From Alphaproteobacteria bacterium (GTDB lineage: Bacteria > Pseudomonadota > Alphaproteobacteria > Caulobacterales > Maricaulaceae), in the NCBI GenBank assembly GCA_024742735.1, contig JANSXV010000007.1, positions 1 through 64,000 on the forward strand: 64,000 nt of DNA, written 5' to 3'. The notes beneath the pieces are model-generated. The model was not told the origin of the DNA. It saw only the letters and a list, made by a program, of their open reading frames with translations, and did not search any database. Made by a program: the position numbers and the translations under genes. Below, piece after piece: positions 1 through 64,000 of the stretch; the stretch's first letter is position 1, and each line of letters begins with the position of its first letter.

Positions 1-57
1 AGCCACCATCGAGGCTCGCGCATAGGGCGTCGTTCTGGCATTGATATGACTGTTCAT
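1..57 (-). CDS. IS481-family transposase, N-terminal fragment (cut by window edge)
   Basis: The ATG at 57 opens a frame reading MNSHINARTTPYARASMVA up to the window edge. Family members typically start with a pattern like MN-HKNARLTP-GR, so this matches the N-terminus of an IS481-type DDE transposase, ahead of its helix-turn-helix. The purine-rich stretch GGGGGAG before the ATG can act as ribosome binding site. Only 19 residues are visible, so it cannot be judged whether the enzyme is intact. Confidence 0.65.
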   Translation of the reverse strand, partial: MNSHINARTTPYARASMVA

Positions 58-141
58 CCGGGCTCCCCCTGTCAGCTAGCTGTGTCGCAACAACCAGCTT
101 CAGGCGGTCAGTCCGGATGAACAACCTTATGAGAGATCACA
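1..141 (-). mobile_element. IS481-family insertion sequence, one end (continues outside window)
   Basis: Read on the minus strand, the element begins at position 141 with TGTGATCTCTCATAAGG, then GGTTGTTCATCC, which resembles the end of the IS481 group (TGT start, a TTCATCC block before the transposase start). The bases just outside (142-147) are GCTAGG on the minus strand. This fits NCTAGN, the known insertion target of IS481. The element runs off the window at position 1. The transposase start lies at 57. The identification rests on three agreeing signals: terminus, target and encoded N-terminus. Confidence 0.75.
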
Positions 142-788
142 CCTAGCGGTGCGATCTCGGCGGCTGGCGGTACAGCGTCCAGCGCAGACAGGTCGGGACG
201 GCCCTCAGGCCCGTCAGGCGCATCCGGCCAGATCGCCAGTCGTCCGCCGTCGGCCTCGGTCCAGCTCCGGTTCAGGAAGACGACCATGGACACCACGCGC
301 GAACGTGCGGCCTTGGCGCCCAGCGCTGCGGATGGCTGCGCGCCGGGACGAGGCCGAAAGGCGTCCAGGTGGCGAGCATAATAACCGCCGGGCGGATAGA
401 CGGCGAAATGGGCCTCGAACTCGAACAGGCCCGCAAAGAGCGCCCGGTTGATCTCAAGGCGCAGGGCTTCGGCGCCGTCGAGGAACGCTGCCTGCGCCGG
501 GCTGGAGCCGTCCAGCCAGGCGATGCGGGTGCGGCGCACCGCTTCGCGCCGTGTCTCGATCGCGCCGCGCCCGATCCGCCCCGCACGGGTCTCGCCCGCC
601 TCGTCGATCGCCCCGGCCTCGGCGCGCAGGGCGGCCACCAGCTCAGGGTCGAGCGCGCCGGGCGCATGGGCCCAGCCTTGGCTGGCGAGGTCCTCGATGA
701 GGCTGCGCGTGAGGTTGGCGCCGAAGAGCGGCGCAGGGGCGAGTGCGCCCATGGGCGGTGATCCAGACGGGATGAACGAGACGCGCAT
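108..788 (-). pseudogene. 2OG-Fe(II) oxygenase (prolyl-hydroxylase type), C-terminus cut off by an IS
   Basis: The 226-residue frame looks like a small bacterial 2-oxoglutarate/Fe(II) oxygenase of the prolyl 4-hydroxylase kind. YPPGGYYARHLDAF carries the first metal ligands (H140 and D142), and VVSMVVFLNRSWTEADGG is the following double-stranded beta-helix core. The normal end of the domain, with the second iron histidine and the 2-oxoglutarate-binding arginine, is missing. At residue 216 the frame enters the IS481-type element and ends after about ten IS-encoded residues (VISHKVVHPD). The native part is 142-788. Without the distal His and Arg the product should be inactive. Confidence 0.75.
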
Positions 789-938
789 ATGCGCCGCAGA
801 GCAGCCGCCGGCAAGCGGTTTCAGGGTCTGAAGACGGCGCCCCTCCGTCTGGACGGCTGCGCGATCCCCGTTAAGATCCGCTGCGAAGGCGCCCTAGCCG
901 CTCCGGAGTCTCTCTCCGGGCCTGGCTTCGCTTGCTCC

Positions 939-1409
939 CTAAACGGCGCGAACTGCGCGCGCCGCAAAACAGCCTGGCTTGGCGTTGTGGATGTCGACGA
1001 ATTCGGTCGCCTCATCCGAAAAAGCTTCAAGGAGCGCCTTCTTGAGCGCGGTTCCGGGCACAACGTCCGCGCCAAGCATCATCGCGTTGCGATCAAACAC
1101 CCGTACGGAAAGCAACCGCGTTGCAAGAAGCGCCGGTATCTCATCGACCTCGGGCATCGCCTGCTCAGCGTTTTCACGCACGAAGATCGCATGGCTGGAG
1201 GCGTAGGGCGACGCCCTGTCGAGATGGGCGAAGTGGAAGAGGATCAGCGCCTCGCCAATGTCTGCGTCCCGGAGGCTGACCCTGCAGGGAAACCCCGGTT
1301 TTGCGTCTGCGATAACCCTTCGCGCGCGCCGCGCAGCCAAAGCGGCATCATCCAGCATGAACAGCTCCCGGAACGGCTCCGGAGACAGAGCCTTGATTTG
1401 AAATCTCAT
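939..1409 (-). CDS. DUF1203 family protein
   Basis: This 156-residue protein starts MRFQIKALSPEPFRELF and has the DUF1203 family features: an N-terminal F-I--LSPEPF--LF block, a KPGFPCRVSL-DA segment, a central YASSHAIFVRE motif and a C-terminal FVDIHNAKPGCFA segment. Family length is usually 150-160 residues, so it looks complete. The function of the family is not established. It has no signal peptide or membrane segment and is presumably cytosolic. It stands alone on the minus strand between the damaged oxygenase gene and the icd remnant. Confidence 0.75.
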   Translation of the reverse strand: MRFQIKALSPEPFRELFMLDDAALAARRARRVIADAKPGFPCRVSLRDADIGEALILFHFAHLDRASPYASSHAIFVRENAEQAMPEVDEIPALLATRLLSVRVFDRNAMMLGADVVPGTALKKALLEAFSDEATEFVDIHNAKPGCFAARAVRAV

Positions 1410-1515
1410 CGCATGCTCCTGCCGGGCGGTGTGCGGTAGATATCGAGATCAAGCGGCAGAATCGCCACCCGATTCTTGCGCAATGCCCGCAGCGCGCAAA
1501 CGGAGCGCACGATAG

Positions 1516-1832
1516 GAACTCCTGCTTCTTATCGCTGAAGACACAGACAGCGCCCCCGATCAGCTGGCGGGTCTTCTCAAGACCGTCGAGGCCGAGGGTC
1601 TTGCCCTGAAGATGATCTTCAACCGCGGCACGAAAGTCTGGCCACGCGGCATGCCGGAGACCTTCAAGACCGACCACTGGCGCTGCCGCTTCATGTTCGA
1701 CGCGTGGGCGACCGCGCCGCCGTGGCCGCGCTGATGAACCGCCTGGCCGGCGAGGACATCGACTTCATCAAGTCCGAGCTTCTCTACGAGTTTGATGGCG
1801 AGCCGGGCTATTCCCTCGGCCAGGGCCGGTAG
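1516..1832 (+). pseudogene. Isocitrate dehydrogenase (alphaproteobacterial type), frameshifted C-terminal remnant
   Basis: Two overlapping plus-strand frames read like the C-terminus of an NADP-isocitrate dehydrogenase of the alphaproteobacterial class. The first (from about 1516) gives LIAEDTDSAPDQLAGLLKTV, then IFNRGTKVWPRGMPETFKTD and HWRCRFM. After about 1700 the frame is lost, and another frame continues with ALMNRLAGEDIDFIKSELLY and EFDGEPGYSLGQGR before TAG at 1830-1832. No catalytic N-terminal part is visible upstream, where DUF1203 lies on the other strand. This is therefore a truncated relic, presumably of a duplication or rearrangement. Family recognition is from memory of the C-terminal pattern and is moderately sure. 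Confidence 0.55.
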
Positions 1833-1959
1833 CGAGGGCCCTTGAAGCGAACCCGCGCCCTTTCTACCTCCCCCTCGGAAAAGGGCCGCGGTGGGGGCAT
1901 GACGCTGAAACGCCATCGATAGTCCCCCCGTTGGAAACGGAGTTCCGGGAAGCGCCTGA

Positions 1960-2814
1960 ATGACCGGATTTGCAGCGTCAGCTCCCTTCGCCGGTCAGCT
2001 CGCCCTGGTCGCGACTCTGCACGGGAAGGAGGCCGCCCTGGCGCCGGCGCTTGAAGCGCTGGGCTTTGAGGTCCGCGTGGCCGAGGGCCTCGACACCGAC
2101 CGGTTCGGGACCTTCACCGGCGAGGTGGAGCGCACGGGAAGCATGCTGGACGCTGCGCGGGAAAAGGCCCGCGCGGCGTTCGCGCTTGCCGGCGGCGCTG
2201 ACTGGGTCTTCGCCAGTGAAGGCGCTTTCGGATCTAGCGGGGCGATTCCGATTCTGGCCGAAGGTAAGGAGCTGATCCTCGCCTGGCGGCCCGCTGATGG
2301 CCTTGAAGTGACGGTGCTGCGCCCCTCCTTCGAGACCAATTTCGCCCATCTGCAGGACCCGGACGCCCCGGCGCTCGACGCTTTCCTCGAGCGCGCCGGG
2401 TTTCCCGATCACGCCGTGATTGTGAAGGCGCGCGGGGCGGTTCTGGCCAAAGGGGTTCAGGACCGCGCGGCGCTGGAGCGGTTGATCGCTCAGGCTGAGG
2501 GACCGGCGAAGGGACCGGTCCGCGTCGAGACCGATATGCGCGCCCATCTCAACCCGACCCGAATGGGCGAGATCGCCCGGGCTGCCGAAGAGCTGGCGAA
2601 ACGGCTGGCCAGCCCGTGCCCGTCCTGCGCGGCGCCCGGATTCGGCCTGACCCGGGTGGAGCGCGGATTGCCGTGCACGGCATGCAAAACGCCAACGGAC
2701 CGGGTCATCGCTGAAATAAACGCCTGTCCGGGCTGCGGCCACGAAGCGCGGATGGCGCGCGCGGATGGGCTGAAGGCGGCGGACCCGGGCGAATGCCCGG
2801 CGTGCAATCCCTAA
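1960..2814 (+). CDS. DUF6671 family protein with C-terminal zinc-ribbon cysteines
   Basis: This 284-residue protein has an N-terminal alpha/beta domain (LALVATLHGKEAALAPALEA, FGTFTGEVERTGSMLDAARE) typical of DUF6671 proteins. Its C-terminal part carries paired cysteines (CPSC, CTAC, CPGC, CPAC between about residues 220 and 283), most likely binding two zinc ions as a rubredoxin-like or zinc-ribbon unit. No signal peptide is seen. The function is unknown; the RETDMRAHLNPTRM-type central motif is conserved in the family. The gene is monocistronic, with about 90 bases to msrA. Confidence 0.65.
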   Translation: MTGFAASAPFAGQLALVATLHGKEAALAPALEALGFEVRVAEGLDTDRFGTFTGEVERTGSMLDAAREKARAAFALAGGADWVFASEGAFGSSGAIPILAEGKELILAWRPADGLEVTVLRPSFETNFAHLQDPDAPALDAFLERAGFPDHAVIVKARGAVLAKGVQDRAALERLIAQAEGPAKGPVRVETDMRAHLNPTRMGEIARAAEELAKRLASPCPSCAAPGFGLTRVERGLPCTACKTPTDRVIAEINACPGCGHEARMARADGLKAADPGECPACNP

Positions 2815-2903
2815 ATCCCACGAGACCGTGATCACGGTCGAGGATGACGGACAGGGTCTTCGACCCTATCTTAAGGCCTCACAAGCGTGCACAGAGGTTC
2901 ACC

Positions 2904-3569
2904 ATGCGCCTTCGCAGCGACACCGCCTTCAAGACTGAACTCGTCCCCGCCGACCAGGCCCTGCCCGGGCGGATCCAGGCGATACCGACCGCGTCGGAGA
3001 ATATCGTCACCGGCCGGCCCCTGAAGGAGCCGGTTGCCCAGGGCTGCGAGGAAGTCATCCTGGCAATGGGCTGCTTCTGGGGTGTGGAGCGGATCTTCTG
3101 GCGGCTCAACGGCGTGGTGAACACGGCCGTGGGCTATGCTGGCGGGATCACGCCGAACCCGACCTATGAGGAAGTCTGTTCAGGCCGCACCGGTCACACT
3201 GAAGTTGTGCGCGTGGTCTACGACCCGTCCATTATTAGCTTCGAAGCGCTGCTCAAAGCGTTCTGGGAAGGCCATGACCCGACCCAGGGCATGCGCCAGG
3301 GCAATGATATCGGCACGCAATATCGCTCGGCGATCTACTGGACGAACGAGGCCCAGCACGCCGCCTCCGAAGCTAGCAAGCAGGCCTATGAGGCCGCGCT
3401 GGCCGAAAAGGGCCTGGGGCCTATGACGACCGAAATCCGCGAGGCCGGGCCGTTCTACTATGCCGAGGGCTATCACCAGCAATATCTGGAGAAAAACCCG
3501 AACGGCTATTGCGGCATTGGAGGGACCGGCGTGACCTGCCCCATCGGCGTGGGCGTCGAGGCCGGCTGA
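2904..3569 (+). CDS. msrA: Peptide-methionine (S)-S-oxide reductase MsrA
   Basis: MsrA reduces the S-epimer of methionine sulfoxide in proteins, using thioredoxin. The catalytic motif [12 protein letters not shown] places the nucleophilic cysteine at residue 57. VGYAGG, the [14 protein letters not shown] block and [14 protein letters not shown] follow as in the family. A further cysteine near the C-terminus ([14 protein letters not shown]) can serve in recycling. I chose the ATG at 2904 (221 residues) because AGAGG lies six bases before it. The frame is open to an ATG at 2844, but those extra 20 residues are not family-like. No signal peptide is seen, so it is a cytosolic repair enzyme. Confidence 0.93.
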
Positions 3570-3669
3570 CGCGTCGACGCAACCGATTGTCGACGACTGA
3601 GCTTCGTCTATGGCCGCCTGGCGCTGAGCGGTTTAGATAGCGCCGGACCTCGCTGCGGAGCCGATTTCC

Positions 3670-4338
3670 ATGAGCCGCCTGATCGTTTTCGACGTGGACT
3701 CCACGCTGCTCGCCGTGGAGAGCCTGGACTTCGCCGTGGACCGCGCCCTGCGTGATGCAGGGGACGGTCCGCAGCGCGCAGCGAAGCTGAAAGCGCTCAC
3801 CGATCTGGGCATGGCCGGGTCCTTGGAGTTCCGCGCCTCGCTGGAACAGCGCCTGGCCATCGCCGGCCTGACGCGCCGCGCTGTGGACGAGGCCTGCGAG
3901 GCGCTGCGCGCCCACGCGACCGAGGGCATGGCGGACCTGCTCGAAGCGTTGCGCGCCAAAGGACACGACGTGGCGGCTGTTTCCGGCGGCTTCGTCGAGC
4001 TGATCAGCCCGGCGCTCGCCGATCTTGGGTTTTCCAGCGGCGATATTCGCGCCAACCGCTTTGTGTTCGATGGCGAGGCGGTGACAGGGTTCGACCGCAA
4101 CAACCCGCTTTCGCGCTCGGGCGGCAAGGGCCAGGTCGTCGCCGCGCTTAAAGCCCTGACCGGCAGGCCGCTGGCTGTGATGGTCGGCGACGGCATGACC
4201 GATTACGAGGCCTTCGCGTCCGGCGCAGCCGACAGCTTCATCGGCTTCGGGGCCGTGACCGTGCGCGCGCCGGTGCGCGAGAAAGCCCCGGCCTTCGCCG
4301 AAACGGTCGAAGACCTGCGCAAGCTCTTGCTGGGCTGA
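3670..4338 (+). CDS. serB: Phosphoserine phosphatase SerB-type HAD hydrolase
   Basis: This HAD-superfamily protein of 222 residues has all four motifs. FDVDST supplies the nucleophile D8 and acid D10, VSGGF gives S105, GGKGQ gives K153, and VGDGMTDYEA gives D174 and D178. The helical cap between residues 15 and 85 and the FRASLEQRL segment fit phosphoserine phosphatase, the last step of serine synthesis (phosphoserine to serine plus phosphate). The N-terminal ACT-like domain of some SerB proteins is absent, as in the short form of the family. The gene is convergent with the TerB gene, with only six bases between the stops. A homoserine-phosphate or related substrate cannot be excluded. Confidence 0.85.
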   Translation: MSRLIVFDVDSTLLAVESLDFAVDRALRDAGDGPQRAAKLKALTDLGMAGSLEFRASLEQRLAIAGLTRRAVDEACEALRAHATEGMADLLEALRAKGHDVAAVSGGFVELISPALADLGFSSGDIRANRFVFDGEAVTGFDRNNPLSRSGGKGQVVAALKALTGRPLAVMVGDGMTDYEAFASGAADSFIGFGAVTVRAPVREKAPAFAETVEDLRKLLLG

Positions 4339-4344
4339 GCGGCC

Positions 4345-5064
4345 TCAGGCTGGCGCGGTCGCCCCGGCGGCGGCGTGAATCTCCGAGACCAGCTCCGGCG
4401 CCAGCTCCAGCCGGGCGGCCAGCATCTGCAGATAGGCTTTCTCCGCCGCGGTGTCGGCTTCGATGGCGACCAGAGACGCGGCGTAGATCTCTGCGGCGTG
4501 CTCCGGCGTGTCGGCTGCGGCCACGACCGCGTTGATGTCCAGCGGCGCGGACAGCTCGTCGAATACGAAGGCCTTGGCCTCACCGTCCAGATCCATGGTG
4601 TTCAGGCGCTCGAAAATGGCGGACTTCTCCTCCGCATCGATCTTTCCGTCGGCTTTCGCCGCGGCGATCATGGCCCGCACCATGGCCTTGCCGAGCGCGT
4701 CCTGGGCGGCTTCGTCGGACGGGGCCGGCAGGAAGGCGGAACTGGCCGGCGCGGCGTCGTACTCCGCTTCAATCGCCGGGACCGAGCCGGAGGCTGGCTG
4801 AGCGACAGCGCCCTGGTCTTGAGCCGCCTGGCCCTGGGCGCCGGCCTGTTTCTGGCGGTGCTGGTTCCAGGCGTGGTAGGCGAGGCCGCCCACGGCCGCG
4901 ACGGCGCCGTACTTGGCCGCCTTGCCCATCATCTTGCGCCCCGACTTGCCCATGAGCATGGAGGTCGCCAGCCCCGCCGCGAACCCGCCGCCGCCGGCGA
5001 GCGCGGTGCGCTGGGCGTTCGGGTCGGTCTGAAGGGCTGTGATGATCTTGTTCACGTCGAACAT
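4345..5064 (-). CDS. TerB-fold DUF533 membrane-associated protein
   Basis: I take the ATG at 5064 ([12 protein letters not shown]), which gives 239 residues. The frame stays open upstream into antisense of the tRNA gene, but that part is not protein-like. Residues 22-62 ([19 protein letters not shown] and [16 protein letters not shown]) are a glycine/alanine-rich, weakly hydrophobic segment. It is followed by a linker rich in Q, A and P, then a TerB-like helical domain (about 115-235) with [20 protein letters not shown], the acidic signature of the family. Homologues such as YebE are inner-membrane proteins of unknown function. Confidence 0.75.
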
Positions 5065-5233
5065 GGGCGGGCGGCCTTTTCTGTCTACAGGTCGCGCCAG
5101 GGATCGGCGCATCAGCGCACGGGAATTGGGTGGGCGCGTGTTCGCATTCAAGATCATGACAGACCGATTTCGCCGCGCCGCTGCGCACGCTTGACTGCCC
5201 CGGCGTCTCGGGTAGTTTCGCGCGCTCTGCGCT

Positions 5234-5323
5234 GGTGAGGTGGCCGAGTGGTCGAAGGCGCACGCCTGGAACGCGTGTAGGCGGGCAACCGTCTCGTGGG
5301 TTCGAATCCCACCCTCACCGCCA
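5234..5323 (+). tRNA. tRNA-Ser (anticodon GGA)
   Basis: The acceptor stem GGTGAGG pairs with CCTCACC, followed by G and an encoded CCA (5321-5323). The anticodon stem CACGC/GCGTG encloses the loop CTGGAAC with anticodon GGA, decoding UCC and UCU. A long variable arm follows, as in all serine tRNAs. The T-arm GTGGG-TTCGAAT-CCCAC is intact. The gene sits next to the recombinase cassette, a common position for integrated elements. Confidence 0.95.
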
Positions 5324-5583
5324 TCCATTTCCCGACATTTAGATCCCTGGCGGATAGGCCGGCGATTATCCCGTCCTTCCACGGCCTCGGCTTGGCTCAT
5401 TTCATCTTAGACGGCGTGAGGTGGCGCCCATATCGGCGTTTTGCGCTCTTTATCTCAAACCCGTACTTCGCGCCCGGCGGTTAGATATATCGAACGCTAT
5501 TAAAGGCCCCGCAGAGGAAAATTTCGGCTATCGGCCTCCGCGCGGCGGTGATATCATAATTACTTCAATAGGTTGGGATTTCG

Positions 5584-5637
5584 AGGGTCCGCAGAACAGG
5601 GAATTCAAATTCCCTGTTATTCCCGCCAGTGGACCCT
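5584..5637. repeat. Nested inverted repeat beside the recombinase gene
   Basis: An outer pair AGGGTCC (5584-5590) / GGACCCT (5631-5637) surrounds an inner perfect pair AACAGGGAATT (5595-5605) / AATTCCCTGTT (5608-5618) with only CA between the inner arms. It lies 52 bases past the stop codon of the serine recombinase and 260 bases after tRNA-Ser. It could be a recombinase crossover site, whose sites are imperfect palindromes, or a terminator for the minus-strand cassette. The right part (TTCAAATTCCCTGTTATTCC then CGCCA) also faintly resembles a tRNA 3' end. The flanking stretches 5324-5583 and 5638-5689 hold no gene I can support. Confidence 0.6.
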
Positions 5638-5689
5638 GTTTCCTCTCACGACGCCCCTGATCGCGGCTGATACGGGCCCTGCTTCGAAT

Positions 5690-7372
5690 CTAATGCTGTT
5701 CGACTTTCGCGAGCATGTCAGCCTGGGCGTCGAACCGGATTGGTAATCTCTGCCGGCGAAGACCTTCGAGGGTGAGGCCAGGAGGCTGCTTGCCCTCCAG
5801 GATATGCTCCACCAGGCGCGGCGCCATGAGGCCGAGGGGCAGGATTTCACGGATGCGGCACTCGGTGACCTGCTCGCGCGCGGCGATCTCAGAGATGGAC
5901 GTACCGTTTCGGATGTCGCTGACCCAGGCATGGGCGCGCGCGATGGCGCGAATGAGCGTCTGGTCTGGTTTGGGCGCTGTTTCGCCGGAGACGATCCGGG
6001 TTTCCACGCCGCGCCGGCGCGTGCGCCAACCGATCTTGATGGCCAGTGCTGGTTGGTTCAGCGCAGCGGCCTCGATCCTCACCGCTTCGGCAAGAACATC
6101 GGCCTTCAGCGCGATCGACAGCTGCCCGCGCGCGATATCTACCTGCTCGATGAGCTCCAGCACCGTACCATTTTGGTGTGCGCTGAGCTGCTTGATGCGC
6201 TCCAGTATACCGGAGTGGTTCTCTGACGCCGCGTGCGGGCAAGCGACCAGCCTCAGCCCACGAGCCTGGACATGATCGATAACCGCTTTGGTCAGGCATC
6301 GCTCCAGCTCAACAGCTGGCAGCCGCCAGCCCGCCGGGTCCTGTTTCGGTCCGGTGATGAGACGCCTTGAGACGTAATAGCGGTGGCGACGGACCTTGCC
6401 CTTCGCCTTTCGCACCGTGTGGCTTGGCGTCAGCCGATCGCCGGTCTCATCGACCAGCTTGCCGGCCAGGGGCGAGCTTGAGTGAGGCGCGACCAGCGTG
6501 TCGCTTTTCGAACACCGGCGTCGCTTTCTGGTGGCGTGGGTCTGCAGCTTGGTCTGGACGTCGGTCCAAAGCGATTCATCGATGATCGGCGGATGGAGAC
6601 CGTCATGGAGCGTGTCCTTGTGGCGGATCTTTCCCACGTACACCGGATTGGTGAGGATGAAGTGGATCTGGCCGTGGCTCATCACCAGACCGCCGCTTTG
6701 TTTGCCGGAACGGTGAAGGCGTCGCTTGGATCGGATTCCTAACTCTTCGGCTTTCACCGCAACGCTCTTCAGGTCCTCCAGCTCGGCGTAGAGCTCGAAG
6801 ATCCGGCGCACCGAGCAGGCCTCGGCATCGTTTATCACCAGGGTTCGCTCTGACCCTGGCGCAGGCTCGTAGCCGAGCGGGGCCAGCCCGCCCATCCAGT
6901 ACCCTTTCGCCTTGGACGCGGCGATCTTGTCGCGGATACGCTCGGCTGTGACTTCGCGCTCGAACTGGGCGAAGGATAACAAGACATTCAATGTCAGCCG
7001 ACCCATGGAACTGGCCGTGTTGAACGCTTGGGTGACTGAGACGAACGAGCAGTTCGCCGCATCGAAGCGATCGACGAGCTTGGCGAAGTCGGCCAGAGAC
7101 CGGGTCAGGCGATCGACCTTGTAGACCACCACCAGGTCGATCCCGCCCGCTTCGATATCGCTGAGCAGGGTTTGAAGACCTTCACGCTCCATGGAGCCGC
7201 CCGATCGCCCGCCATCGTCGTAGCGGGTCTTGATGAGCCTCCACCCCTCATGGCGCTGGCTGGCGATATAGGCTTCGCAGGCCTCGCGTTGTGCATCGAG
7301 CGAGTTGAAGGCCTGATCGAGTCCTTCTTCAGTGGATTTACGGGTGTAGATCGCGCAGCGCAGCGTCTTCAT
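5690..7372 (-). CDS. Large serine recombinase
   Basis: Site-specific recombinase of the large serine type (560 residues). The N-terminal resolvase domain (about 1-155) has IYTRKSTEEG, whose serine is the nucleophile that attacks DNA, and VVVYKVDRLTRSLADF, with the conserved arginine. A recombinase domain follows (about 175-300, KAKGYWMGGLAPLGYEP). Then come a beta-ribbon/coiled-coil region and a C-terminal helix-turn-helix-like stretch (SEIAAREQVTECRIREIL). The frame begins with GTG at 7384. I prefer the ATG at 7372, preceded by GAGGGG. The gene is the last in a five-gene minus-strand cassette and abuts DUF2924. It probably moved the cassette; no intact attachment pair was identified. Confidence 0.9.
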   Translation of the reverse strand: MKTLRCAIYTRKSTEEGLDQAFNSLDAQREACEAYIASQRHEGWRLIKTRYDDGGRSGGSMEREGLQTLLSDIEAGGIDLVVVYKVDRLTRSLADFAKLVDRFDAANCSFVSVTQAFNTASSMGRLTLNVLLSFAQFEREVTAERIRDKIAASKAKGYWMGGLAPLGYEPAPGSERTLVINDAEACSVRRIFELYAELEDLKSVAVKAEELGIRSKRRLHRSGKQSGGLVMSHGQIHFILTNPVYVGKIRHKDTLHDGLHPPIIDESLWTDVQTKLQTHATRKRRRCSKSDTLVAPHSSSPLAGKLVDETGDRLTPSHTVRKAKGKVRRHRYYVSRRLITGPKQDPAGWRLPAVELERCLTKAVIDHVQARGLRLVACPHAASENHSGILERIKQLSAHQNGTVLELIEQVDIARGQLSIALKADVLAEAVRIEAAALNQPALAIKIGWRTRRRGVETRIVSGETAPKPDQTLIRAIARAHAWVSDIRNGTSISEIAAREQVTECRIREILPLGLMAPRLVEHILEGKQPPGLTLEGLRRQRLPIRFDAQADMLAKVEQH

Positions 7373-7387
7373 GGCGGCGCTCACCCC

Positions 7388-7786
7388 TCAGCCACACCGA
7401 AAGAAGCGCGGGCCCGACCAGTGCGCGCCGGTGATCGCTCTCGCGATGGCGCTGAGCGAGCGCCAGGTGCGATCGCGGTAAACATATCCAGACTCGCAAG
7501 CCTCAACGACATGGGTCACACCGTTCCACTCCCGGATCAGCCGGGCGCCAGGCCTGGGTCTGGGCCGGGCGGCGCCTGTCTTGCCGGCCGCGACAGAGGC
7601 GAGCGCGCGCCGCGCCTTGGCTGAAAGGCCTCGATCGCGCGCGATCTGAACATCATAGGCGATGAGCCGGGCCATGAGTTGACGGCTCAGCTTTCGCGGC
7701 GGCGGCGCTTCGTTGAGCGAGGCCCACACGGTCACAAGCTCGGGCCGCGTGAGGCTTTCCAGGGTTGCCAGATCGATCTGGACCAT
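7388..7786 (-). CDS. DUF2924 family protein
   Basis: A 132-residue basic protein (MVQIDLATLESLTRPELVTV, RKLSRQLMARLIAYDVQ, REWNGVTHVVEACESGYVYR) matching DUF2924. This family is almost always found next to large serine recombinases in alphaproteobacteria and may be a recombination directionality or accessory factor; that role is unproven. GTG at 7789 overlaps the upstream stop. The ATG at 7786 is chosen because GAAGGG lies seven bases before it. It is translationally coupled on both sides. Confidence 0.85.
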   Translation of the reverse strand: MVQIDLATLESLTRPELVTVWASLNEAPPPRKLSRQLMARLIAYDVQIARDRGLSAKARRALASVAAGKTGAARPRPRPGARLIREWNGVTHVVEACESGYVYRDRTWRSLSAIARAITGAHWSGPRFFRCG

Positions 7787-7788
7787 CA

Positions 7789-7992
7789 CTAGCCCTTCCC
7801 GATCCGGTAGCGCGCGGCGCGCTGTCCTTCAGCTGGAGGGAGCTTCTCGATTGTCGTGCCGGTCTGGCGCAGTCGGGTGAGCGCCGCGCGGGTGGTATGG
7901 GCTTGCCAGCCCAGAAGCTCGCTCAACGACGCGACGGTGTGGCCATGCTCCTGGGTGAGGAGTTCGGTCAGAAAGGACTGTTTGGTGGGCAT
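7789..7992 (-). CDS. DUF3489 family small DNA-binding-like protein
   Basis: A 67-residue protein starting MPTKQSFLTELLTQEHGHTV. It has the DUF3489 signature of a small winged-helix-like unit: LSELLGWQAHTTRAALTRLR, then a basic tail AARYRIGKG. The start at 7992 is chosen over an upstream frame opening at 8118, because the extra 42 residues are low-complexity and not family-like. The stop overlaps the start region of DUF2924 by one base. DUF3489 and DUF2924 co-occur with serine recombinases, so a role in controlling recombination is inferred. Confidence 0.8.
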   Translation of the reverse strand: MPTKQSFLTELLTQEHGHTVASLSELLGWQAHTTRAALTRLRQTGTTIEKLPPAEGQRAARYRIGKG

Positions 7993-8120
7993 GGGGGTTC
8001 GCCTTGGCGGTTGCGCAGGACCTTGCGCCTGCACCAGGACAAGCCCGCGGGCGCAGCGGGCTTGCACCCATGCATGCTCTGAAGCGGGCTGAAGTCCAGT
8101 CGCTCCCAAGACAGTCAAGC

Positions 8121-8146
8121 AAAAGCCGGCGGCCAGGGCCGCCGGC
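8121..8146 (-). terminator. Rho-independent terminator, minus strand
   Basis: A perfect stem GCCGGCGGCC (8125-8134) / GGCCGCCGGC (8137-8146) with a tight turn is followed on the minus strand by TTTTGCTTG. It lies just past the DUF5681 stop (8172). It should separate transcription of the methyltransferase-DUF5681 pair from the DUF3489-DUF2924-recombinase unit. Confidence 0.75.
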
Positions 8147-8171
8147 GTAAAGTCCGAGGATCCACGTATTG

Positions 8172-8552
8172 CTAGATGTCGAAGTTAAAGAGCGTATCGC
8201 GGTACAGGTTATGGCTATACTTCGCCCGAGCCTCTGCGATCGCGCGCTGGGTGGTGCGCTCCTCGGTGATGCTGAGGAGTTTGATCACCTTGTCGATCGC
8301 CTTCATGTCTCCCTCCCCTGCGGCTTTCAGCAGGCGTTGAGCCAACACCTCCGCCTGCGTCATCTCGAAGATTTCACCGCCCTGCTTGACGCGAACGGTT
8401 TGATTGAGCCCGGAGGCGATGAGGGCGGCGAACCCGGCCTCCTCCACGCGATAGCCCTTTCTGGGACGGCCCCTGGGGTTTCCGGACTGGCCCTTTTTAA
8501 ACCGGGTGTGCTTGGGAGGATTGCCGTAGCCGACGGGTTTGTCTTTCGCCAT
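8172..8552 (-). CDS. DUF5681 family protein
   Basis: A 126-residue basic protein with the DUF5681 hallmark near its start: PPKHTRFKKGQSGNPRGRPR. The rest (EAGFAALIASGLNQTVRVKQ, MTQAEVLAQRLLKAAGEGDM) is helical. These proteins are common beside phage-derived methyltransferases and terminase-like genes, and the role is unknown. The ATG at 8552 overlaps the upstream methyltransferase stop (TGATG), with GGAGG seven bases before it, so the two are translationally coupled. Confidence 0.85.
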   Translation of the reverse strand: MAKDKPVGYGNPPKHTRFKKGQSGNPRGRPRKGYRVEEAGFAALIASGLNQTVRVKQGGEIFEMTQAEVLAQRLLKAAGEGDMKAIDKVIKLLSITEERTTQRAIAEARAKYSHNLYRDTLFNFDI

Positions 8553-9841
8553 CACGCGGCCTCCTCGTCATCGAGGCCCGGGAAGGGACGCCCGGTCTTC
8601 TCGTGGACTGCGCAGACGCCGGTCTCGCGGTGAAAGCGCCTCAAGGTGACGTCGACGTAAAGCGGATCGAGCTCGATACAGGCCGCTCGTCGGCCGGTCT
8701 GGTGGGCGGCCAGCAGCGTCGAGCCCGACCCGACGAAAGGATCAAGGACCAGATCGCCGCGGTGGGTGACGTCCAGGATCGCATCACGCAGCAGCGCGGT
8801 CGGCTTGACGGTAGGATGCATGGATAAAGCCTCCTCCCGCTCCGGCCCGAAGCTGGAGAAGCCATCGTACTCCCACACATTCGTGCGATGACGTCCGTGG
8901 CGGCCCAGCTCGACATTGTTGATGTGCTTCTTGCCCACGGCGTAGACCGCGAACAGCTCGTGCCGGGACCTGTACAGGCTGCCCATGCCTCCATTGGATG
9001 TCGCCCAGACGCACAGATTGATCTGGCGCAGCCCGAGCTGGCGCGCCGCGGTCTGCAGGGCGTAGAGCCCGCGCCAGTCCATGGCGATCATCGCCAAGGC
9101 ATTCTCTGACAGCCCGGGCCGCGCTGCATCGAGGAAGCTGCGAAGGAAGCTCCTGAACTCGCCCTCGCTCATTTCACCAGAAGCCATGGCGAACTCGCGA
9201 TGGCGGCCTGAGCCGCTGACATTGCCGGCGATGGGAACGTTATAGGGAGGGTCGGTGAGCAGGAGCTGAGCCTTGCTCCCGCCGAGCGCCCGGTCGACGG
9301 CTGCGCGGTCGCGGGCATCGCCACAGACCACCCGGTGCTCGCCCAGAATCAAGACATCGCCGACCTGACATACAGCCTCTGCCTCAGGCTCGGGAGGCGG
9401 GGCCTCCGTTCCGTCCTCCTGGTCATCAAGCTGGATGATCGCGTCGAGTTCCGGCGCCTCGAAGCCCAACAGGTCCAGCTCGAACGCCTCTTTATCGAGC
9501 GCGAGGATTTCTTCACGCAGGATCTCCATGTCCCAGCCTGCGTTAAGGGCGAGCTGGTTATCGGCGATCACGTAAGCGCGCGCTTCAGCCTCGCTTAGGT
9601 GGGCAAGGCAGATGGTCGGCACGGACGTAAGGCCCAGGACCTTCGCCGCCATGAGCCGGCCGTGGCCGGCGATGACGCCATCCGAAGCGTCGATCAGCAC
9701 GGGATTGGTGAAGCCGAACCGTTCGATCGACCGCTTGAGCTGGTCGACCTGTTCGGCGCTGTGAGTGCGCGGGTTGTTGGCGCGCGCTTTAAGGTCAGCG
9801 GGATCACGCAGGATCACACGCGGGGGATTCGTCCCGGTCAT
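8552..9841 (-). CDS. ParB-domain DNA methyltransferase (beta-class N4/N6)
   Basis: The protein of 429 residues has two parts. Residues about 10-105 form a ParB/Srx-like nuclease domain (NNPRTHSAEQVDQLKRSIER, DGVIAGHGRLMAAKVLGL). Residues about 150-425 are a DNA methylase with motif IV LLTDPPYNVP ahead of the AdoMet motif VLDPFVGSGSTLLAA, the order of the beta class. It should methylate adenine N6 or cytosine N4. No restriction nuclease is nearby, so it is an orphan enzyme, typical of phage or mobile elements. I use the ATG at 9841, preceded by AAGGAG at good distance, rather than the frame start at 9868. Confidence 0.88.
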   Translation of the reverse strand: MTGTNPPRVILRDPADLKARANNPRTHSAEQVDQLKRSIERFGFTNPVLIDASDGVIAGHGRLMAAKVLGLTSVPTICLAHLSEAEARAYVIADNQLALNAGWDMEILREEILALDKEAFELDLLGFEAPELDAIIQLDDQEDGTEAPPPEPEAEAVCQVGDVLILGEHRVVCGDARDRAAVDRALGGSKAQLLLTDPPYNVPIAGNVSGSGRHREFAMASGEMSEGEFRSFLRSFLDAARPGLSENALAMIAMDWRGLYALQTAARQLGLRQINLCVWATSNGGMGSLYRSRHELFAVYAVGKKHINNVELGRHGRHRTNVWEYDGFSSFGPEREEALSMHPTVKPTALLRDAILDVTHRGDLVLDPFVGSGSTLLAAHQTGRRAACIELDPLYVDVTLRRFHRETGVCAVHEKTGRPFPGLDDEEAA

Positions 9842-10228
9842 GGGAACACTCCTTGAAGAGCTGCGCACGCAAACACCTCGGGCGTGAACCGCGCGCAGCG
9901 ATTCTGACGATGTGATGAATGAACAGCCCCCAAGGCATCCCTCTGGGATCAGGGCCGTGCGCTACCAACGGCATCCCGCCGCCACGCCGCCACGCCGCCA
10001 TTTTACCGGGGCCTCCGGCCCCACCAGAAAGCATCCCGCTAACTGGCGCCGCGTGTGAACGCATCATGAACATACACAAGAAATCGATTCATGCAAATGT
10101 CCCGCGCGAGCCTTGTCGGAACCGGAACAAAAGTGGGGCACCTGCTCCGCCAAAGGCTCGTACTCGGTGGTCAACGCGACTGAGCTGACTCATAGTGCAG
10201 ATCAGGTGGTTAAGCGCGGAGTGGGTCC
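9842..10228. other. Intergenic stretch at the end of the mobile cassette
   Basis: No convincing gene is seen. The stretch holds a short CGCCGCCA run (9975-10000), a GGGGCC-TCC-GGCCCC hairpin (about 10009-10023), and the promoter region for the methyltransferase gene on one side and the lipoprotein gene on the other. It probably contains the right boundary of the cassette, but no repeat of the 5.6-kb inverted repeat was found here. Confidence 0.5.
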
Positions 10229-11129
10229 ATGGACAGAGCAGGTTGGTTCGGCGCGGCTGCGGCCTTGGCGTTGCTTGGATGTGCAGGCGAGACCAGCGTG
10301 CCGCAGGCGCCAAGCTTGGCCGGCGAGCCCCTGCGAATCGCAGCCTGGAACATCGAACACCTTGCCGCCGAGCCTGGAACGGGCTGTGAGCCGCGCGATG
10401 AGGCGGGCTACGCGCTGGTGCGCGAGATCATCGATCAGGTCGACGCCGATGTCTGGCTACTCCAGGAGATCGAGAACGAGGCGGCTTTGCAGCGGGTGTT
10501 CCAGGCGGCCGAATGGCCCTTCCACATCGAGGCGCGGCCTGACACCGGCCGGGGTCCTGCGTGCTGGGGCCGCGACGATGGCGCGCGGCTTCGCATGCAG
10601 CGCACCGCCATCGTGGTGCGCGACACGATTCAGCACAGCCGCGGGGCTGACCTGGCCGCGCTTGATGTCGGCGGTCGCGGGTTCCTGCGCCACGGCGTCG
10701 CCGTCACCCTCGATCACGCCGGCCGCGAGATCGATCTGTTAAGCGTTCACTTAAAGTCCGGCTGTTTCTCCGGCGATCGAAGTGACGCTTGCCCAACGCT
10801 GTTTGACCAGATCCCGGTCGTGGAGGCCTGGATCGATGAGCGCAGCGCGGCAGGGCGCTCGGTCATCGTCGGCGGTGACTTCAATCGTCGCCTGGCTCTC
10901 GCAGATGACACGGTGTGGGCCGATCTCGATGATGGAGACCCGATGGGGCTGGTGATCGCAGGCGAAGGCGCGGCCGCAATGTGACCCACGCTATGACCAG
11001 TTCATCGACTTCATCGTCGCCAACGATGCGGCGGCGGAGCTGATCGATGATCGGTCATTCCGGGAGACAACGTTCGCTGATGGAGCGCGGGCGTCGGATC
11101 ATTGTCCGGTGAGCATCGACGTGCGGTGA
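10229..11129 (+). pseudogene. Endonuclease/exonuclease/phosphatase-family lipoprotein, frameshifted
   Basis: The frame from 10229 starts with a lipoprotein signal (LALLGCAGETS, lipobox LLGC), then EEP-fold motifs: LRIAAWNIEHL (metal-binding Asn), WLLQEIENEAAL (metal-binding Glu), LLSVHLKSGC and VIVGGDFNRRLA. The frame stops at 10984. A frame one base on continues with CDPRYDQFIDFIVAND and ends GARASDHCPVSIDVR at 11129, the expected catalytic SDH motif. A single-base indel near 10975 therefore splits an otherwise normal gene. It is either a recent mutation or a sequencing error. The substrate is unknown; the protein would be exported and membrane-anchored. Confidence 0.75.
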
Positions 11130-11258
11130 TCGCCAGCGCGGGCCGCTGCCCCGCAATGCGCCGCCATCGTTCGAATATCGACGTCACCTGACGGCCCAAT
11201 CTAAGTCGCGCGTTAACCGCATCGATGTTTCGAGTACTGCCACCACTGTCCCGCGCGG

Positions 11259-12644
11259 TTAAGCCGCTAGAAATCCTTCCTTGTGAGCCCAGTCCGCCGT
11301 GCGGTCCAAGGCTCGCTCCAGGCGGTCGAATGTTTCATTCAGCTCGCTCTCGGTAATGACCAGCGGCGGGCACAAAGCGATGCTGTCGCCGATATTGCGC
11401 ACGATCAGGCCCTCATCGAGCGCTGCCTCGAAGCATTTCAGACCGACCGGGCCAACCTTGTCGAAACGGCTTCTATCGGTTTGGTTTTTCACCAGTTCGA
11501 CCGCACCGATCATCCCCACGGCGCGGACCTCACCGACCAGCGGATGATCGCCGAGCCGGGCGAAACGGCCCTCGAATATTGGGCTGATCTGCGCGACGTG
11601 ATCGGCGATGTTCCAGCGCTCCATCAACTCGATATTCTTTAGCGAAAGGGCCGCTGCGACAGGGTGGCCGCTATAGGTGTAGCCGTGACCAAAGGCGTTG
11701 TTTTCCTGACTCCGCTCGACCATCGGCTCGTACATGTCGCCTGATATAATCGTGGCCGAGATCGGCAGGTAAGCCGACGACAACGCTTTCGCAAGCGTCA
11801 TGGTCGCAGGCTTCATGTTGTAGGTCTGAGCACCGAACAGATTGTTCGTGCGGTGGAAACCGCAGACGACCTCGTCGTCGATGAGCAGGATGTCGTAGCG
11901 GTCGAGCACCTCCTGGATTTTCTGAAAGTATCCTTCAGGCGGTAGGATGACGCCGCCTGCTCCGATCACGGGCTCGGCAATGAAAGCGGCGATGGTGTCT
12001 GCGCCTTCGCGTTCGATTAACGCCTCCAGGTCACGGACCAGGCGCTCGGTGAACGCAGCCTCGTCTTCACCCGGACGTCCTTCCCGATAGAAGTGAGGCT
12101 TCGTCGTATGCAGAAATCGGTCGATGGGAAGATCGAAGTCGGCATGGTTGACCGGCAAGCCCGTCATGCTGGCGCTGGCGATCGTGACGCCATGATAGCC
12201 GCCGCTTCGCGCGATGATCTTCTTCTTTTCCGGCCGGCCGATGCAGTTGTTGTAATACCAGATCATCTTGACCTGGGTGTCGTTCGCATCGCTACCCGAA
12301 TTGCCGAAGAAGACGCGCGCATCCTCGATCGGCGCCAAAGATTTCAGCTTGGCGGCCAGCTCAATGCCCGGCTCGTGAGAGCGGCTAGCGAACATATGGC
12401 CGTAGCTCAGTTTGGCCATCTGCTCGCGCGCGGTCTCAACCAGTTCCTCGACCCCGTAGCCCAAGGCGGTGCACCAAAGCCCGGCCATACCTTCGATATA
12501 TTGCTTGCCTGACACGTCGGTGATGAAGACGCCCCTGGCCGAGTCCATGATGAGCGGCCCCTTAGCGTTGTGTGCGACATAATTGGTCGCTGGATGCATG
12601 AGCGCGTCCAGATCGCGCTTTTTGAGCAAGTCGGAGGATGTCAT
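11259..12644 (-). CDS. Class III omega-amino acid aminotransferase
   Basis: A PLP-dependent class III aminotransferase of 461 residues. Seen are GNSGSDANDTQVKMIWYYNN (cofactor phosphate binding), SGGYHGVT, AAFIAEPVIGAGGVI, LLIDDEVVCGFHRTN (Asp on the pyridine nitrogen) and the Schiff-base lysine in MTLAKALSSAY. This subgroup moves amino groups from GABA, putrescine, beta-alanine or similar to pyruvate. I place the start at the ATG at 12644, with AGGGAG before it; the frame is open to 12671. It follows the semialdehyde dehydrogenase by 23 bases in the same operon, so the likely sequence is transamination to a semialdehyde and then oxidation. The exact substrate cannot be told. Confidence 0.88.
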   Translation of the reverse strand: MTSSDLLKKRDLDALMHPATNYVAHNAKGPLIMDSARGVFITDVSGKQYIEGMAGLWCTALGYGVEELVETAREQMAKLSYGHMFASRSHEPGIELAAKLKSLAPIEDARVFFGNSGSDANDTQVKMIWYYNNCIGRPEKKKIIARSGGYHGVTIASASMTGLPVNHADFDLPIDRFLHTTKPHFYREGRPGEDEAAFTERLVRDLEALIEREGADTIAAFIAEPVIGAGGVILPPEGYFQKIQEVLDRYDILLIDDEVVCGFHRTNNLFGAQTYNMKPATMTLAKALSSAYLPISATIISGDMYEPMVERSQENNAFGHGYTYSGHPVAAALSLKNIELMERWNIADHVAQISPIFEGRFARLGDHPLVGEVRAVGMIGAVELVKNQTDRSRFDKVGPVGLKCFEAALDEGLIVRNIGDSIALCPPLVITESELNETFDRLERALDRTADWAHKEGFLAA

Positions 12645-12667
12645 GGTGAAACTCCCTGGCCGGGCGC

Positions 12668-14122
12668 TCACGCGCCCAGCCCTCCCATCAGCATGTATTT
12701 GACGTTGACGTAATCATCGAGGCCTAGATGCGAGCCCTCGCGTCCGAAGCCGGATTGCTTGACCCCTCCGAACGGCGCGGCGGCAGAAGAGAGAATGCCT
12801 TCATTAACCCCGACCATGCCGTATTCGAGACCTTCACCAACCCTAAAGGCGCGGCCAAGGTCGCGCGTATAGACATAGGCGGCCAGCCCAAAGGGCGTGT
12901 CGTTGGCGAGGCGGACAGCTTCGTCCTCGGTGTCGAAGCCGATGAGGGGTGCCACAGGACCGAAAATCTCTTCGCGCACGACCGCCATATCCGGCGTGAC
13001 GCTTTCCAACACCGTCGGCTCGAAGAACAACGGCCCGGCCGCGTGGCGGCGTCCGCCGGCACTCATCCGCGCGCCGGCGTCACGCGCTTCAGCGACCAGC
13101 CTTTCGACTTTGCGCACCGCCGCCTCATTGATCAGCGGCCCTATCTCGACGCCGTCCTCAATGCCGGGACCCACTTTCAGCGCCGCCGCGCGATCGGCGA
13201 GACGCTGCGCAAATTCCGGCAGGATCGAGCGATCAACCAGCAAGCGGTTGGCGCAAACGCAGGTCTGGCCGGCGTTTCGGAACTTTGAGGCCATCGCGCC
13301 TTCGACCGCCGTGTCGAGGTCAGCGTCCGCGAACACAAGGAACGGTGCATTGCCACCGAGTTCCATGGAAGCGCGCTTCACCGTGGAGGCGGATTGTTCG
13401 AGCAGTTTCTTGCCGACACCAGTCGAGCCGGTGAAGCTGATTTTGCGTACACGGTCATCGCCGGTCATAACCGCGCCGACCTGTGCGGGGCGCGATGTCG
13501 GCACGACGTTGAACACGCCGGCGGGCACGCCCGCCTCATCCGCCAGCCTGGCGACGGCGAGGCCGGACAGCGGTGTATCCTCGGCAGGCTTGGCGACGAG
13601 CGTGCAGCCGGATGCAAGCGCAGCGGCCGCCTTGCGCATCAGCATGGCGTTCGGGAAATTCCACGGCGTGATCGCCGCGCACACGCCGACCGGCTGTTTG
13701 ATCACCAAGATCCGGTTGTTCGGCGAGGCGGAGGGGATGACGTCGCCATTGAGCCGTAGGGCTTCTTCGGCGAACCACTCCAGATAGGATGCGCCATAGA
13801 GAATTTCTCCGCGCGCCTCGGCCAGCGGCTTGCCGTTTTCAGCTGTCAGCACCGCCGCAAGCGCATCGGCCTTATCAACGATCAGGTCGCGCCAGCGTCT
13901 CAGGATGGCCGATCTGTTCTGCGCCGGCCTCGCCGCCCAGGCGCTAAAGGCTGTGTGCGCCGCGTCTATGGCGGCTTCGGCATCCAGCGCGCTGCAGTCT
14001 GCGACTTCGGCCAGGATGGCGCCGGTGGCGGGGTCGCTGACCGGGAAGCGCTTGCCGTCCGCCGCTGGTCGCCATTGGCCGGCTATGAAGGCTTCGGTCG
14101 CCCATGCGAATGAATCGGCCAT
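12668..14122 (-). CDS. gabD: Succinate-semialdehyde-type aldehyde dehydrogenase
   Basis: An NAD(P)-dependent aldehyde dehydrogenase of 484 residues, closest in pattern to succinate-semialdehyde dehydrogenase GabD. Motifs include ITPWNFPNAM, FTGSTGVGKKL, the general base E254 in MELGGN and the nucleophile C288 in GQTCVC. The double cysteine and GFGREGSHLGLDDY near the C-terminus are also GabD-like. Three ATGs stand in a row; the third (14122) is best spaced from GGGAG. Upstream lie two copies of a candidate MocR operator. It should oxidise the semialdehyde produced by the aminotransferase encoded next. Confidence 0.88.
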   Translation of the reverse strand: MADSFAWATEAFIAGQWRPAADGKRFPVSDPATGAILAEVADCSALDAEAAIDAAHTAFSAWAARPAQNRSAILRRWRDLIVDKADALAAVLTAENGKPLAEARGEILYGASYLEWFAEEALRLNGDVIPSASPNNRILVIKQPVGVCAAITPWNFPNAMLMRKAAAALASGCTLVAKPAEDTPLSGLAVARLADEAGVPAGVFNVVPTSRPAQVGAVMTGDDRVRKISFTGSTGVGKKLLEQSASTVKRASMELGGNAPFLVFADADLDTAVEGAMASKFRNAGQTCVCANRLLVDRSILPEFAQRLADRAAALKVGPGIEDGVEIGPLINEAAVRKVERLVAEARDAGARMSAGGRRHAAGPLFFEPTVLESVTPDMAVVREEIFGPVAPLIGFDTEDEAVRLANDTPFGLAAYVYTRDLGRAFRVGEGLEYGMVGVNEGILSSAAAPFGGVKQSGFGREGSHLGLDDYVNVKYMLMGGLGA

Positions 14123-14140
14123 CATCATGCTCCCACTGCG

Positions 14141-14186
14141 ATAGGTCCAATATCGCTAGCCATGCCGGCAGAGATAGGACCAGTTG
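14141..14186. promoter_or_regulatory. Candidate MocR operator, two direct repeats before gabD
   Basis: ATAGGTCCAATAT starts at 14141 and ATAGGACCAGTTG at 14174, 33 bases apart, both just ahead of the dehydrogenase gene. Two related copies lie before the amidase gene at 22633. MocR regulators such as GabR bind direct repeats, so this is a plausible shared site. A weaker match (CCGGACCAGTC) lies at about 14199. Confidence 0.5.
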
Positions 14187-14206
14187 AGTGTCGCGGGCCG
14201 GACCAG

Positions 14207-15421
14207 TCACGCGCCGTCATTTGTGTTCCGGCGCAAACTGTCGAGCCGCAGCGCCGGGATCAACATCACCGCCGCGCTCAGGGCGAGCATAAAGAGCGCT
14301 GCATTAATCAGGGCGCCAAAGCCCATCCCTGCTCCAAGCATCCATCCGGCCACGAGCGGACCGGTCGCCAAGCCGATCTTTGAGATGAAGCCGCCCAGCG
14401 CCGAAGCGCGGCCGGCTTTGTCGAACTCGGCGCTCATCCCGAGGAGATAAGCGATCACGAAGCCCCAGGTGATGCCGGTGCCGCAGTTCGCGACCATGTA
14501 GGCGACAGGACTGGCGCTGAAGTGGAAAATCGCCGTCCCGACGAGCGTCAGCGCCATCGAGGCGATGAAGAGCCGGGCGCGGCCGAACTTAAGGCCCAGC
14601 ACCATGACAAGAAGGGGGCCTAACAGGGCCACCCAGGTGGCGAGTCCGAGGGCGAGCGAGACATAATCGCGGTCCAGACCATAACCGACACCGAGGCGGA
14701 TGATATAGGCGAGCAGGCCCATATTGGCTGCTTGAAACAGGAAGATCGCCAGCAGCGTCAGGCCGAGCGGGCCCCACTCCACCCGTTCGCCGTCAGCACC
14801 GGCCGCGGCGTTGGCGGACCGGTCGGCCGGGTACTGATCCAGAAACGGCGTCATGATAAGCGTGACGAGGGAGAACAGAGCCAGGGCGATGAACAGCGCC
14901 TGGGCGCCGTATTCCGGCGCCAACGGCGGCAAGACCATCACGCCCAGCCCGCCAAGGCCGAACTGGACGAAGAGCAGCATTCCGAACGCGCGGTCCGGAT
15001 TGGCTGTCCGCGCAATGACTGCGAAGGCCACACCGGTCAGCACGCCGCCGACGAAGCCGTGCACGGCGCGCAGGGGCAACAGCATCTCGCCGGAACTGAT
15101 CGGTATGGAAGCCAGGTCCACGGCGATCAGCGTCGCCAGGCAAACAAGCGCCACGGGCCGCCAGGGAAAGCGCTTCACGATGAAGACGGCCACAAGCGCG
15201 CCCACAGAGGCGCCATAAATGTTCACCGATCCAATGGTGCCAGCCTGACTGTCACTTAGGCCCAATCCAGATACCAGACCGTCCACGATGGCCGCCATGA
15301 TGTTCACATAGAACATGCCCGCGGTCGCCAGGCACGCCAGAAGCGCCGCCGCGGGCAGGCCGTCCGGCGCAGCCTTGGGAAACAGCGTGCGTGCGGCTTT
15401 CGCCTCGTCGGTCGCGCTCAT
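14207..15421 (-). CDS. MFS transporter
   Basis: A major facilitator protein of 404 residues with about 12 hydrophobic helices. Residues 20-60 (LPAAALLACLATAGMFYVNI and GLGLSDSQAGTIGSVNIYGA) begin the first helices, and FIVKRFPWRP follows helix 2 as a short loop motif. The start at 15421 overlaps the hydrolase stop (ATGA), so it is coupled to the upstream operon. The C-terminus is short and polar. The cargo is unknown; from context it may be the amine or acid released by the amidase and hydrolase. It is an inner-membrane protein. Confidence 0.82.
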   Translation of the reverse strand: MSATDEAKAARTLFPKAAPDGLPAAALLACLATAGMFYVNIMAAIVDGLVSGLGLSDSQAGTIGSVNIYGASVGALVAVFIVKRFPWRPVALVCLATLIAVDLASIPISSGEMLLPLRAVHGFVGGVLTGVAFAVIARTANPDRAFGMLLFVQFGLGGLGVMVLPPLAPEYGAQALFIALALFSLVTLIMTPFLDQYPADRSANAAAGADGERVEWGPLGLTLLAIFLFQAANMGLLAYIIRLGVGYGLDRDYVSLALGLATWVALLGPLLVMVLGLKFGRARLFIASMALTLVGTAIFHFSASPVAYMVANCGTGITWGFVIAYLLGMSAEFDKAGRASALGGFISKIGLATGPLVAGWMLGAGMGFGALINAALFMLALSAAVMLIPALRLDSLRRNTNDGA

Positions 15422-17601
15422 GGGTTTGATCCTGTGCAGAAGGGAGAAATGGTCTCGGTCGCCATGACCGCGCGCGCCCAACGGAAGTCATAAGCGTCGC
15501 TGAAATAGTAATACGACGCGCCGTTCGGGATCAGGACGGCGGCGATTCCGCCGAAGCCGGACATGAAGGGGATCGGCGTCGGCTGCGAGCATCCGCCGTA
15601 GGTTTGGATATCGTACGCCCAGAACCCGTCATTGTATGACAGGGGGGCTTCAGGGGCGGGCAGACCGCGATCTTCAGGATCGCGCTGCAGCGGCGCCCGC
15701 AACGCCGCGGCGTCGATGAGGGATTGACCTGCGACGCTTCCAACGTCGCTCCCGAGAAATGTCAGCAGATGGGCGAGGTCGCCGCGCTGCATGACCAAGC
15801 CCCAGCCGACAAAGGGTTGGCTTCGCTCATCAACGGTCCGGCGCGTCTCAAACAGGGTTTGGGAGAGTGCGAGCGGCCGCCATAGCGGGTCCACCAGCAA
15901 ATCCCGATAAATATCGGCGTCTGGACCCTCGCGCTCCTGCAGGAAGGCCTGCATCGCGGCCCCGAGCAAATAGGTGTCCGTCGTGTGGTAGACGAACGTC
16001 CGGCCAGGCGCTTCGCGCCTCGGGTAGCGCGAGCATGCGAGGCGCGTCTTTTCCGCATGCGTGCTCACGAGGAAGAAGTCAGCTTCAACGGCGGCGTTCT
16101 CGTCTGCGTCCGGCTCGGTGCTGAGGTAATGGCCCGTCGCCATGTCGAGTGCGTGTTCGAACGTCACCCCGGACCAGTCTCCTGTCGCGGCGCATTCAGG
16201 AACGTACTCGCTGATGAGCGCCTCGCGGGCCCCTGGATAGCGCGCTTCGAGCTGCATGAGGCCTAGTCCGCCGAACAGGGACTTCGCTAATGAATAGGAG
16301 GGCAGGACCATCTCGTCGCAATACGGATAAGCGCCGAAGCGCGTCTCGCATCCGCCCGTGTAGTGAACGCCCTCGGCGACCAGACCGAACGCCGTCATCG
16401 CGCTCGGATCCACATCCTGCACAGAGCCGAAGGAGGTGACGTCAATACCGGGATAGGCGTCTTCCAGCGCCGAGACCGAACGCACCGGGATTCGCGCACC
16501 GAGTTCGCTTTGATGGAGGTTTCGAATTCGTCCAGCCTCCGCAATCGGTTCAAGGATCACATCGACCTCGGACATGCCCCAAGCGTCGAACTGGAAGTAG
16601 GCACAAGTTTCCGATCCGATCTGCCAGGCCGCCCGCGACGTGCGACCGTCAGTATCGATAAGAAAGGTCAGCAAGCCGTTGTGGACGCAGTTCGCATTTT
16701 TCTCCACGAGAGCAAAAGGCAGGGCGGCTCGTATCCAGCCGCCGTCGTCTGGCTCGCGCCAGACACGGCCCGGCGTCAGCACATAATCCCAGAACGGATG
16801 ATCGGTGAGCGTCAGCCCGCGTCGCTGCGGAAGAAGATAATCGCCATCCGTCACGAAGGTGGTCTCAATCACCGGCGGAACGCCGATCGCGGTGTCCGGC
16901 AGCCCCTCGAACTCGAAACGATCGCGGAGAATGCGAAGGCGCGAAGGCGCTTCCGGGGTGAAGATGAGCGCGCCTTCCAGGACGCGTTCGACCGGCGCAG
17001 CTTCTGGCGACGGAGCATAGGACGCCGTATCGACCGGGTGCGGCATCACGGCTTCGCCGGTGAGGAAGGCGGCGCTGAGCGGAAACGACCCCGCGGCTGA
17101 GGCTTCCGCCATCCAGCGCCCGGTCACCGAGACATTGTCAAGCCAGCACAGATCGTTATCGGAACTTCCCAGGACCCTCGCCCTCAAGATTACGCGGGCG
17201 GCGTCGTCCAGACTGGCGTCGGTCAACGAACCGGCATGGAGAGTGACAGCGTCGTCCTGACCGTCAGTCACGCGCAGCACCTCAAGCCAGCTCGCCCCGT
17301 CATCAGCGCTCGCTTCGAAGAGGCACGCTTCGCCTTGCTCCAGATCATCGGCGGCGAAGGCCGCGCTGATCCGAACTCGGTCGTAGCCCTCAGTCGTCAC
17401 AGCAGCGAGCGCGGCGGCCCGGTCACTCAGGCGCATGGCTACATTGCCGTCATAGGTGGTGAGCCGGACATCACCTTCGCCTCCGGCGCCCCAGCCCTGC
17501 GCGTCTCCATCCTGGAAGTCGTCGTTGAACACCGGCTCGGCGAAAGCCACCGCGGTCGCGAGCAAGGCGGCTGTCAGGGCTGTGGTCACGCTTCGCATCA
17601 T
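15418..17601 (-). CDS. Exported beta-lactamase-fold serine hydrolase with N-terminal beta domain
   Basis: The 727-residue protein has a signal peptide (about 1-21, LTAALLATAVAFAEP). A beta-rich domain follows (about 22-165; FNDDFQDGDAQGWGAGGEGD and DLCWLDNVSVTGRW resemble a jelly-roll, carbohydrate-binding-like unit). The C-terminal half resembles class C beta-lactamase/esterase enzymes: SYSLAKSLFGG gives the S-x-x-K nucleophile and base, and YHTTDTYLLG fits the Y-x-N-like motif but has TTD instead of SN. Such enzymes are periplasmic esterases, amidases or peptidases. It is coupled by ATGA overlaps to the sulfotransferase upstream and MFS gene downstream. The substrate is not known. Confidence 0.72.
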   Translation of the reverse strand: MMRSVTTALTAALLATAVAFAEPVFNDDFQDGDAQGWGAGGEGDVRLTTYDGNVAMRLSDRAAALAAVTTEGYDRVRISAAFAADDLEQGEACLFEASADDGASWLEVLRVTDGQDDAVTLHAGSLTDASLDDAARVILRARVLGSSDNDLCWLDNVSVTGRWMAEASAAGSFPLSAAFLTGEAVMPHPVDTASYAPSPEAAPVERVLEGALIFTPEAPSRLRILRDRFEFEGLPDTAIGVPPVIETTFVTDGDYLLPQRRGLTLTDHPFWDYVLTPGRVWREPDDGGWIRAALPFALVEKNANCVHNGLLTFLIDTDGRTSRAAWQIGSETCAYFQFDAWGMSEVDVILEPIAEAGRIRNLHQSELGARIPVRSVSALEDAYPGIDVTSFGSVQDVDPSAMTAFGLVAEGVHYTGGCETRFGAYPYCDEMVLPSYSLAKSLFGGLGLMQLEARYPGAREALISEYVPECAATGDWSGVTFEHALDMATGHYLSTEPDADENAAVEADFFLVSTHAEKTRLACSRYPRREAPGRTFVYHTTDTYLLGAAMQAFLQEREGPDADIYRDLLVDPLWRPLALSQTLFETRRTVDERSQPFVGWGLVMQRGDLAHLLTFLGSDVGSVAGQSLIDAAALRAPLQRDPEDRGLPAPEAPLSYNDGFWAYDIQTYGGCSQPTPIPFMSGFGGIAAVLIPNGASYYYFSDAYDFRWARAVMATETISPFCTGSNP

Positions 17602-19181
17602 TCGGTCACCCCAAGCTTTTCAAGAGTTTCCGTCAGCGGCGTCAGTCGATGCCGCAGACTCCGCCAGAGATCCCGCGAGCGGTCATGAACCGGTTCACGC
17701 ACCTGAGCCGCGCTTGCAGTGGCCGTGGGCGCGGGGTTGGTGTGAAACGCCATCACGTCGGCCTCCCAGCCAAGGCCGATCTGATTGAGCAGATTTCGCG
17801 CGGTCTCCTCCGGAGCTCCGACGAGCTCCTCATAGTCCACATCTATGATCCGGTCTGGGAGCAGCGTGCGCCAGTGATCCATCAGGCGGCGATGGGCCGC
17901 AATGTATCGCGCTGTCTCCACCAGATCGTAGGAGAACGGATATCCCATGCGGAACAATGTCTTGAACATCGCGTAGCCGCTGGACGCCGGATTGCGGCGG
18001 AGGTGCACGATGCGCGCCTCGGGCAAGGCGGCCGCGATTAGTCCGATGTAAAGAAAGTTCGCCGGCGTTTTGTCGATCAGCAGCTGGGCTTCGACGCCGT
18101 AGCCTCTCGTGGCGCTCAGATAATGGGCACGAATTTGATCCATGTCGGCGTCGCAGGAGCGGCTGACAAGTTCTTGCTTCGTGGCGCTCGCGCCGGCCGC
18201 ATGCATCACTGCGTAGGCGAGATCGTTGACCTCGCCAAGGCTTGCAACGGCGGAATGGCTCGACAGCATGCGCTCGACAAGCGTGGTCCCGGTCCGAGGC
18301 AGCCCCATAACGAACACCGGGCCATCCTCCGGCGCCGCCTTCGACACTCCGGCGAGCCATTCGTCGTTGAAGGTTCTAATGATCGAGTCAATCGCCGCTT
18401 CATCGTCCTCCACACGGTAGCTCATGCGGGAGCGGCGGGCTTTCGCGCCTTGATCGAAGTGATCGAACGCCGCATCGAGTTCGCCGAGATCTTCGAACAT
18501 CTTACCCAGCGCGTAGTGAAGTGGCGCGCTGGCAGGCGACCCATCGGGTTCACGCGCGAGCCTTCGTCGCGTCTGCTCCAGAGCGACATCCCCGTGCCGG
18601 GCACGGCGCAGCACGGCGCGCTGATAATAGGCGTCCACCTCGCGAGGGGCTTCTTGGATCAGCGTGAAGAGGCGCTGCTCAGCCTCCTCCATTCGCCCCA
18701 GAGCGGTCAGGGCGCCAGCTGCAAGGGCGAGTCCCTGAGCGCGGCCGCCCGGCATCCTCTCAACTCGTTGCGCAGCGCGCAGCGATCCGGCGATCTCGCC
18801 TATCTCAGCGAGTTTCGCACTGAGCAGGGCCCACGGCGCCACAGCTTCGGGCAACCTGACCTCAGTCTCGGCCAGGACCCGCCGTGCTTCTGCGACGGCC
18901 CCGGTGATGCGCAAGGCGTCACATGCCACGAAGGCCATGTCTGCTCGGTGCGGCGCTCTCGCCCGACCTTCGAGCGCGAGGTCCAACATCCGTGGAAGGT
19001 CGCCGGCCATCTGTTCCGCCTGCGCCCCGAATATCCATCCTGATATCCGTTCAGGACACCTCCGGCGCAGACTGTCGGCCAGGGATCTGGATTCATCGAT
19101 CCGGCGTCGCGCGAGCGCCTGCTGCGCCTGACGCTCGAGGACCGCCGGATCGTCGTCGGGAATGGAGGGCGAACTCGGCAT
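17598..19181 (-). CDS. TPR-containing sulfotransferase
   Basis: Residues about 10-245 are TPR-like helical repeats (LEQTRRRLAREPDGSPAS, LHYALGKMFEDLGELDAAFD). The C-terminal half is a PAPS-dependent sulfotransferase domain, with the 5'-phosphosulfate loop VFVMGLPRTGTTLVERML and the 3'-phosphate motif LRRNPASSGYAMFKTLF. The length of 527 residues is normal for this architecture. The acceptor is unknown. It lies between a TonB receptor and a hydrolase gene, and the same trio recurs at 27.8-33.9 kb. A perfect hairpin lies just before its start, so its level may be set separately from the receptor. Confidence 0.82.
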   Translation of the reverse strand: MPSSPSIPDDDPAVLERQAQQALARRRIDESRSLADSLRRRCPERISGWIFGAQAEQMAGDLPRMLDLALEGRARAPHRADMAFVACDALRITGAVAEARRVLAETEVRLPEAVAPWALLSAKLAEIGEIAGSLRAAQRVERMPGGRAQGLALAAGALTALGRMEEAEQRLFTLIQEAPREVDAYYQRAVLRRARHGDVALEQTRRRLAREPDGSPASAPLHYALGKMFEDLGELDAAFDHFDQGAKARRSRMSYRVEDDEAAIDSIIRTFNDEWLAGVSKAAPEDGPVFVMGLPRTGTTLVERMLSSHSAVASLGEVNDLAYAVMHAAGASATKQELVSRSCDADMDQIRAHYLSATRGYGVEAQLLIDKTPANFLYIGLIAAALPEARIVHLRRNPASSGYAMFKTLFRMGYPFSYDLVETARYIAAHRRLMDHWRTLLPDRIIDVDYEELVGAPEETARNLLNQIGLGWEADVMAFHTNPAPTATASAAQVREPVHDRSRDLWRSLRHRLTPLTETLEKLGVTE

Positions 19182-19190
19182 TCGATCTGT

Positions 19191-19219
19191 ATGGGCGGGC
19201 CAGTCAACGGCCCGCCCAT
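19191..19219. other. Perfect hairpin between receptor and sulfotransferase genes
   Basis: The arms ATGGGCGGGCC (19191-19201) and GGCCCGCCCAT (19209-19219) are exact complements around a 7-base loop. It fills the gap between the TonB receptor stop (19229) and the sulfotransferase start (19181). No U-run follows on the minus strand, so attenuation or mRNA stabilisation of the highly expressed receptor part is more likely than full termination. Confidence 0.65.
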
Positions 19220-19228
19220 GCTTGGCTC

Positions 19229-21622
19229 CTAGAAGCTGACGTTGAGCGAGAGGCCGACCGTTCGCGGGAGTGCGATGAAGGTCCGGCTGTTGCTGCCGAA
19301 GAATTGCGCCGTAGGGTTGGGGCCAAACGCATTCTCGGTGAACGCTCCCGTCACCCCGTCTTCGTTGAAGACGTTCTTCACGAAAAGCGAGGCCGACCAG
19401 CGATCATTGGTGACCGTCGCAGTCAGGTCCCAGATTGAGAACCCGCTAAACTCGGCGGACTGCTGAACGGCTGGGTCCAGCACGTTCTGGGTTTCTGTCT
19501 GATAGAAGCCGTCGACGCGTCCGATAAAGGTAAAGCTTTCGTTGATCGGCTTGGTGTAATCTGCGGCCACATTGATCATGTGTTCAGGGATACCGGGCAG
19601 AGGCGAGCCCTCCGGCGCAACGAGAACTGGAATCCCTACGCCTACAAAACCGGGCTCGAACAAATCCGCGGTCAGCTCTGCGTCGACATAGGCGTATCCG
19701 AACGCGTAACCGAGCTCATCTGAGAGCCGGCCGGAGAGCTGGGCTTCGAGGCCGGACGTGCGCGCTTCTTGACCGTTGACAACGGCGAAGAAGGAGCCAA
19801 CCGGTGCGGAGGTGTTGAACTGAGGATCCTGCCAGTCGATCAGGAACGCGCTTAGATCGTAGCGAACACCATTGAAAGTGCCCTTGAACCCGGCCTCATA
19901 GTTGATCACGCTGTCTGACCGGAAGGTTGTCCACGCCGGATCGTTTGCGAACCGACCAATGGTCGGAACCCCGTTATTGCCTCCACGGCGGTACCCTTCC
20001 GACACTGTCGCAAAAAACAGATCGTCATCGCCGAACTCGTAAGCGAGGTTGAGCTTGAACAGCACGTCGTCTTCGGAGCTCTCAAAGGGTGTGGTGACTG
20101 AGCCGGCGATGGAGTCGTACGCTGCAGTTCGCACGAACGTTTCCACCTCAGATTCGTTTTCGAACCACCGAAGCCCGCCGGTTAGGGCCAGCTGTTCAGT
20201 CACATTCCACGTCAACTCGCCGAAAAGAGCGAAATCCTGGAAGTCTTCGGTGCGCTGGTAAGTGAATACATTGTCAGTCGACACGAAATCGAACGGTGGA
20301 AACAGATTGTCTGCGTAGAGTTCAAATCCGACCAGGTCGCTGATCTGGCTTGCGCCGCGGGTCTGCTGCTGGAAAAATACGCCGACCACGTAGTCGAAGC
20401 GGTTCTGCCCGTTTGAGACGAGGCGCACTTCCTGAATAAAGGCTTCGTCCTCAAAAGTCCGGTCCGCTGTGTAAAGCGGGCGCGGATAGAAGTAGTAGAA
20501 CTGCGGGAAGCTGTTGGCGTAGAATCCAGTATTGTCAGAGGCGCTGGACCCGTCATGTTCATAGTATGAAGTCGCCGAAGTCAGCGTGGCGAAACCGAGG
20601 TCAACGTTAGCCTCCAGAGTAGCGAGATGGAAATCGCGCTCCGACGGCTCCTCGATCACGGCTCCGTTCTCATAATCGCCATAAGCTGTGCCGAAACCGC
20701 TCGTCCCGGCCGAGGATTGCCGGCGCCCGCCGACGTCATCGGTCTGGAAGAAATAGCTGAAGGTAAGGTCTATAGAATCGGTCGGTTCCGCCCGCAGACT
20801 GGCCCGCACGTAAGTGCTGTCGAACGTGTCGGCGTCTTCAACGGAACGATAGTTGGTGGAGGTCGGGCCCGTGGCGAATAACCCGTTCGGCGCGACCGGC
20901 GCTCCGTTGGCGTCGAGCTCATACAGGTTCACGTAATCTGTAATCCCTGGGTAGTCCTGCTCAAGAATGTTCAGGCGGAAGGCGGCGCGTTCGCCAAGCG
21001 GCAGGTTGGCGACCGCCGAAGCCGCCCAGCCGATATCGTTCGAGCCTTCGACGCTGGACAGGGTAACGGTCGCTCCGCCCTCGTATTCGCCGAGCTGCGG
21101 CGCGCGCGTCAGGTACTTCACCGTACCGCCCAGCGCGCCCGATCCATAGAGGGTCGCCTGGGGGCCGCGCAGGATCTCGGCCCGCTCAAGATCAATGAGG
21201 GCGAGATTCGCGTACACCGGCGTCTCATTCACGTAGGTGGACACCGTGGCTACGGAGGGCACGGCGAAGTCCCCCAAAGCCGAGCTGTCCACGTTGAGGC
21301 CCCGGATGCGAATGGAGTTGAACTGGGCGCCGTTGCGCGGGCCCTGGTCGATCAGGCTGACCCCCGGCACCGAGCGCAATAGCTCGGCTGCATCCAGGGT
21401 GATCGAGCCTTCAATGTCCTCGCCCGAAACCGCAGAGATGTTGTAGGGAACGTCGAGGATGTTTTCTGCGCGGCGGGTGGTGGTGACGACGATAACGTCA
21501 CTCGTGTCCTCTTCGCCCGCTTGTACGTCCTGCGCGACCGTCGCGCCGGTCGACAGACATGTCCCAGCGAGCAAAGCCCCGGCCAGGCCGGCCCTGCGAT
21601 ACGCCTTTCCCCATTTCTTCAT
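19229..21622 (-). CDS. TonB-dependent outer-membrane receptor
   Basis: This 797-residue receptor has a signal peptide (about 1-30, LAGALLAGTCLSTGATVAQD). A TonB-box-like DVIVVTTTRRAENILDVPYN follows, then a plug domain with LRSVPGVSLIDQG, NSIRIRGLN and ILRGPQATLYGSGALGG, then a 22-strand barrel ending in VGLSLNVSF with a terminal phenylalanine. I place the start at 21622, with GGGGAG before it; the frame is open another 75 codons but not meaningfully. It follows the amidase by 50 bases and precedes the sulfotransferase. It probably imports a large or scarce substrate for the amidase/aminotransferase route. No FecA-type N-terminal signalling domain is seen. Confidence 0.9.
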   Translation of the reverse strand: MKKWGKAYRRAGLAGALLAGTCLSTGATVAQDVQAGEEDTSDVIVVTTTRRAENILDVPYNISAVSGEDIEGSITLDAAELLRSVPGVSLIDQGPRNGAQFNSIRIRGLNVDSSALGDFAVPSVATVSTYVNETPVYANLALIDLERAEILRGPQATLYGSGALGGTVKYLTRAPQLGEYEGGATVTLSSVEGSNDIGWAASAVANLPLGERAAFRLNILEQDYPGITDYVNLYELDANGAPVAPNGLFATGPTSTNYRSVEDADTFDSTYVRASLRAEPTDSIDLTFSYFFQTDDVGGRRQSSAGTSGFGTAYGDYENGAVIEEPSERDFHLATLEANVDLGFATLTSATSYYEHDGSSASDNTGFYANSFPQFYYFYPRPLYTADRTFEDEAFIQEVRLVSNGQNRFDYVVGVFFQQQTRGASQISDLVGFELYADNLFPPFDFVSTDNVFTYQRTEDFQDFALFGELTWNVTEQLALTGGLRWFENESEVETFVRTAAYDSIAGSVTTPFESSEDDVLFKLNLAYEFGDDDLFFATVSEGYRRGGNNGVPTIGRFANDPAWTTFRSDSVINYEAGFKGTFNGVRYDLSAFLIDWQDPQFNTSAPVGSFFAVVNGQEARTSGLEAQLSGRLSDELGYAFGYAYVDAELTADLFEPGFVGVGIPVLVAPEGSPLPGIPEHMINVAADYTKPINESFTFIGRVDGFYQTETQNVLDPAVQQSAEFSGFSIWDLTATVTNDRWSASLFVKNVFNEDGVTGAFTENAFGPNPTAQFFGSNSRTFIALPRTVGLSLNVSF

Positions 21623-21672
21623 GACTTGATCTCCCCTTCTGTTACCGGCGCGGCGGGCCGTTGTCTCCGGCT

Positions 21673-22566
21673 CTAGTCCACCACGCGAAATCGTTTGTTC
21701 CCTGATTGTCGAGCGCCGGGTCTCGCCGGAATTTCCAGCGGGCCAAGCTGGGCGAGCTCGGCTTTTCGCTTCTCGGCGTCGGCGTGAAACGGATAGGCCG
21801 CCGGCATGTCCCGGAAGCTCTTCAGGGTCTGACCCAGCCCGTGCCATCCTCGCGTACGGGCACGGCGGACCTGCTCGAAATCGAGCTCTAGCGCGGCGAC
21901 TTCAGCGCCTGAGCCGCATTCATGAATCGTTTCGCCGCCCGGCCCGTAGAACACCGACCGGCCAAAGCCCTGCTCGCCGGCGACATTGACGTCGATGACA
22001 ATGCACTGATTGATCGCCGCCGTGGTGCGGGCGATGGAAAGCTCCACGTCGCGATCGATCGTATTCGTCATGGTCGGGACGAGGATGACCTCCGCGCCCA
22101 TGGCTGCGAGCGTACGCGTCACCTCCGGAAACCAGATGTCGTAGCAGATCACGACGCCAAGCCGGCCCGCGCCCGGCATGTCGAATACGACGTAGTTTTC
22201 ACCGGGGCGGACGCCGGTCTCATACGGCAGAAATGGAAACATCTTGTCGTATCGCGCGATGACCGCCCCGTCGGCGCTGATCACCGGCGTAGAATTGAAA
22301 ACGTCCTGACCGCGCTTGACGTAAAGAGAGCCGGGAACGAGCCACACTCCGAGGCGCCGTGCGAGGGCGCACAACCGGGTTTCGGTTTCGCCGCCCTCCA
22401 CCTCGGCGAAGGCTGGGTTCGCTCCGTGAATCGCGAGCTCCCCGAGCACAATCATTGAGAGCCATGGAAAGCGTTTTGTAGCCGCCTCGACTTCTTTCTC
22501 GATCAGATCAAGATTGCCGGATTTGCGCCCGGATGTTTGTATCGCGGCAAGACCCAAGGTCGCCAT
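21673..22566 (-). CDS. Nitrilase-superfamily amidase
   Basis: A carbon-nitrogen hydrolase of 297 residues with the complete triad: E43 in VLGELAIHG, K108 in ARYDKMFPF and C141 in VVICYDIWFPE. These enzymes cleave amides or carbamoyl amines in the cytosol, and EVTRTLAAMGAEVILVPTMT and GRSVFYGPGG are aliphatic-amidase or omega-amidase-like. The start at 22566 is chosen because AGGTGGG precedes it well; an ATG six bases upstream is possible. It heads the operon amidase-receptor-sulfotransferase-hydrolase-MFS and has a candidate MocR operator in front. It could release an omega-amino acid for the aminotransferase. Confidence 0.85.
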   Translation of the reverse strand: MATLGLAAIQTSGRKSGNLDLIEKEVEAATKRFPWLSMIVLGELAIHGANPAFAEVEGGETETRLCALARRLGVWLVPGSLYVKRGQDVFNSTPVISADGAVIARYDKMFPFLPYETGVRPGENYVVFDMPGAGRLGVVICYDIWFPEVTRTLAAMGAEVILVPTMTNTIDRDVELSIARTTAAINQCIVIDVNVAGEQGFGRSVFYGPGGETIHECGSGAEVAALELDFEQVRRARTRGWHGLGQTLKSFRDMPAAYPFHADAEKRKAELAQLGPLEIPARPGARQSGNKRFRVVD

Positions 22567-22632
22567 GCTCATCCCACCTGCGCCGCGCCTCTAAGGCTCA
22601 CAGGTCAAGCATGGCGAACGAATCCCGGCCGA

Positions 22633-22670
22633 ATAGGGCCAGTTTTACAGAAACGCTGGGTCCAGTTTTT
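22633..22670. promoter_or_regulatory. Candidate MocR operator before the amidase operon
   Basis: ATAGGGCCAGTTTT starts at 22633 and CTGGGTCCAGTTTTT at 22656, two direct repeats 23 bases apart. They end at the stop of the MocR gene and lie 67-100 bases ahead of the amidase start. They match the pair before gabD (spacing there 33, one helical turn longer), which supports a common regulator. Confidence 0.5.
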
Positions 22671-24505
22671 CAGGGTTCAGGGCGGGTCAAAATGGCTCCG
22701 TCAACCCTGCGGCCTTCCGAATTCAGCCAGGATAACCGGTCGCCCTCCAAGGAAACCAGGAAGCCCGCCGCTTCGCCGTAAGCCCAGCGGCTCCATTGGC
22801 GACGCCAGACATCACCGTCCATCCACCAACGACCTTCGTCACGGTCTTCGTTGGCGTAGCCCGCCCGCCCGGACATCCGGCCGTCGGGATGGAGATCGAT
22901 CACGCACGGGTCGCCGTAGACCGTGTTGTACAATAGCCGCGCGCCCGAAAGTGCGGACAGGACGGCGTCACCACTGAGCGGCTGCGGTTGGGCTTCCACC
23001 GGCACCGCCTTCAGGGCGCGTATGGCGGCTGACAGTTCCGCAATGCCCGTTCGGATACGGCCGGCCGGTAGACTCGTAACTCCAAGGCGAAACACGCTCC
23101 CGGCTTCTGACGGCTCAAGAAAGTAGGGCCATGCCGGCTCGATCAGCACGCCGCGGGCGCGAGCGGCTTCCAGCAGCGCTTCGACCTGAAGATCGGCCGG
23201 CCCGCGGACCCAGTAGCTCGTACCGCCTTGAACCGGGGCCACATCAATCGACAGGGGCCGGTAGTGATTGAGCGCGTCACGAAGGGCGATCAGCCGTTCT
23301 TCACCGATGGCCGCGAGACGCCGGACCATCGACTCATAGTGGCCGAGCGCCAGGAAGTAAGCGGCGGCCCTTTGATTGTTCGGCGAGGGCCGCCGTGTCG
23401 TCAGGTCGCGCAGACGTCGCGCCGCAGCGATGATCGGCGCGTCCGCCACCATGAAGCCAAGCCTGACCCCCGGGGCGAGCACCTTGGCGAGGCTCGCGAC
23501 GTAGACGACGCGCTCGCCGCCAGGCATGGATCGCAGAGCACGGGGGGCGTCCCCGAAATAATTCAACTCGCACTCGAAGTCGTCTTCGATGACGAATGCG
23601 CCGGTCTCTCTGACCTGGGCCATAAGCGCCGCCCGGCGGGAGGACGGCAGCGTAACCCCGGTCGGCCTTTGCCGGCTGGGGGACAGGTAGATGAGACCAC
23701 AGTTCCTCAAGGCCTCAGAGACGATCAGTCCGGCTTCGTCGATGGCGAGCCCTCTGATCTCTGCGCCCCGGCGCATCAGCAATTCCCGCATCTCCGGCAA
23801 GCCGGGGTTTTCAACGCCGGCTACGACACCTGGCCCGGCCAAGATCTCAGACGCTAGAAAGAGGGCCTGCTGCTCACCCACGGTTATAAGGACTTCGTCT
23901 CGACGCGCAGCAATGCCGCGTCGCGGAAGCAGCTTTGTCCGGATCTCCTCGATCAGCATTTCATCGTCGGCTTCGCCGTTGTCGAGGGACCAGTCCTCTA
24001 CCTCGGTCGCTGCCAAGGCGAGCCGGCTGGCTTCCCGCCACTCGGCAATAGGGAAGAGAGACTTGTCATAACGTCCCTCAATGAATGGATAGCGGTAGCT
24101 TTGCCAATCAGGCGGGATCCGATATCGAACCCTTTCAAGCGGCGCGAACGGCGGCGCGAAACCTCGCCCGTCACCTTTAGCAGAGCCCGGCGATGACCCT
24201 AGCGGATCAACCGGGCGCGGTCCTGCAGGTGCATCCGGCGAATAGACGCCGCTACGCTCACGCGCCTCCAAATGTCCGTCCGCGATGAGGCGCTGATAGG
24301 CGAGCATGACTGTATTGCGCGAAACACCAAGGTGCGCCGCGAGCTTGCGAGAGGACGGAAGCCTTGTTCCCGGTGAGATGGCCCCTACAGACAACGCCTG
24401 AATTAGGCTCCGCCTAAGTTGCTCCTGCAGGGAAAGAGCCGAGTCTGGATCAAAGCCCAGCAGCGGCGATAGGTTCTCTGTCTGGAGCTTCTTGAGCCTG
24501 CGCAA
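22670..24505 (-). CDS. MocR/GabR-type regulator with extra C-terminal domain
   Basis: The N-terminal GntR winged helix (about 20-88) has SLQEQLRRSLIQALSVGAIS, LPSSRKLAAHLGVSRNTVML and GHLEARERSGVY. A fold-type-I aminotransferase domain follows (about 130-490), with FVIEDDFECELNYFGD and VVYVASLAKVLAPGVRLGF; the lysine would bind PLP. Residues 514-611 form an extra domain not seen in usual MocR proteins (normally 450-500 residues): NTVYGDPCVIDLHPDGRMSG, EGRWWMDGDVWRRQWSRW. It resembles small beta-barrel DUF995-type units. It is encoded next to GABA-type genes on the same strand, so it is probably their activator, sensing an amine or amino acid through PLP. Confidence 0.85.
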   Translation of the reverse strand: MRRLKKLQTENLSPLLGFDPDSALSLQEQLRRSLIQALSVGAISPGTRLPSSRKLAAHLGVSRNTVMLAYQRLIADGHLEARERSGVYSPDAPAGPRPVDPLGSSPGSAKGDGRGFAPPFAPLERVRYRIPPDWQSYRYPFIEGRYDKSLFPIAEWREASRLALAATEVEDWSLDNGEADDEMLIEEIRTKLLPRRGIAARRDEVLITVGEQQALFLASEILAGPGVVAGVENPGLPEMRELLMRRGAEIRGLAIDEAGLIVSEALRNCGLIYLSPSRQRPTGVTLPSSRRAALMAQVRETGAFVIEDDFECELNYFGDAPRALRSMPGGERVVYVASLAKVLAPGVRLGFMVADAPIIAAARRLRDLTTRRPSPNNQRAAAYFLALGHYESMVRRLAAIGEERLIALRDALNHYRPLSIDVAPVQGGTSYWVRGPADLQVEALLEAARARGVLIEPAWPYFLEPSEAGSVFRLGVTSLPAGRIRTGIAELSAAIRALKAVPVEAQPQPLSGDAVLSALSGARLLYNTVYGDPCVIDLHPDGRMSGRAGYANEDRDEGRWWMDGDVWRRQWSRWAYGEAAGFLVSLEGDRLSWLNSEGRRVDGAILTRPEP

Positions 24506-24610
24506 TGCAGCTTCCCTTGTCTGAAATGATACGTGAAGTCACCGTAGCACAACTTTCATTGGGTCTTAGGTCAGGCATTCCAGCCGCGGGCCCGGATACA
24601 CCGTTTCGCA

Positions 24611-24790
24611 AGCACTGTCAGAGAAAACGGCCCATTAGCTGGCGTCGGGTGATCCTACCCGGATGACCAACCCGTTCCGCCACTTCAAGACTTCGCCCCA
24701 GATCATCCGCCTCGCGGTTATGATGTACATCCGCTTTCCGCTGTCACTGCGGAAAGTCGAGGATCTGCTCCACGAGCGCGGCATCGACGT
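24611..24790 (+). mobile_element. IS6-family remnant (left end and transposase start)
   Basis: GCACTGTCAGAGAAAA at 24612 matches the left terminus of the complete IS6-family element at 40802 (GGCACTGTCAGAGGAAA). From 24663 the frame reads MTNPFRHFKTSPQIIRLAVM, MYIRFPLSLRKVEDLLHERG and ID, almost identical to that element's transposase, then diverges at about 24789. About 180 of 800 bases remain, with no catalytic residue. It has the same orientation as the full copy 16 kb away, so the pair frames the carnitine-type island. From 24791 to 24925 I see nothing recognisable. Confidence 0.85.
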
Positions 24791-24925
24791 AACGGGCCCT
24801 CGCCGAATGGCGCCAACTTGCGGCTTAAGGCAGGATCATAGCGCGTCTTTCGAGACCGATCCGTTTTTGTCTGCCGCCAACGAACTGCCAGCCTGGCGAT
24901 GCACATTTGTCTCGTATTCCTTGGG

Positions 24926-25369
24926 CTAATCGCCGGTTCCTGAAACGCTATCGCTGTCGATCATCCTGCATGTAACGTCGCTCGGCGGAGCGTCGCACCA
25001 GTTTGCAAGCACCGCCAGTACGGGGCGCGGAACTGGCAGAAGGGCGGCGGCGAACACCGCAGCGATCAGGCTTGCTTCCGGAGCCGGCGTGACGAAGGCG
25101 ACCGGGCCTCGGCCCGCCGCGAACAGTTCGAGCAGGGCGCCCGGCCCGGCCGTCGAGCCTTTGAGGCCCGGCGCGAACACGACGCGACCGGCCAGCGCTG
25201 CGCCGTCTTCGGGATGACCCACATCGCAGACGGATCCGGTGTCCGGATCGATCCCGCCCCAGGGACTGATCGGCGCAGTCAGGCGCACCGCCGGCGCTTC
25301 AATCGGGGCGCCGCTTAGCATACGAACCGAGATCTCGAGAATACCGCTTGAAATACCGTCGTCTATCAC
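24926..25369 (-). CDS. Aconitase X swivel domain subunit
   Basis: This 147-residue protein matches the small swivel (DUF126) subunit of aconitase X: SPWGGIDPDTGSVCDVGHPE, a long AGRVVFAPGLKGSTAGPGAL segment with the conserved GS/T loop, and LLELFAAGRGPVAFVTPAPE. It begins with GTG at 25369, preceded by AGGAGA, and overlaps the large-subunit gene by four bases. Two-subunit aconitase X enzymes are dehydratases; characterised bacterial ones act on cis-3-hydroxy-L-proline. The substrate here is uncertain because no hydroxyproline gene lies nearby. Confidence 0.85.
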   Translation of the reverse strand: MIDDGISSGILEISVRMLSGAPIEAPAVRLTAPISPWGGIDPDTGSVCDVGHPEDGAALAGRVVFAPGLKGSTAGPGALLELFAAGRGPVAFVTPAPEASLIAAVFAAALLPVPRPVLAVLANWCDAPPSDVTCRMIDSDSVSGTGD

Positions 25370-26598
25370 TGTGTTCTCCTGACCGTGAGCGGGACCCGTC
25401 CGGTCTGCGCCGCGTCGACTGCGCCCTCCAAGCTTGTCAGGTGAGGCCGAAAACCCCGATTGGCCGCGTAGGCCGCCCACTTCACTGAATTGGTGACAGG
25501 CGCACCGGGAAGGCCTTCGGCGAGTGGGCCGTAATAGGTGCACGTGTCATGCACCAGGATGACACCAGCGGCGTCGAGGCGGTTCAGCCCCCCCGCGTCG
25601 AAGGTGCCGCCACGGCTGACAGACACGAACAGGGGCGTCTTCAGGGGCCTGTCAAGGAGCGCAGCGAGACGGTTGAGATCCTCCGGCCCGAAATGCGGAG
25701 CGCCGAGAAACACAGCGCCCACCGTGTCGCCTGGCGCCGACTCGAAGCTAGCGAGCAGGGTCTGCATGTCCTCGTCATATAGGCGGACGGCGGGCAGGGA
25801 GCCGGCTATGTCGCCCCAGCCGCCCGCCTCCGGCGTCATCGCCTCGATATGCAGCAGGGCGAAGCCGCCGGTGACGCCGGCCCCGGCGCAGACCGATCTG
25901 AGAGCCAGGGCGTCCAGCGGGCACGGTGGGCGCGAGATGAACGGGGTCAGGGCGCCGGCGACCTTTCCCACGATGCATCCGAGCAACTCCGCGCCCAGGC
26001 TCGTGTCGAACCACGCTGGAGAGAGCGCGGAGATATCCACGCAAATCTGGGGCGCTCGGCCCACGTCCGTGAGCGCACCTATTAGGGGCGCCCGCCCTGT
26101 CAGCGCGCACGCGAGATCAAGATACTGCGGGGTTTTCAGGCTTCTCGCCCCGATCACGGTGTTTGCGAAGATCGCCGCATTGGATTCCGCCCAGGCCACC
26201 ACCTGGTCGCGCTGTGGCGCGGTGCCCAGAAAGTAGGGCGCGCAGGTCAGCGCCGGCGTGCACCCCAGCGCCAGACCCCGCTCAACCACCGCCCGCGCCC
26301 CTCTGGCATGGCCTCCCGCGTAGCAAGCGGGCGCGGTTTCAGTGAGGTCCGCCGAGCTGGCGCTGAGGGTGGCGGGGACCCGCACGCGGGCGCCGGCTTT
26401 TATAAGCCGATCCAGCAGATCGAGATTGGCTGGGCCGGAATGATAGGCGCCTACAAGATGGGCCTGATCTATGTCGATCAGGCGCTCGGCGCCGAATGCC
26501 TCTGCGACAGCGACGACCATTCCCATGGCCCAGCGCGCGCCGCCGCCGTGGGTGCCGGCAAGATCAGCCGCATCACGCGACTCAAGGTGCACGGTCAC
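25366..26598 (-). CDS. Aconitase X catalytic subunit
   Basis: The 410-residue protein is the large aconitase X subunit. Signature pieces are the N-terminal ERLIDIDQAHLVGAYHSG, the AGHARGARAVVERGLALGCT and SNAAIFANTVIGARS blocks, the cysteines in CTPALTCAPYF and HDTCTYYGPL, and a C-terminal TNSVKWAAYAANRG segment. Together with the swivel subunit it should dehydrate a 3-hydroxy-amino or hydroxy acid, using an iron-sulfur or iron centre held by the cysteines. It starts at 26598 inside the LysR stop (ATGA overlap), so regulator and enzyme form one transcript of three genes. Confidence 0.85.
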   Translation of the reverse strand: MTVHLESRDAADLAGTHGGGARWAMGMVVAVAEAFGAERLIDIDQAHLVGAYHSGPANLDLLDRLIKAGARVRVPATLSASSADLTETAPACYAGGHARGARAVVERGLALGCTPALTCAPYFLGTAPQRDQVVAWAESNAAIFANTVIGARSLKTPQYLDLACALTGRAPLIGALTDVGRAPQICVDISALSPAWFDTSLGAELLGCIVGKVAGALTPFISRPPCPLDALALRSVCAGAGVTGGFALLHIEAMTPEAGGWGDIAGSLPAVRLYDEDMQTLLASFESAPGDTVGAVFLGAPHFGPEDLNRLAALLDRPLKTPLFVSVSRGGTFDAGGLNRLDAAGVILVHDTCTYYGPLAEGLPGAPVTNSVKWAAYAANRGFRPHLTSLEGAVDAAQTGRVPLTVRRTQ

Positions 26599-27527
26599 GC
26601 GGCGCCGCTCCGGATGTCCGGCAGAAGCACGAGCGCCGGATCGGCCTTGATTTCACTCACCAGCCAGGCCTCGAAAGCAGCGACTTTTTCAAGCGCCCGG
26701 CGGGTCACCGGGGTGACGAAATACCAGTTGCCTGGAAGCGGCGCGCGAAGACCGGGAAAAAGCTCCACCAGCCGGCCGCTGTCTAGTTCGCCGTGGGCAA
26801 ACGGTTCTATCGCCAAGGCGATGCCCATGCCGCCCGCTGCTGCGTTGAGCGCGAGATCATAACTGTCGAACCGCCCATCGCCTGCCGTGCTGAGCCCTGT
26901 GACACCGGCCGCGTTCAGCCAGGCGGGCCAGTCGTCAGCGGATGGGTAGACCTGGAGCAGGGGATGTCCGCGCAGGTCCTTTGGCGTTTCGATCGGTGCG
27001 TGGCGCGCCAGGTAATCAGGGCTCGCAACCGGGAAGACGCGGGAGTTGAACAGCGGCCTGTAGGCCGCGTTTGGATCGTGGGGGTGGCCAATCATGATGC
27101 AGGCGTCGACGGAATCCACGCCGAACTCCACATCGCGCTGTGATGTAACCAGCCGGATAGGCTTTTGCCCGGTGGCACCTTCATAACGTGCGAGGCGAGG
27201 CAGTAACCACCGGATCGCAAAGGTCGAATAGGTCTGCAAGGTTAGGCACTCTCCGGCGTCCGAACGAAGTTCCTGCGTGGCGTCGGCGATCCGCTCCATT
27301 CCGCGAAGCACCGCGAAGGCGTAGCGTTCGCCGTGGGCGGTCAATTCAACGCCGTTGCGGTCGCGCTTCATCAGCTTGCAGGAAAGAGCGCTTTCCAGGC
27401 TGCGGATCTGGTGGCTAACGGCCGAAGGCGATACGTTGAGCTCCGTCGCTGCAGCCTTGAAGCTGTGCAATCTCACAACGGCTTCAAAAGCGCGCAGCGC
27501 TGCGAACGGGGGAAATTTCGGTTCCAT
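26595..27527 (-). CDS. LysR-family regulator (GcvA-like)
   Basis: A 310-residue LysR-type regulator. The winged helix is at 5-65 (FPPFAALRAFEAVVRLHSFK, ELNVSPSAVSHQIRSLESAL), the linker helix follows, and the effector domain starts near residue 92 (CLTLQTYSTFAIRWLLPRL), a pattern of the GcvA subgroup. It leads the aconitase X genes and is divergent from the TonB receptor gene at 27833. The 305 bases between hold two inverted near-identical TGAGTT-type elements, one 19 bases before its own start. It probably regulates both directions, with an organic acid as inducer. Confidence 0.88.
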   Translation of the reverse strand: MEPKFPPFAALRAFEAVVRLHSFKAAATELNVSPSAVSHQIRSLESALSCKLMKRDRNGVELTAHGERYAFAVLRGMERIADATQELRSDAGECLTLQTYSTFAIRWLLPRLARYEGATGQKPIRLVTSQRDVEFGVDSVDACIMIGHPHDPNAAYRPLFNSRVFPVASPDYLARHAPIETPKDLRGHPLLQVYPSADDWPAWLNAAGVTGLSTAGDGRFDSYDLALNAAAGGMGIALAIEPFAHGELDSGRLVELFPGLRAPLPGNWYFVTPVTRRALEKVAAFEAWLVSEIKADPALVLLPDIRSGAA

Positions 27528-27832
27528 GGTGTGCTCATACGTTAATTGAGTTCACTTCACTGTTCTGGGCGGCTCCAGCTGTGTCAATGCATGTTGCCTG
27601 ACCCCAGTTCCGAAAACGATTGCCCCGCTATTTCAGGGCTATCTCAGACCCAGACATGACCCATAGTGCGCCACGTTTCACCTTCTTGGCTAAAGAGGGT
27701 GGGCGTCATAGGTGAATTAAACTCATGCGATGGCGAATGATTTCTGGTCGCGCGGTCCGGTAGGTTTGCTTAGGCTTTGCCCAAATATGGCGGGCGAAGC
27801 TTGTCAACATAAAGACATATGGGGAGAGATTC
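27528..27832. promoter_or_regulatory. Divergent promoter region with inverted TGAGTT-type sites
   Basis: TTGAGTTCACTTCAC lies at 27546-27560. Its inverted partner TGAGTTTAATTCAC, read on the minus strand, lies at 27712-27725. They share 12 of 14 bases. One is close to the LysR start and the other 108 bases ahead of the receptor gene, a layout typical of LysR control of a divergent pair. AATTGAGTTCAC occurs again at 33912 before the dehydrogenase genes. No other gene is seen here. Confidence 0.4.
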
Positions 27833-30205
27833 ATGACCGGCACCAAATGGAGCGGCTCAAAAGAACGTGTCGCACCGCGCCTCGCGCAGCTTATGACGAC
27901 GACGTGCTTGATCACGTTTGGCGGCGCCGGCCTCGCGATTGCGCAGGAGCCAGCAGCGGACCAGCCGCGGCGGACGGTGGATGTGATCACCGTCACTGCC
28001 CAGAAGCGCGAAGAGAGCCTTCAAGACGTGCCCCTGTCGATCCAGGCGATCGACAGTACCCGAATCCAGAATCTGGGTATTTCGCAGTTTGAAGATATCG
28101 TCGCCTTCGCACCGTCGGTGTCCTTCGTGTCCGAGCGTCCGGGCACCCAGAACCTATTTATTCGCGGCGTCGCCGACGGCTCGAATCCGAACCGGACCAA
28201 TACCGCGACCGCAACACTTTATCTTGATGAGCAGCCGCTCACGGTGGGCGGCACGATCATCGATCTCCATAGTTATGACATCGAGCGCGTCGAAGTGCTC
28301 AACGGCCCGCAGGGCACCTATTATGGCGCGGGCTCAGTGTCCGGCACGGTGCGCATCATCACCAACAAGCCCGATCCGTCCGGCTATGAAGCGGGCGTCG
28401 ACGCCACCGTGGGAACCATCTCAGACGGCGGCGAGATCTACACCCTTGAAGGCTTCGCCAATATCCCGATCGTGGAAGATCGCGTCGCGATCCGCTTGGT
28501 GGGCTGGTATGACGACCAGGGCGGCTTCGTCGACAATGTCCCGCTGACGCGCACGTACACCAATGGCGCTGTGGTTTCCAACGCGCCCTTCGTCCAGGAG
28601 GACTACAACACCTCCGAGATCACCGGCGGTCGGGCTTCGCTGCGTGCTGATCTGACGCCGAGCTGGACGGGCACGCTGTCGGCCTTCTACCAGAGCGCGG
28701 ACACGACCGGTGCCTGGGACCATGATCCGCGTCGGCGCGGCGATCTGCAGGTGGCGCGCTTTGCTGAAGACAGCGGTTCGCGGGAGTTCAGCCAATACGC
28801 CGCCACGCTGGAAGGCTCGACCGACTTCGCCGACATCGTTCTGACGACATCTTATTTCAGCCAGGATTATCAATCCTCGGCAGACTATTCCGACTATGTT
28901 GAGTATGCCTCGTTCGCGCCGAGGATCCAGCAATTTGCTTGTGACGAGCTCTATTATTACGGCAATGTCGGGTGTAACGATCCCAGCATGGCGTTCCGCA
29001 CCGATGACTATGATGAGCGCTGGTCCACTGAAATTCGCGCCGCGTCCAACGGCGACGGTCCGCTGAGCTGGATTGTCGGCGCCTATTTTGAATCGAACGA
29101 GAGCGAGGGCTTTGGCATCTGGGAGATGCCGGGCATCAAGTATGGCGGTGCCCCGGCGGCTTTCTACCTGTCCTACTATGGCGGCGATCCGCTGCCGAAC
29201 GAGTGGTATAGCTATTACGGGTCTGGCAGCAGCGAACAGATCGCGGTGTTCGGCGAGGTCGGATACGACATCACCGAGCGTTTGACGCTCACCGTAGGCG
29301 CGCGCTTCTTTGAGGACTCCTTCTCCGGCGACGCTGGCGGCTGGTCGGCCTATTTCTACCAGCCCAAGGCGGGCGGCGCGGCCTCCTCGGGCGAGAGCAG
29401 CGGGGAAGGTTTCAAGTTCAATCTGCAATACCAGATCAGCGATAATCTGCTGACCTATTTCAACTTCGCCCAGGGCTTCCGGGCTGGCGGCTCGAACGGG
29501 GCCATCGGGCAGACCAATCCCAACATTCCCGAGGTCTACGATCCGGACTATCTAGACAGCTACGAGGCGGGCTGGAAGGCGCAGCTGTTTGATGGTCGCC
29601 TGATCTTCAATGGCGCGGTCTACCGGATGATCTGGGAGGACTTCCAGACTTCGATCTACGACATCAACATCGCGCCGGTGATCTTCTACGCCAATGCAGG
29701 CAACGCCGAGGTGCTCGGCTTTGAAGCTGACATTCAGGCCCAGATCACCGATGGCTGGTCGTTCAATTTCAATGCGAACTACAACAGATCAGAGCTGACC
29801 GAGGACTTCAGATCCCTGGTCGACCCCACGCTCATCTGGGCGCCGGAAGGCCGGGAGCTGCCCTACGTGCCGGCCTGGAAGTTCTCGGCGACAACGCGCT
29901 ATGAATTTGCGCTCACTGATTCCATAGACGCCTATGTCCAGGCCGCTTATTCCTACACGGACGAAGTTTGGAACCTGCTGATCGAGGAAGCCTTCCAGGC
30001 CGGGGCCGTGCCCGAGCGCCAGGACGCGTACGGCACGCTCGACCTGCGCGGCGGGCTTGAGCAAGGCCCGTTCCGCCTTGAGCTGTTCGCCACCAACGTG
30101 ACTGACGAGCGCGCCCAGGTGTTCATCAACACTGGCTATTACGATGAGCGGATCACCACCAATCGCCCGCGCACGGTGGGTCTGCGCCTGCGCGCGCGTT
30201 ACTAG
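27833..30205 (+). CDS. TonB-dependent outer-membrane receptor
   Basis: A 790-residue receptor starting at 27833, with GGGGAGAG before the ATG. The signal peptide spans about 1-38. A TonB-box-like VDVITVTAQKREESLQDVPL is followed by a plug with NLFIRGVADGSNPNRTN and NGPQGTYYGAGSVSGTVRII, then a barrel to the C-terminal PRTVGLRLRARY, which ends in tyrosine where such barrels usually end in an aromatic residue. It leads an operon: six bases separate it from a lipoprotein esterase, which overlaps the sulfotransferase. It would import the substrate of the island, perhaps an acylated quaternary amine. Confidence 0.9.
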   Translation: MTGTKWSGSKERVAPRLAQLMTTTCLITFGGAGLAIAQEPAADQPRRTVDVITVTAQKREESLQDVPLSIQAIDSTRIQNLGISQFEDIVAFAPSVSFVSERPGTQNLFIRGVADGSNPNRTNTATATLYLDEQPLTVGGTIIDLHSYDIERVEVLNGPQGTYYGAGSVSGTVRIITNKPDPSGYEAGVDATVGTISDGGEIYTLEGFANIPIVEDRVAIRLVGWYDDQGGFVDNVPLTRTYTNGAVVSNAPFVQEDYNTSEITGGRASLRADLTPSWTGTLSAFYQSADTTGAWDHDPRRRGDLQVARFAEDSGSREFSQYAATLEGSTDFADIVLTTSYFSQDYQSSADYSDYVEYASFAPRIQQFACDELYYYGNVGCNDPSMAFRTDDYDERWSTEIRAASNGDGPLSWIVGAYFESNESEGFGIWEMPGIKYGGAPAAFYLSYYGGDPLPNEWYSYYGSGSSEQIAVFGEVGYDITERLTLTVGARFFEDSFSGDAGGWSAYFYQPKAGGAASSGESSGEGFKFNLQYQISDNLLTYFNFAQGFRAGGSNGAIGQTNPNIPEVYDPDYLDSYEAGWKAQLFDGRLIFNGAVYRMIWEDFQTSIYDINIAPVIFYANAGNAEVLGFEADIQAQITDGWSFNFNANYNRSELTEDFRSLVDPTLIWAPEGRELPYVPAWKFSATTRYEFALTDSIDAYVQAAYSYTDEVWNLLIEEAFQAGAVPERQDAYGTLDLRGGLEQGPFRLELFATNVTDERAQVFINTGYYDERITTNRPRTVGLRLRARY

Positions 30206-30211
30206 GCGGCG

Positions 30212-31921
30212 ATGCGCTCGACCCGAACCCTGACCGCGGCGCTCTTCTGCGCCGCGGTCGCAGGGGCCTTTTCCCTTTCGGCCTGCGCCGCCCCCGAGCT
30301 GGGTTTGCAGGTGGAGACCGGCGAGGGTCCCGTACTCGGGATGCAAAGCCAAAACGGTGCGCTTTTCTGGGGCGCAGTGCCGTATGCGGCTGCTCCTGTG
30401 GGTGACGCGCGCTGGCGGCCGCCGCAACCGGCCCCGGTCCGCGAGGCGGTGCTGGAGGCGTTCGTGCCCGGCGCGCCGTGCGCGCAACCCGCCTATGGCG
30501 ACGCTGAGTCCGGACTAGTTCTGGGATCGGAAGACTGTCTGACTCTCAACATCCATGCGCCTTCTGACGCCGACGGCGCGCCGGTCATGGTGTGGATCCA
30601 TGGCGGGGGCAACTATGCCGGCGCCGCGCGCGAGTATGACGGCGCAGTGTTGGCGGAGCGCGAAGGCGTGGTGGTGGTGACGATTAATTACCGCCTTGGC
30701 CCGTTTGGCTGGTTTCATCATCCCGCCATCCGCGGCGAACGCCCGGACGCGCCCACGGGGCAGTTCGCCGTACTCGACATGATCGCGGCTCTGCAATGGG
30801 TGCAGGCCAACATCGAAGGCTTCGGCGGCGACGCCGGCCGGGTGACCATTTTCGGCGAGTCCGCCGGTGGGCAGAACATCTACGCCCTGGTCCTGGCGGA
30901 GCCCGCGCAGGGCTTGTTCCATCGCGCGATTTCCCAGAGCGGCGGATTGTGGAATATGACCCTAGCTCAGGCGGTCAATCCCAGTGACGCCGAAACGCCC
31001 GGAACACGGGCCAGCGCCAGCGAAATCCTTGCCGCCTGGATTGTTGCAGCGGGGCGGGCCGATAACCGCGACGCAGCGTTGGAGCTGCTGTCCAGCATGA
31101 GTGACGACGCAGTCGCAGCCTTCATGCGTGACCTCTCCACCGAAGCGGTGCTCGCCCCGTATCGCGATCAGCCCGATCTCGGCTACGACCTGCCCAGCGT
31201 CGTGCTTGACGGGGTGATCGTGTCGCAAGAGGGGCACCGCACCCAGCTCGCCTCCGGCGCCTATAACCAGGTCCCCATGATGCTGGGCGGCAATCTCAAT
31301 GAGCAGAAGGCCTGGATGGCCTATGATCCAGCCTATGTGGAGTTCACTCCGGCCGGACCCGTGGCGCGCGACCGGGACCAGTACGCCGCGATCGACGAGC
31401 ATTATTCCAACTGGTGGAACGCCAGCGCCGTGGACGATATCGCCGACCACGCCGTCTCGCCGGTCTACGCCTATCGCTTTGACTGGGCCGATGCCCCGAC
31501 CGAGCCCGTGGATCTCGCCTTCTTGGTCGGTGCCGCCCATGGCATTGAGATCCCCTTCCTGTTCGGCGACTTCTCCGGCGGATTTGAATCACTATTCACA
31601 CCGGACAACCGCGCCGGCCGCGAGGCGCTGTCCCGAGCCATGTCCGCTTACTGGGCCGAGTTTGCGAGAAGCGGCGATCCGGGCGATGGCGGTGCCGGCC
31701 TACCGCAGTGGGAGACGTGGGGCGAGGGCCGTCAGAAAATGATCTTCGACGCCGGTGATATCGCCATGGCGCCGGCGCCACTGACCTTTGAAACGCTTGT
31801 GGATAGACTGATCGCCGATGAGCGGCTGAGCGAGGATGAGCGCTGCATGATCCTGCGCCACAACACCATGTACCCTGAGTTTGCCCTGGAGCGGCTTGCG
31901 CAAGCCGGTTGCGCGCCATGA
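30212..31921 (+). CDS. Type B carboxylesterase, lipoprotein
   Basis: An alpha/beta hydrolase of 569 residues. The N-terminus carries a lipoprotein signal (AFSLSACAAPE, lipobox LSAC), so it should be anchored to the outer or inner membrane. SEDCLTLNIH and VMVWIHGGGNYAG form the oxyanion region. FGESAGGQN gives the nucleophilic serine, and GAAHGIEIPFLFG carries the catalytic histidine. Such enzymes cleave carboxylic esters. It follows the receptor by six bases and shares ATGA with the sulfotransferase gene. A second esterase of the same family is encoded at 35848. The ester substrate is unknown; acylcarnitines fit the neighbourhood. Confidence 0.85.
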   Translation: MRSTRTLTAALFCAAVAGAFSLSACAAPELGLQVETGEGPVLGMQSQNGALFWGAVPYAAAPVGDARWRPPQPAPVREAVLEAFVPGAPCAQPAYGDAESGLVLGSEDCLTLNIHAPSDADGAPVMVWIHGGGNYAGAAREYDGAVLAEREGVVVVTINYRLGPFGWFHHPAIRGERPDAPTGQFAVLDMIAALQWVQANIEGFGGDAGRVTIFGESAGGQNIYALVLAEPAQGLFHRAISQSGGLWNMTLAQAVNPSDAETPGTRASASEILAAWIVAAGRADNRDAALELLSSMSDDAVAAFMRDLSTEAVLAPYRDQPDLGYDLPSVVLDGVIVSQEGHRTQLASGAYNQVPMMLGGNLNEQKAWMAYDPAYVEFTPAGPVARDRDQYAAIDEHYSNWWNASAVDDIADHAVSPVYAYRFDWADAPTEPVDLAFLVGAAHGIEIPFLFGDFSGGFESLFTPDNRAGREALSRAMSAYWAEFARSGDPGDGGAGLPQWETWGEGRQKMIFDAGDIAMAPAPLTFETLVDRLIADERLSEDERCMILRHNTMYPEFALERLAQAGCAP

Positions 31922-33912
31922 CCGGCGCCCCGCCCGACGCCGCCCAGGGGGATGTCCGCCAAGCCTTCGCCAATGCCCAGCGTTGGGTGAAAGCTGGGCG
32001 TCTTGACCTGGCGACCGAGCAGCTTGAGGCGATCCTCCAGGCCGTGCCTGGCGAGGTTAACTCGCTGTGTCTTCTCGGCTCTCTTTACAGTTCTCAAAGC
32101 CGCCTAGAAGAGGCGCTTGTGCTGCTGGATCGTGCGCGCGACGCCGCGCCCGGGTTTCATCAGGCCGCGCTTGAGCTAGCCCGGGTCCAGCGCCAGGCCG
32201 GTCAGATCGACGCGGCGCTTTCAACCCTTGAGGACCTGACAGCGCGCGCGCCGGACCATAGCCGGGCCTGGAATGTCCTGGGGGATGCGTTGTGCGAGGC
32301 GAAGCGGTTCGAAGACGGGCGCCGCGCCTTCCGTAAGGCCGCCGAAACGGATCCGCATCGCGGCCTCATCGCCCGGTCAATCAAGGCGCTCAACGAAAAC
32401 CGCCGCGCTGAGGCGGAGCGCGACCTGCGCGAGGTGGTAAAGGCTGATCCCGACCATGTTCACGCCTTGGTGGGTCTGGCCTCGCTTGCGCTCGATGCTG
32501 GCGTAACGGTTGACGCCGAACGCCTGCTGGAGCGCGCCCGGCGGCTGTCTCCTTACTCCGATGTGGTCTGGCGCAACATCGCCCGGCTGGAGTCTGAACG
32601 CGCTGATTACGCCAAGGCCGAGGCGGCGGCGCGCCTGGCCGTCGAGGTGGCGCCTGATCGCGCCGACAGCTGGTCCATGCTCGGCAATGTCCAGGCGTGG
32701 GGGCTGAAGCCGGACGACGCGCGCGACAGCTTCCGCCAGTGCCTCGCCGTCGAAGCCGACCAGCCGCGCGTCTGGCTGTCGCTCGGGCATGCGCTGAAGA
32801 CCCTAGGCGACCGGGCCGAATGCGAGGCGGCCTATGGCGAAGCGATCCGCCTGGATCCGGCTCTGGGCGAAGCCTATTGGAGCCTGGCGGATCTAAAGAC
32901 CTACCGCTTCGATGACGCCCAGCGCCAGACCATGATGGCGGCGCTCAAGGACGGCGCCGTCCCACCCGGCGACCGGGCGGGGTTCCACTTCGCGCTGGGC
33001 AAGGCGTTCGAGGATGACGGCGCGTTTGAAGACAGCTTTGATCACTACGCGCAAGGCAACGCCATCAAAGCGCGCCTGGACACCTTCGACATGGACGGAT
33101 TCCAGGCCACGTGCGCCAAGTTGAAGGCGGCTTTCCCGGTTTTGAGCGCGCGCGCGACCAACGTCGAGGGGCCGACGCCGATCTTCATCGTCGGCCTGCC
33201 GCGCGCGGGTTCGACCTTGCTGGAGCAGATCCTCGCCTCCCATAGCGCCGTTGAAGGCACCATGGAGTTGCCGCACATGCTCACCTATGTGCGCGACATG
33301 ATCGCCGGGCCCGGCTATCCCGAGGCGCTGGACGCCATGGACGCGGCAGCCTTCGCCGCGCTGGGAGCGCGCTATCTCGAGGAGACGTCCGCCTACCATA
33401 GCGACGCGCCTTTCTTCATCGACAAAATGCCCAATAATTTCCTCCATGTCGGGCTGATCACCCGGGCTCTGCCCAACGCCATCATCATCGACGCCCGCCG
33501 CGATCCGCGCGATTGCTGCCTGTCCTGCTTCAAGCAGAATTTCGCCCGCGGCCAGACTTTCACCTACGATCTGGAGACGCTGGGGCGGTATTACCGGGCC
33601 TATGTCGATCTCATGGCCCATTGGGACGCCGCAGGTCCTGGGCGGGTGATCCGGGTGCGGTATGAAGACGTGGTCGCTGACCTGGAGAGTGAAGTGCGCC
33701 GGGTCCTCGCCCAATGCGGGCTGGAGTTTGACGAAGCCTGCCTGCGCTTCCATGAAACCCGGCGTGCGGTGCGCACCGCCAGCGCCGAGCAGGTGCGCCA
33801 GCCAATCTACGCCAGGGGCGTCGGGCACTGGCGCAAGTACGAACGCCGGCTTGAACCGCTGGTGCGGTCCCTGGGAGACGTGCTCGCCACAGAGGGCCGC
33901 GCCAATGGATGA
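31918..33912 (+). CDS. TPR-containing sulfotransferase
   Basis: At 664 residues it is longer than the copy at 17.6 kb because it has more TPR units (about 10-390: LDLATEQLEAILQAVPGEVN, HVHALVGLASLALDAGVTVD and others). The C-terminal sulfotransferase domain has IFIVGLPRAGSTLLEQILAS for the 5'-phosphosulfate loop and RRDPRDCCLSCFKQNFARG for the 3'-phosphate. The start at 31918 overlaps the esterase stop. It is the second receptor-hydrolase-sulfotransferase trio in the window. The acceptor might be a sugar, a lipid or a tyrosine of a surface protein; nothing here decides. Confidence 0.82.
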   Translation: MTGAPPDAAQGDVRQAFANAQRWVKAGRLDLATEQLEAILQAVPGEVNSLCLLGSLYSSQSRLEEALVLLDRARDAAPGFHQAALELARVQRQAGQIDAALSTLEDLTARAPDHSRAWNVLGDALCEAKRFEDGRRAFRKAAETDPHRGLIARSIKALNENRRAEAERDLREVVKADPDHVHALVGLASLALDAGVTVDAERLLERARRLSPYSDVVWRNIARLESERADYAKAEAAARLAVEVAPDRADSWSMLGNVQAWGLKPDDARDSFRQCLAVEADQPRVWLSLGHALKTLGDRAECEAAYGEAIRLDPALGEAYWSLADLKTYRFDDAQRQTMMAALKDGAVPPGDRAGFHFALGKAFEDDGAFEDSFDHYAQGNAIKARLDTFDMDGFQATCAKLKAAFPVLSARATNVEGPTPIFIVGLPRAGSTLLEQILASHSAVEGTMELPHMLTYVRDMIAGPGYPEALDAMDAAAFAALGARYLEETSAYHSDAPFFIDKMPNNFLHVGLITRALPNAIIIDARRDPRDCCLSCFKQNFARGQTFTYDLETLGRYYRAYVDLMAHWDAAGPGRVIRVRYEDVVADLESEVRRVLAQCGLEFDEACLRFHETRRAVRTASAEQVRQPIYARGVGHWRKYERRLEPLVRSLGDVLATEGRANG

Positions 33913-33923
33913 ATTGAGTTCAC
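33912..33923. promoter_or_regulatory. Third copy of the AATTGAGTTCAC element
   Basis: AATTGAGTTCAC lies right after the sulfotransferase stop and 96 bases ahead of the SDR gene. It is identical over 12 bases to the copy near the LysR gene (27544-27555). It may be an operator for the second transcription unit of the island. Twelve identical bases in 64 kb could still be chance. Confidence 0.3.
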
Positions 33924-34018
33924 CGATCCACCAATCGTTTCGAGTCGCGAACAGATTGGCGCCGCTGTACGAAGCCCGGTCGGCGTTGACCCGAATTGCT
34001 AAAAGAGGCTGACGGACC

Positions 34019-34843
34019 ATGGCGATCCAGTACTCCGCCGCACAAGATGACCCCGCCGCAGATCCGCAGCCGAAGGGCGCTGCGCTGATCACCGGCGCCG
34101 CATCGGGGATTGGCGCGGCCATCGCCGCCAAGCTCGCCGAAGACGGATGGCCGGTCCATGTATGCGATTCCGCGCCCGGCGCCGTTGATGCCTTCTCCAG
34201 CGCGTATCCTGAGATCGACGCGTCAGTCGCCGACGTGCGCGACCCGCAAGTTGCATCCCGGGTCGTCGAGAAGGCCGTTAGGTGTCACGGATCGATCGGC
34301 GTTCTAATCAATAATGCTGGCGTTGCAGGCATGACTGCGCCTATCGAGGACGTAGATGATGACGACTGGCGGCGCACGATCGATATCAACATCAACGGTG
34401 CGTACTACTTCCTGAAAGCCGCCGCGCCGGCCATGAAGGCCGCCGGCGCCGGCTCGGTCATCAATATCGCCTCGACCGCCGCCCTGTTTGGCTACCCTCA
34501 GCGCACTGCCTATGCGGCGTCGAAATGGGCTTTGATCGGCATCACCAAGACTCTGGCTATGGAACTCGGCCCATTCGGGGTGCGCGTCAACGCGGTGTGC
34601 CCAGGCTCCGTCGAGGGCCCACGCATTGATGGCGTGATCGAGCGCGACGCCGCTCATCGCGGCATGTCGCCTGTCGACGTCCGTCGTATCTATGAATCCC
34701 AGGTCTCCATGCGTCGCTTCGTGACGAAGGACGACATCGCCGATACTTGCGCTTTCCTAGCCTCTGACCGGGCCCGCATGATCTCCGGCCAGGTCATCGC
34801 TGTGGATGGCCATACCGAAACACTGACCTTTCCGATCAAGTGA
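34019..34843 (+). CDS. SDR-family dehydrogenase
   Basis: A short-chain dehydrogenase of 274 residues with a slightly long N-terminus. The NAD(P) loop is ALITGAASGIGAAIA, followed by LINNAGVAG, the catalytic serine in NIASTAALFG and the Tyr-Lys pair in YAASKWALIG. The VTKDDIADTCAFLASDRARM and SGQVIAVDGHTE end is classical. It starts a four-gene run with the MDR oxidoreductase, esterase and BCCT genes. In a carnitine route the first step is oxidation of the 3-hydroxyl. No typical carnitine dehydrogenase of the hydroxyacyl-CoA type is present, so this enzyme is the best candidate, by inference only. Confidence 0.85.
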   Translation: MAIQYSAAQDDPAADPQPKGAALITGAASGIGAAIAAKLAEDGWPVHVCDSAPGAVDAFSSAYPEIDASVADVRDPQVASRVVEKAVRCHGSIGVLINNAGVAGMTAPIEDVDDDDWRRTIDININGAYYFLKAAAPAMKAAGAGSVINIASTAALFGYPQRTAYAASKWALIGITKTLAMELGPFGVRVNAVCPGSVEGPRIDGVIERDAAHRGMSPVDVRRIYESQVSMRRFVTKDDIADTCAFLASDRARMISGQVIAVDGHTETLTFPIK

Positions 34844-34850
34844 GAGCACC

Positions 34851-35843
34851 ATGAAAGCTGTCTGGTTTGAGGCATTCGGCAAGCCTGCCGACGTACTCCA
34901 AGTTGGCGAAAAGCCCACGCCAGAGCCCGGTCCGGGCGAGGTGCGCGTGCGCTTAATCACTAGCGGGGTGAACCCCTCCGATGTCAAGAAGCGAGCCGGT
35001 GCTTTCCCTCACCTGCTCGACAACGGCTACGTCATTCCGCACAGCGATGGTGCCGGCATTATCGATGCGGTGGGCCAGGGCGTGGATAGTTCGCGGATCG
35101 GAGAGCGGGTCTGGGTCTACCAGGCGCAGCATGGACGCCGGTTCGGCACTGCCGCTGAATACGTTGTGGTGGAAGAGCGCCGAGCCCCAGCTTTGCCCGA
35201 TGGCATCAGCTTTGAGGTGGGGGCTGTCTACGGTATTCCGGTGATGACCGCGCACCGCTGCGTGTTCGTTGAAGGCGATCCGGCGGGAAAGGTCATCCTC
35301 GTCACCGGCGGAGCCGGCCGGGTCGGCCTGTACGCCATCCAGTGGGCGAGCCGGGCTGGCGCGACGGTCGTGGCCACCGCCAGTAATCCCGCCGACGAGG
35401 AAGCCTGTCGGCAGGCCGGCGCCGCCCACATCGTCAATCACCGCCAGGCCGGCTGGGGCGCGCGCGTGCTGGAGGCGACCGGGGGCCATAAGGTCGATCA
35501 GGTCGTGGAGGTCGAGTTCGGTGCAAACCTGCCTGAGGTGCTGGACTGCATCCGCATCGGCGGCGCGATCTGCACCTATTCGTCGTCTCAGGACATGACC
35601 CCGACCCTGCCATTCTACCGCATGATGTTCATGGATCTCACCGTACGCATGGTCATCGTTTATGAGATGCCTGAAGCAGCCAAGCAGCAGGCCATATCCG
35701 ACATCGCCCGCGTCGAGGCCGATGGCGGGCTGACCCACCGCATCGCCGAGGCCTACGCGCTGGAGGACTGCGCCAAGGCTCAGGCCGCGATCGAGGCGGG
35801 CGACCGCCGCGGCGCGGTCGTTTTGAAGAATCAGGAGGCGTGA
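34851..35843 (+). CDS. MDR-family quinone oxidoreductase-like dehydrogenase
   Basis: A medium-chain dehydrogenase/reductase of 330 residues. The N-terminus has EVRVRLITSGVNPSDVKKRA and VIPHSDGAGIIDAVG. The Rossmann loop is VILVTGGAGRVGLYAIQWA, and the end has HRIAEAYALEDCAKAQAAIE. It lacks the zinc-binding cysteines of alcohol dehydrogenases, so it groups with NADPH:quinone reductases. It lies seven bases after the SDR gene and just before the esterase. It may reduce an unsaturated or quinone-like compound from the acyl part of the substrate; its role is uncertain. Confidence 0.82.
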   Translation: MKAVWFEAFGKPADVLQVGEKPTPEPGPGEVRVRLITSGVNPSDVKKRAGAFPHLLDNGYVIPHSDGAGIIDAVGQGVDSSRIGERVWVYQAQHGRRFGTAAEYVVVEERRAPALPDGISFEVGAVYGIPVMTAHRCVFVEGDPAGKVILVTGGAGRVGLYAIQWASRAGATVVATASNPADEEACRQAGAAHIVNHRQAGWGARVLEATGGHKVDQVVEVEFGANLPEVLDCIRIGGAICTYSSSQDMTPTLPFYRMMFMDLTVRMVIVYEMPEAAKQQAISDIARVEADGGLTHRIAEAYALEDCAKAQAAIEAGDRRGAVVLKNQEA

Positions 35844-35847
35844 TCGA

Positions 35848-37410
35848 TTGGCGGTTCGCACCTGGTTCACGGCTGTCGCGGCATTTTGTCTGGGGCTTTC
35901 GGCGTGCGCGCCGGACGCTGCGGCGCCCGATGACGCCGCGCTGGCGCCAACTGCGGTCACGTCAAGCGGGGCGCTGACGGGCCGCGCGCTGGACGGCGCG
36001 CCAGCTGGCGGCGTGTTTGCAGGCGTGCCGTTCGCCGCGCCACCCGTGGGAGCGCGGCGCTGGCGCGCCCCGGCGCCGGTGGAGGCAAGCTCTGACCCCC
36101 TGGACGCGACCACCTTCGCCCCGGCCTGCATGCAGACCAGCGCCATCACCGACTGGTATGCCGATGTGGCCGAAGGCGTGGGCGCTTCGCGCGATGTCGC
36201 GGCGGCGCCGGTCGGGGTGAGCGAGGACTGCCTTTATCTCAACATCTGGACGCCAGACCTGGCGCCCGGCACGCCGGCACCGGTCATGGTCTACATTCAT
36301 GGCGGCAGCTACACCTCGGGCTGGTCATATGAGCCCAACTACCATGGCAAGGCTTTCGCGGCGCGCGGTGTGGTTCTGGTCTCCATCGCCTATCGGCTAG
36401 GCGCCTTCGGGTATCTTGCTCCGGACGCGCCCGGCGCCACGGCCAACGCCGGCTTGCTGGACCAAATCGCGGCTCTGGAATGGGTGCGCGACAATATCGC
36501 GGCGTTTGGCGGCGATCCGGGACGGGTGACGGTTTTTGGCGAGAGCGCTGGTGCGGCGGCGGTGGGCGCGCTTATCACTGCGCCGCCTGCTCGCGGCCTG
36601 TTTCATCGCGCGATCAGCCAGAGCGGCGGGTTCGAAATGGTCGCCGAGCGGACGCCTCAAAGTGCGAACGAAGCCTTCCAGACTCTAGCCGCGGCGCTTG
36701 ACGATGATCCCATGGACGTGCCGGCGCAGGACATCCTGACCGCCGCGGGCGATGTGCTCTCTGGGTATGATTATGGCCCGGTCCCCGGTGAGGCGGCGCT
36801 GCCGGTCTCGCCGTGGCAGGCCGTGGAGAACGGCGACGTGTCCCCGACCCCGCTGATGATCGGCGTGAACCGGGATGAATGGCTGATGTATCTCGACCCT
36901 GAAACCCAGGACGCTGACCTGGCCGCATGGCGCGACTGGGCTGGGGACGAGGCGGTCGACGCGGTGATCGCCGACGCCGACACGATCCTGGCGGCGCTTG
37001 ACCGTCTGGAAACCGCGTCCCTGATGCGCTGTCCCGGCCGCGCGCTCGCTCGCGCCGTGGCCCAGAGCGGCGCGCCGGTCTTTATGTATCGCCTGGACCG
37101 GGTGCGCGAAGGCGCAGACTCTCTCGGCGCCTATCACGGCGCGGAATTGCCTTATGTGTTCGACACCCATGACGCCTGGCTGCCGACTACGGCGGAAGAC
37201 GAAGCGCTCGGCCGCGCCATGAATGCGGCCTGGGCGCGCTTCGCTGCGGCGGGGGATCCCAACGGAGATGGGGGGGCACCCTGGCCAGAATACGGCGCCA
37301 GCGGCAACCTTCTAATCTGGGACGTGGAACCACGCGCCGGTGCGCCGCTCGACATCGAGCTTTGCGCGCCGCTCGGCTGGGGCGCACCTCAGCGTTGGGA
37401 TAAGCCATGA
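35848..37410 (+). CDS. Type B carboxylesterase, lipoprotein
   Basis: A 520-residue esterase starting with TTG at 35848, nine bases after a strong AGGAGG. It has a lipoprotein signal (FCLGLSACAPDAA, lipobox LSAC). The fold is as in the esterase at 30212: SEDCLYLNIWTP, VMVYIHGGSYTSG, nucleophile in FGESAGAAAV, and histidine in GAYHGAELPYVFD. It is followed directly by the BCCT gene with overlapping start and stop. Two secreted esterases beside a quaternary-amine transporter suggest hydrolysis of esterified carnitine or choline outside the inner membrane. Confidence 0.85.
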   Translation: MAVRTWFTAVAAFCLGLSACAPDAAAPDDAALAPTAVTSSGALTGRALDGAPAGGVFAGVPFAAPPVGARRWRAPAPVEASSDPLDATTFAPACMQTSAITDWYADVAEGVGASRDVAAAPVGVSEDCLYLNIWTPDLAPGTPAPVMVYIHGGSYTSGWSYEPNYHGKAFAARGVVLVSIAYRLGAFGYLAPDAPGATANAGLLDQIAALEWVRDNIAAFGGDPGRVTVFGESAGAAAVGALITAPPARGLFHRAISQSGGFEMVAERTPQSANEAFQTLAAALDDDPMDVPAQDILTAAGDVLSGYDYGPVPGEAALPVSPWQAVENGDVSPTPLMIGVNRDEWLMYLDPETQDADLAAWRDWAGDEAVDAVIADADTILAALDRLETASLMRCPGRALARAVAQSGAPVFMYRLDRVREGADSLGAYHGAELPYVFDTHDAWLPTTAEDEALGRAMNAAWARFAAAGDPNGDGGAPWPEYGASGNLLIWDVEPRAGAPLDIELCAPLGWGAPQRWDKP

Positions 37411-38918
37411 CCGGTCCTGTGCGCACAGACTGGTTCGCGTTCAGCGTCAGCGCGGCGATCGTGGTTGCGGTGTGCGCCGGGCTTGTGATCAACCCCGAGG
37501 CCGGGGCGGAGCTGCTGCCGCAGATCTACGCCGTCATCGCTGAGCGAGTCGGTCCCTTCTATATGGTTATCGGCCTTGTGCTCATCGTCTTCTTGGTCTG
37601 GCTAGGCCTTAGTCGCTATGGCGGCGTGCGCCTCGGCGGCGCCGGGGTGGAGCCAGAGTTTCGCACGCTGGGCTGGGCGGGGATGTTGTTCTGCGCCGGC
37701 ATCGGCGCCGGGCTGATGTACTGGGCCGCGATCGAATGGGCCTATTATGTCGAGACCCCGCCGTTTGCGCTGCCGCAAGGCTCGCCGGAGGCGCTAGAAT
37801 GGGCGTCGGCCTATGGCCTGTTCCACTGGGGGCCAACCGCCTGGGCCTTCTATTGTCTTCCCACGCTGGCGATCGCCTACGCGTATCACAATCGCGGCGT
37901 CCCATTTCTGCGCCTGAGCACGGGCTGCAGCGGTGTGAAAGGCTTTGGCGCCGGTCAGCCCCTCGGCCGGATCGTCGATACCATCTTCATGGTCAGCCTT
38001 TTGGGCGGGGCGGGAACCTCGCTGGGCTTCTCCACCCCGATGATCGCAGCGCTCGCCGCCCGGATCGCCGGCGTGGAGCCCAGCTTCGCCCTGGAGGTCG
38101 GCACGCTGGTGATCACCATGACCTTATTCGCGTTGAGCGCTGCGGCCGGGCTGCGCAGCGGAATCCAGCGCTTGAGCGATCTGAATGTGGGTCTGATCTT
38201 TCTGTTTCTGGTCTTCGTGTTCATCGTCGGCCCCACCGGCCTGTTCATCGAGGCGGGGGTGACCGGCTTCGGTTTGGTGGCGCAGAACTTTATTCGCATG
38301 AACACCTGGACGGAGCCGTTCGGGGAGTCGAATTTCGTCATCGACTGGACGATTTTCTACTGGGCCTGGTGGATCGCCTACGGGCCGGTCGTGGGGCTGT
38401 TCGTGGCGCGTATCTCGCGCGGGCGCACGATCCGGCAGGTGATCTTCGGCATGCTCGGCTATGGCACGCTGGGCGCCGGGCTGTTCTTCGTGATCCTGGG
38501 CAATTTCGGCCTCAACCTGCAGCTCTCGGGCGCGGCGGATATCGTCGGCCTGCTCAATGATGACGGCGGGGCCACAGCCATTGTCGCCATGATGGACGAG
38601 CTGCCGCTTGATGTCTGGGTCATGGGCCTGTTTGTGGTGACGGCGGTGATCTTCTCGGCCACCACCTATGACAGCGCCTCCTATATCCTCGCCTCCAGTT
38701 CCACCCATGCCCTGGAGGCCGGGCGCGACCCGGCACTGTGGCAGCGCTTGTTCTGGGCTGCCATGCTCGGCGCGCTGCCGGTGACGCTGCTGTTCGTGGG
38801 CGGATTACGGGTGGTTCAGACCGCCGCGCTGATCGCGTCGGCGCCGGTGGTGCTCATCGGATTCGTGATGGTGCGGTCGCTGATGACCCAGCTGCGCGAA
38901 GACCATCCGCGCAGCTAA
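37407..38918 (+). CDS. BCCT-family transporter (betaine/carnitine/choline)
   Basis: A secondary transporter of 503 residues with 12 predicted helices. Family signatures are GAGLMYWAAIEWAYY, FHWGPTAWAFYCLPTLAIAY and the helix-8 segment FYWAWWIAYGPVVGLFVARI SRGRTIRQ (read as two parts). BCCT proteins take up or exchange glycine betaine, carnitine, choline or related trimethylammonium compounds. The C-terminal tail is short, so no osmosensing extension is visible, in line with a catabolic role. The ATG overlaps the esterase stop. It stands directly before the BKACE and thioesterase genes, separated by 228 bases with its own palindromes. Confidence 0.92.
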   Translation: MTGPVRTDWFAFSVSAAIVVAVCAGLVINPEAGAELLPQIYAVIAERVGPFYMVIGLVLIVFLVWLGLSRYGGVRLGGAGVEPEFRTLGWAGMLFCAGIGAGLMYWAAIEWAYYVETPPFALPQGSPEALEWASAYGLFHWGPTAWAFYCLPTLAIAYAYHNRGVPFLRLSTGCSGVKGFGAGQPLGRIVDTIFMVSLLGGAGTSLGFSTPMIAALAARIAGVEPSFALEVGTLVITMTLFALSAAAGLRSGIQRLSDLNVGLIFLFLVFVFIVGPTGLFIEAGVTGFGLVAQNFIRMNTWTEPFGESNFVIDWTIFYWAWWIAYGPVVGLFVARISRGRTIRQVIFGMLGYGTLGAGLFFVILGNFGLNLQLSGAADIVGLLNDDGGATAIVAMMDELPLDVWVMGLFVVTAVIFSATTYDSASYILASSSTHALEAGRDPALWQRLFWAAMLGALPVTLLFVGGLRVVQTAALIASAPVVLIGFVMVRSLMTQLREDHPRS

Positions 38919-38987
38919 CAAGGCAATCCAGATCAAGTCCTGTGTGCGGCGTTGACGGCGCCAAACTCGTGCTCATTTCGTGTTCAC

Positions 38988-39064
38988 CTTTAGATGAATA
39001 AATTTCATCTAAAGATTTGCAATTCACGCCGAATTGTTTACTACTCGAAGCATCTGAAATTCAG
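38988..39064. promoter_or_regulatory. Cluster of three palindromes before the BKACE gene
   Basis: In the AT-rich gap stand CTTTAGATGAA-N5-TTCATCTAAAG (38988-39014, perfect 11-base arms), CAATTC-N5-GAATTG (39020-39036) and CTGAA-N-TTCAG (39054-39064). The first could be a terminator for the BCCT transcript, but it has no U-run. As a group they look like operator sites for a dimeric regulator at the BKACE promoter. The open frame that crosses this region (from 38994) is not coding. Confidence 0.5.
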
Positions 39065-39146
39065 TGATCCAGCGACGCCTGGCGGCGCGCCCGCCCGATG
39101 CGCGAAAATGCGCGTCTGCGTCGCCGCTGCAACGGGAGCAAGAGCT

Positions 39147-40088
39147 TTGACCGCGAATGATCAGCGCCTGAACCGAAATGTGATTATCACCTGCGCCGTC
39201 ACAGGCTCGGGCGAGACGGCCGGCAAGACGCCGCACCTTCCCGTCACGCCCAAGGAGATCGCCACCGCGTCGATCGAGGCCGCCAAGGCCGGCGCGGCCA
39301 TCGCCCACATTCATGTGCGCGACCCGGAGACCGGCGCGCCGAGCCGTGACCCGGAATTGTTCAAGGAAGTGGTCGACCGCATTCGCGAGCACGATACCGA
39401 CGTGATCATCAATCTCACCACCGGCATGGGGGGCGATCTATTCCTGGGCCCCGACGACGTGCCGACAGACTTTGACCGCGAGGCGACTGACTGTGTCGGT
39501 CAGGTCGAGCGTATGGAGCATGTCGAGATGCTGCTGCCGGAGATCTGCTCGCTCGATTGCGGCTCGTTCAACTACGACATGCCCAACTATGTCTACGTCT
39601 CCTCCATCGGCATGCTGCGTACCGGCGCGGAGCGCCTGCAAAAGATCGGCGTGAAGCCGGAACTGGAGGTATTCGATCTGGGCCATATCTGGTTCGCCAA
39701 GCAGATGCTGGCCGAAGGCATCCTGGACGCACCGCCCCTGTTCCAGCTGTGCATGGGCATCAAGTGGGGCGCGGACGGTACCACTCGCAACATGCAGACC
39801 ATGGTCGACAATCTGCCTGCCGGTGCGAACTGGGCTGGCTTTGGAATCGGGTCCAACGAGATGCCCATGGTGGCCCAGGCAGCCCTGATGGGTGGTCATG
39901 CTCGCGTAGGTCTTGAGGACAATCTCTATCTGGAGAAGGGCGTCCACGCCACAAACGCGCAGCTGGTAGAGAAGGCCCGCGGCCTTCTTGAAGCCATGGG
40001 CTCGAGAATCCAGACGCCGTATGAGGCGAGGAAGACTCTCGGCCTGAAGAAACTGGAGCAGATGAAGAAGCTGCGCGCGGCCGCATGA
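39147..40088 (+). CDS. BKACE family enzyme (DUF849; beta-keto acid cleavage)
   Basis: The 313-residue protein begins with TTG at 39147, with GGGAGC before it; family members have about 310 residues. [30 protein letters not shown] (two metal-binding histidines), [11 protein letters not shown] and [13 protein letters not shown] are BKACE hallmarks. BKACE enzymes condense a beta-keto acid with acetyl-CoA, releasing acetoacetate. The one in carnitine breakdown (CdhC in Pseudomonas) turns 3-dehydrocarnitine into betainyl-CoA. The thioesterase overlapping it and the BCCT gene upstream support that assignment. Other BKACE substrates, such as 3-keto-5-aminohexanoate, cannot be ruled out. Confidence 0.88.
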
Positions 40089-40498
40089 CCGGGCCGTTTC
40101 GCGCTGTCGCACACCCCTGGCTGTGCGATGCCATGGGGCATCTGACTACGCGTCACTACGTGGCGATGTTTGACGACGCCTCCTATCACTTCCTGTTCGA
40201 TCTGTTCGCATGGTCCGGCGCCGACGCCGTGAACGGCGTCGGCTTCGCTGACGTGCGCCACGAGCTGGACTATGCCGCCGAGGTGGGTGCCGGCGATTTG
40301 CTGGAGATCGAATGCCGACTTGTAAAGCTTGGGACCAAATCGGTGACCATCGTCTACGAGATGACCAATCTGAGCCGGGGCGAGCTTGCCGCGACCCTCA
40401 CAAGCGTTGCCGTTTGTTTTGACACCAAAGCGCGTAAAGCTGTGCCTTTGCCTGATACATGGCGCAGCAGAGCTGAGGTGGTTTTGACGCAATCCTGA
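40085..40498 (+). CDS. Hotdog thioesterase, probable betainyl-CoA thioesterase
   Basis: A 137-residue single-domain hotdog protein of the 4-hydroxybenzoyl-CoA thioesterase type. The active-site block is [20 protein letters not shown] (D-x-M-G-H with a later acidic residue), followed by [20 protein letters not shown] and [14 protein letters not shown]. Its ATG overlaps the BKACE stop. In carnitine degradation the third enzyme (CdhB) hydrolyses betainyl-CoA to glycine betaine and CoA, and is encoded next to the BKACE. Position and family fit that role well; the substrate itself is inferred. Confidence 0.82.
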
Positions 40499-40680
40499 GG
40501 CCCGCCCTTTCAGGCTAATCGGCCCGCCGCGGCACCGGATCGAACCGCTGACTAGCACGATAAAGCGCGTGTTGGGCGATAACTTTTCAAGTTTGTTGTT
40601 TTCGAACGCTCGCCCGAAGTGACCTGAGACCCGTTTGGTCCCGCATTTGAATTGAGAGTCTGTCGGAACGGAGACAGACG

Positions 40681-40801
40681 ATGCGCAAGAGCAAATTTTC
40701 TGAGGAAAAGATCATAGCGATCCTGGCTGATCCCCGCCTTGCGGCAGACCTCCTCCACACGTGTGCCTTCCTCGGCCTGACGCAGAATGAACGCGATCTG
40801 C
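40681..40801. mobile_element. Two head-to-head IS3-family orfA fragments
   Basis: On the plus strand, 40681-40726 reads MRKSKFSEEKIIAIL, the start of an IS3-type OrfA. Read on the minus strand, 40800-40727 gives QIAFILRQAEEGTRVEEVCR and KAGIS, which is a second OrfA of the same family. The second copy is cut by the IS6-family terminus at 40802. The two fragments meet tail-in-head near 40727, so this is a rearranged insertion-sequence graveyard and no product is expected. Confidence 0.75.
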
Positions 40802-41605
40802 GGCACTGTCAGAGGAAACTCGGCGTTAGCGGGTCAGCCGCCAGATTGGCGGCATGACCAACCCGTTCCGCTACTTCAAGACCTCGCCTGAGATCATCCG
40901 TCTCGCGGTGATGATGTACATCCGCTTTCCGCTGTCACTGCGGAATGTGGAGGATCTGCTCCACGAGCGCGGCATCGACATCAGCCACGAGACGGTGCGG
41001 TATTGGTGGAACCGGTTCGGTCCGCTCATGGCCCGTGAGATCAAAAAGCGCCGGTCTCAGCAGCTTCGCCAGGTCACCCAGTGGCGGTGGCATCTCGACG
41101 AGGTCTTCGTGAAGATCAACGGCCAGACGCACTATCTGTGGCGGGCCGTCGATCATGAGGGCGAGGTGCTGGAATCGTATGTCACCAAGACCCGAGACAA
41201 GGCTTCAGCCCTGAAATTCCTCAAGAAAGCGATTAAGCGATACGGTCGGCCGCAGGAAGTCGTGACGGACCGCCTTCGTTCTTACGGCGCAGCCATGCGG
41301 GAAATCGGGAACGAAGGTCGACAGGTCACAGGCCGGCACGAGAACAATCGGGCTGAGAACTCACACCTGCCTTTTCGAAGGCGAGAGCGGGCGATGGCGC
41401 GGTTCCGGCAAATGCGAAGTCTTCAGAAGTTCGCCGCCGCTCACGCCTCCGTCCACAACCACTTCAACCACGACAGATCCCTAGAACGCCGGCCCCGCTT
41501 CAAATCGCTCCGAGATGAAGCGCTCGCCGAGTGGCGTCAGCTCCTGGCTGTATAAGGCCGCGGGCTCTGACTTCTGAGACTGGTCCGCTTTAGTCTGACA
41601 GCACC
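40802..41605 (+). mobile_element. Complete IS6-family insertion sequence
   Basis: The left end GGCACTGTCAGAGGAAAC (40802) and, inverted, the right end GGTGCTGTCAGACTAAAG (ending at 41605) form imperfect terminal repeats around a single transposase gene; about 800 bp is normal for the family. The flanks (CGATCTGC left, CTCGAAGA right) are not an 8-bp duplication, so the element has recombined since insertion. With the direct-oriented remnant at 24611 it brackets the catabolic island. Confidence 0.88.
40854..41555 (+). CDS. IS6-family transposase
   Basis: A full-length 233-residue DDE transposase. The N-terminus (MTNPFRYFKTSPEIIRLAVM) is followed by a helix-turn-helix region, then the catalytic residues: D in WRWHLDEVFVKING, D in PQEVVTDRLRSYGAA and E in NNRAENSHLPFRRRER, whose pattern is typical of IS6. 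The C-terminal HNHFNHDRSLE segment is intact, so it looks active. Elements of this family move by replicative cointegration and pick up DNA between direct copies. Confidence 0.93.
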   Translation: MTNPFRYFKTSPEIIRLAVMMYIRFPLSLRNVEDLLHERGIDISHETVRYWWNRFGPLMAREIKKRRSQQLRQVTQWRWHLDEVFVKINGQTHYLWRAVDHEGEVLESYVTKTRDKASALKFLKKAIKRYGRPQEVVTDRLRSYGAAMREIGNEGRQVTGRHENNRAENSHLPFRRRERAMARFRQMRSLQKFAAAHASVHNHFNHDRSLERRPRFKSLRDEALAEWRQLLAV

Positions 41606-41617
41606 CTCGAAGAGGCT

Positions 41618-42124
41618 TTACCTGCGAATCCGCTCCAAGATCGCTTTGATCCCCGAGCTTGACCGCTTGTAAGTCACGCCCTCCGCTGCGATGCGCCCTG
41701 TCAAAAGGGCGCCCGCTTCGACGGCAATCTCCGAATACGATACCTCGCCCATTACTTTCGCGCCTTGTTTTAAATGAAGTCGGCCGGATACGGTCAGCTG
41801 GCCGCTGAATTCACCTGCGATAACGGCCTCTTCCACATTGGCTTCGCCGTGCACACGACCATTTTTATCGATTTCAAGATACCGCGAAGCAATGTACCCT
41901 TCAACACCGCCCGCGACAAAACAGGTTTCGCATTGATCAATTCGCCCTTCGACACAGGTCGACTTGCCGATTTCCATTGCGCCTTCTTGCACTACCGACG
42001 GCTGAGATTTCGATCTCGGCACAACGGACGCACCGTTCTGTCCCCTCGGCTCTGTGTAAGCCGATTCATGTTTAAAATCATGAGCTGAACCGATTCTTTC
42101 GGACATCGCATGGCCTTCAGGCAT
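41618..42124 (-). CDS. Bactofilin family cytoskeletal protein
   Basis: A 168-residue protein. Residues 1-55 are a disordered tail. The rest is the bactofilin beta-helix (DUF583): DKNGRVHGEANVEEAVIAGE, SGRLHLKQGAKVMGEVSYSE and EAGALLTGRIAAEG. Two features are unusual: a pair of cysteines (STCVEGRIDQCETC) at the start of the core and a basic C-terminal tail (SSGIKAILERIRR). Bactofilins polymerise at the membrane and organise stalks or cell shape in caulobacters. A TTTGTA-type palindrome lies 82-95 bases ahead of the gene, shared with the hfa and TPR-EAL genes. Confidence 0.8.
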   Translation of the reverse strand: MPEGHAMSERIGSAHDFKHESAYTEPRGQNGASVVPRSKSQPSVVQEGAMEIGKSTCVEGRIDQCETCFVAGGVEGYIASRYLEIDKNGRVHGEANVEEAVIAGEFSGQLTVSGRLHLKQGAKVMGEVSYSEIAVEAGALLTGRIAAEGVTYKRSSSGIKAILERIRR

Positions 42125-42205
42125 GTACCCTCCCCTTTATTTTTGGATAGATTCGACAAGTTGGCTAATGAAGCTCGCGGCCGAGGTCAATTATATTTAT
42201 AAATA

Positions 42206-42219
42206 TTTGTAGCTACAAT
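42206..42219. promoter_or_regulatory. Palindrome TTTGTA-GC-TACAAT upstream of bactofilin
   Basis: One of three copies of a near-perfect TTTGTA-N2-TACAAA palindrome in the window; this one has a single mismatch at the last base. It sits in a very AT-rich stretch 82-95 bases before the bactofilin start. The gap 42125-42434 otherwise has a short direct repeat (CTTGATGCGTCG, twice near 42250-42270) and no gene. Confidence 0.55.
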
Positions 42220-42434
42220 TTTTTATCACATCGGTTTTCATGTGGGCTTGATGCGTCGGCACTTGATGCGTCGTGCGCCTGTGTGATTACCCGTCGCGTC
42301 GATATGAGGCATTAACAAAAGGTAGCCATCACCGGCAGGAACGTGCGAGGGGTACATCTCTTTTTTGGTTTTCTCCCCATCCAGACCCATTAGTTAGCCA
42401 AAATCGTTATAGGCAATTGAGGAGTGGCTAGATC

Positions 42435-43037
42435 ATGGACTGGCGCCTTGGAGATGCTATTTTTTGGATCATAAAGTCTTTATTGATTCCTCTGGCATTA
42501 TTTTTCCTAATTTTCATTTTGCCGGGCGTTGCAAATTCTGCCGCGAATAATTCCGGATCCGACCACGATGCCATATATTCGAGTTTGTCCGCGGAACGGC
42601 GATACAACCTTCAGAGCGCAATTTTGGGTGAAACTCTGTATAGTTCTTTCGTCAAGGCCTCGGTTGTTCGCGTATCTAATTCAATTGAATCAATCTCGGG
42701 CGATTCAATGCTGCACAATCAAAATTTGGATGCTCGGAATCAAAATTTCATAGTTATTGAATATATTGTTGAAAATCTCACAGCTCGCACAATTGGGTCC
42801 TTTAGGGCTCCGACTATCTTTATCACTCTTGACAACGGGCTGGCCGTACACACAGACAGCATGGCCTCTGAAATATTAAGAATCGAAAATAGCAATTATC
42901 GACCGCGAAATTTCGATATCGAACCATTAGAAAAATACAGGGACTTCTTAGTTTTCCCCGTTCCGCCAAACGCTGGGGTAAATTGCATAGTTGTGGAACT
43001 CGATAACTCTCGATACTGTGTAGATCATACACTGTAG
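42435..43037 (+). CDS. Hypothetical membrane-anchored protein, AT-rich
   Basis: A 200-residue protein I do not recognise. Residues 10-34 (WIIKSLLIPLALFFLIFILP) form a single membrane anchor or uncleaved signal. The remainder is a beta-rich periplasmic domain (NFIVIEYIVENLTARTIGSF, IFITLDNGLAVHTDS, FLVFPVPPNAGVNCIVVELD), loosely like DUF4352 domains. GAGGAG precedes the ATG. Its base composition is clearly poorer in GC than its neighbours, a sign of recent transfer. It lies alone between bactofilin and the flagellin gene. Confidence 0.55.
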   Translation: MDWRLGDAIFWIIKSLLIPLALFFLIFILPGVANSAANNSGSDHDAIYSSLSAERRYNLQSAILGETLYSSFVKASVVRVSNSIESISGDSMLHNQNLDARNQNFIVIEYIVENLTARTIGSFRAPTIFITLDNGLAVHTDSMASEILRIENSNYRPRNFDIEPLEKYRDFLVFPVPPNAGVNCIVVELDNSRYCVDHTL

Positions 43038-43239
43038 CGGTTGAAAATGTACTGTCACTCTCTTGAGGTGAAGACAGCGTTGAATTCATTTTAGCGGCGA
43101 TCAAGGCGCGCCAGTTGAAAGTGGTGAATCGTTCTATCCGCTTCAGCTGACTCGGTTTTGAAGACACAAAAAACGGCTGCCCTACCATGCAGCTTTTGGT
43201 TCTTCCTTGTCTGCTACTGTCGAGAAAAAGGTGGTCGGC

Positions 43240-44142
43240 ATGACTTTGATCAGCTCGAATTTGGGCGCCATGGCGTCGCTGCAGTCGCTTCGGGACACTG
43301 AGAGCCAAATTGCCCAAAGCCAGAGCCGGCTCAGCACCGGCCGCACGGTCACGTCTGCAAAAGACAGCGGGCACATATACGACATCACCCAGACGATGCG
43401 GTCCGATATTGGCGGGCTTCGGGTGGTCACCGCCTCCCTAGACAGAGCAGCTTCGGTTATTGATGTGACCATAGCCGGGGCTGAAGGTGTCCAAGACCTG
43501 CTCATAGAGATGCGTGAAGTGGCTTCGAAGGCTTCTGATACATCCCTGAGCGATACTGAAATCGCCAGTCTGAACCAGCAATGGCTTAAGCTGCAGGATC
43601 AAGTTAATCTGGTCGCGCGCAATGCTGAATTCGATGGCATCAACTTGCTTCAAGGCACGCAAAAGGCTGACCGCCGCGATCAAATTTGGTTCCGGTATCA
43701 GACAGGAACACCCGGCGAAACGGTCGGAGTCTATGCTGAGCCGATGCAGTGTACTATCGCAAGGACACCGCTGGGGTTCACCCTTGGAAGCGACCTCTAC
43801 AATCTGCCTCCCCATCTCGGCGCGACGCCGCACGAGGCGGCCCGATACTACGGCAATATCTTAGATAATGAGCTCAAAGAGGTGGCGGACTCACTTAGCC
43901 GCCTCGGCAGCCATGCAAGATACATCGGAATTTACAAACAGCTCACGAGCCAGCTCTCTGACACGCTTCAGGCTGGCATAGGGAACCTTATTGACGCGGA
44001 TATGGCCAAGAAAGAGCTCAGCCTACAGGCATTATCAATCGCAAATGCCACAGCCGGCGCCGTGATTGGGCTATTTGACAGGGCCCCTGAGCCGGGTGGA
44101 TTGGTTGCAGAATCGCGGCGGCTGCCCACTTCTCCCCAATGA
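43240..44142 (+). CDS. Short divergent flagellin
   Basis: A 300-residue flagellin. The N-terminal D0/D1 region has LISSNLGAMASLQSLRDTES, QSQSRLSTGRTVTSAKDSG and MREVASKASDTSLSDTEI. The C-terminal helix has MAKKELSLQALSIANATAGA followed by an unusual tail. The middle is short and carries no large insert. Starting at 43240 gives the normal flagellin N-terminus; the frame extends 11 codons upstream from TTG at 43207. It is not near flagellar assembly genes in the window. The odd C-terminus (APEPGGLVAESRRLPTSPQ) past the helix is not typical. Confidence 0.8.
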   Translation: MTLISSNLGAMASLQSLRDTESQIAQSQSRLSTGRTVTSAKDSGHIYDITQTMRSDIGGLRVVTASLDRAASVIDVTIAGAEGVQDLLIEMREVASKASDTSLSDTEIASLNQQWLKLQDQVNLVARNAEFDGINLLQGTQKADRRDQIWFRYQTGTPGETVGVYAEPMQCTIARTPLGFTLGSDLYNLPPHLGATPHEAARYYGNILDNELKEVADSLSRLGSHARYIGIYKQLTSQLSDTLQAGIGNLIDADMAKKELSLQALSIANATAGAVIGLFDRAPEPGGLVAESRRLPTSPQ

Positions 44143-44517
44143 CCTGGCCTAGAACATTAGCACCAGCCAAGATCGTAATATCCTCAGAGGATAAATCAGA
44201 GACAGGGCTAGCCCACTATCGCCGCCATCGCTGCATACGATCAATGACGATGGAGATTGTTGAAACGGTCGGCGTTGCGACCAAAACGGCGTCGTTAGTC
44301 TTACCCCATGCGCCCCCTGACTGGTGTCGCAAAAGCTCCTCACGCAGCAGTATCAGGGACCGAACCTCACCCGCGCCTTGAGGATGCGGCTTTCCCGCGG
44401 CACGGCCCGCCTTCCGCCCGAAAGTCAACAGAAAGCCCAATAGCCAGCAACCCAACAAAAACATCGGCGCTCATAAGCGCTTCAAGTTTGGATCGGCAAA
44501 GATCCCGGAGATCACCA

Positions 44518-45534
44518 ATGAGTGCATGCTTGCAATATCAAATGGATATTGCGCGACAAGCCGTCAGCTTTATGGCAGATCACGGCATAGCTCCAACCCC
44601 GGAGAACTTTGAGCTTTGGACGCTATACTTGGCGGGCGTTGACGAGGGACTGGGTGTCGCCGTGCAACAGCATCTAAATAGCGGGGGCCTCCTCGATGGT
44701 GCTTTCAGTGAAACTCTCTTTGGGCAGTTTGTGGGTCATAGAGATGCGGTGCGAGTCGCCACCGAGGCTGAAAGCACCGCCTCTAAAACGTTAAACCGGA
44801 TCAAGGAGTTGCTGAGCAAAGCCACGCTAGATCATCGCGAGTATGCCGTGTCGCTTGGCCGTGGCGCACAAAAACTAGAACGTTCGGGTGAGGTTAAACG
44901 CATTCGTGCGGCCATTTTTGATCTGATCCAGGCAAACCAGAAAATTGAGCGCCGTTCAGCCCATCTCGAACACGAGCTCCTTGACACGCTGAGCAGGATT
45001 GCAGGGCTGAACACTGATCTCGAGCGTCTGAAGGCGGAAACCCGTATAGATACGCTAAGCGGGCTGGCGAACCGTAAACGCTTCGACGAGACCCTTGCAC
45101 ACCTAGCCAGTAAGGCCGATGGGTGTCAGCGTCGGAGACTGACGGTCGTCATGGCGGACATCGATCACTTCAAAACCTTCAACGACACATGGGGCCATCA
45201 AGTCGGCGACCAGGTCATCCGTTTTGTGGCCAGCATCCTTAGGGCGGATGCCGGACCTGACTATGTGGTTTGTCGCTATGGGGGCGAGGAGTTCGCCATA
45301 ATCATACCCAACGCATCTTCGGGAGAGCCTGGCCTGTATGCGGAAACGGTCAGAAGGAAGGTCTGCGCAAAGCGGCTGACTCGGCGCAGCACGAAAGAGA
45401 AGCTTGGCGCCGTTACGATTTCGCTTGGCATTGCAAGCCATCGAAAGGGCGAGTCGGTGCAGGCCCTTGTCGCACGTGCGGATGCCAATCTTTACAGGTC
45501 TAAGAGAGACGGCCGAAATCAGGTCACGTTTTGA
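44518..45534 (+). CDS. Diguanylate cyclase (GGDEF domain)
   Basis: A 338-residue cytosolic protein. Residues 1-165 are helical, with a coiled-coil-like segment (QKIERRSAHLEHELLDTLSR), and resemble the N-terminal part of caulobacterial GGDEF proteins. The catalytic domain (about 175-335) has DIDHFKTFNDTWGHQVGDQV and the active loop RYGGEEF (255-259), so c-di-GMP synthesis is expected. The inhibitory R-x-x-D site just before it is absent (AGPD). The start at 44518 has GGAG in front; 44143-44517 upstream contains nothing I can support. Confidence 0.88.
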   Translation: MSACLQYQMDIARQAVSFMADHGIAPTPENFELWTLYLAGVDEGLGVAVQQHLNSGGLLDGAFSETLFGQFVGHRDAVRVATEAESTASKTLNRIKELLSKATLDHREYAVSLGRGAQKLERSGEVKRIRAAIFDLIQANQKIERRSAHLEHELLDTLSRIAGLNTDLERLKAETRIDTLSGLANRKRFDETLAHLASKADGCQRRRLTVVMADIDHFKTFNDTWGHQVGDQVIRFVASILRADAGPDYVVCRYGGEEFAIIIPNASSGEPGLYAETVRRKVCAKRLTRRSTKEKLGAVTISLGIASHRKGESVQALVARADANLYRSKRDGRNQVTF

Positions 45535-46071
45535 AATGCTTTTGACAGACCCGATCGCGAGACGCTGCTCTTCCATCAGTTCAAGACCGCCCCCCCCGAA
45601 CGAGACATGCGATTAGCCCTTGCGCCGCCGTGTTGGCTTGGCCAGGAGCTCAACGATCCAGATGCGCCCCCCCATCGCCTACGCAGCGCAGTGATCGTTG
45701 CATGAACGAGGGATGACCCGGGCCTAAGGCAGAGACTTATTTGGAGTCAGTTTTCTTATTCAGCGACGCAGATGTCGCTACAAAAATAAATTTCTTTTCA
45801 GCCTTCTAGCCGGCGCTACACATGGTATTGCGCGCGGCGGTGTTCGGCACACCTATCCTGTCGTTCACTGCGATACCAGTCCCCCATGCCTGACATCGCG
45901 ATGACCGCCGCGCGCGCTATCTCCCTTTTCACCGCCAAAAACAAAGGGCCGAGCGGCGCTCGGCATGAGATTTGTATGAACCAATAAAAAATGTGCGGAT
46001 GATACTCGCCGATATCCAGATCAAACCGATATCTCCGACCTTGCTTTACAGACCAATGCATCGGAAGCCTG
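45535..46071. other. Intergenic stretch without a recognised gene
   Basis: The stretch contains an inverted repeat AGCGAC-N6-GTCGCT near 45758 and an AT-rich patch (CTACAAAAATAAATTT) near 45778, possibly promoter sequence for the LysR gene. It has no coding frame with a recognisable product on either strand. Confidence 0.45.
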
Positions 46072-46992
46072 ATGGATCTCAAGCGCCTAAGATACTTTCT
46101 AGCCGTAGCGGAGAATGGCTCCATTTCCCGCGCCAGCGAACAAATCGGCATCACCCAGCAGGGACTCTCCAGGTCAATCCAGCTCCTCGAGGAAGAGTTG
46201 GGCGTCGCACTGATAGACCGCGGCCGAAACGGGGCGCGCTTAACGGTTGATGGGCGAGAGTTTGTCGGGCTCGCGCAATCACTCATCTCACGCTTCGACA
46301 GTGAAATTGACAGCTTTCTCAACAAAAAATCCACCCCAAAAATGCTTCGCATCGGACTGAGTCCAGCTTGGCTGCCCGGGCCGGGCTTTTCACCAATAAA
46401 ACTGGCGCTTGACCGCGTCGGGGTCCAGCAGGCCTCGATTTCTGTCAAAAACCACCACGATCTTCTTAGCGACCTGAGTTCAAACGAGATCGATGTGGCT
46501 GCGACGATCCGGTTCTTTGGGGATCGCGACCAGCCGAATTTTCAGCGAATTGGAAGCATGAGCTACTTCGTGGTGGGTCACGATCGGGACAGCGTCAATA
46601 AGATCGCCGAAGACGTAAAGAGCCTAGCCGATCATCCACTGATTTTTGGCCAGCGCGCGCCACGTTTCGAACAGGAAATCGCGGATAGATGCATTGAGAG
46701 CACGGGGAGAGTGCCGGTCGCCCGCTTCCGCCTTTCAGAGCGCTCGATCGCGAAGGAGATTTTGCAATCATTTGATACTGCACTATTCTTCCTCTCCGAC
46801 TCCCTTGAACACGCTGAAGGGTATTGGGGGCTGCCATGCCAGACAGTCAGGTGGTTACCTGAGGTGATTGATTATGGCATCGTGCCGGGCTCAGGTCAGG
46901 GACATGGCTATGACCTTAAATCGCTGGCGGAATATATCGGACGGTTCTGCATAGCGGCACAGGGGCCAAAGCAGACGGCAGGCGCGGTTTGA
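46072..46992 (+). CDS. LysR-family regulator
   Basis: A 306-residue LysR protein. Its N-terminal helix-turn-helix is typical (LKRLRYFLAVAENGSISRAS, QIGITQQGLSRSIQLLEEEL). The effector domain begins near residue 92 (MLRIGLSPAWLPG). The rest (DLLSDLSSNEIDVAATIRFF, SYFVVGHDRDSVNKIAED) is the usual two-lobe fold. It is followed by the PAS-domain gene after 13 bases, so the two may be one transcript. The targets are unknown. Confidence 0.85.
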   Translation: MDLKRLRYFLAVAENGSISRASEQIGITQQGLSRSIQLLEEELGVALIDRGRNGARLTVDGREFVGLAQSLISRFDSEIDSFLNKKSTPKMLRIGLSPAWLPGPGFSPIKLALDRVGVQQASISVKNHHDLLSDLSSNEIDVAATIRFFGDRDQPNFQRIGSMSYFVVGHDRDSVNKIAEDVKSLADHPLIFGQRAPRFEQEIADRCIESTGRVPVARFRLSERSIAKEILQSFDTALFFLSDSLEHAEGYWGLPCQTVRWLPEVIDYGIVPGSGQGHGYDLKSLAEYIGRFCIAAQGPKQTAGAV

Positions 46993-47005
46993 GGCAGGTA
47001 TCAGA

Positions 47006-48034
47006 ATGGCCGAACACCCAGTTATTGCATCGCTGATTGAAGCGATCCCGCAGCCTTCTGTCCTTCATAGCCCCTCTGGAGAGATTGTCGCAGCCAATAG
47101 AAAAGCTGCGGACGTGCTCGGTTTAACGGTTGAAACGCTTTTGGGACGGGAGTCGTTTGACCCTCGATGGCGAGCTTTGAATGGCGAAGGGGATGAACTG
47201 CCCGGGCAAAACCACCCCGCCATGCTTGCGATTGAGAAGAATGCGCCGGTCGGCCCATCGATAATGGGAGTTGAACTGCCCACTGGAGAACGGCGGTGGA
47301 TTCGTGTCACCGCAACCCCAGTTGAATGGCCGATCGAAACTGAGCGCGTTGGATGCCTCGCATCGTTCAGCCTCATTCAGCAGCCGCACGCTTTGCAGCA
47401 TCAAGAGCCGGCTTTCATAGAGCAGGCGTCAAGGTCGAACTTGTTTCACCTGATGTCCAATGAGCTAGAGAAGCTGCGTTCAGCATTGCAGTCAGCGAGG
47501 GTTGCTTTTGCCCGACGAGACACCGAGGGCGCTGATGTGGCGTCTAGTATTGCTACGTCCTCTATCGACAATATCGCAAAATGGCGTGACTTATACGTCG
47601 CTGCCTCCTGGATTTTGAATCCCACCCGCGCTGACAGCGTCAGATCCGATTTATCAAAGATTGATAGAACAGCGGGCGTTTTTATTGATTTTGATGGGTT
47701 TTCCATGGAGGGCTCTAATAACCTATATATCGGTGCATTATTTATTTATAGATTTCTGAATATCATAAGCGATATCGACGTAGGTTTTACAGTTCGATCC
47801 AATATTGACGATATAAAAATTTCTAATCTTATCTGCTACTCTGATGTTAGATACTCAGACATTCATAGATTTCTCGGGGAACACATTTACAATGTTGTTT
47901 CCTTAGAATCTCACGCCTCACTTAAGCAGATGTGCTGCCGGGAGTTATTCGATCTTATTTCCCAATATTTAGATTTCGGGTTCATTTTTATTAATGAAGA
48001 TCAAACTTTTCAGGTAAAAATATTTCCTAAATAA
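47006..48034 (+). CDS. PAS-domain protein with unknown C-terminal domain
   Basis: Residues 1-130 form a PAS domain (LIEAIPQPSVLHSPSGEIVA, LGLTVETLLGRESFD, GERRWIRVTATPVEWP). Residues about 145-200 are a helical segment without a clear phospho-accepting histidine (LFHLMSNELEKLRSALQSAR). The C-terminal part (200-342) is unlike any family I know (FIDFDGFSMEGSNNLYIGAL, YLDFGFIFINEDQTFQVKIF) and is encoded by AT-rich DNA, so it might be a remodelled kinase ATPase region or a separate sensor. Gene order suggests it works with the LysR regulator. Confidence 0.6.
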   Translation: MAEHPVIASLIEAIPQPSVLHSPSGEIVAANRKAADVLGLTVETLLGRESFDPRWRALNGEGDELPGQNHPAMLAIEKNAPVGPSIMGVELPTGERRWIRVTATPVEWPIETERVGCLASFSLIQQPHALQHQEPAFIEQASRSNLFHLMSNELEKLRSALQSARVAFARRDTEGADVASSIATSSIDNIAKWRDLYVAASWILNPTRADSVRSDLSKIDRTAGVFIDFDGFSMEGSNNLYIGALFIYRFLNIISDIDVGFTVRSNIDDIKISNLICYSDVRYSDIHRFLGEHIYNVVSLESHASLKQMCCRELFDLISQYLDFGFIFINEDQTFQVKIFPK

Positions 48035-48447
48035 ACAGCATTCCTTCTGTCTGTGACAGGGCCATTTCTCACCGGCAAGGTCGTCTTCCAGGCCGATCAC
48101 AGGTCACGCTGACCTAATCAACAAGGTTGCGCGCACAATCATAGCCGGTCGAACCTCACGCTCTAAGCGTAGGGGCCATAGAGTTTCTAACAACGACCGC
48201 CTTGGTGTGGCTCATTGCAGGTCCGCAGCATGATGGCATGGCGCTTGCACCCCAATCGTGAATATGATCAGTTTGGCGCATCGGCCCTCATTGGTTGGCG
48301 TATTGTTAATGCAACAAACATATAATTTTGTGCTTCATGGAAGAAAGCTGTACTAGGATATCCAGACATTTACTCTGTTTGGAACATTGAGTTCAAATCT
48401 TGGTTTTGGTCGACCATGCTTCGTGAACACGTTTCACGGAGGCTGCC
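48035..48447. other. Promoter region of the autotransporter gene
   Basis: No gene is seen. The last 200 bases are AT-rich. A hairpin CGTGAA-CACGT-TTCACG (about 48421-48438) directly abuts the ribosome binding site GGAGG of the autotransporter gene. It could hide the site and so control translation, but this is inference. Confidence 0.4.
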
Positions 48448-51300
48448 ATGGTCAATTACCTCAAATCCTCGGTCGCGGGCGCAGCGCTGCTGACGGCTCT
48501 GGGCGCGCCAGCGCTTGCCGCTTCACCGCCCCATTCGAACAACGGCGCAGAAGACTACGAATTCGTTCTGCCGAGCTACGGCAACATCAGCGCATTCAGT
48601 GGAGCAACCAATCCGTTTTATGGTGGGATCAATCCACAGTACGGAAACATCTCACCGTTTTGGGGTAATATCTCGGCGTTCTGGGGCGAGATTGATCCCT
48701 TCTATGGGAACATCAGCGCGTTCTGGGGCAATATCAGCGCATTCGAAGGCGACATTGGTCCATTTTGGGGCAATATTAGCGCCTTCTGGGGCGAGATCGG
48801 TCCTTTCTGGGGCAATATCAGCGCTTTCTGGGGCAATATCTCCGCCTTTACCGAGGCGGATTTTGTCAAACTTGCTTCAGATCTCGATACCCTTTTCGCG
48901 GAAGCCGACGCGGTGTTCGGTCCGGCGATCGAGGCCGCCACCGGCCAGTCCATAGAAGAGGCCTTCCTGGCTGAGCTGAAGGCGCGCTACGGCATCGATA
49001 CCTCCGATCCGCACGCGTTGGCCGAACTCGATGCCGAAGAGCGCTCCGCCTTCTTCCTGGAATTCTATGACTCCTTGATGGGCTACACCGGCGCGGACCG
49101 GGTTGATCACTGGATGCCGGCCATCGGCTGGACGCCGGCGCTGGCTCAGCGTGTGGGCGGAGCGTCAGGGGTCACCGTGGGCATCGTGGACTTCAGTCTG
49201 CCTTACGGAATGCCAGGCCTGAGAGGCTCGGCAAACAACACCAACCAGTATCTTGATTTCAATCATGGCATTGCAGTGGCTGAGCTCATTGGCGCGGACA
49301 TGGACGGCCAAGGCCTTATGGGCGTCGCGCCGAATGCCGCACTGCGAGTTGAAAACCCCTTTGACGAAACGCTGACAGCAAACTGGGCCGACGTTCGGCG
49401 TAGTCTGGATCGGCTATTGCCCCAGTCGGATATCGTCAATCTGTCTCTTGGCGTTCCTGGATCTGCATTCAGCAGCGCGTGGGCGGACGTGTTTTCTCAT
49501 CGCAAGATCGCACGTCATGCCTCCGACACCCTGTTCGTCTTCGCCGCGGGCAATGACGGCGTCGTGCAGACGGCGGATGTTGACTGGAGCAGTGTCGGCG
49601 AGGTTGAGAACCTGCTGATCGTGGGCTCGGTCAATCCAGCTGGCGAAATCTCCTCCTTCTCCAACCGGCCCGGCGAGGCCTGCCTGACCACGGGCGGGAC
49701 CTGCCAGGAGGGCCATCGCCTGATGGACCGCTTCCTGGTCGCGCCGGGCGAGCTGATCCTGGTTCCCGATGGGGAAGGCGGCGTGGTGCGCATGTCCGGC
49801 ACCTCCTTCGCAGCCCCGCTGGTCTCCGGCGCCGCGGCGCTGGTGCTCGGCCGCTGGAACTGGCTGGAGCCCGGCGACGTCGCCGAGGTCCTGCTGCGTT
49901 CGGCTCGTGATCTGGGCGAGCCCGGCGTCGACCCGGTCTATGGCTGGGGTCTGCTCGACGTCGAGGCCTCATTCCGGCCGTTCGACCTGTCGAACCTCTA
50001 TCATATGGGCGGCGACGGCAGGTCCGGCGGCCAGGGCGAATACGGCTTCGTCAATGGTCAGGTGCTGGCCAACGTAGACGGTGAATACGTCACTCTTTAC
50101 GAGGACTTCCGCGATACGCGGCGCGACTTCCAAGTGAGCGTGGACGATATCAATTTCGGCGCGGACGACAATGCAGCGACCAATGACGGCGCTCAGCAGT
50201 ACATCGAAGAGCAGAACCGCGGAAACCGAGGCAACCAGAACCGGGGCAACGGAAACGGTAGGAAGAAGTTCAGCTTCGCCGCTGACAGCACCCATGTCAT
50301 CGCCCGCTCCGGAGACGTCACTGTGACCAGCTTCGCTTCGCGTCTGGACATGGGTGAGAGGGCCACGGACGGCGACCTGCTGTTCCAGGCCGGATTCGCG
50401 ATCGAGAACGCGGTGACCGGCGCGGCTCTGCGCTTCGGCCATGGCGAAGGCGCTCTGGCCTTCTCGTCGGGAACCGGTTTCGGTCTGTCCAGCGACCATC
50501 GCCCGGCCACGGGCGGGGTCAACCCGGTGCTTGGCTTCGCCTCTGGCGGCGCCTATGCGGCCGGCGAGATGGCGCTGACGGACCGGTTGGGTCTGGCCGT
50601 CATGATGACGGCCAAGCGTGACGGCTATCGCTTCGCCAACCCGATCACCGGAGAAAGCACCGAGCTGTTCACGACGCTGGACGCCTACTCGGCGGGCGCT
50701 GTGGCCGCCGAGCTGCGCGGCCGCGTCAGTGACCGGGTCTCGCTGAGCGCGGGCTATACCCGCCTTGACGAGGCCGAAGCGCTGCTGGGCGCTCAGGGTC
50801 TTGGCGATTTCGCCTTCGCCGACGCCGTCACCGACGCGGTGACGTTCGGCGCCGAGGTCGAGCTGCCCTTCGCGCTGTCGCTGGCCGGTTCGGCCACGAT
50901 GGGCCGCACCCGGGCCGGGGGCGAGACCCGCTCGGCGCTGCGCCTGAGCGAGGCGATCCTGTCGACCGCCTTCCAGGTCAGCGTGCAGCGGGCCGGCGTG
51001 TTCGGCGAAGCCGACGCCCTGCGCTTCAGCCTGATCCAGCCGCTCCATGCGGAGAGCGGGGCGATCGACTACACCGCCAGCGTGGTGACGGATCGCTCGA
51101 CCGGAGCGCTGGAGTCCGAGACCCGGCGCTGGGCGCTCTCGGGCGAGCGTGATCTCGCCGCCGAGCTGCTCTATGCCGCGCCGCTGCTCGACGGGCGGGC
51201 GGGAGTCAGCCTCTACACCCGCGTCGAGGCGCCTGAAGCGCGCTTCGCCGGCGGGGAGGCCGAAGTCGCGGGCGGCTGGCGGATAGACCTGGACTTCTGA
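48448..51300 (+). CDS. Subtilisin-like (S8) autotransporter with FWG repeats
   Basis: A 950-residue exported protease. The signal peptide is about 1-25. Residues 44-134 are some 13 heptapeptide repeats of the form (N/E/D)I(S/G/D)(A/P)F(W/Y)G. The S8 domain (about 210-500) has Asp248 in GIVDFSLP, His273 in FNHGIAVAELIG, the oxyanion Asn in FAAGND and Ser453 in MSGTSFAAPLVSGAA. An RGN-rich linker (about 590-610) leads to a C-terminal barrel-like region (about 640-950) ending WRIDLDF with a terminal phenylalanine. It should display or release a surface protease. A strong terminator follows the gene. Confidence 0.88.
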   Translation: MVNYLKSSVAGAALLTALGAPALAASPPHSNNGAEDYEFVLPSYGNISAFSGATNPFYGGINPQYGNISPFWGNISAFWGEIDPFYGNISAFWGNISAFEGDIGPFWGNISAFWGEIGPFWGNISAFWGNISAFTEADFVKLASDLDTLFAEADAVFGPAIEAATGQSIEEAFLAELKARYGIDTSDPHALAELDAEERSAFFLEFYDSLMGYTGADRVDHWMPAIGWTPALAQRVGGASGVTVGIVDFSLPYGMPGLRGSANNTNQYLDFNHGIAVAELIGADMDGQGLMGVAPNAALRVENPFDETLTANWADVRRSLDRLLPQSDIVNLSLGVPGSAFSSAWADVFSHRKIARHASDTLFVFAAGNDGVVQTADVDWSSVGEVENLLIVGSVNPAGEISSFSNRPGEACLTTGGTCQEGHRLMDRFLVAPGELILVPDGEGGVVRMSGTSFAAPLVSGAAALVLGRWNWLEPGDVAEVLLRSARDLGEPGVDPVYGWGLLDVEASFRPFDLSNLYHMGGDGRSGGQGEYGFVNGQVLANVDGEYVTLYEDFRDTRRDFQVSVDDINFGADDNAATNDGAQQYIEEQNRGNRGNQNRGNGNGRKKFSFAADSTHVIARSGDVTVTSFASRLDMGERATDGDLLFQAGFAIENAVTGAALRFGHGEGALAFSSGTGFGLSSDHRPATGGVNPVLGFASGGAYAAGEMALTDRLGLAVMMTAKRDGYRFANPITGESTELFTTLDAYSAGAVAAELRGRVSDRVSLSAGYTRLDEAEALLGAQGLGDFAFADAVTDAVTFGAEVELPFALSLAGSATMGRTRAGGETRSALRLSEAILSTAFQVSVQRAGVFGEADALRFSLIQPLHAESGAIDYTASVVTDRSTGALESETRRWALSGERDLAAELLYAAPLLDGRAGVSLYTRVEAPEARFAGGEAEVAGGWRIDLDF
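48577..48850 (+). repeat. Heptapeptide-coding tandem repeat (FWG repeat)
   Basis: About thirteen 21-base units code for variants of NISAFWG, alternating with EIGPFWG, EIDPFYG and similar. Codons differ between units, so the repeat is kept at protein level and is not a recent DNA slippage. The spacing of exactly seven residues, each with one large aromatic pair, suggests a regular surface-binding helix or solenoid. Confidence 0.85.
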
Positions 51301-51330
51301 ACCAGAAGGGCCAGTCGCGACCCCCGACGA

Positions 51331-51363
51331 GGACCCGTCCGCAATGCGTCGGGCGGGTCCTTT
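51331..51363 (+). terminator. Rho-independent terminator after the autotransporter gene
   Basis: GGACCCG (51331-51337) pairs with CGGGTCC (51354-51360), with further pairing inside the loop (GTCCG/CGGGC region), followed by TTTCG. It lies 30 bases past the stop at 51300 and ahead of the TPR-EAL promoter. Confidence 0.75.
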
Positions 51364-51403
51364 CGTCACCATCGAGCGCCACAGATGGAGAAAAAGGGGC
51401 ATG

Positions 51404-51417
51404 TTTGTATCTACAAA
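51404..51417. promoter_or_regulatory. Palindrome TTTGTA-TC-TACAAA upstream of the TPR-EAL gene
   Basis: A perfect palindrome 75-88 bases ahead of the TPR-GGDEF-EAL gene, at nearly the same distance as the copy before bactofilin. The third copy is in the hfa intergenic region. A dimeric regulator is expected to bind it. Confidence 0.6.
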
Positions 51418-51491
51418 TTAATTCGATCGCCCCATTTCGGAACAGTAATGAAGCCTAGTCATGCTCCTGCTCGTTTTGAGGGGGAGCTGAC

Positions 51492-54080
51492 ATGCGTCGA
51501 ATCCATTTTTTTGCGGCCGCCTTGTTGTGCGCATCCAGCCTGTCGCTGTCACAGCAGCAAATCGCAAATGCTCAGACCTCAAGCTATTCAGCGCAAATCG
51601 AGGTCGCCCAAGGCGCCATGATGCGTGACCCCAGCGCCGCCCTGGAAGCCGCGCAACAAGCTGCACAAAGTCTAGCTGACGAAACGCCGGACGGGGATCT
51701 TGCCGAGATGTGGGCGAGATCGGAATGGCTACAGGCAGAGGCCCTATACCGGCTGGGCCGATCAGCCGAAGCTGCGCCAATCGCAGATGCAGCATTGGCG
51801 CGCCTCGGCAACACCAATCCGCCAACAGCGCTTCTAGCAGACCTGCAGGTCGCGCGTGGCCGAATCGCCACGGCATTGGGCGACTTCGAAACAGCATTCG
51901 TCAGCTTCATTCAAGGATACGATGTCTTCTTGGGTTTGGACGCGCCCCGCAAACAAGCCCTCGTCCTCCTCGAGATTGGCACAATCTATTTCAAGGCTAA
52001 TCAGCATAGCCGGGCCTTGGAATATGCCGACGACGCCATAGGGCGCTTCTCTGACCCAATGATAAGTTTGGCGGCTCAGAACAACCGAGCGAATGCGCTG
52101 CGTGAACTTGGACGGCATAGTGACGCGGTACAGGCTTACGAGCAGGCCCTAGAGGAAGCGGAAGTTTTGGGCAGCCCCGTGCTGGAAGCCCGCATCCTTA
52201 ACAATATCGCCGCTCTGCACGTGAATTTCGGCGACTTTGACGCCGCCGAGGCCGCGCTTGCCGAGGCGGACGCCCGCGTTGAAGGCATGGGTTCGGGAGA
52301 ATGGTCGCGCTTCCTGGACGGCGTGCGCGGCCAGATCGCGCTGGCCCGGGGCGAGCCGGCGCTGGCGCGCAGCTATCTGGAGCGCACGTTCGAAGGCGTT
52401 CCGCTGGACGCCTCGTCGCAGAACTTCGTCGAATTCCATGAAGCCGCTGTGCGGGCCTACGCCGGGCTCGGCCAGTACCGCGCCGCCCTGGATCACCTGT
52501 TCGCGTTCAAGCGTCTGGACGACGAGGCGCGCAATGTCGCCGCCTCCGCCAACTCCGCTCTGCTCGGCGCTGAGTTCGAGTTCGCCGAGCAGGACCTGCA
52601 GATCCAGCAACTGCGCGCTGAGCGCCTGGAGCAGGATCTGTTGCTTGCAAGCGAGCGTGCACGCGGCAACACCATGGCTCTACTTGCCGTCATCGCCCTG
52701 ATCGTCGCGGTGCTCATTGCAGGTTTCGTGCGTTATCGCACCGAAACGGCACGCAAGCGAGCGCTGGCCAAGATCCTTTACTTTGACGCGGAGACCGGAC
52801 TGCTTTCCCGCGCAGGCTTGGTTGAACGAATTTGGCGCTCTGACCTAAAGGCAGTTCAAGCCGCAATAATGACTTTCGAGATCGAAAGCTTCACTCAATT
52901 TCAGTCAGCGTTCGGCTTCTCGGCCGCGATCGAGTTGAAAACGCAACTAGCCGATCGGCTTTCTCGCTCAAATGGCGTTCATTTTGTCGCCGTCGTTGGG
53001 CCAGGGCTTCTTTCAATATGCTTCGCCATACCTGCGGCAAAGCAGCAGCCAGCCAGCGTGCTTTCTCAGTACGCCTTGGGCCTCAAGCAGCAGCTTCAGA
53101 AGCCCGTGAAGATCCATGGAACCGAGGTGGAGATTGTTGCGGGCTGTGGCATCGGACAAATATCGCTTGAAGAGACCGATCGAGAGATTATCGAGAGCTC
53201 AATAAAAAATTCGATCGTGGCGATTACACAGTCGGACAATACAAAATCTACCCCCGCAATTTTCAACGAATCTATCTCAAGCGATTTCAGCAGAAATATT
53301 ACTATTGTATCAGAATTTAGAAATGCTGCTACGAGTGGACATGTAAAAATGCATTATCAGGGCAAGATGGATCTTCATTCAAGAAAAATTACAAGCGCTG
53401 AAGCTCTAATGCGCTGGAATGATCCAGAGATGGGCTATGTTTCCCCTGACCGCTATATACCAGTCTTGGAGCGCGCAGGCAAAATCCGTCATCTTACCCA
53501 ATGGTCTATTGAGTCAGTAATCGCTGATCAGGATCGCTTTTCCGACGCTGGGCAACCAACGCCTGTAGCCGTAAACGTCTCGGCCTGCCTCCTTGGAGAC
53601 AAGGCTTTCTCTGAGTATGCTCTTCAAGCGGCTCGGTTATCGTGTTCAGGTCTCATCTTCGAAATTACTGAGACTGGGATGATGGAGGATATTCAGAGCT
53701 CCATGGAAACGCTGTCCGCATGGAAGCGTGCCGGAATTAAGATTTCGATCGACGATTACGGATCGGGCCAGTCCTCATTAGCCTATATCAAAAACATACC
53801 GGCTTCAGAATTGAAGCTGGATCGCTTTTTCGTTGATTGTATATCGACGTCCGAACGCGACAGACACATGGTTAAGTCGACAGTGGACCTCGCCCACTCT
53901 CTTGGAATGACGCTGACGGCCGAAGGTGTCGAAGATGACGAGACCACAGAGATCCTGCGGGGTATCGGATGCGACACCGTTCAGGGCTTTGGAGTTCACC
54001 GACCTGCGAGCGCTGCCGACTTCATCGAATTCATGAAGCAGTCTGACGCCAAAGACAAAAGCAATGTCATTTGGATTTAG
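51492..54080 (+). CDS. TPR - membrane - degenerate GGDEF - EAL protein
   Basis: An 862-residue protein. The signal peptide is 1-27. Periplasmic TPR repeats span about 35-370 (LYRLGRSAEAAPIADAALAR, YFKANQHSRALEYADDAIGR). A coiled coil leads to one membrane helix (395-418, MALLAVIALIVAVLIAGFVR). A GGDEF domain that lost its active loop follows (about 430-580), then an EAL domain (about 610-855). The EAL domain keeps SAEALMRW (E637), VAVNVSA, FEITETGMMED, SIDDYGSGQSSL, ELKLDR and TAEGVED, so c-di-GMP hydrolysis is expected. The TPR part would sense a periplasmic protein. The promoter carries the TTTGTA palindrome. Confidence 0.88.
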   Translation: MRRIHFFAAALLCASSLSLSQQQIANAQTSSYSAQIEVAQGAMMRDPSAALEAAQQAAQSLADETPDGDLAEMWARSEWLQAEALYRLGRSAEAAPIADAALARLGNTNPPTALLADLQVARGRIATALGDFETAFVSFIQGYDVFLGLDAPRKQALVLLEIGTIYFKANQHSRALEYADDAIGRFSDPMISLAAQNNRANALRELGRHSDAVQAYEQALEEAEVLGSPVLEARILNNIAALHVNFGDFDAAEAALAEADARVEGMGSGEWSRFLDGVRGQIALARGEPALARSYLERTFEGVPLDASSQNFVEFHEAAVRAYAGLGQYRAALDHLFAFKRLDDEARNVAASANSALLGAEFEFAEQDLQIQQLRAERLEQDLLLASERARGNTMALLAVIALIVAVLIAGFVRYRTETARKRALAKILYFDAETGLLSRAGLVERIWRSDLKAVQAAIMTFEIESFTQFQSAFGFSAAIELKTQLADRLSRSNGVHFVAVVGPGLLSICFAIPAAKQQPASVLSQYALGLKQQLQKPVKIHGTEVEIVAGCGIGQISLEETDREIIESSIKNSIVAITQSDNTKSTPAIFNESISSDFSRNITIVSEFRNAATSGHVKMHYQGKMDLHSRKITSAEALMRWNDPEMGYVSPDRYIPVLERAGKIRHLTQWSIESVIADQDRFSDAGQPTPVAVNVSACLLGDKAFSEYALQAARLSCSGLIFEITETGMMEDIQSSMETLSAWKRAGIKISIDDYGSGQSSLAYIKNIPASELKLDRFFVDCISTSERDRHMVKSTVDLAHSLGMTLTAEGVEDDETTEILRGIGCDTVQGFGVHRPASAADFIEFMKQSDAKDKSNVIWI

Positions 54081-54130
54081 CGTCTAATTCTAATGACCGT
54101 TGGTGACTGACCGCATCTCGCACCAAGCAT

Positions 54131-54161
54131 GCCGCCCAGAGGCTTACCATCTCTGGGCGGC
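54131..54161. terminator. Bidirectional hairpin between convergent genes
   Basis: GCCGCCCAGAG (54131-54141) and CTCTGGGCGGC (54151-54161) are perfectly complementary around a 9-base loop. It sits between the TPR-EAL stop (54080) and the stop of the hfaD-like gene (54171), and likely ends both transcripts, although neither side has a strong U-run. Confidence 0.65.
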
Positions 54162-54170
54162 GACTGGTTG

Positions 54171-55265
54171 CTAAAACCCGTCGGGCAAGTTGCTGATTGA
54201 GGCGGAGTTGCCGATTGCGGCCGCTGTGAGGCTCACCGAGCCGGTCACATCGTGGAGATGGATGTTGGCCGTCGCCCCGGTATAGGCTCGATTGAGCTGG
54301 GTGCTGTTTACGCCGAGCGCGGCCGTAGCTGGCAGCGTTGAGACGCTCAGGGAGTTGGAGATCGCCGCAGTGGTCGAGGTGAAGTCGCCTTCAAGGGCGT
54401 TGATTTCCACATTAGAGAACGCTTGGGGATCATAGCCGGCAAACTGCCAGGTATTGATCTGCACAGTGTCAGCGCCCTCAACGTCGAATGACGCAGAATT
54501 GCCGAGCGCAGCTGACGTGAGTTCGACCGCGCCAACCACGTCGTTCAGGTCCGCATTAAGCGTCGAGCGCGAGTCGCCACGAAAGAACTGGCGGCTGTTC
54601 GCAGACCAGTCGTCGAAGCCGCCGACTGCATCAATTTGATCCAGATTTCCCAGCTCCCCCTCACAAGCGCCTTCGTTGGCCGGGTCACATGAGTTCAGAT
54701 CCCCAATGTTCTCGTCAGCTCCGCCGACCGCCAGATCACCGCGCACGTTCACGCTTAATGAGTTGGCGATCGATGCGGCCGTTGCCGATACCGCAACATC
54801 ACCAGCACTGGGAGCGATGATACTGCCGCCTTCGATCATCATGTCCGAATAGAAGCGCCCCCAATGCGTAAACTGGGTGTTGCTTACCTGTGACGCACCA
54901 CCGTCGCCCTCAAACGCGTCGATGGAGATGGAGGCGGAGTTGCCGATGGCTGCGGTTGTCGCTTCCAGCGAACCCGCCGTGTCGCTGATGTCCACATACA
55001 TGTCAGCGGTCGCATTCCGCCAGCTGTCCTGAAAATTGCTGACATTCGCGGATCCACCGAGTTCGGCGGAGAACGAGTTGCCGATTGCGGCTGCGGTCAT
55101 GCTGACGCCTTCGGTGACGTTTCGCACATGGCCGTTCAGCTCGGCGCGGGTTTCAGCCCAGGTGCGCTGCTCGTTGCGGACCTGGTTTTCCTGTTGGGCC
55201 AGGGCCGGCGCCGCAACAGCGCAGGCGGCGGCCCCGGCAAGCAGGATGCTCATTTGCTTTTTCAT
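54171..55265 (-). CDS. hfaD: Curlin-repeat surface protein, HfaD-like holdfast anchor
   Basis: A 364-residue secreted protein with a signal peptide (1-23, LLAGAAACAVAAPALA). It has six copies of a motif like (L/V)(T/S)AAAIGNSxS, spaced about 50-60 residues apart (VSMTAAAIGNSFS, LEATTAAIGNSAS, VSLTAAAIGNSAS and others), each beginning a beta-rich unit. The same motif ends the HfaA protein encoded divergently. AAGGAG precedes the ATG. In Caulobacter, HfaA, HfaB and HfaD anchor the holdfast to the stalk, and HfaD is normally encoded in the same direction as hfaAB. The name is by similarity and position, with moderate certainty. Confidence 0.65.
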   Translation of the reverse strand: MKKQMSILLAGAAACAVAAPALAQQENQVRNEQRTWAETRAELNGHVRNVTEGVSMTAAAIGNSFSAELGGSANVSNFQDSWRNATADMYVDISDTAGSLEATTAAIGNSASISIDAFEGDGGASQVSNTQFTHWGRFYSDMMIEGGSIIAPSAGDVAVSATAASIANSLSVNVRGDLAVGGADENIGDLNSCDPANEGACEGELGNLDQIDAVGGFDDWSANSRQFFRGDSRSTLNADLNDVVGAVELTSAALGNSASFDVEGADTVQINTWQFAGYDPQAFSNVEINALEGDFTSTTAAISNSLSVSTLPATAALGVNSTQLNRAYTGATANIHLHDVTGSVSLTAAAIGNSASISNLPDGF

Positions 55266-55426
55266 GACGATCTCCTTGGTTCATGTCATCGCCGCCGGAC
55301 ATGGCGACCCCCTCCACGCCGCAAGAACCAGGCGCACAAAATCGAGCGTTTCGCATTTACCGTTTCAGGCCGATCGGGCATCGGAGCAGCCCAGTCAGGA
55401 CGCAAACACCCCATTAAACATCGTTA

Positions 55427-55444
55427 ATTTTGTAGATACAAAAT
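55427..55444. promoter_or_regulatory. Extended palindrome in the hfa divergent region
   Basis: ATTTTGTA-GA-TACAAAAT is perfect over eight bases per arm, the best copy of the TTTGTA-N2-TACAAA element. It lies 162 bases ahead of the hfaD-like start and 222 bases ahead of hfaA, and could serve both directions. The surrounding 55266-55665 stretch is AT-rich and has no other gene. Confidence 0.65.
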
Positions 55445-55665
55445 AAATATAGATCGTCCCCAAACAGGGCATGCATGTCCTTTTTTGGGATCGAGTTTCT
55501 GTTATATAGTAAACTAATTGTTACATTTAATGATGCGATGCGCATTTTCAATTCAAATGGCCGATTTCGCCATCATAACATTCAAACCACAATGCATGGC
55601 ACATCAATTGCGCTGGTCTGTCCTAGATGTCCCAAAATCAACAAGGGACGGTTGGAGACAGTCCG

Positions 55666-56079
55666 ATGGGCACAGGCAATCGCATTCTGAGCGCGGTGTT
55701 CGCAGCTTTCGCAGCCAGCGCGCTCAGCGCAGCAGCGCAAGCTGAGCAACCCCGGCCAGGCTGGAGCGAGCCCTATGGCTGGTCCAGCCGCCAGGCGGCT
55801 GAGCCCTACCGGCCTGAAAGCCGGGACGCAGCCGGCAACCGCATCCTCTACAACGGCCGGCCCGTATCGCTGCCCAGCGGGCAGGCGGGGCCATCCAGCC
55901 GCGCCGCCAGCTTCAACAGCGGCGTAAGCAGTCTGGGCCCCAGCACTCTGTCTCGCACCACGCTGACCGCCGCCGCGATCGGCAACAGCGTCGACATCCG
56001 CAATGTCCGCAACAGCACCATCATCATCAATCAGCACAATACCGGGCGCCAGAGCGCCACGGTGAACCGTGGAGGATAA
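55666..56079 (+). CDS. hfaA: HfaA-like holdfast anchor protein (curlin-like)
   Basis: A 137-residue secreted protein; Caulobacter HfaA is of similar size. Signal peptide AVFAAFAASALSAAAQAEQ. A proline- and serine-rich middle is followed by one curlin-like unit, TTLTAAAIGNSVDIRNVRNS then TIIINQHNTGRQSATVNRG. I start at 55666, with GGAG eight bases before it; an ATG at 55627 is less likely. It is three bases before hfaB, whose CsgG-type pore should export it to the cell surface. Confidence 0.75.
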   Translation: MGTGNRILSAVFAAFAASALSAAAQAEQPRPGWSEPYGWSSRQAAEPYRPESRDAAGNRILYNGRPVSLPSGQAGPSSRAASFNSGVSSLGPSTLSRTTLTAAAIGNSVDIRNVRNSTIIINQHNTGRQSATVNRGG

Positions 56080-56082
56080 GTC

Positions 56083-57318
56083 ATGACCCCTCGCATGCTC
56101 CTCGCAACCACAGCGCTTTGCCTTGCAAGCCTGTCCGCATGCGCGACATCTCAGACCCAACGCCCGGAACCGGTGACGCCGCTGCGCGGCCCACAGGAGG
56201 CCGTGGTGGAGACAGACTACAGCGCCGCGCTGCTATGCCTGGGGCGCTATGTCGGCGCTCAGCCCTTCCCTGCTCCGAGGATCGCGATCGGCCATATCAG
56301 CGACATGACTGGCGCAACAGACTACTTTAACGGAGCCCGCGTCACTCAAGGCGCGTCGCTGATGGCGATGACCGCCCTTGCCGATGCAGGCGTTCGCGTG
56401 GTCGAGCGCTTCGACATGGGCGTGATCCAGGCTGAGATGAATTACGCTCAGACTGGGCTTGTGCGCGACTCCGACACGCAGCTCCGCGAACTCAGCCCCG
56501 GCATGCTCCAGGGGGTCGATCTCTACATCGTGGGCGGCCTGACCGAGTTCAATCCCAACATCCGCTCGCGCGGAAGCGACCTTTATGGCGCCGATGAGCG
56601 CGCAACCGGCGCGGCGGCCTCGATCGGACTGAACACGCAGACGATCGACGTTGCGATGGATCTGCGGCTCGTCGATGCGACTTCCAGCGAAGTGCTGGCC
56701 GTGCGCGCCCTGCGCAAGCAGATCATCGGTCGGGAGATCGAACTTGGCGTGTTCGAGTTCATGTCAGGCGGCGTTGTCGATATCGCAGCAGGTCAGCGCG
56801 CCCTCGAACCTGTGCAGACCGCCGTACGCACCATGATCGATCGGGCGATCTTCGAGTTCGTGGGGTCGCTCTATAACCTTCCCGCGCATGTATGCCTGGA
56901 TGGTCGAGAGGCCCCCGTACAAAGCGCCCCCACCCCAGCTCGAGGCAGACTGATCGAGCCACAGAACCAACCCTCGCAAACCATGCCAAGCGAAACCCCG
57001 CAAGCCCCCAACCATCGCCCCGCGCAACAAGCGCCAAATGCAATGCGGGGCCCAGCCGCCGCGAACGAAGTCGGGATGCATCTCGGGTCATTCAGGACTG
57101 AAGGGCATGCGCAACTCCGGTGGCATGAGCTACAGATGAGACACCCCGAAGCGCTTGAAGATCTACAACAACTTGTCGTGCCCGCTCAGATAACCGGTCA
57201 AGGTCAAGTCTACGGCCTCCTAGCCGGACCATTTTATTCAATGGAATCCGCAGAGCGTCGGTGCGAGGAATTGAACGCACGGAGCCAGTACTGCCGCGCC
57301 ACGCGCTTAACGCCTTAA
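56083..57318 (+). CDS. hfaB: HfaB (CsgG-family) secretion lipoprotein with SPOR domain
   Basis: A 411-residue outer-membrane lipoprotein. Lipobox LASLSACATSQ. The CsgG/HfaB domain spans about 40-275 (RIAIGHISDMTGATDYFNGA, ERFDMGVIQAEMNYAQTGL, VDLYIVGGLTEFNPNIRSRG, IDVAMDLRLVDATSSEV). It forms a pore for HfaA and HfaD. A proline- and glutamine-rich linker (about 280-325) leads to a C-terminal SPOR domain (about 330-411: VGMHLGSFRTEGHAQLRWHE, GLLAGPFYSMESAERRCEEL), which binds denuded peptidoglycan. GGAGG precedes the ATG. The SPOR fusion could place the pore at a division or pole site. Confidence 0.85.
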   Translation: MTPRMLLATTALCLASLSACATSQTQRPEPVTPLRGPQEAVVETDYSAALLCLGRYVGAQPFPAPRIAIGHISDMTGATDYFNGARVTQGASLMAMTALADAGVRVVERFDMGVIQAEMNYAQTGLVRDSDTQLRELSPGMLQGVDLYIVGGLTEFNPNIRSRGSDLYGADERATGAAASIGLNTQTIDVAMDLRLVDATSSEVLAVRALRKQIIGREIELGVFEFMSGGVVDIAAGQRALEPVQTAVRTMIDRAIFEFVGSLYNLPAHVCLDGREAPVQSAPTPARGRLIEPQNQPSQTMPSETPQAPNHRPAQQAPNAMRGPAAANEVGMHLGSFRTEGHAQLRWHELQMRHPEALEDLQQLVVPAQITGQGQVYGLLAGPFYSMESAERRCEELNARSQYCRATRLTP

Positions 57319-57448
57319 AGGCGCGGGCTGGCAGCTGTCATCTCGGTAGCCATATAAGGCCGCACCTTGCCGCGGGAAGGACGCAGAGGCGATATGTCCT
57401 CGACAAGGAGCCGCAACGCGGCGCCGAGATCAGGCTTACCTGGTCACG

Positions 57449-57688
57449 GCCAACGATGTCAGGATGACGAACGTCGTTTATGACCCGCTCTGCGCCTGCC
57501 GCCGCTTGCGGACCCTCACCGTAAACGGTGCTTACACTCGCTACGTCCAAGCCCTCATGACCCGCGAGCGGTTCACCAGTGCCGACGTCGGTGGCGTGCT
57601 TCAGCGAATTGGCGGCAGCCACTGGCATCCCAAGTCCGTCCGGGTCGATCAGGGGCCTGAGTTCATCACGCGTGACCTGGACCTTTGA
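57449..57688 (+). pseudogene. IS3-family orfB remnant
   Basis: The frame TANDVRMTNVVYDPL, RRLRTLTVNGAYTRYVQAL, PKSVRVDQGPEFITRDLDL resembles the DDE core of an IS3 OrfB (NDVWSMDFVYDRL, LRTLTVVDAYTR, IRVDQGTEF), with the first Asp region altered and the rest missing after 57688. No ends are seen. The stretch to 57972 has no gene I can support. Confidence 0.7.
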
Positions 57689-57972
57689 GCCTATACGAAC
57701 CGAGTGGTGCGCAGCCTCCCACGGCCCGGATCCGGGGGCCTGGGTCAAAAGTGACCCGAGAGGCTCAGGCGCCCCTCGGGTCCAGTCGTGGATATGAAGA
57801 CTGCAGAGCCGACGGGTTCGGCCTGCATTTTGAGTTTCTAACGCTATCATCGTACCGACTGAATAACTGCGCTACAAAATCAATGTGACGCTACAACCGA
57901 GACCCCCAGCAAACCACCGCTGATCGTTTATCCGATTCCGGAAAACAGTGTCAAATATTGCCCTTCTTTCAT

Positions 57973-59589
57973 TCAACTTGATTTTGAAAGAATTTTATCA
58001 ACCTCAGAAAAGTCAATTGGCTTCTTTAGGACTCCGTAGAAGCCCGCCGCCTTATACTCTTCCAATTGCTGCTGCATCACATTCGCAGTGGCCGCGTAAA
58101 TTGGACGTTCGGGCATACCATGCACCTGTTCGAATTGGCGAATTTGGCGACAGACCTCAATGCCGTCCAGAAGCGGCATCCTTATATCTAAAAACACGAG
58201 ATCAGGATTGTGCTCACGATACAAACGCAACGCTTGAAGTCCATCATTCGCCAACAGCACTCGCGCCTTCTTCATGCGCAGGTACTCTCCAAAAACAAAC
58301 CTGTTTGTAGGGTCATCCTCCGCCAACAAAGCACAGGGCCCAGTGTCGCGTCGCGGGAACTTTCGACGCTTATGAAGCCTCGAACCTCCTCGCGGCGCAG
58401 ATTGATTTGCAGCCGGATCGAGTGGCAGACGGACTTTGAATTCCGTTCCCCTTCCAACTTCACTCTCGACCTGAATTTCACCCCCCATCGCCTGAACGAT
58501 CGTCGAAACTACCGAAAGCCCAAGCCCAACACCGTCGATGGACGCCCCCTCTTTGGCATGCACCTGGACGAAAGGCTCAAAAATATGCTGCATCTTGTCA
58601 GGCTCAATCCCGATACCGGTGTCCTTGACCATGATTTCCACCCCTGGCTCGCTCAGTCCTTTTCCGGAACCACCCGTGTCAGCAAGTTCCCTTATGGAGA
58701 TCCAAATAAAACCACTTCTTGTATACTTAATCGCGTTCCCAACCAAGTTTGATATAACTTGATAGATTCTAGCTTTATCGCCGATATATGACGCGTGTAT
58801 AATATTTTTTACAATAGACACTCCATCATCAATCGCAATCGACGCAATTTGACGATCAAGTAATTCTTCTATTTCATAAAAATTGAAATCTAAGCGCTCT
58901 AAGTCAACCGTCTTGCTTTCGATCTTTGATAGATCAATTATGTCATCAACGATTCGCTTCAGTAAATATCCACTCTCTGATATTTGTTTAGATAATTCGA
59001 TTGATTTTGCGTCGGGCGCCGATAGTTCCAAAATTTTGGCGAGCCCAAGAATACCATTTAACGGGTTGCGTATTTCGTGTGACACATCTGCTATTAATTT
59101 TGATTTAGCGGCACTCAGGGTTTCCGCACGATCACGTTCTGACTGATAAAATCCAGCCAGCTTGAGTGCGTCTGAACGAAGCTCATCATTGAGTGCGCTC
59201 ACCACGAACAACTCAGCGGTACAGTCAACGGGGCTAAAATCATCAAACGAATACTGATCGACCGAATCATTCTCCAATATATGGCACGCTAGAACTGCAA
59301 TGCCTTTATTTTGAAGGGATACAAAACCTCTCATTTTTATATTCGGATCTTTAACAGCCTTCAAATTTATAATATTGCCGTCACGTAGCGCTGAATTACG
59401 TGGATTCACCCCTTCTCCTACGGGGCGGAACCAATCAAATACATGGAGTCCAAGAGGAGCACGACCGAAACGCCGGCTCAGAGAGGGTCCTAGACTTGAT
59501 ATTATACCTTGGTTATCCGTGATGAAGTAAGCAGGGAATAGGCGACCAACTGTGTCGCTCGATAAACGGATAACGTTTGATAGAGACAT
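57973..59589 (-). CDS. HNOBA-domain hybrid histidine kinase
   Basis: A 538-residue protein. Residues 15-150 match the HNOBA domain found with H-NOX (LFPAYFITDNQGIISSLGPS, MRGFVSLQNKGIAVLACH). A DHp helix holds the phospho-accepting H171 in DVSHEIRNPLNGIL. The ATPase domain has NLVGNAIKYTR, KDTGIGIEPDKM and VGLGLSVV. A receiver domain (about 415-538) has D468 in LVFLDIRMPLLDG and a conserved lysine in LKKP. It lies two bases after the H-NOX gene, which should control its activity with bound NO. The DNA is AT-rich. No output regulator is encoded beside it, so the phosphorelay partner is unknown. Confidence 0.88.
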   Translation of the reverse strand: MSLSNVIRLSSDTVGRLFPAYFITDNQGIISSLGPSLSRRFGRAPLGLHVFDWFRPVGEGVNPRNSALRDGNIINLKAVKDPNIKMRGFVSLQNKGIAVLACHILENDSVDQYSFDDFSPVDCTAELFVVSALNDELRSDALKLAGFYQSERDRAETLSAAKSKLIADVSHEIRNPLNGILGLAKILELSAPDAKSIELSKQISESGYLLKRIVDDIIDLSKIESKTVDLERLDFNFYEIEELLDRQIASIAIDDGVSIVKNIIHASYIGDKARIYQVISNLVGNAIKYTRSGFIWISIRELADTGGSGKGLSEPGVEIMVKDTGIGIEPDKMQHIFEPFVQVHAKEGASIDGVGLGLSVVSTIVQAMGGEIQVESEVGRGTEFKVRLPLDPAANQSAPRGGSRLHKRRKFPRRDTGPCALLAEDDPTNRFVFGEYLRMKKARVLLANDGLQALRLYREHNPDLVFLDIRMPLLDGIEVCRQIRQFEQVHGMPERPIYAATANVMQQQLEEYKAAGFYGVLKKPIDFSEVDKILSKSS

Positions 59590-59591
59590 TG

Positions 59592-60131
59592 TTATGATAA
59601 AATTATATTGATTTCGAAAATATGAGAGCCAGATTTATTATCATACGAGACCGTACCGTCGAGCTCGAAGTGGTCTAACAAACCGGCTAGCAGACCCGAT
59701 ACGAACTCCGAAAGCCCCTCTCTCGGTGATATGTATTCGACAATGAAGTTATTTTCTTCCGATCTTATAAGATCAAATTTTGGTAATGTCGCATTCGGCA
59801 TCGAGATAGATAGCGATTCGTGCATCCTGTTTATGTTCGACAGAAAATCAGTGAGATTTCGCCCGGCCATTGACAGTATTTTTGAATATTGCGTTTTGGA
59901 TACATGTTGAACCCAATAACGACCGAATAAATTTAAGAGACGGTCGTGCTCCAAATTCATTTCACTGGCTACGGCATCTATAAGCGCATAGGTATGACCG
60001 TCATCGTAATGATAACCGCTGATGAAATGCTCTTCCGTTAAGCCACTGTTTCTAATTATATCATCCCAGCCGTCGGCCCCGAGCGCCTCTGTCGCCATCT
60101 GCCTGGCGGCAACATGAATCATTCCATACAT
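59592..60131 (-). CDS. H-NOX heme-nitric oxide sensor
   Basis: A 179-residue heme protein. It starts MYGMIHVAARQMATEALGAD, close to the canonical MYG-I start, so I use 60131 although the frame opens at 60167. The proximal heme ligand is H104 (NINRMHESLSI), and the Y-x-S-x-R heme-propionate motif is YISPR (Y133, S135, R137). It should bind NO and signal through the HNOBA kinase just downstream. No Shine-Dalgarno is obvious. In other bacteria such pairs tie NO to c-di-GMP and biofilm; the holdfast genes nearby fit. Confidence 0.9.
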   Translation of the reverse strand: MYGMIHVAARQMATEALGADGWDDIIRNSGLTEEHFISGYHYDDGHTYALIDAVASEMNLEHDRLLNLFGRYWVQHVSKTQYSKILSMAGRNLTDFLSNINRMHESLSISMPNATLPKFDLIRSEENNFIVEYISPREGLSEFVSGLLAGLLDHFELDGTVSYDNKSGSHIFEINIILS

Positions 60132-60699
60132 GGCTATATGCGTTCCGAAACGCAGCCTCGCGGGCAATAAGATTTTATTTGTACTCTCGCATTTTCGGTA
60201 TCAGTGATTTCAAATTCGAGGCTGCGGGCTGCCAGATCCATAATGTCATTTGTCGTGCGGGCGCTGGTCGCTTGATGGAACGGAGGCTTAGCGGGAGGTG
60301 CAATTGTACAGTCACAGGCTGAACCTGCATGAATTCTCTTGAGCGTCCCAGTCTTGGACCAATCGACATCCTAGTGCCAGGCCCTGACACTGACGGGGCA
60401 ATAAGCTATCAGGGCAAGGTGCCCTCTTGGCTGCTATAATCGCCTGCGAGGACTCATTGGAATTTGTTCCTATCAGGCACCCTCGCATGTGAGCAGCTTT
60501 AACCCAGCATGGACGCCGTCTCGGGCGCGAATATGGTTTTCTCGGCTTAGCTGCGTTGTCAGCATTCCTATAGGTCTCTTCGCTATTTTCAGCGCCTTGG
60601 AGCCACGCCACGTCAGCAGCCTAGCATTCAGCCAGCCCGACTGCCTTTGGCCGAGATTTGGTAAAGTGGAACCAGCTCGCCAATTATTGAGCGTTGGCG
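60132..60699. other. Intergenic stretch without a recognised gene
   Basis: About 570 bases between H-NOX and the next minus-strand gene. The frames here are short and disagree with the composition of real genes. The stretch probably holds the H-NOX promoter near its left side and a terminator for neither side that I can see. Confidence 0.4.
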
Positions 60700-61185
60700 T
60701 TACCTGGAAGCGATCTTACGCATCACGGGGTCGGCTGCGGATCGGGGCGCCCTCATCCAACGGATTTCGGTTTCGCCTGCCGTGACCGTTGTGAGCTGTG
60801 TTACGACGCTCTTACCGAAAGCCTCTGACGCGTTCGTTAGGTCGTATGGCAGTTCGAGGTCGATGGACAATTCATCACAACCGACTTCGAGGTCCCGCGC
60901 CAATCGGACAGCAGCCGCCTCGGACATCGGGCACCCGAACATGCATGAGCGCATCAAGAGGGAGACGTGGCCATCAGCCTGAGGATTGAGGAGCAGCATT
61001 ATGTCCAGGTCGGGCTTCGCAAGTTGGGCGCTAATTTCGCCGAGGATAGCGGATACCGCGGTACCTCCGAGCTGAATTTGCAAGTGCTCCTCATCAAGCC
61101 AGACCGTCGCGCCTGACGCGCCCTGCGCGTTTGAGATGCTCAACTCTGATCGAGCATTCAAAAACTTTATGTGCATTTCGTTCAT
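60700..61185 (-). CDS. Hypothetical protein
   Basis: A 161-residue protein starting MNEMHIKFLNARSELSI at 61185, with AGGGAAG seven bases upstream. It is mainly beta/alpha with a segment LDIMLLLNPQADGHVSLLMR and cysteines in RSCMFGCPMSEA. No signal peptide or membrane helix is visible. I know no family for it. It faces away from the flagellin gene at 61560, with a gap of 374 bases (61186-61559) that holds the flagellin promoter and no other gene. Confidence 0.5.
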   Translation of the reverse strand: MNEMHIKFLNARSELSISNAQGASGATVWLDEEHLQIQLGGTAVSAILGEISAQLAKPDLDIMLLLNPQADGHVSLLMRSCMFGCPMSEAAAVRLARDLEVGCDELSIDLELPYDLTNASEAFGKSVVTQLTTVTAGETEIRWMRAPRSAADPVMRKIASR

Positions 61186-61559
61186 GATCAGATCTTCCCT
61201 GAATCTCCGACCGTCATGGTTAGTAAAACCGGCAAAAGAAGTACTTGCTTTGGTCGCAAAAAATTTGTCGCGGTAACTTCTATTGAGACAAGCGTTATCG
61301 GGGCGCACACAAATTTGCCGGGCCCTTTCGCGCCCCGATCGGCAAAACGGCCTCGCCAATCGCATCCATGCCTTACAGAGAAGGCGAGGTCTCGACTCCC
61401 GACTCGATCAGGGCTGAATGGCTCAGGGGCCTTATTCAACACGGTCTTTGAGGCTGTTGTATCCCAAGAAATTTTATGGGGCCCGGCTAACGCACCGTCC
61501 AGTGATGAGGCTTTCAAATGGAAGGCTTAGAATGCGCGACTTCAGAATGAGGTCTGACA

Positions 61560-63050
61560 ATGGTGGACATATCTGCCTATGCACCGTCGCTCTCCGCAGT
61601 GGGAGCCGCGCGAACAGCCACCGCTTCAGCGGACAAAGTCGCCACCGGCTATGGTGAGCGACCGACCTTTCGTGATGATGCTGTAACTGCCGGTTCGGCA
61701 ACACGAGCCATGACCAGCAAGATCAGCCGGCTCAACGATGTACGCGCGCTAGAGCGCATTGAAGGCAATCTGGATGTCACCCTCGCCGCGACAGATGGGA
61801 TCAATGACCTCCTCAGCGAGATGATGTCTGTGGCTGCGAATCTGCAGGATCAAAGCTTGTCCGCCGAAATGCGCACCAGCCTCATCGGTGAGTTCGACAA
61901 GCTTGGCGCTCGCATCGATGAACTGACCGAAATGGCCAGCTTAGGTGGCCGAAACCTCATCAATCCCGATGCGTCACAAATCTCAGGTGATTTGGAGCTG
62001 CCCGATGGTCAGGTGGTGGAGGCAAAGGACCTACGTCTGAATAAAGGGCGAATTCTCTCGATTGGGGCGGTCCAAGAGAGCCTCCAGTACACAATCGCGT
62101 TTAATGGTAGCACTGCGGTAGAGACGCATAATGGCGCCGCCCCAATGCCCGCTCCAACGACTGCAGGGTATCCACCGGTATACGGAGAAGGACCGACCGG
62201 AAGCCAAGCGCTAAATGGCAATGGCCGAGTACAATACCTACTCGATGGGCCAAATGCCGCCACAAATGAAATCACGATTAGCATGTCCTTGAAGCAAGGG
62301 CTTCATGGCCTGAACAATGCGCTCCAATTTACGAATAACACCGATCAAATTGAAGCCCACTTTCACAATCAAAGATTGTTTATTAGGCACAATGGTGTTG
62401 GAATACAGAATATTGCAACTGGGTTGGACTGGTTTCGATTTTCAATGTCTATTGATGAATCGGGCTCCGCTTCCGTTTATAAAGATGGCGAGGTTTTCGC
62501 GAACTTTATGTTAACCAACCCAATTGGTGGTGATGACTTCAACCCAAAGCGAATTTGGTTCGAAGGAAATGGTGCACAGGATGACGTGTCCATCCATTCT
62601 GTCGCCCTGTCCAAAGCGGAGATAGAGCAAGCTGATAGATGGTCCGCTATCGGGGTGCAAAACTGGAGCAATTGGCGAGACTCTGGGCGATGGGACTTGG
62701 TTGGTGTCGACCTACAACAGTCCGTCAAAAGCCTCGCAGCCGTTGAAGCATCGATCGGCGGCGCGGCCCGGACAGCTGAACTCAAAGCCCAGATTCAGCA
62801 GCGCATGGTGGACGCCATCGATAGCGCCGCTGCGCGACTGGTGAACAAGGATATCGATCGCCTGGGTTCGCTGCGGGCGGCCGGCGCGGTGCGCGAACAG
62901 CTCGCCCAGGCCATGATGCAAAGTCAGACCACCACCCTGTCAGCTCAAACCAGCCTGTTCTCGAATGCCCTTGGCCTTTTTGACTCCATGAATATCGGTG
63001 GCTTCCGCCCCATGGGACTTGAAACGGCAGGAGCACGTGGCGGGCTGTAG
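61560..63050 (+). CDS. Flagellin with LamG-like insertion
   Basis: A 496-residue flagellin. The N-terminal D0/D1 part (1-170) has SADKVATGYGERPTFRDDAV, LNDVRALERIEGNLDVTLAA and ELTEMASLGGRNLINPDASQ. The C-terminal part (about 370-496) has LKAQIQQRMVDAIDSAAARL and SAQTSLFSNALGLFDSMN. In between, residues about 224-362 look like a laminin-G/concanavalin domain: TNEITISMSLKQGLHGLNNA, DWFRFSMSIDESGSASVYKD and DDVSIHSVALSKAEIEQAD. Such a domain binds glycans or proteins and would project from the filament surface. GAGG precedes the ATG. A tandem paralogue follows at 63180 with a similar promoter. Confidence 0.8.
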   Translation: MVDISAYAPSLSAVGAARTATASADKVATGYGERPTFRDDAVTAGSATRAMTSKISRLNDVRALERIEGNLDVTLAATDGINDLLSEMMSVAANLQDQSLSAEMRTSLIGEFDKLGARIDELTEMASLGGRNLINPDASQISGDLELPDGQVVEAKDLRLNKGRILSIGAVQESLQYTIAFNGSTAVETHNGAAPMPAPTTAGYPPVYGEGPTGSQALNGNGRVQYLLDGPNAATNEITISMSLKQGLHGLNNALQFTNNTDQIEAHFHNQRLFIRHNGVGIQNIATGLDWFRFSMSIDESGSASVYKDGEVFANFMLTNPIGGDDFNPKRIWFEGNGAQDDVSIHSVALSKAEIEQADRWSAIGVQNWSNWRDSGRWDLVGVDLQQSVKSLAAVEASIGGAARTAELKAQIQQRMVDAIDSAAARLVNKDIDRLGSLRAAGAVREQLAQAMMQSQTTTLSAQTSLFSNALGLFDSMNIGGFRPMGLETAGARGGL

Positions 63051-63179
63051 CGCTCATTGAGGCCACACATCTCTTTTGTATTCCAATAAATTTTGGCCGG
63101 TTCAGCTAATCCACGGTCCATCGATCGGGCTTATCGGTTGTAAGCTTAGAAGTGCGTGACTTCAGAACGAGGTCTTACC

Positions 63180-64000
63180 ATGGTGGATATATCCGCCTAC
63201 GCACCGTCCCTTGCAGCAGTGGGAGCGGCGCGCACAGACACCGCTTCAGCGGTCAAAGTCGCCACCAGCTATGGTGAGCGGCCAACCTTTCGTGATGATG
63301 CCGTAACGGCTGCTTCGGCAACGCGAGCCATGACCAGCAAGATCAGCCGGCTCAACGAAATGCGTGCACTTGGACGCGTTGATGGCTTACTGGATGTCAC
63401 GCTTGCCGCGACAGACGCCATCGTCGACACCCTGACCGAAATGAAAACGCTTGCAGCGCGTCTACAGGACCAGAGCCTGTCAGACGACATGCGAGCGACA
63501 CTCTCCAATGAGTACAACAAGCTGCTGCCCCGCATCGATGAATTGACCGAAATGGCCAGCTTCGGCGGCCGAAACCTCATCAATCCCGATGCGTCACAAA
63601 TCTCAGGTGATCTAGAACTGCCAGATGGCCAAGTGGTGGAAGCAAGGGATTTGAGGAACGGGCAAGGACAGATTCTTGCGCTTACGGGCAACAGTGAAAG
63701 CGAGGCTGGAGGCAATGATTCAGAGGTTCTGGCCCCGTTTATCGATGATCTCAGCGGCGCTTTTGCATTTGAGGGCGATTTAAATCAGGTCGGTATCGGT
63801 AAAGACACCCTCTCACCTGTAACCATTGGTCCATATTCTTTCTCCAATGGAGGATTAGAGACGGCTGGGGGCGTGTTTATCGCTTCACCCGCTTACGCCG
63901 CTCAGACGACCTTCCTCAATATAAATGCGCTAAGCGGCGGAGACGTAGCAGAGCTCACTTTCGGCAGTGACACCATCACCATTAGTATTGGTGGTTCTGG
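63180..64000 (+). CDS. Second flagellin paralogue, incomplete at window edge
   Basis: The frame runs from the ATG at 63180 through the end of the window (273 codons visible). It begins MVDISAYAPSLAAVGAARTD and keeps the same D1 block, including a stretch nearly identical to the first copy (ELTEMASFGGRNLINPDASQ). After residue about 165 it differs: NSESEAGGNDSEVLAPFIDD, GAFAFEGDLNQVGIGKDTLS and other beta-rich sequence, so its variable domain is another kind. GAGG precedes the ATG. No stop is visible because the gene is cut. Confidence 0.85.
   Translation, partial: MVDISAYAPSLAAVGAARTDTASAVKVATSYGERPTFRDDAVTAASATRAMTSKISRLNEMRALGRVDGLLDVTLAATDAIVDTLTEMKTLAARLQDQSLSDDMRATLSNEYNKLLPRIDELTEMASFGGRNLINPDASQISGDLELPDGQVVEARDLRNGQGQILALTGNSESEAGGNDSEVLAPFIDDLSGAFAFEGDLNQVGIGKDTLSPVTIGPYSFSNGGLETAGGVFIASPAYAAQTTFLNINALSGGDVAELTFGSDTITISIGGS

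Follow-up and report, generated by a model that had tools for sequence, protein, structure and literature searches.

A short palindrome, TTTGTA-N2-TACAAA, recurs in the intergenic DNA of a cluster of surface-structure and c-di-GMP genes, and it does so far beyond chance. On the reading proposed here, to which we give a probability of about 0.7, the palindrome would be the operator of a single island-specific dimeric regulator, with a LysR-type protein encoded in the same cluster as the leading but unproven candidate. Read in this way, it is probably the signature of a small circuit under dedicated control. "Window" denotes the whole stretch of DNA that was analysed, 64,000 nucleotides in length.

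Palindrome sites and genes of the island

Five sites with two mismatches or fewer lie within a 13.2-kb stretch, and all five are intergenic (Table 1). An earlier note on this DNA had described three of these, at 42206 (one mismatch), 51404 and 55429 (both perfect); their coordinates and letters are correct, and the extension of the last to 8-base arms is confirmed. The same note had placed its sites in intergenic DNA, which is true of these three and of two extra sites, 43157 and 45971, that were absent from its list. The 42206 site is separated from the bactofilin ORF start by a gap of 81 bp, and the 55429 site from the hfaD-like and hfaA-like start codons by 163 and 184 bp, respectively. A TTGTA-N2-TACAA core is found at 42207, 51405, and 55430, and the shorter TGTA-N2-TACA core is present in all three main sites. 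The even 14-bp dyad offers T-N10-A and T-N12-A spacings only, with no symmetric T-N11-A. Within the flanks of the five sites the dyads stand singly, with no contiguous second half-site.

Table 1. Palindrome sites, conserved promoter block, and island genes, in window coordinates
Feature	Position	Strand	Sequence or match	Remarks
Site 1	42206-42219		TTTGTAGCTACAAT	One mismatch; between divergent bactofilin gene and gene with no Pfam match
Site 2	43157-43170		TTTGAAGACACAAA	Two mismatches, weaker; 36 bp before flagellin-like ORF
Site 3	45971-45984		TTTGTATGAACCAA	Two mismatches, weaker; 87 bp before LysR-type gene
Site 4	51404-51417		TTTGTATCTACAAA	Perfect; 74 bp before TPR-EAL gene
Site 5	55429-55442		TTTGTAGATACAAA	Perfect, 8-base arms at 55427-55444; divergent hfaD-like/hfaA-like intergenic region
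Promoter block	55413..55490		ATATAGATCG	Conserved between this genome and G002; also holds TTAA-N6-TTAA and the palindrome
Bactofilin	41618..42124	-	PF04519	
No Pfam match	42435..43037	+		Apparent membrane segment by eye; divergent from bactofilin
Flagellin-like protein	43207..44142	+	PF00669	
GGDEF protein	44308..45534	+		Probable diguanylate cyclase
LysR-type transcriptional regulator	46072..46992	+		Leading candidate binder
PAS protein	47006..48034	+		LysR partner; pair kept in G001, G011, and G012
Large repeat-bearing protein	48448..51300	+	Subtilase domain	Autotransporter-like by reading
TPR plus EAL protein	51492..54080	+		Probable c-di-GMP phosphodiesterase
HfaD-like accessory paralogue	54171..55265	-	24.1 bits (NCBIfam cut-off 100)	
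HfaA-like accessory paralogue	55627..56079	+	40 bits (NCBIfam cut-off 50)	
HfaB/CsgG-like secretion channel	56083..57318	+	261.6 bits (NCBIfam HfaB cut-off 300)	Added SPOR domain

Two IS6-type copies flank the island. Several of the sites directly precede an A+T-rich, -10-like stretch; a sigma-70 consensus scan of three promoter regions returned no match in any of them. A hairpin or terminator was rejected on reading the sequence, since a loop of two bases on an A+T-rich stem of 6 bp is unworkable. The TTAA-N6-TTAA element beside the hfaD/hfaA site is conserved in G002, but CtrA boxes have a spacing of N7, and a CtrA box is therefore not claimed.

Frequency and distribution of the palindrome

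At one mismatch or fewer, the whole genome (3.23 Mb) contains three sites, 42206, 51404, and 55429, against one for a reversed-pattern control. At two mismatches or fewer there are 11 sites against 12 for the control, yet 5 of the 11 fall in the one 13.2-kb stretch; the enrichment is thus one of location and not of genome-wide number. The binomial probability of 5 of 11 is 5e-10, and leaving out the three sites of the earlier note (2 of 8) it is 5e-4. Five of the other six genome sites lie inside ORFs of a simple caller, one of them only barely. A relaxed pattern, TTGTANNNACAA, has three of its four genomic positions in the island. Because some of the data had already been inspected when the relaxed pattern and the boundaries of the island were chosen, all binomial values given here and below serve as guides only. 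The genome scan that the earlier note had suggested thus finds sites concentrated in the promoter regions of the island with no rise in their total number.

That note had also held the palindrome not to be a chance occurrence, which two null models bear out. In the window, five matches at two mismatches or fewer compare with 0.32 expected from dinucleotide shuffles, and none of 100 shuffles reached five. When every intergenic segment of the cluster (3,678 bp together) was re-drawn from its own dinucleotide make-up, 0.085 matches were expected against the five observed, a number reached in 0 of 400 draws.

An accessory set separate from the canonical holdfast locus

The canonical hfaA, hfaB, and hfaD genes are found together on another contig, C26, scoring 74.3, 416.4, and 127.6 bits, all above the NCBIfam cut-offs (50, 300, and 100), whereas the island relatives all score below these equivalog cut-offs. 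Judged by these profile scores, the island genes are one accessory holdfast-like set and not the main holdfast genes. No motif match better than four mismatches occurs at the canonical C26 locus, nor is any of the genome sites with two mismatches or fewer located near it. The earlier note had proposed a surface-attachment regulon: a promoter motif over surface-structure, bactofilin, and c-di-GMP genes is indeed present, but it belongs to one accessory island, and a general regulon of this kind is contradicted by the canonical hfa locus, which lacks the motif.

Conservation in related genomes

Three congeners with related islands also carry the palindrome there. Matches to the relaxed pattern place two of four genomic positions in the island of G002 (binomial 1.7e-4), four of seven in that of G011 (2e-7; found blind), and two of five in that of G012 (1e-3), although three of these eight island copies (G011 715952 and both of G012) lie inside small caller ORFs that are perhaps not real. 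G001 has one relaxed copy beside its LysR gene. In G001, G011, and G012 the PAS-LysR pair has a conserved site next to it, and 69-74 bp downstream of this site begins a conserved ORF for a 24-aa peptide. The genome-wide total in G002 is four matches against 12 for the reversed-pattern control.

The closest view of a conserved promoter comes from G002, in which 59 of 78 columns of the block at 55413..55490 are kept, compared with 32/73 and 45/138 in flanking stretches. The palindrome itself is retained there with changes (15 of 18 columns), no better than its surroundings, and conservation is likewise high (63/75) next to the hfaD start. The two G002 sites, one at hfaD/hfaA and the other upstream of the subtilase gene, are weaker and lack TTGTANNTACAA. 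Around hfaD, no copy with one mismatch or fewer occurs in G011 or G012, nor, within some 1.5 kb of flanking DNA, at any of 27 loci with hfaD homologues outside the genus. The check in relatives put forward in the earlier note therefore succeeds at the level of the island, in G002, G011, and G012, but not gene by gene. The only exact match among 40 relatives, in G013 (L004), was disregarded; the 4-kb A+T-rich contig that carries it has no island gene that could be recognised.

A candidate regulator and alternative readings

That the palindrome is a real operator of an island regulon seems to us very likely from its placement and recurrence. A protein would bind it, and one dimeric transcription factor would control the bactofilin, flagellin-like, TPR-EAL, and hfaD/hfaA-B paralogue genes as a unit; since good sites are lacking elsewhere in the genome, this binder would be dedicated to the island. 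The position of several sites directly before a -10-like stretch would fit repression by occlusion of RNA polymerase, the direction of control being a guess.

Two readings dispense with an operator. A chance clustering of palindromes rich in A+T, within an island itself A+T-rich and horizontally acquired, would accord with the intergenic DNA of the cluster being A+T-richer (53% GC against 61% in the window) and with genome-wide totals equal to the control, but it is nearly refuted by the segment-by-segment null, by recurrence in three congeners, and by the conserved block in G002. Even less probable are recombination or transposition sites, of which those at 51404 and 55429 would, by inversion, swap the TPR-EAL and hfaD promoters. 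Serine recombinase sites too have a 2-bp centre, the island is IS-flanked, and the centres at 51404 (TC) and 55429 (GA) are in inverted order; yet the arms are only 6-8 bases, the centres differ, the five sites precede different genes with flanks that look unrelated, and there is no serine recombinase among the island proteins scanned.

The island-encoded LysR with its PAS partner is the leading candidate for the binder, but we hold this assignment tentatively, at somewhat under even odds. The LysR gene is linked to its presumed targets and has a two-mismatch site, 45971, in its own promoter region, possibly an autoregulatory site through which LysR would also control itself. Relatives matched along most of the protein occur in 4 of 15 genus genomes (G000, G001, G011, and G012), each of which has motif copies in or beside the island, although LysR identity between this genome and G011/G012 is only 33-36%. 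Among 62 loci from a LysR search in named genomes, one (L197, isolate RI_41) matched along most of the protein, and it is the same contig as that of G001; the other 61, shorter or less similar, were left out of the analysis. Searching 200 genomes of the order for the PAS protein gave, besides this genome, 24 with partial matches only. LysR stands as an unproven binder because G002 keeps its weaker sites although a LysR relative is missing there, the best match (E 2.4e-9) covering the HTH part only; the G002 contig ends inside the subtilase gene, so that the locus may be incomplete.

With a similar chance, the palindrome would instead be bound by a regulator encoded elsewhere, of the ribbon-helix-helix, GntR, or TetR type and recognising TTGTA-N2-TACAA, and the LysR gene would be a neighbour, perhaps a target. 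The sites of G002 favour this, as do two known operators: one RelB half-site, TTGTAATTACAA, is the same 12-bp dyad (PMC2812701, in part), and the dyad holds the HutC core (PMC12977541, in part). Moreover, copies occur away from the island, close to where a toxin-antitoxin module begins, in G009, G011, and G012 (the G009 antitoxin gene matches BrnA, PF14384, and the G012 toxin gene BrnT, PF04365), which suggests that some antitoxin in the genus may use the dyad. Against an elsewhere-encoded binder, it would be unusual for a regulator not linked to the island to lack any good site beyond it, no ribbon-helix-helix-like small protein was seen by eye among 194 small island ORFs, and HutC-type (UTRA) proteins, matched in 13 of 15 genus genomes, number zero in the motif-carrying G002. 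HutC, the best-known regulator with this core, was accordingly rejected. Within the window, the scan for regulator candidates covered proteins from 40 kb onward. A LuxR-type response regulator at C22:75724, IS-bracketed and with a kinase-like neighbour, was also rejected, since nothing closely related to it is found in G002, G011, or G012 (32-34% identity at best). Outside the IS bracket there is also a TetR-type gene, at C22:93025.

A bolder and rather unlikely extension of the operator reading is that an IS-bracketed mobile island would carry a second holdfast-like anchor system with a private control circuit and a private operator that follows the island between species, a spare adhesin switched independently of the main holdfast. 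The private circuit would comprise the LysR-PAS regulator, the c-di-GMP enzymes, and an H-NOX/hybrid kinase pair. If the island-specific operator is real, it identifies which promoters belong to a small dedicated circuit for adhesion, and a single DNA probe would suffice to fish out the regulator; accessory islands would then be shown to hold holdfast-like anchors under separate control, distinct from the canonical hfa genes that this genome also has.

Comparison with known systems

Among the best matches listed from the open-access literature, no paper was recognised as naming the palindrome in these bacteria; matching letters in a paper on LdtR occur in primers only, and LdtR was discarded. 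The view of the earlier note that no known regulator has this site must be revised, since in other bacteria the core equals a RelB half-site and contains the HutC site (PMC2812701 and PMC12977541, both in part). In the former, one half-site of relO, the operator of the ribbon-helix-helix protein RelB, is exactly this dyad, but relO requires two contiguous 12-bp half-sites whereas the dyads here are single. No relBE-like pair is found among the island proteins scanned. The HutC site, TGTA-N2-TACA, shares the palindromic core and 2-bp centre, and HutC is reported to bind at the promoter of a biofilm-formation gene that encodes a c-di-GMP phosphodiesterase (PMC12977541, in part). UTRA proteins are encoded in this genome on a different contig (C24), in contrast to their absence from G002.

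LysR-type regulators usually recognise a T-N11-A consensus with an odd centre. The island resembles such systems in that its cluster contains the regulator gene, preceded at 87 bp by a site, together with the presumed targets, and differs in its even dyad, which lacks the symmetric T-N11-A, and in the G002 sites that occur with no LysR relative. In Caulobacter, holdfast development is controlled through promoter DNA motifs by the XRE proteins RtrA and RtrB and by RtrC, which binds a pseudo-palindrome at 113 chromosomal peaks (PMC9648850, PMC10688885, both in part). Compared by number and not by motif letters, those 113 peaks contrast with the three to five sites here; the likeness lies in the control, proposed here, of holdfast-like genes through a promoter motif and in the pseudo-palindromic form of the RtrC site.

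Clustering of the Palindrome in the Adhesion Island

The palindrome TTTGTA-N2-TACAAA is present at all three places from which the earlier note had proposed a surface-attachment regulon, once with a single mismatch and twice perfectly, and these are the only sites with at most one mismatch in the whole genome (3.23 Mb; a reversed-pattern control gives one). With up to two mismatches the window holds five matches, against 0.32 expected from shuffles. Because the intergenic DNA of the cluster is richer in A+T than the window (53% versus 61% GC), the chance test was repeated on intergenic DNA alone (3,678 bp), every segment being re-drawn 400 times from its own dinucleotides; 0.085 matches are then expected, and none of the draws reached five.

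Genome-wide, sites with up to two mismatches number 11, against 12 for the reversed control, but five fall within 13.2 kb (binomial probability 5e-10, or 5e-4 for two of eight without the three first-noted sites). The total is thus ordinary and the placement is not. A simple ORF caller places all five clustered sites in intergenic DNA and five of the six others inside ORFs, one of them barely.

Positions of the palindrome copies and associated features. Plain numbers refer to the window, C22 to its contig, C26 to another contig of the same genome, and L-numbers to individual extracted loci.
Feature	Position	Remarks
Palindrome	42206	one mismatch
Palindrome	43157	two mismatches; 36 bp upstream of flagellin-like ORF
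Palindrome	45971	two mismatches; 87 bp upstream of LysR-type regulator gene
Palindrome	51404	perfect
Palindrome	55429	perfect; 8-base arms, 55427-55444
IS6-type transposase gene	40854-41555	
IS6-type transposase gene	C22:89713-90414 (L006:5713-6414)	same strand as the first
H-NOX and hybrid histidine kinase genes	57973-60167	
Flagellin-like tandem array	61560 to ~C22:69708	last ones apparently fragmented
368-residue protein	C22:72972-74078 (L005:8972-10078)	no Pfam match
LuxR-type response regulator paralogues	C22:75724, 112645, 116214	histidine kinase-like gene after the first
Giant cadherin-repeat protein	C22:78495-88560 (L005:14495 to L006:4560)	13 matched stretches
Canonical HfaB	C26:142241	
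24-residue peptide ORF	L159:7203-7274	congener G011
24-residue peptide ORF	L259:631-702	congener G001
24-residue peptide ORF	L043:5397-5326	congener G012
TTGTAGCTACAA near brnT/brnA	L163:5460-5483	G011
TTGTAGCTACAA near brnT/brnA	L164:5449	G012
TTGTAGCTACAA near brnT/brnA	L260:5785	congener G009

An Accessory hfa Set within an IS Bracket

Pfam and NCBIfam scans of the island identify a bactofilin, a flagellin-like protein, a GGDEF protein, a LysR-type regulator, a PAS protein, a large subtilase-domain protein, a TPR-EAL protein and paralogues of HfaD, HfaA and HfaB, the last with an extra SPOR domain. All three Hfa proteins fall short of the NCBIfam equivalog cut-offs (24.1 of 100, 40 of 50 and 261.6 of 300 bits for HfaD, HfaA and HfaB), whereas adjacent HfaB, HfaA and HfaD on C26 all exceed them (416.4, 74.3 and 127.6 bits). 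The window thus carries an accessory set alongside an intact canonical one. Relatives of the canonical HfaB, 42-44% identical to the island protein, occur in 14 of 15 genomes of the genus. At the canonical locus even the best match to the palindrome has at least four mismatches.

Two IS6-type transposase copies, 87% identical over 806 bp of DNA, bracket about 48 kb including the island in a composite-transposon-like layout. The bracket also encloses the gene for a giant protein bearing cadherin-like repeats and, after it, ABC transporter, HlyD-type and outer-membrane efflux genes; the combination resembles a large adhesin encoded together with a dedicated type I secretion system. A tandem array of flagellin-like paralogues lies downstream of the hfa paralogues. 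Immediately next to the hfa paralogues are neighbouring genes for an H-NOX (haem-NO-binding) protein and a hybrid histidine kinase, a possible nitric oxide input to attachment. The 368-residue protein has relatives in the islands of congeners G002, G011 (several times, one copy with upstream TTGTATCTACAA) and G012.

Conservation among Congeners

Among 14 other genomes of the genus, close relatives of the CsgG-SPOR protein occur only in G002 (70%), G011 (55%) and G012 (56%). These three, with eight hfaD-like-bearing genomes outside the genus, were scanned with the relaxed pattern TTGTANNNACAA. The islands hold 2 of 4, 4 of 7 and 2 of 5 positions in G002, G011 and G012 (binomials 1.7e-4, 2e-7 and 1e-3, which serve as guides, since the pattern and the extent of the islands were settled once the G002 and G012 copies had been seen); the four G011 copies were found blind, in DNA not previously examined. 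Whole-genome hits on both strands (4, 9 and 6, versus 12, 5 and 5 for reversed controls) show that again location alone is unusual. Five of the eight island copies are intergenic by the simple caller; the other three (715952 in G011 and both in G012) fall within small, possibly spurious ORFs.

In the eight genomes outside the genus, no relaxed copy shares a contig with an hfaD homologue at a distance of less than 15 kb; G207 and G088 each have one some 16-20 kb away. No copy with at most one mismatch occurs at 27 other hfaD-homologue loci (23 genomes, excluding this one and G002; flanks of about 1.5 kb), nor any such copy at hfaD of G011 and G012. Within the genus, conservation is therefore a property of the island as a whole, and individual sites turn over. 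The hfaD/hfaA site is kept in G002 with changes (TTTGTAGATACAAA to TTTGTAGGAACAAC; three positions altered, one in the free centre). It lies in a block with 59 of 78 columns identical (flanks 32/73 and 45/138) that also contains TTAA-N6-TTAA and ATATAGATCG; the palindrome is conserved no better than this block, and the stretch at the hfaD start is similarly conserved (63/75).

In G001 (record WGNG01000021.1, isolate RI_41), G011 and G012 a motif copy adjoins the PAS-LysR pair, 69-74 bp upstream of a conserved ORF for a 24-residue peptide (MRDQ.GK.FF...LGG; membrane-type on visual inspection) oriented towards PAS. Upstream of this site lie an EAL gene in G011, an EAL fragment at a contig end in G001 and a TPR-EAL gene in G012. 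No counterpart of the peptide turned up in the window or in the other examined stretches of the genome to which the window belongs.

Candidate Regulators and Known Operators

The favoured explanation is a dimeric regulator, dedicated to the island, that would act through the palindrome on the promoters of the genes for bactofilin, the flagellin-like protein, LysR and TPR-EAL and on those of hfaD and hfaA-B. Several sites lie directly upstream of an A+T-rich -10-like stretch, a position that would suit repression, although the direction of control and the signal are conjectural; a sigma-70 scan of three promoter regions found no promoter. The LysR protein is a likelier binder than any other single protein, at a probability of roughly 0.4. 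No other regulator was met from 41.6 to 63 kb; LysR has a two-mismatch site in its own promoter region and occurs with linked motif copies in four genomes, this one, G001, G011 and G012 (the G001 match has one stop codon noted, and a separate reading saw a 328-codon ORF there). G002 is without LysR, yet has sites, albeit weaker; its contig breaks within the subtilase gene. LysR-type operators usually follow a symmetric T-N11-A consensus, which the even dyad of the palindrome does not fit.

HutC-type proteins are absent from G002, and the LuxR-type response regulator at C22:75724, considered as a binder, is not conserved in other islands. Motif copies near the start of brnT/brnA toxin-antitoxin modules in three congeners, the G011 one standing in tandem with TTGTAACGACAA, hint that some antitoxin in the genus can use the same dyad. 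Two of the module genes were scanned, and Pfam identifies them as BrnA (G009) and BrnT (G012).

The earlier note knew of no regulator with such a site in these bacteria. Its core is common to the HutC site TGTA-N2-TACA (PMC12977541) and the RelB site TTGTAATTACAA (PMC2812701), both from other bacteria. Among the best matches listed from the open-access literature searched, the site appears undescribed in these bacteria, and so does the circuit of this particular island. Operators that serve a local regulon are in themselves a familiar type of arrangement.
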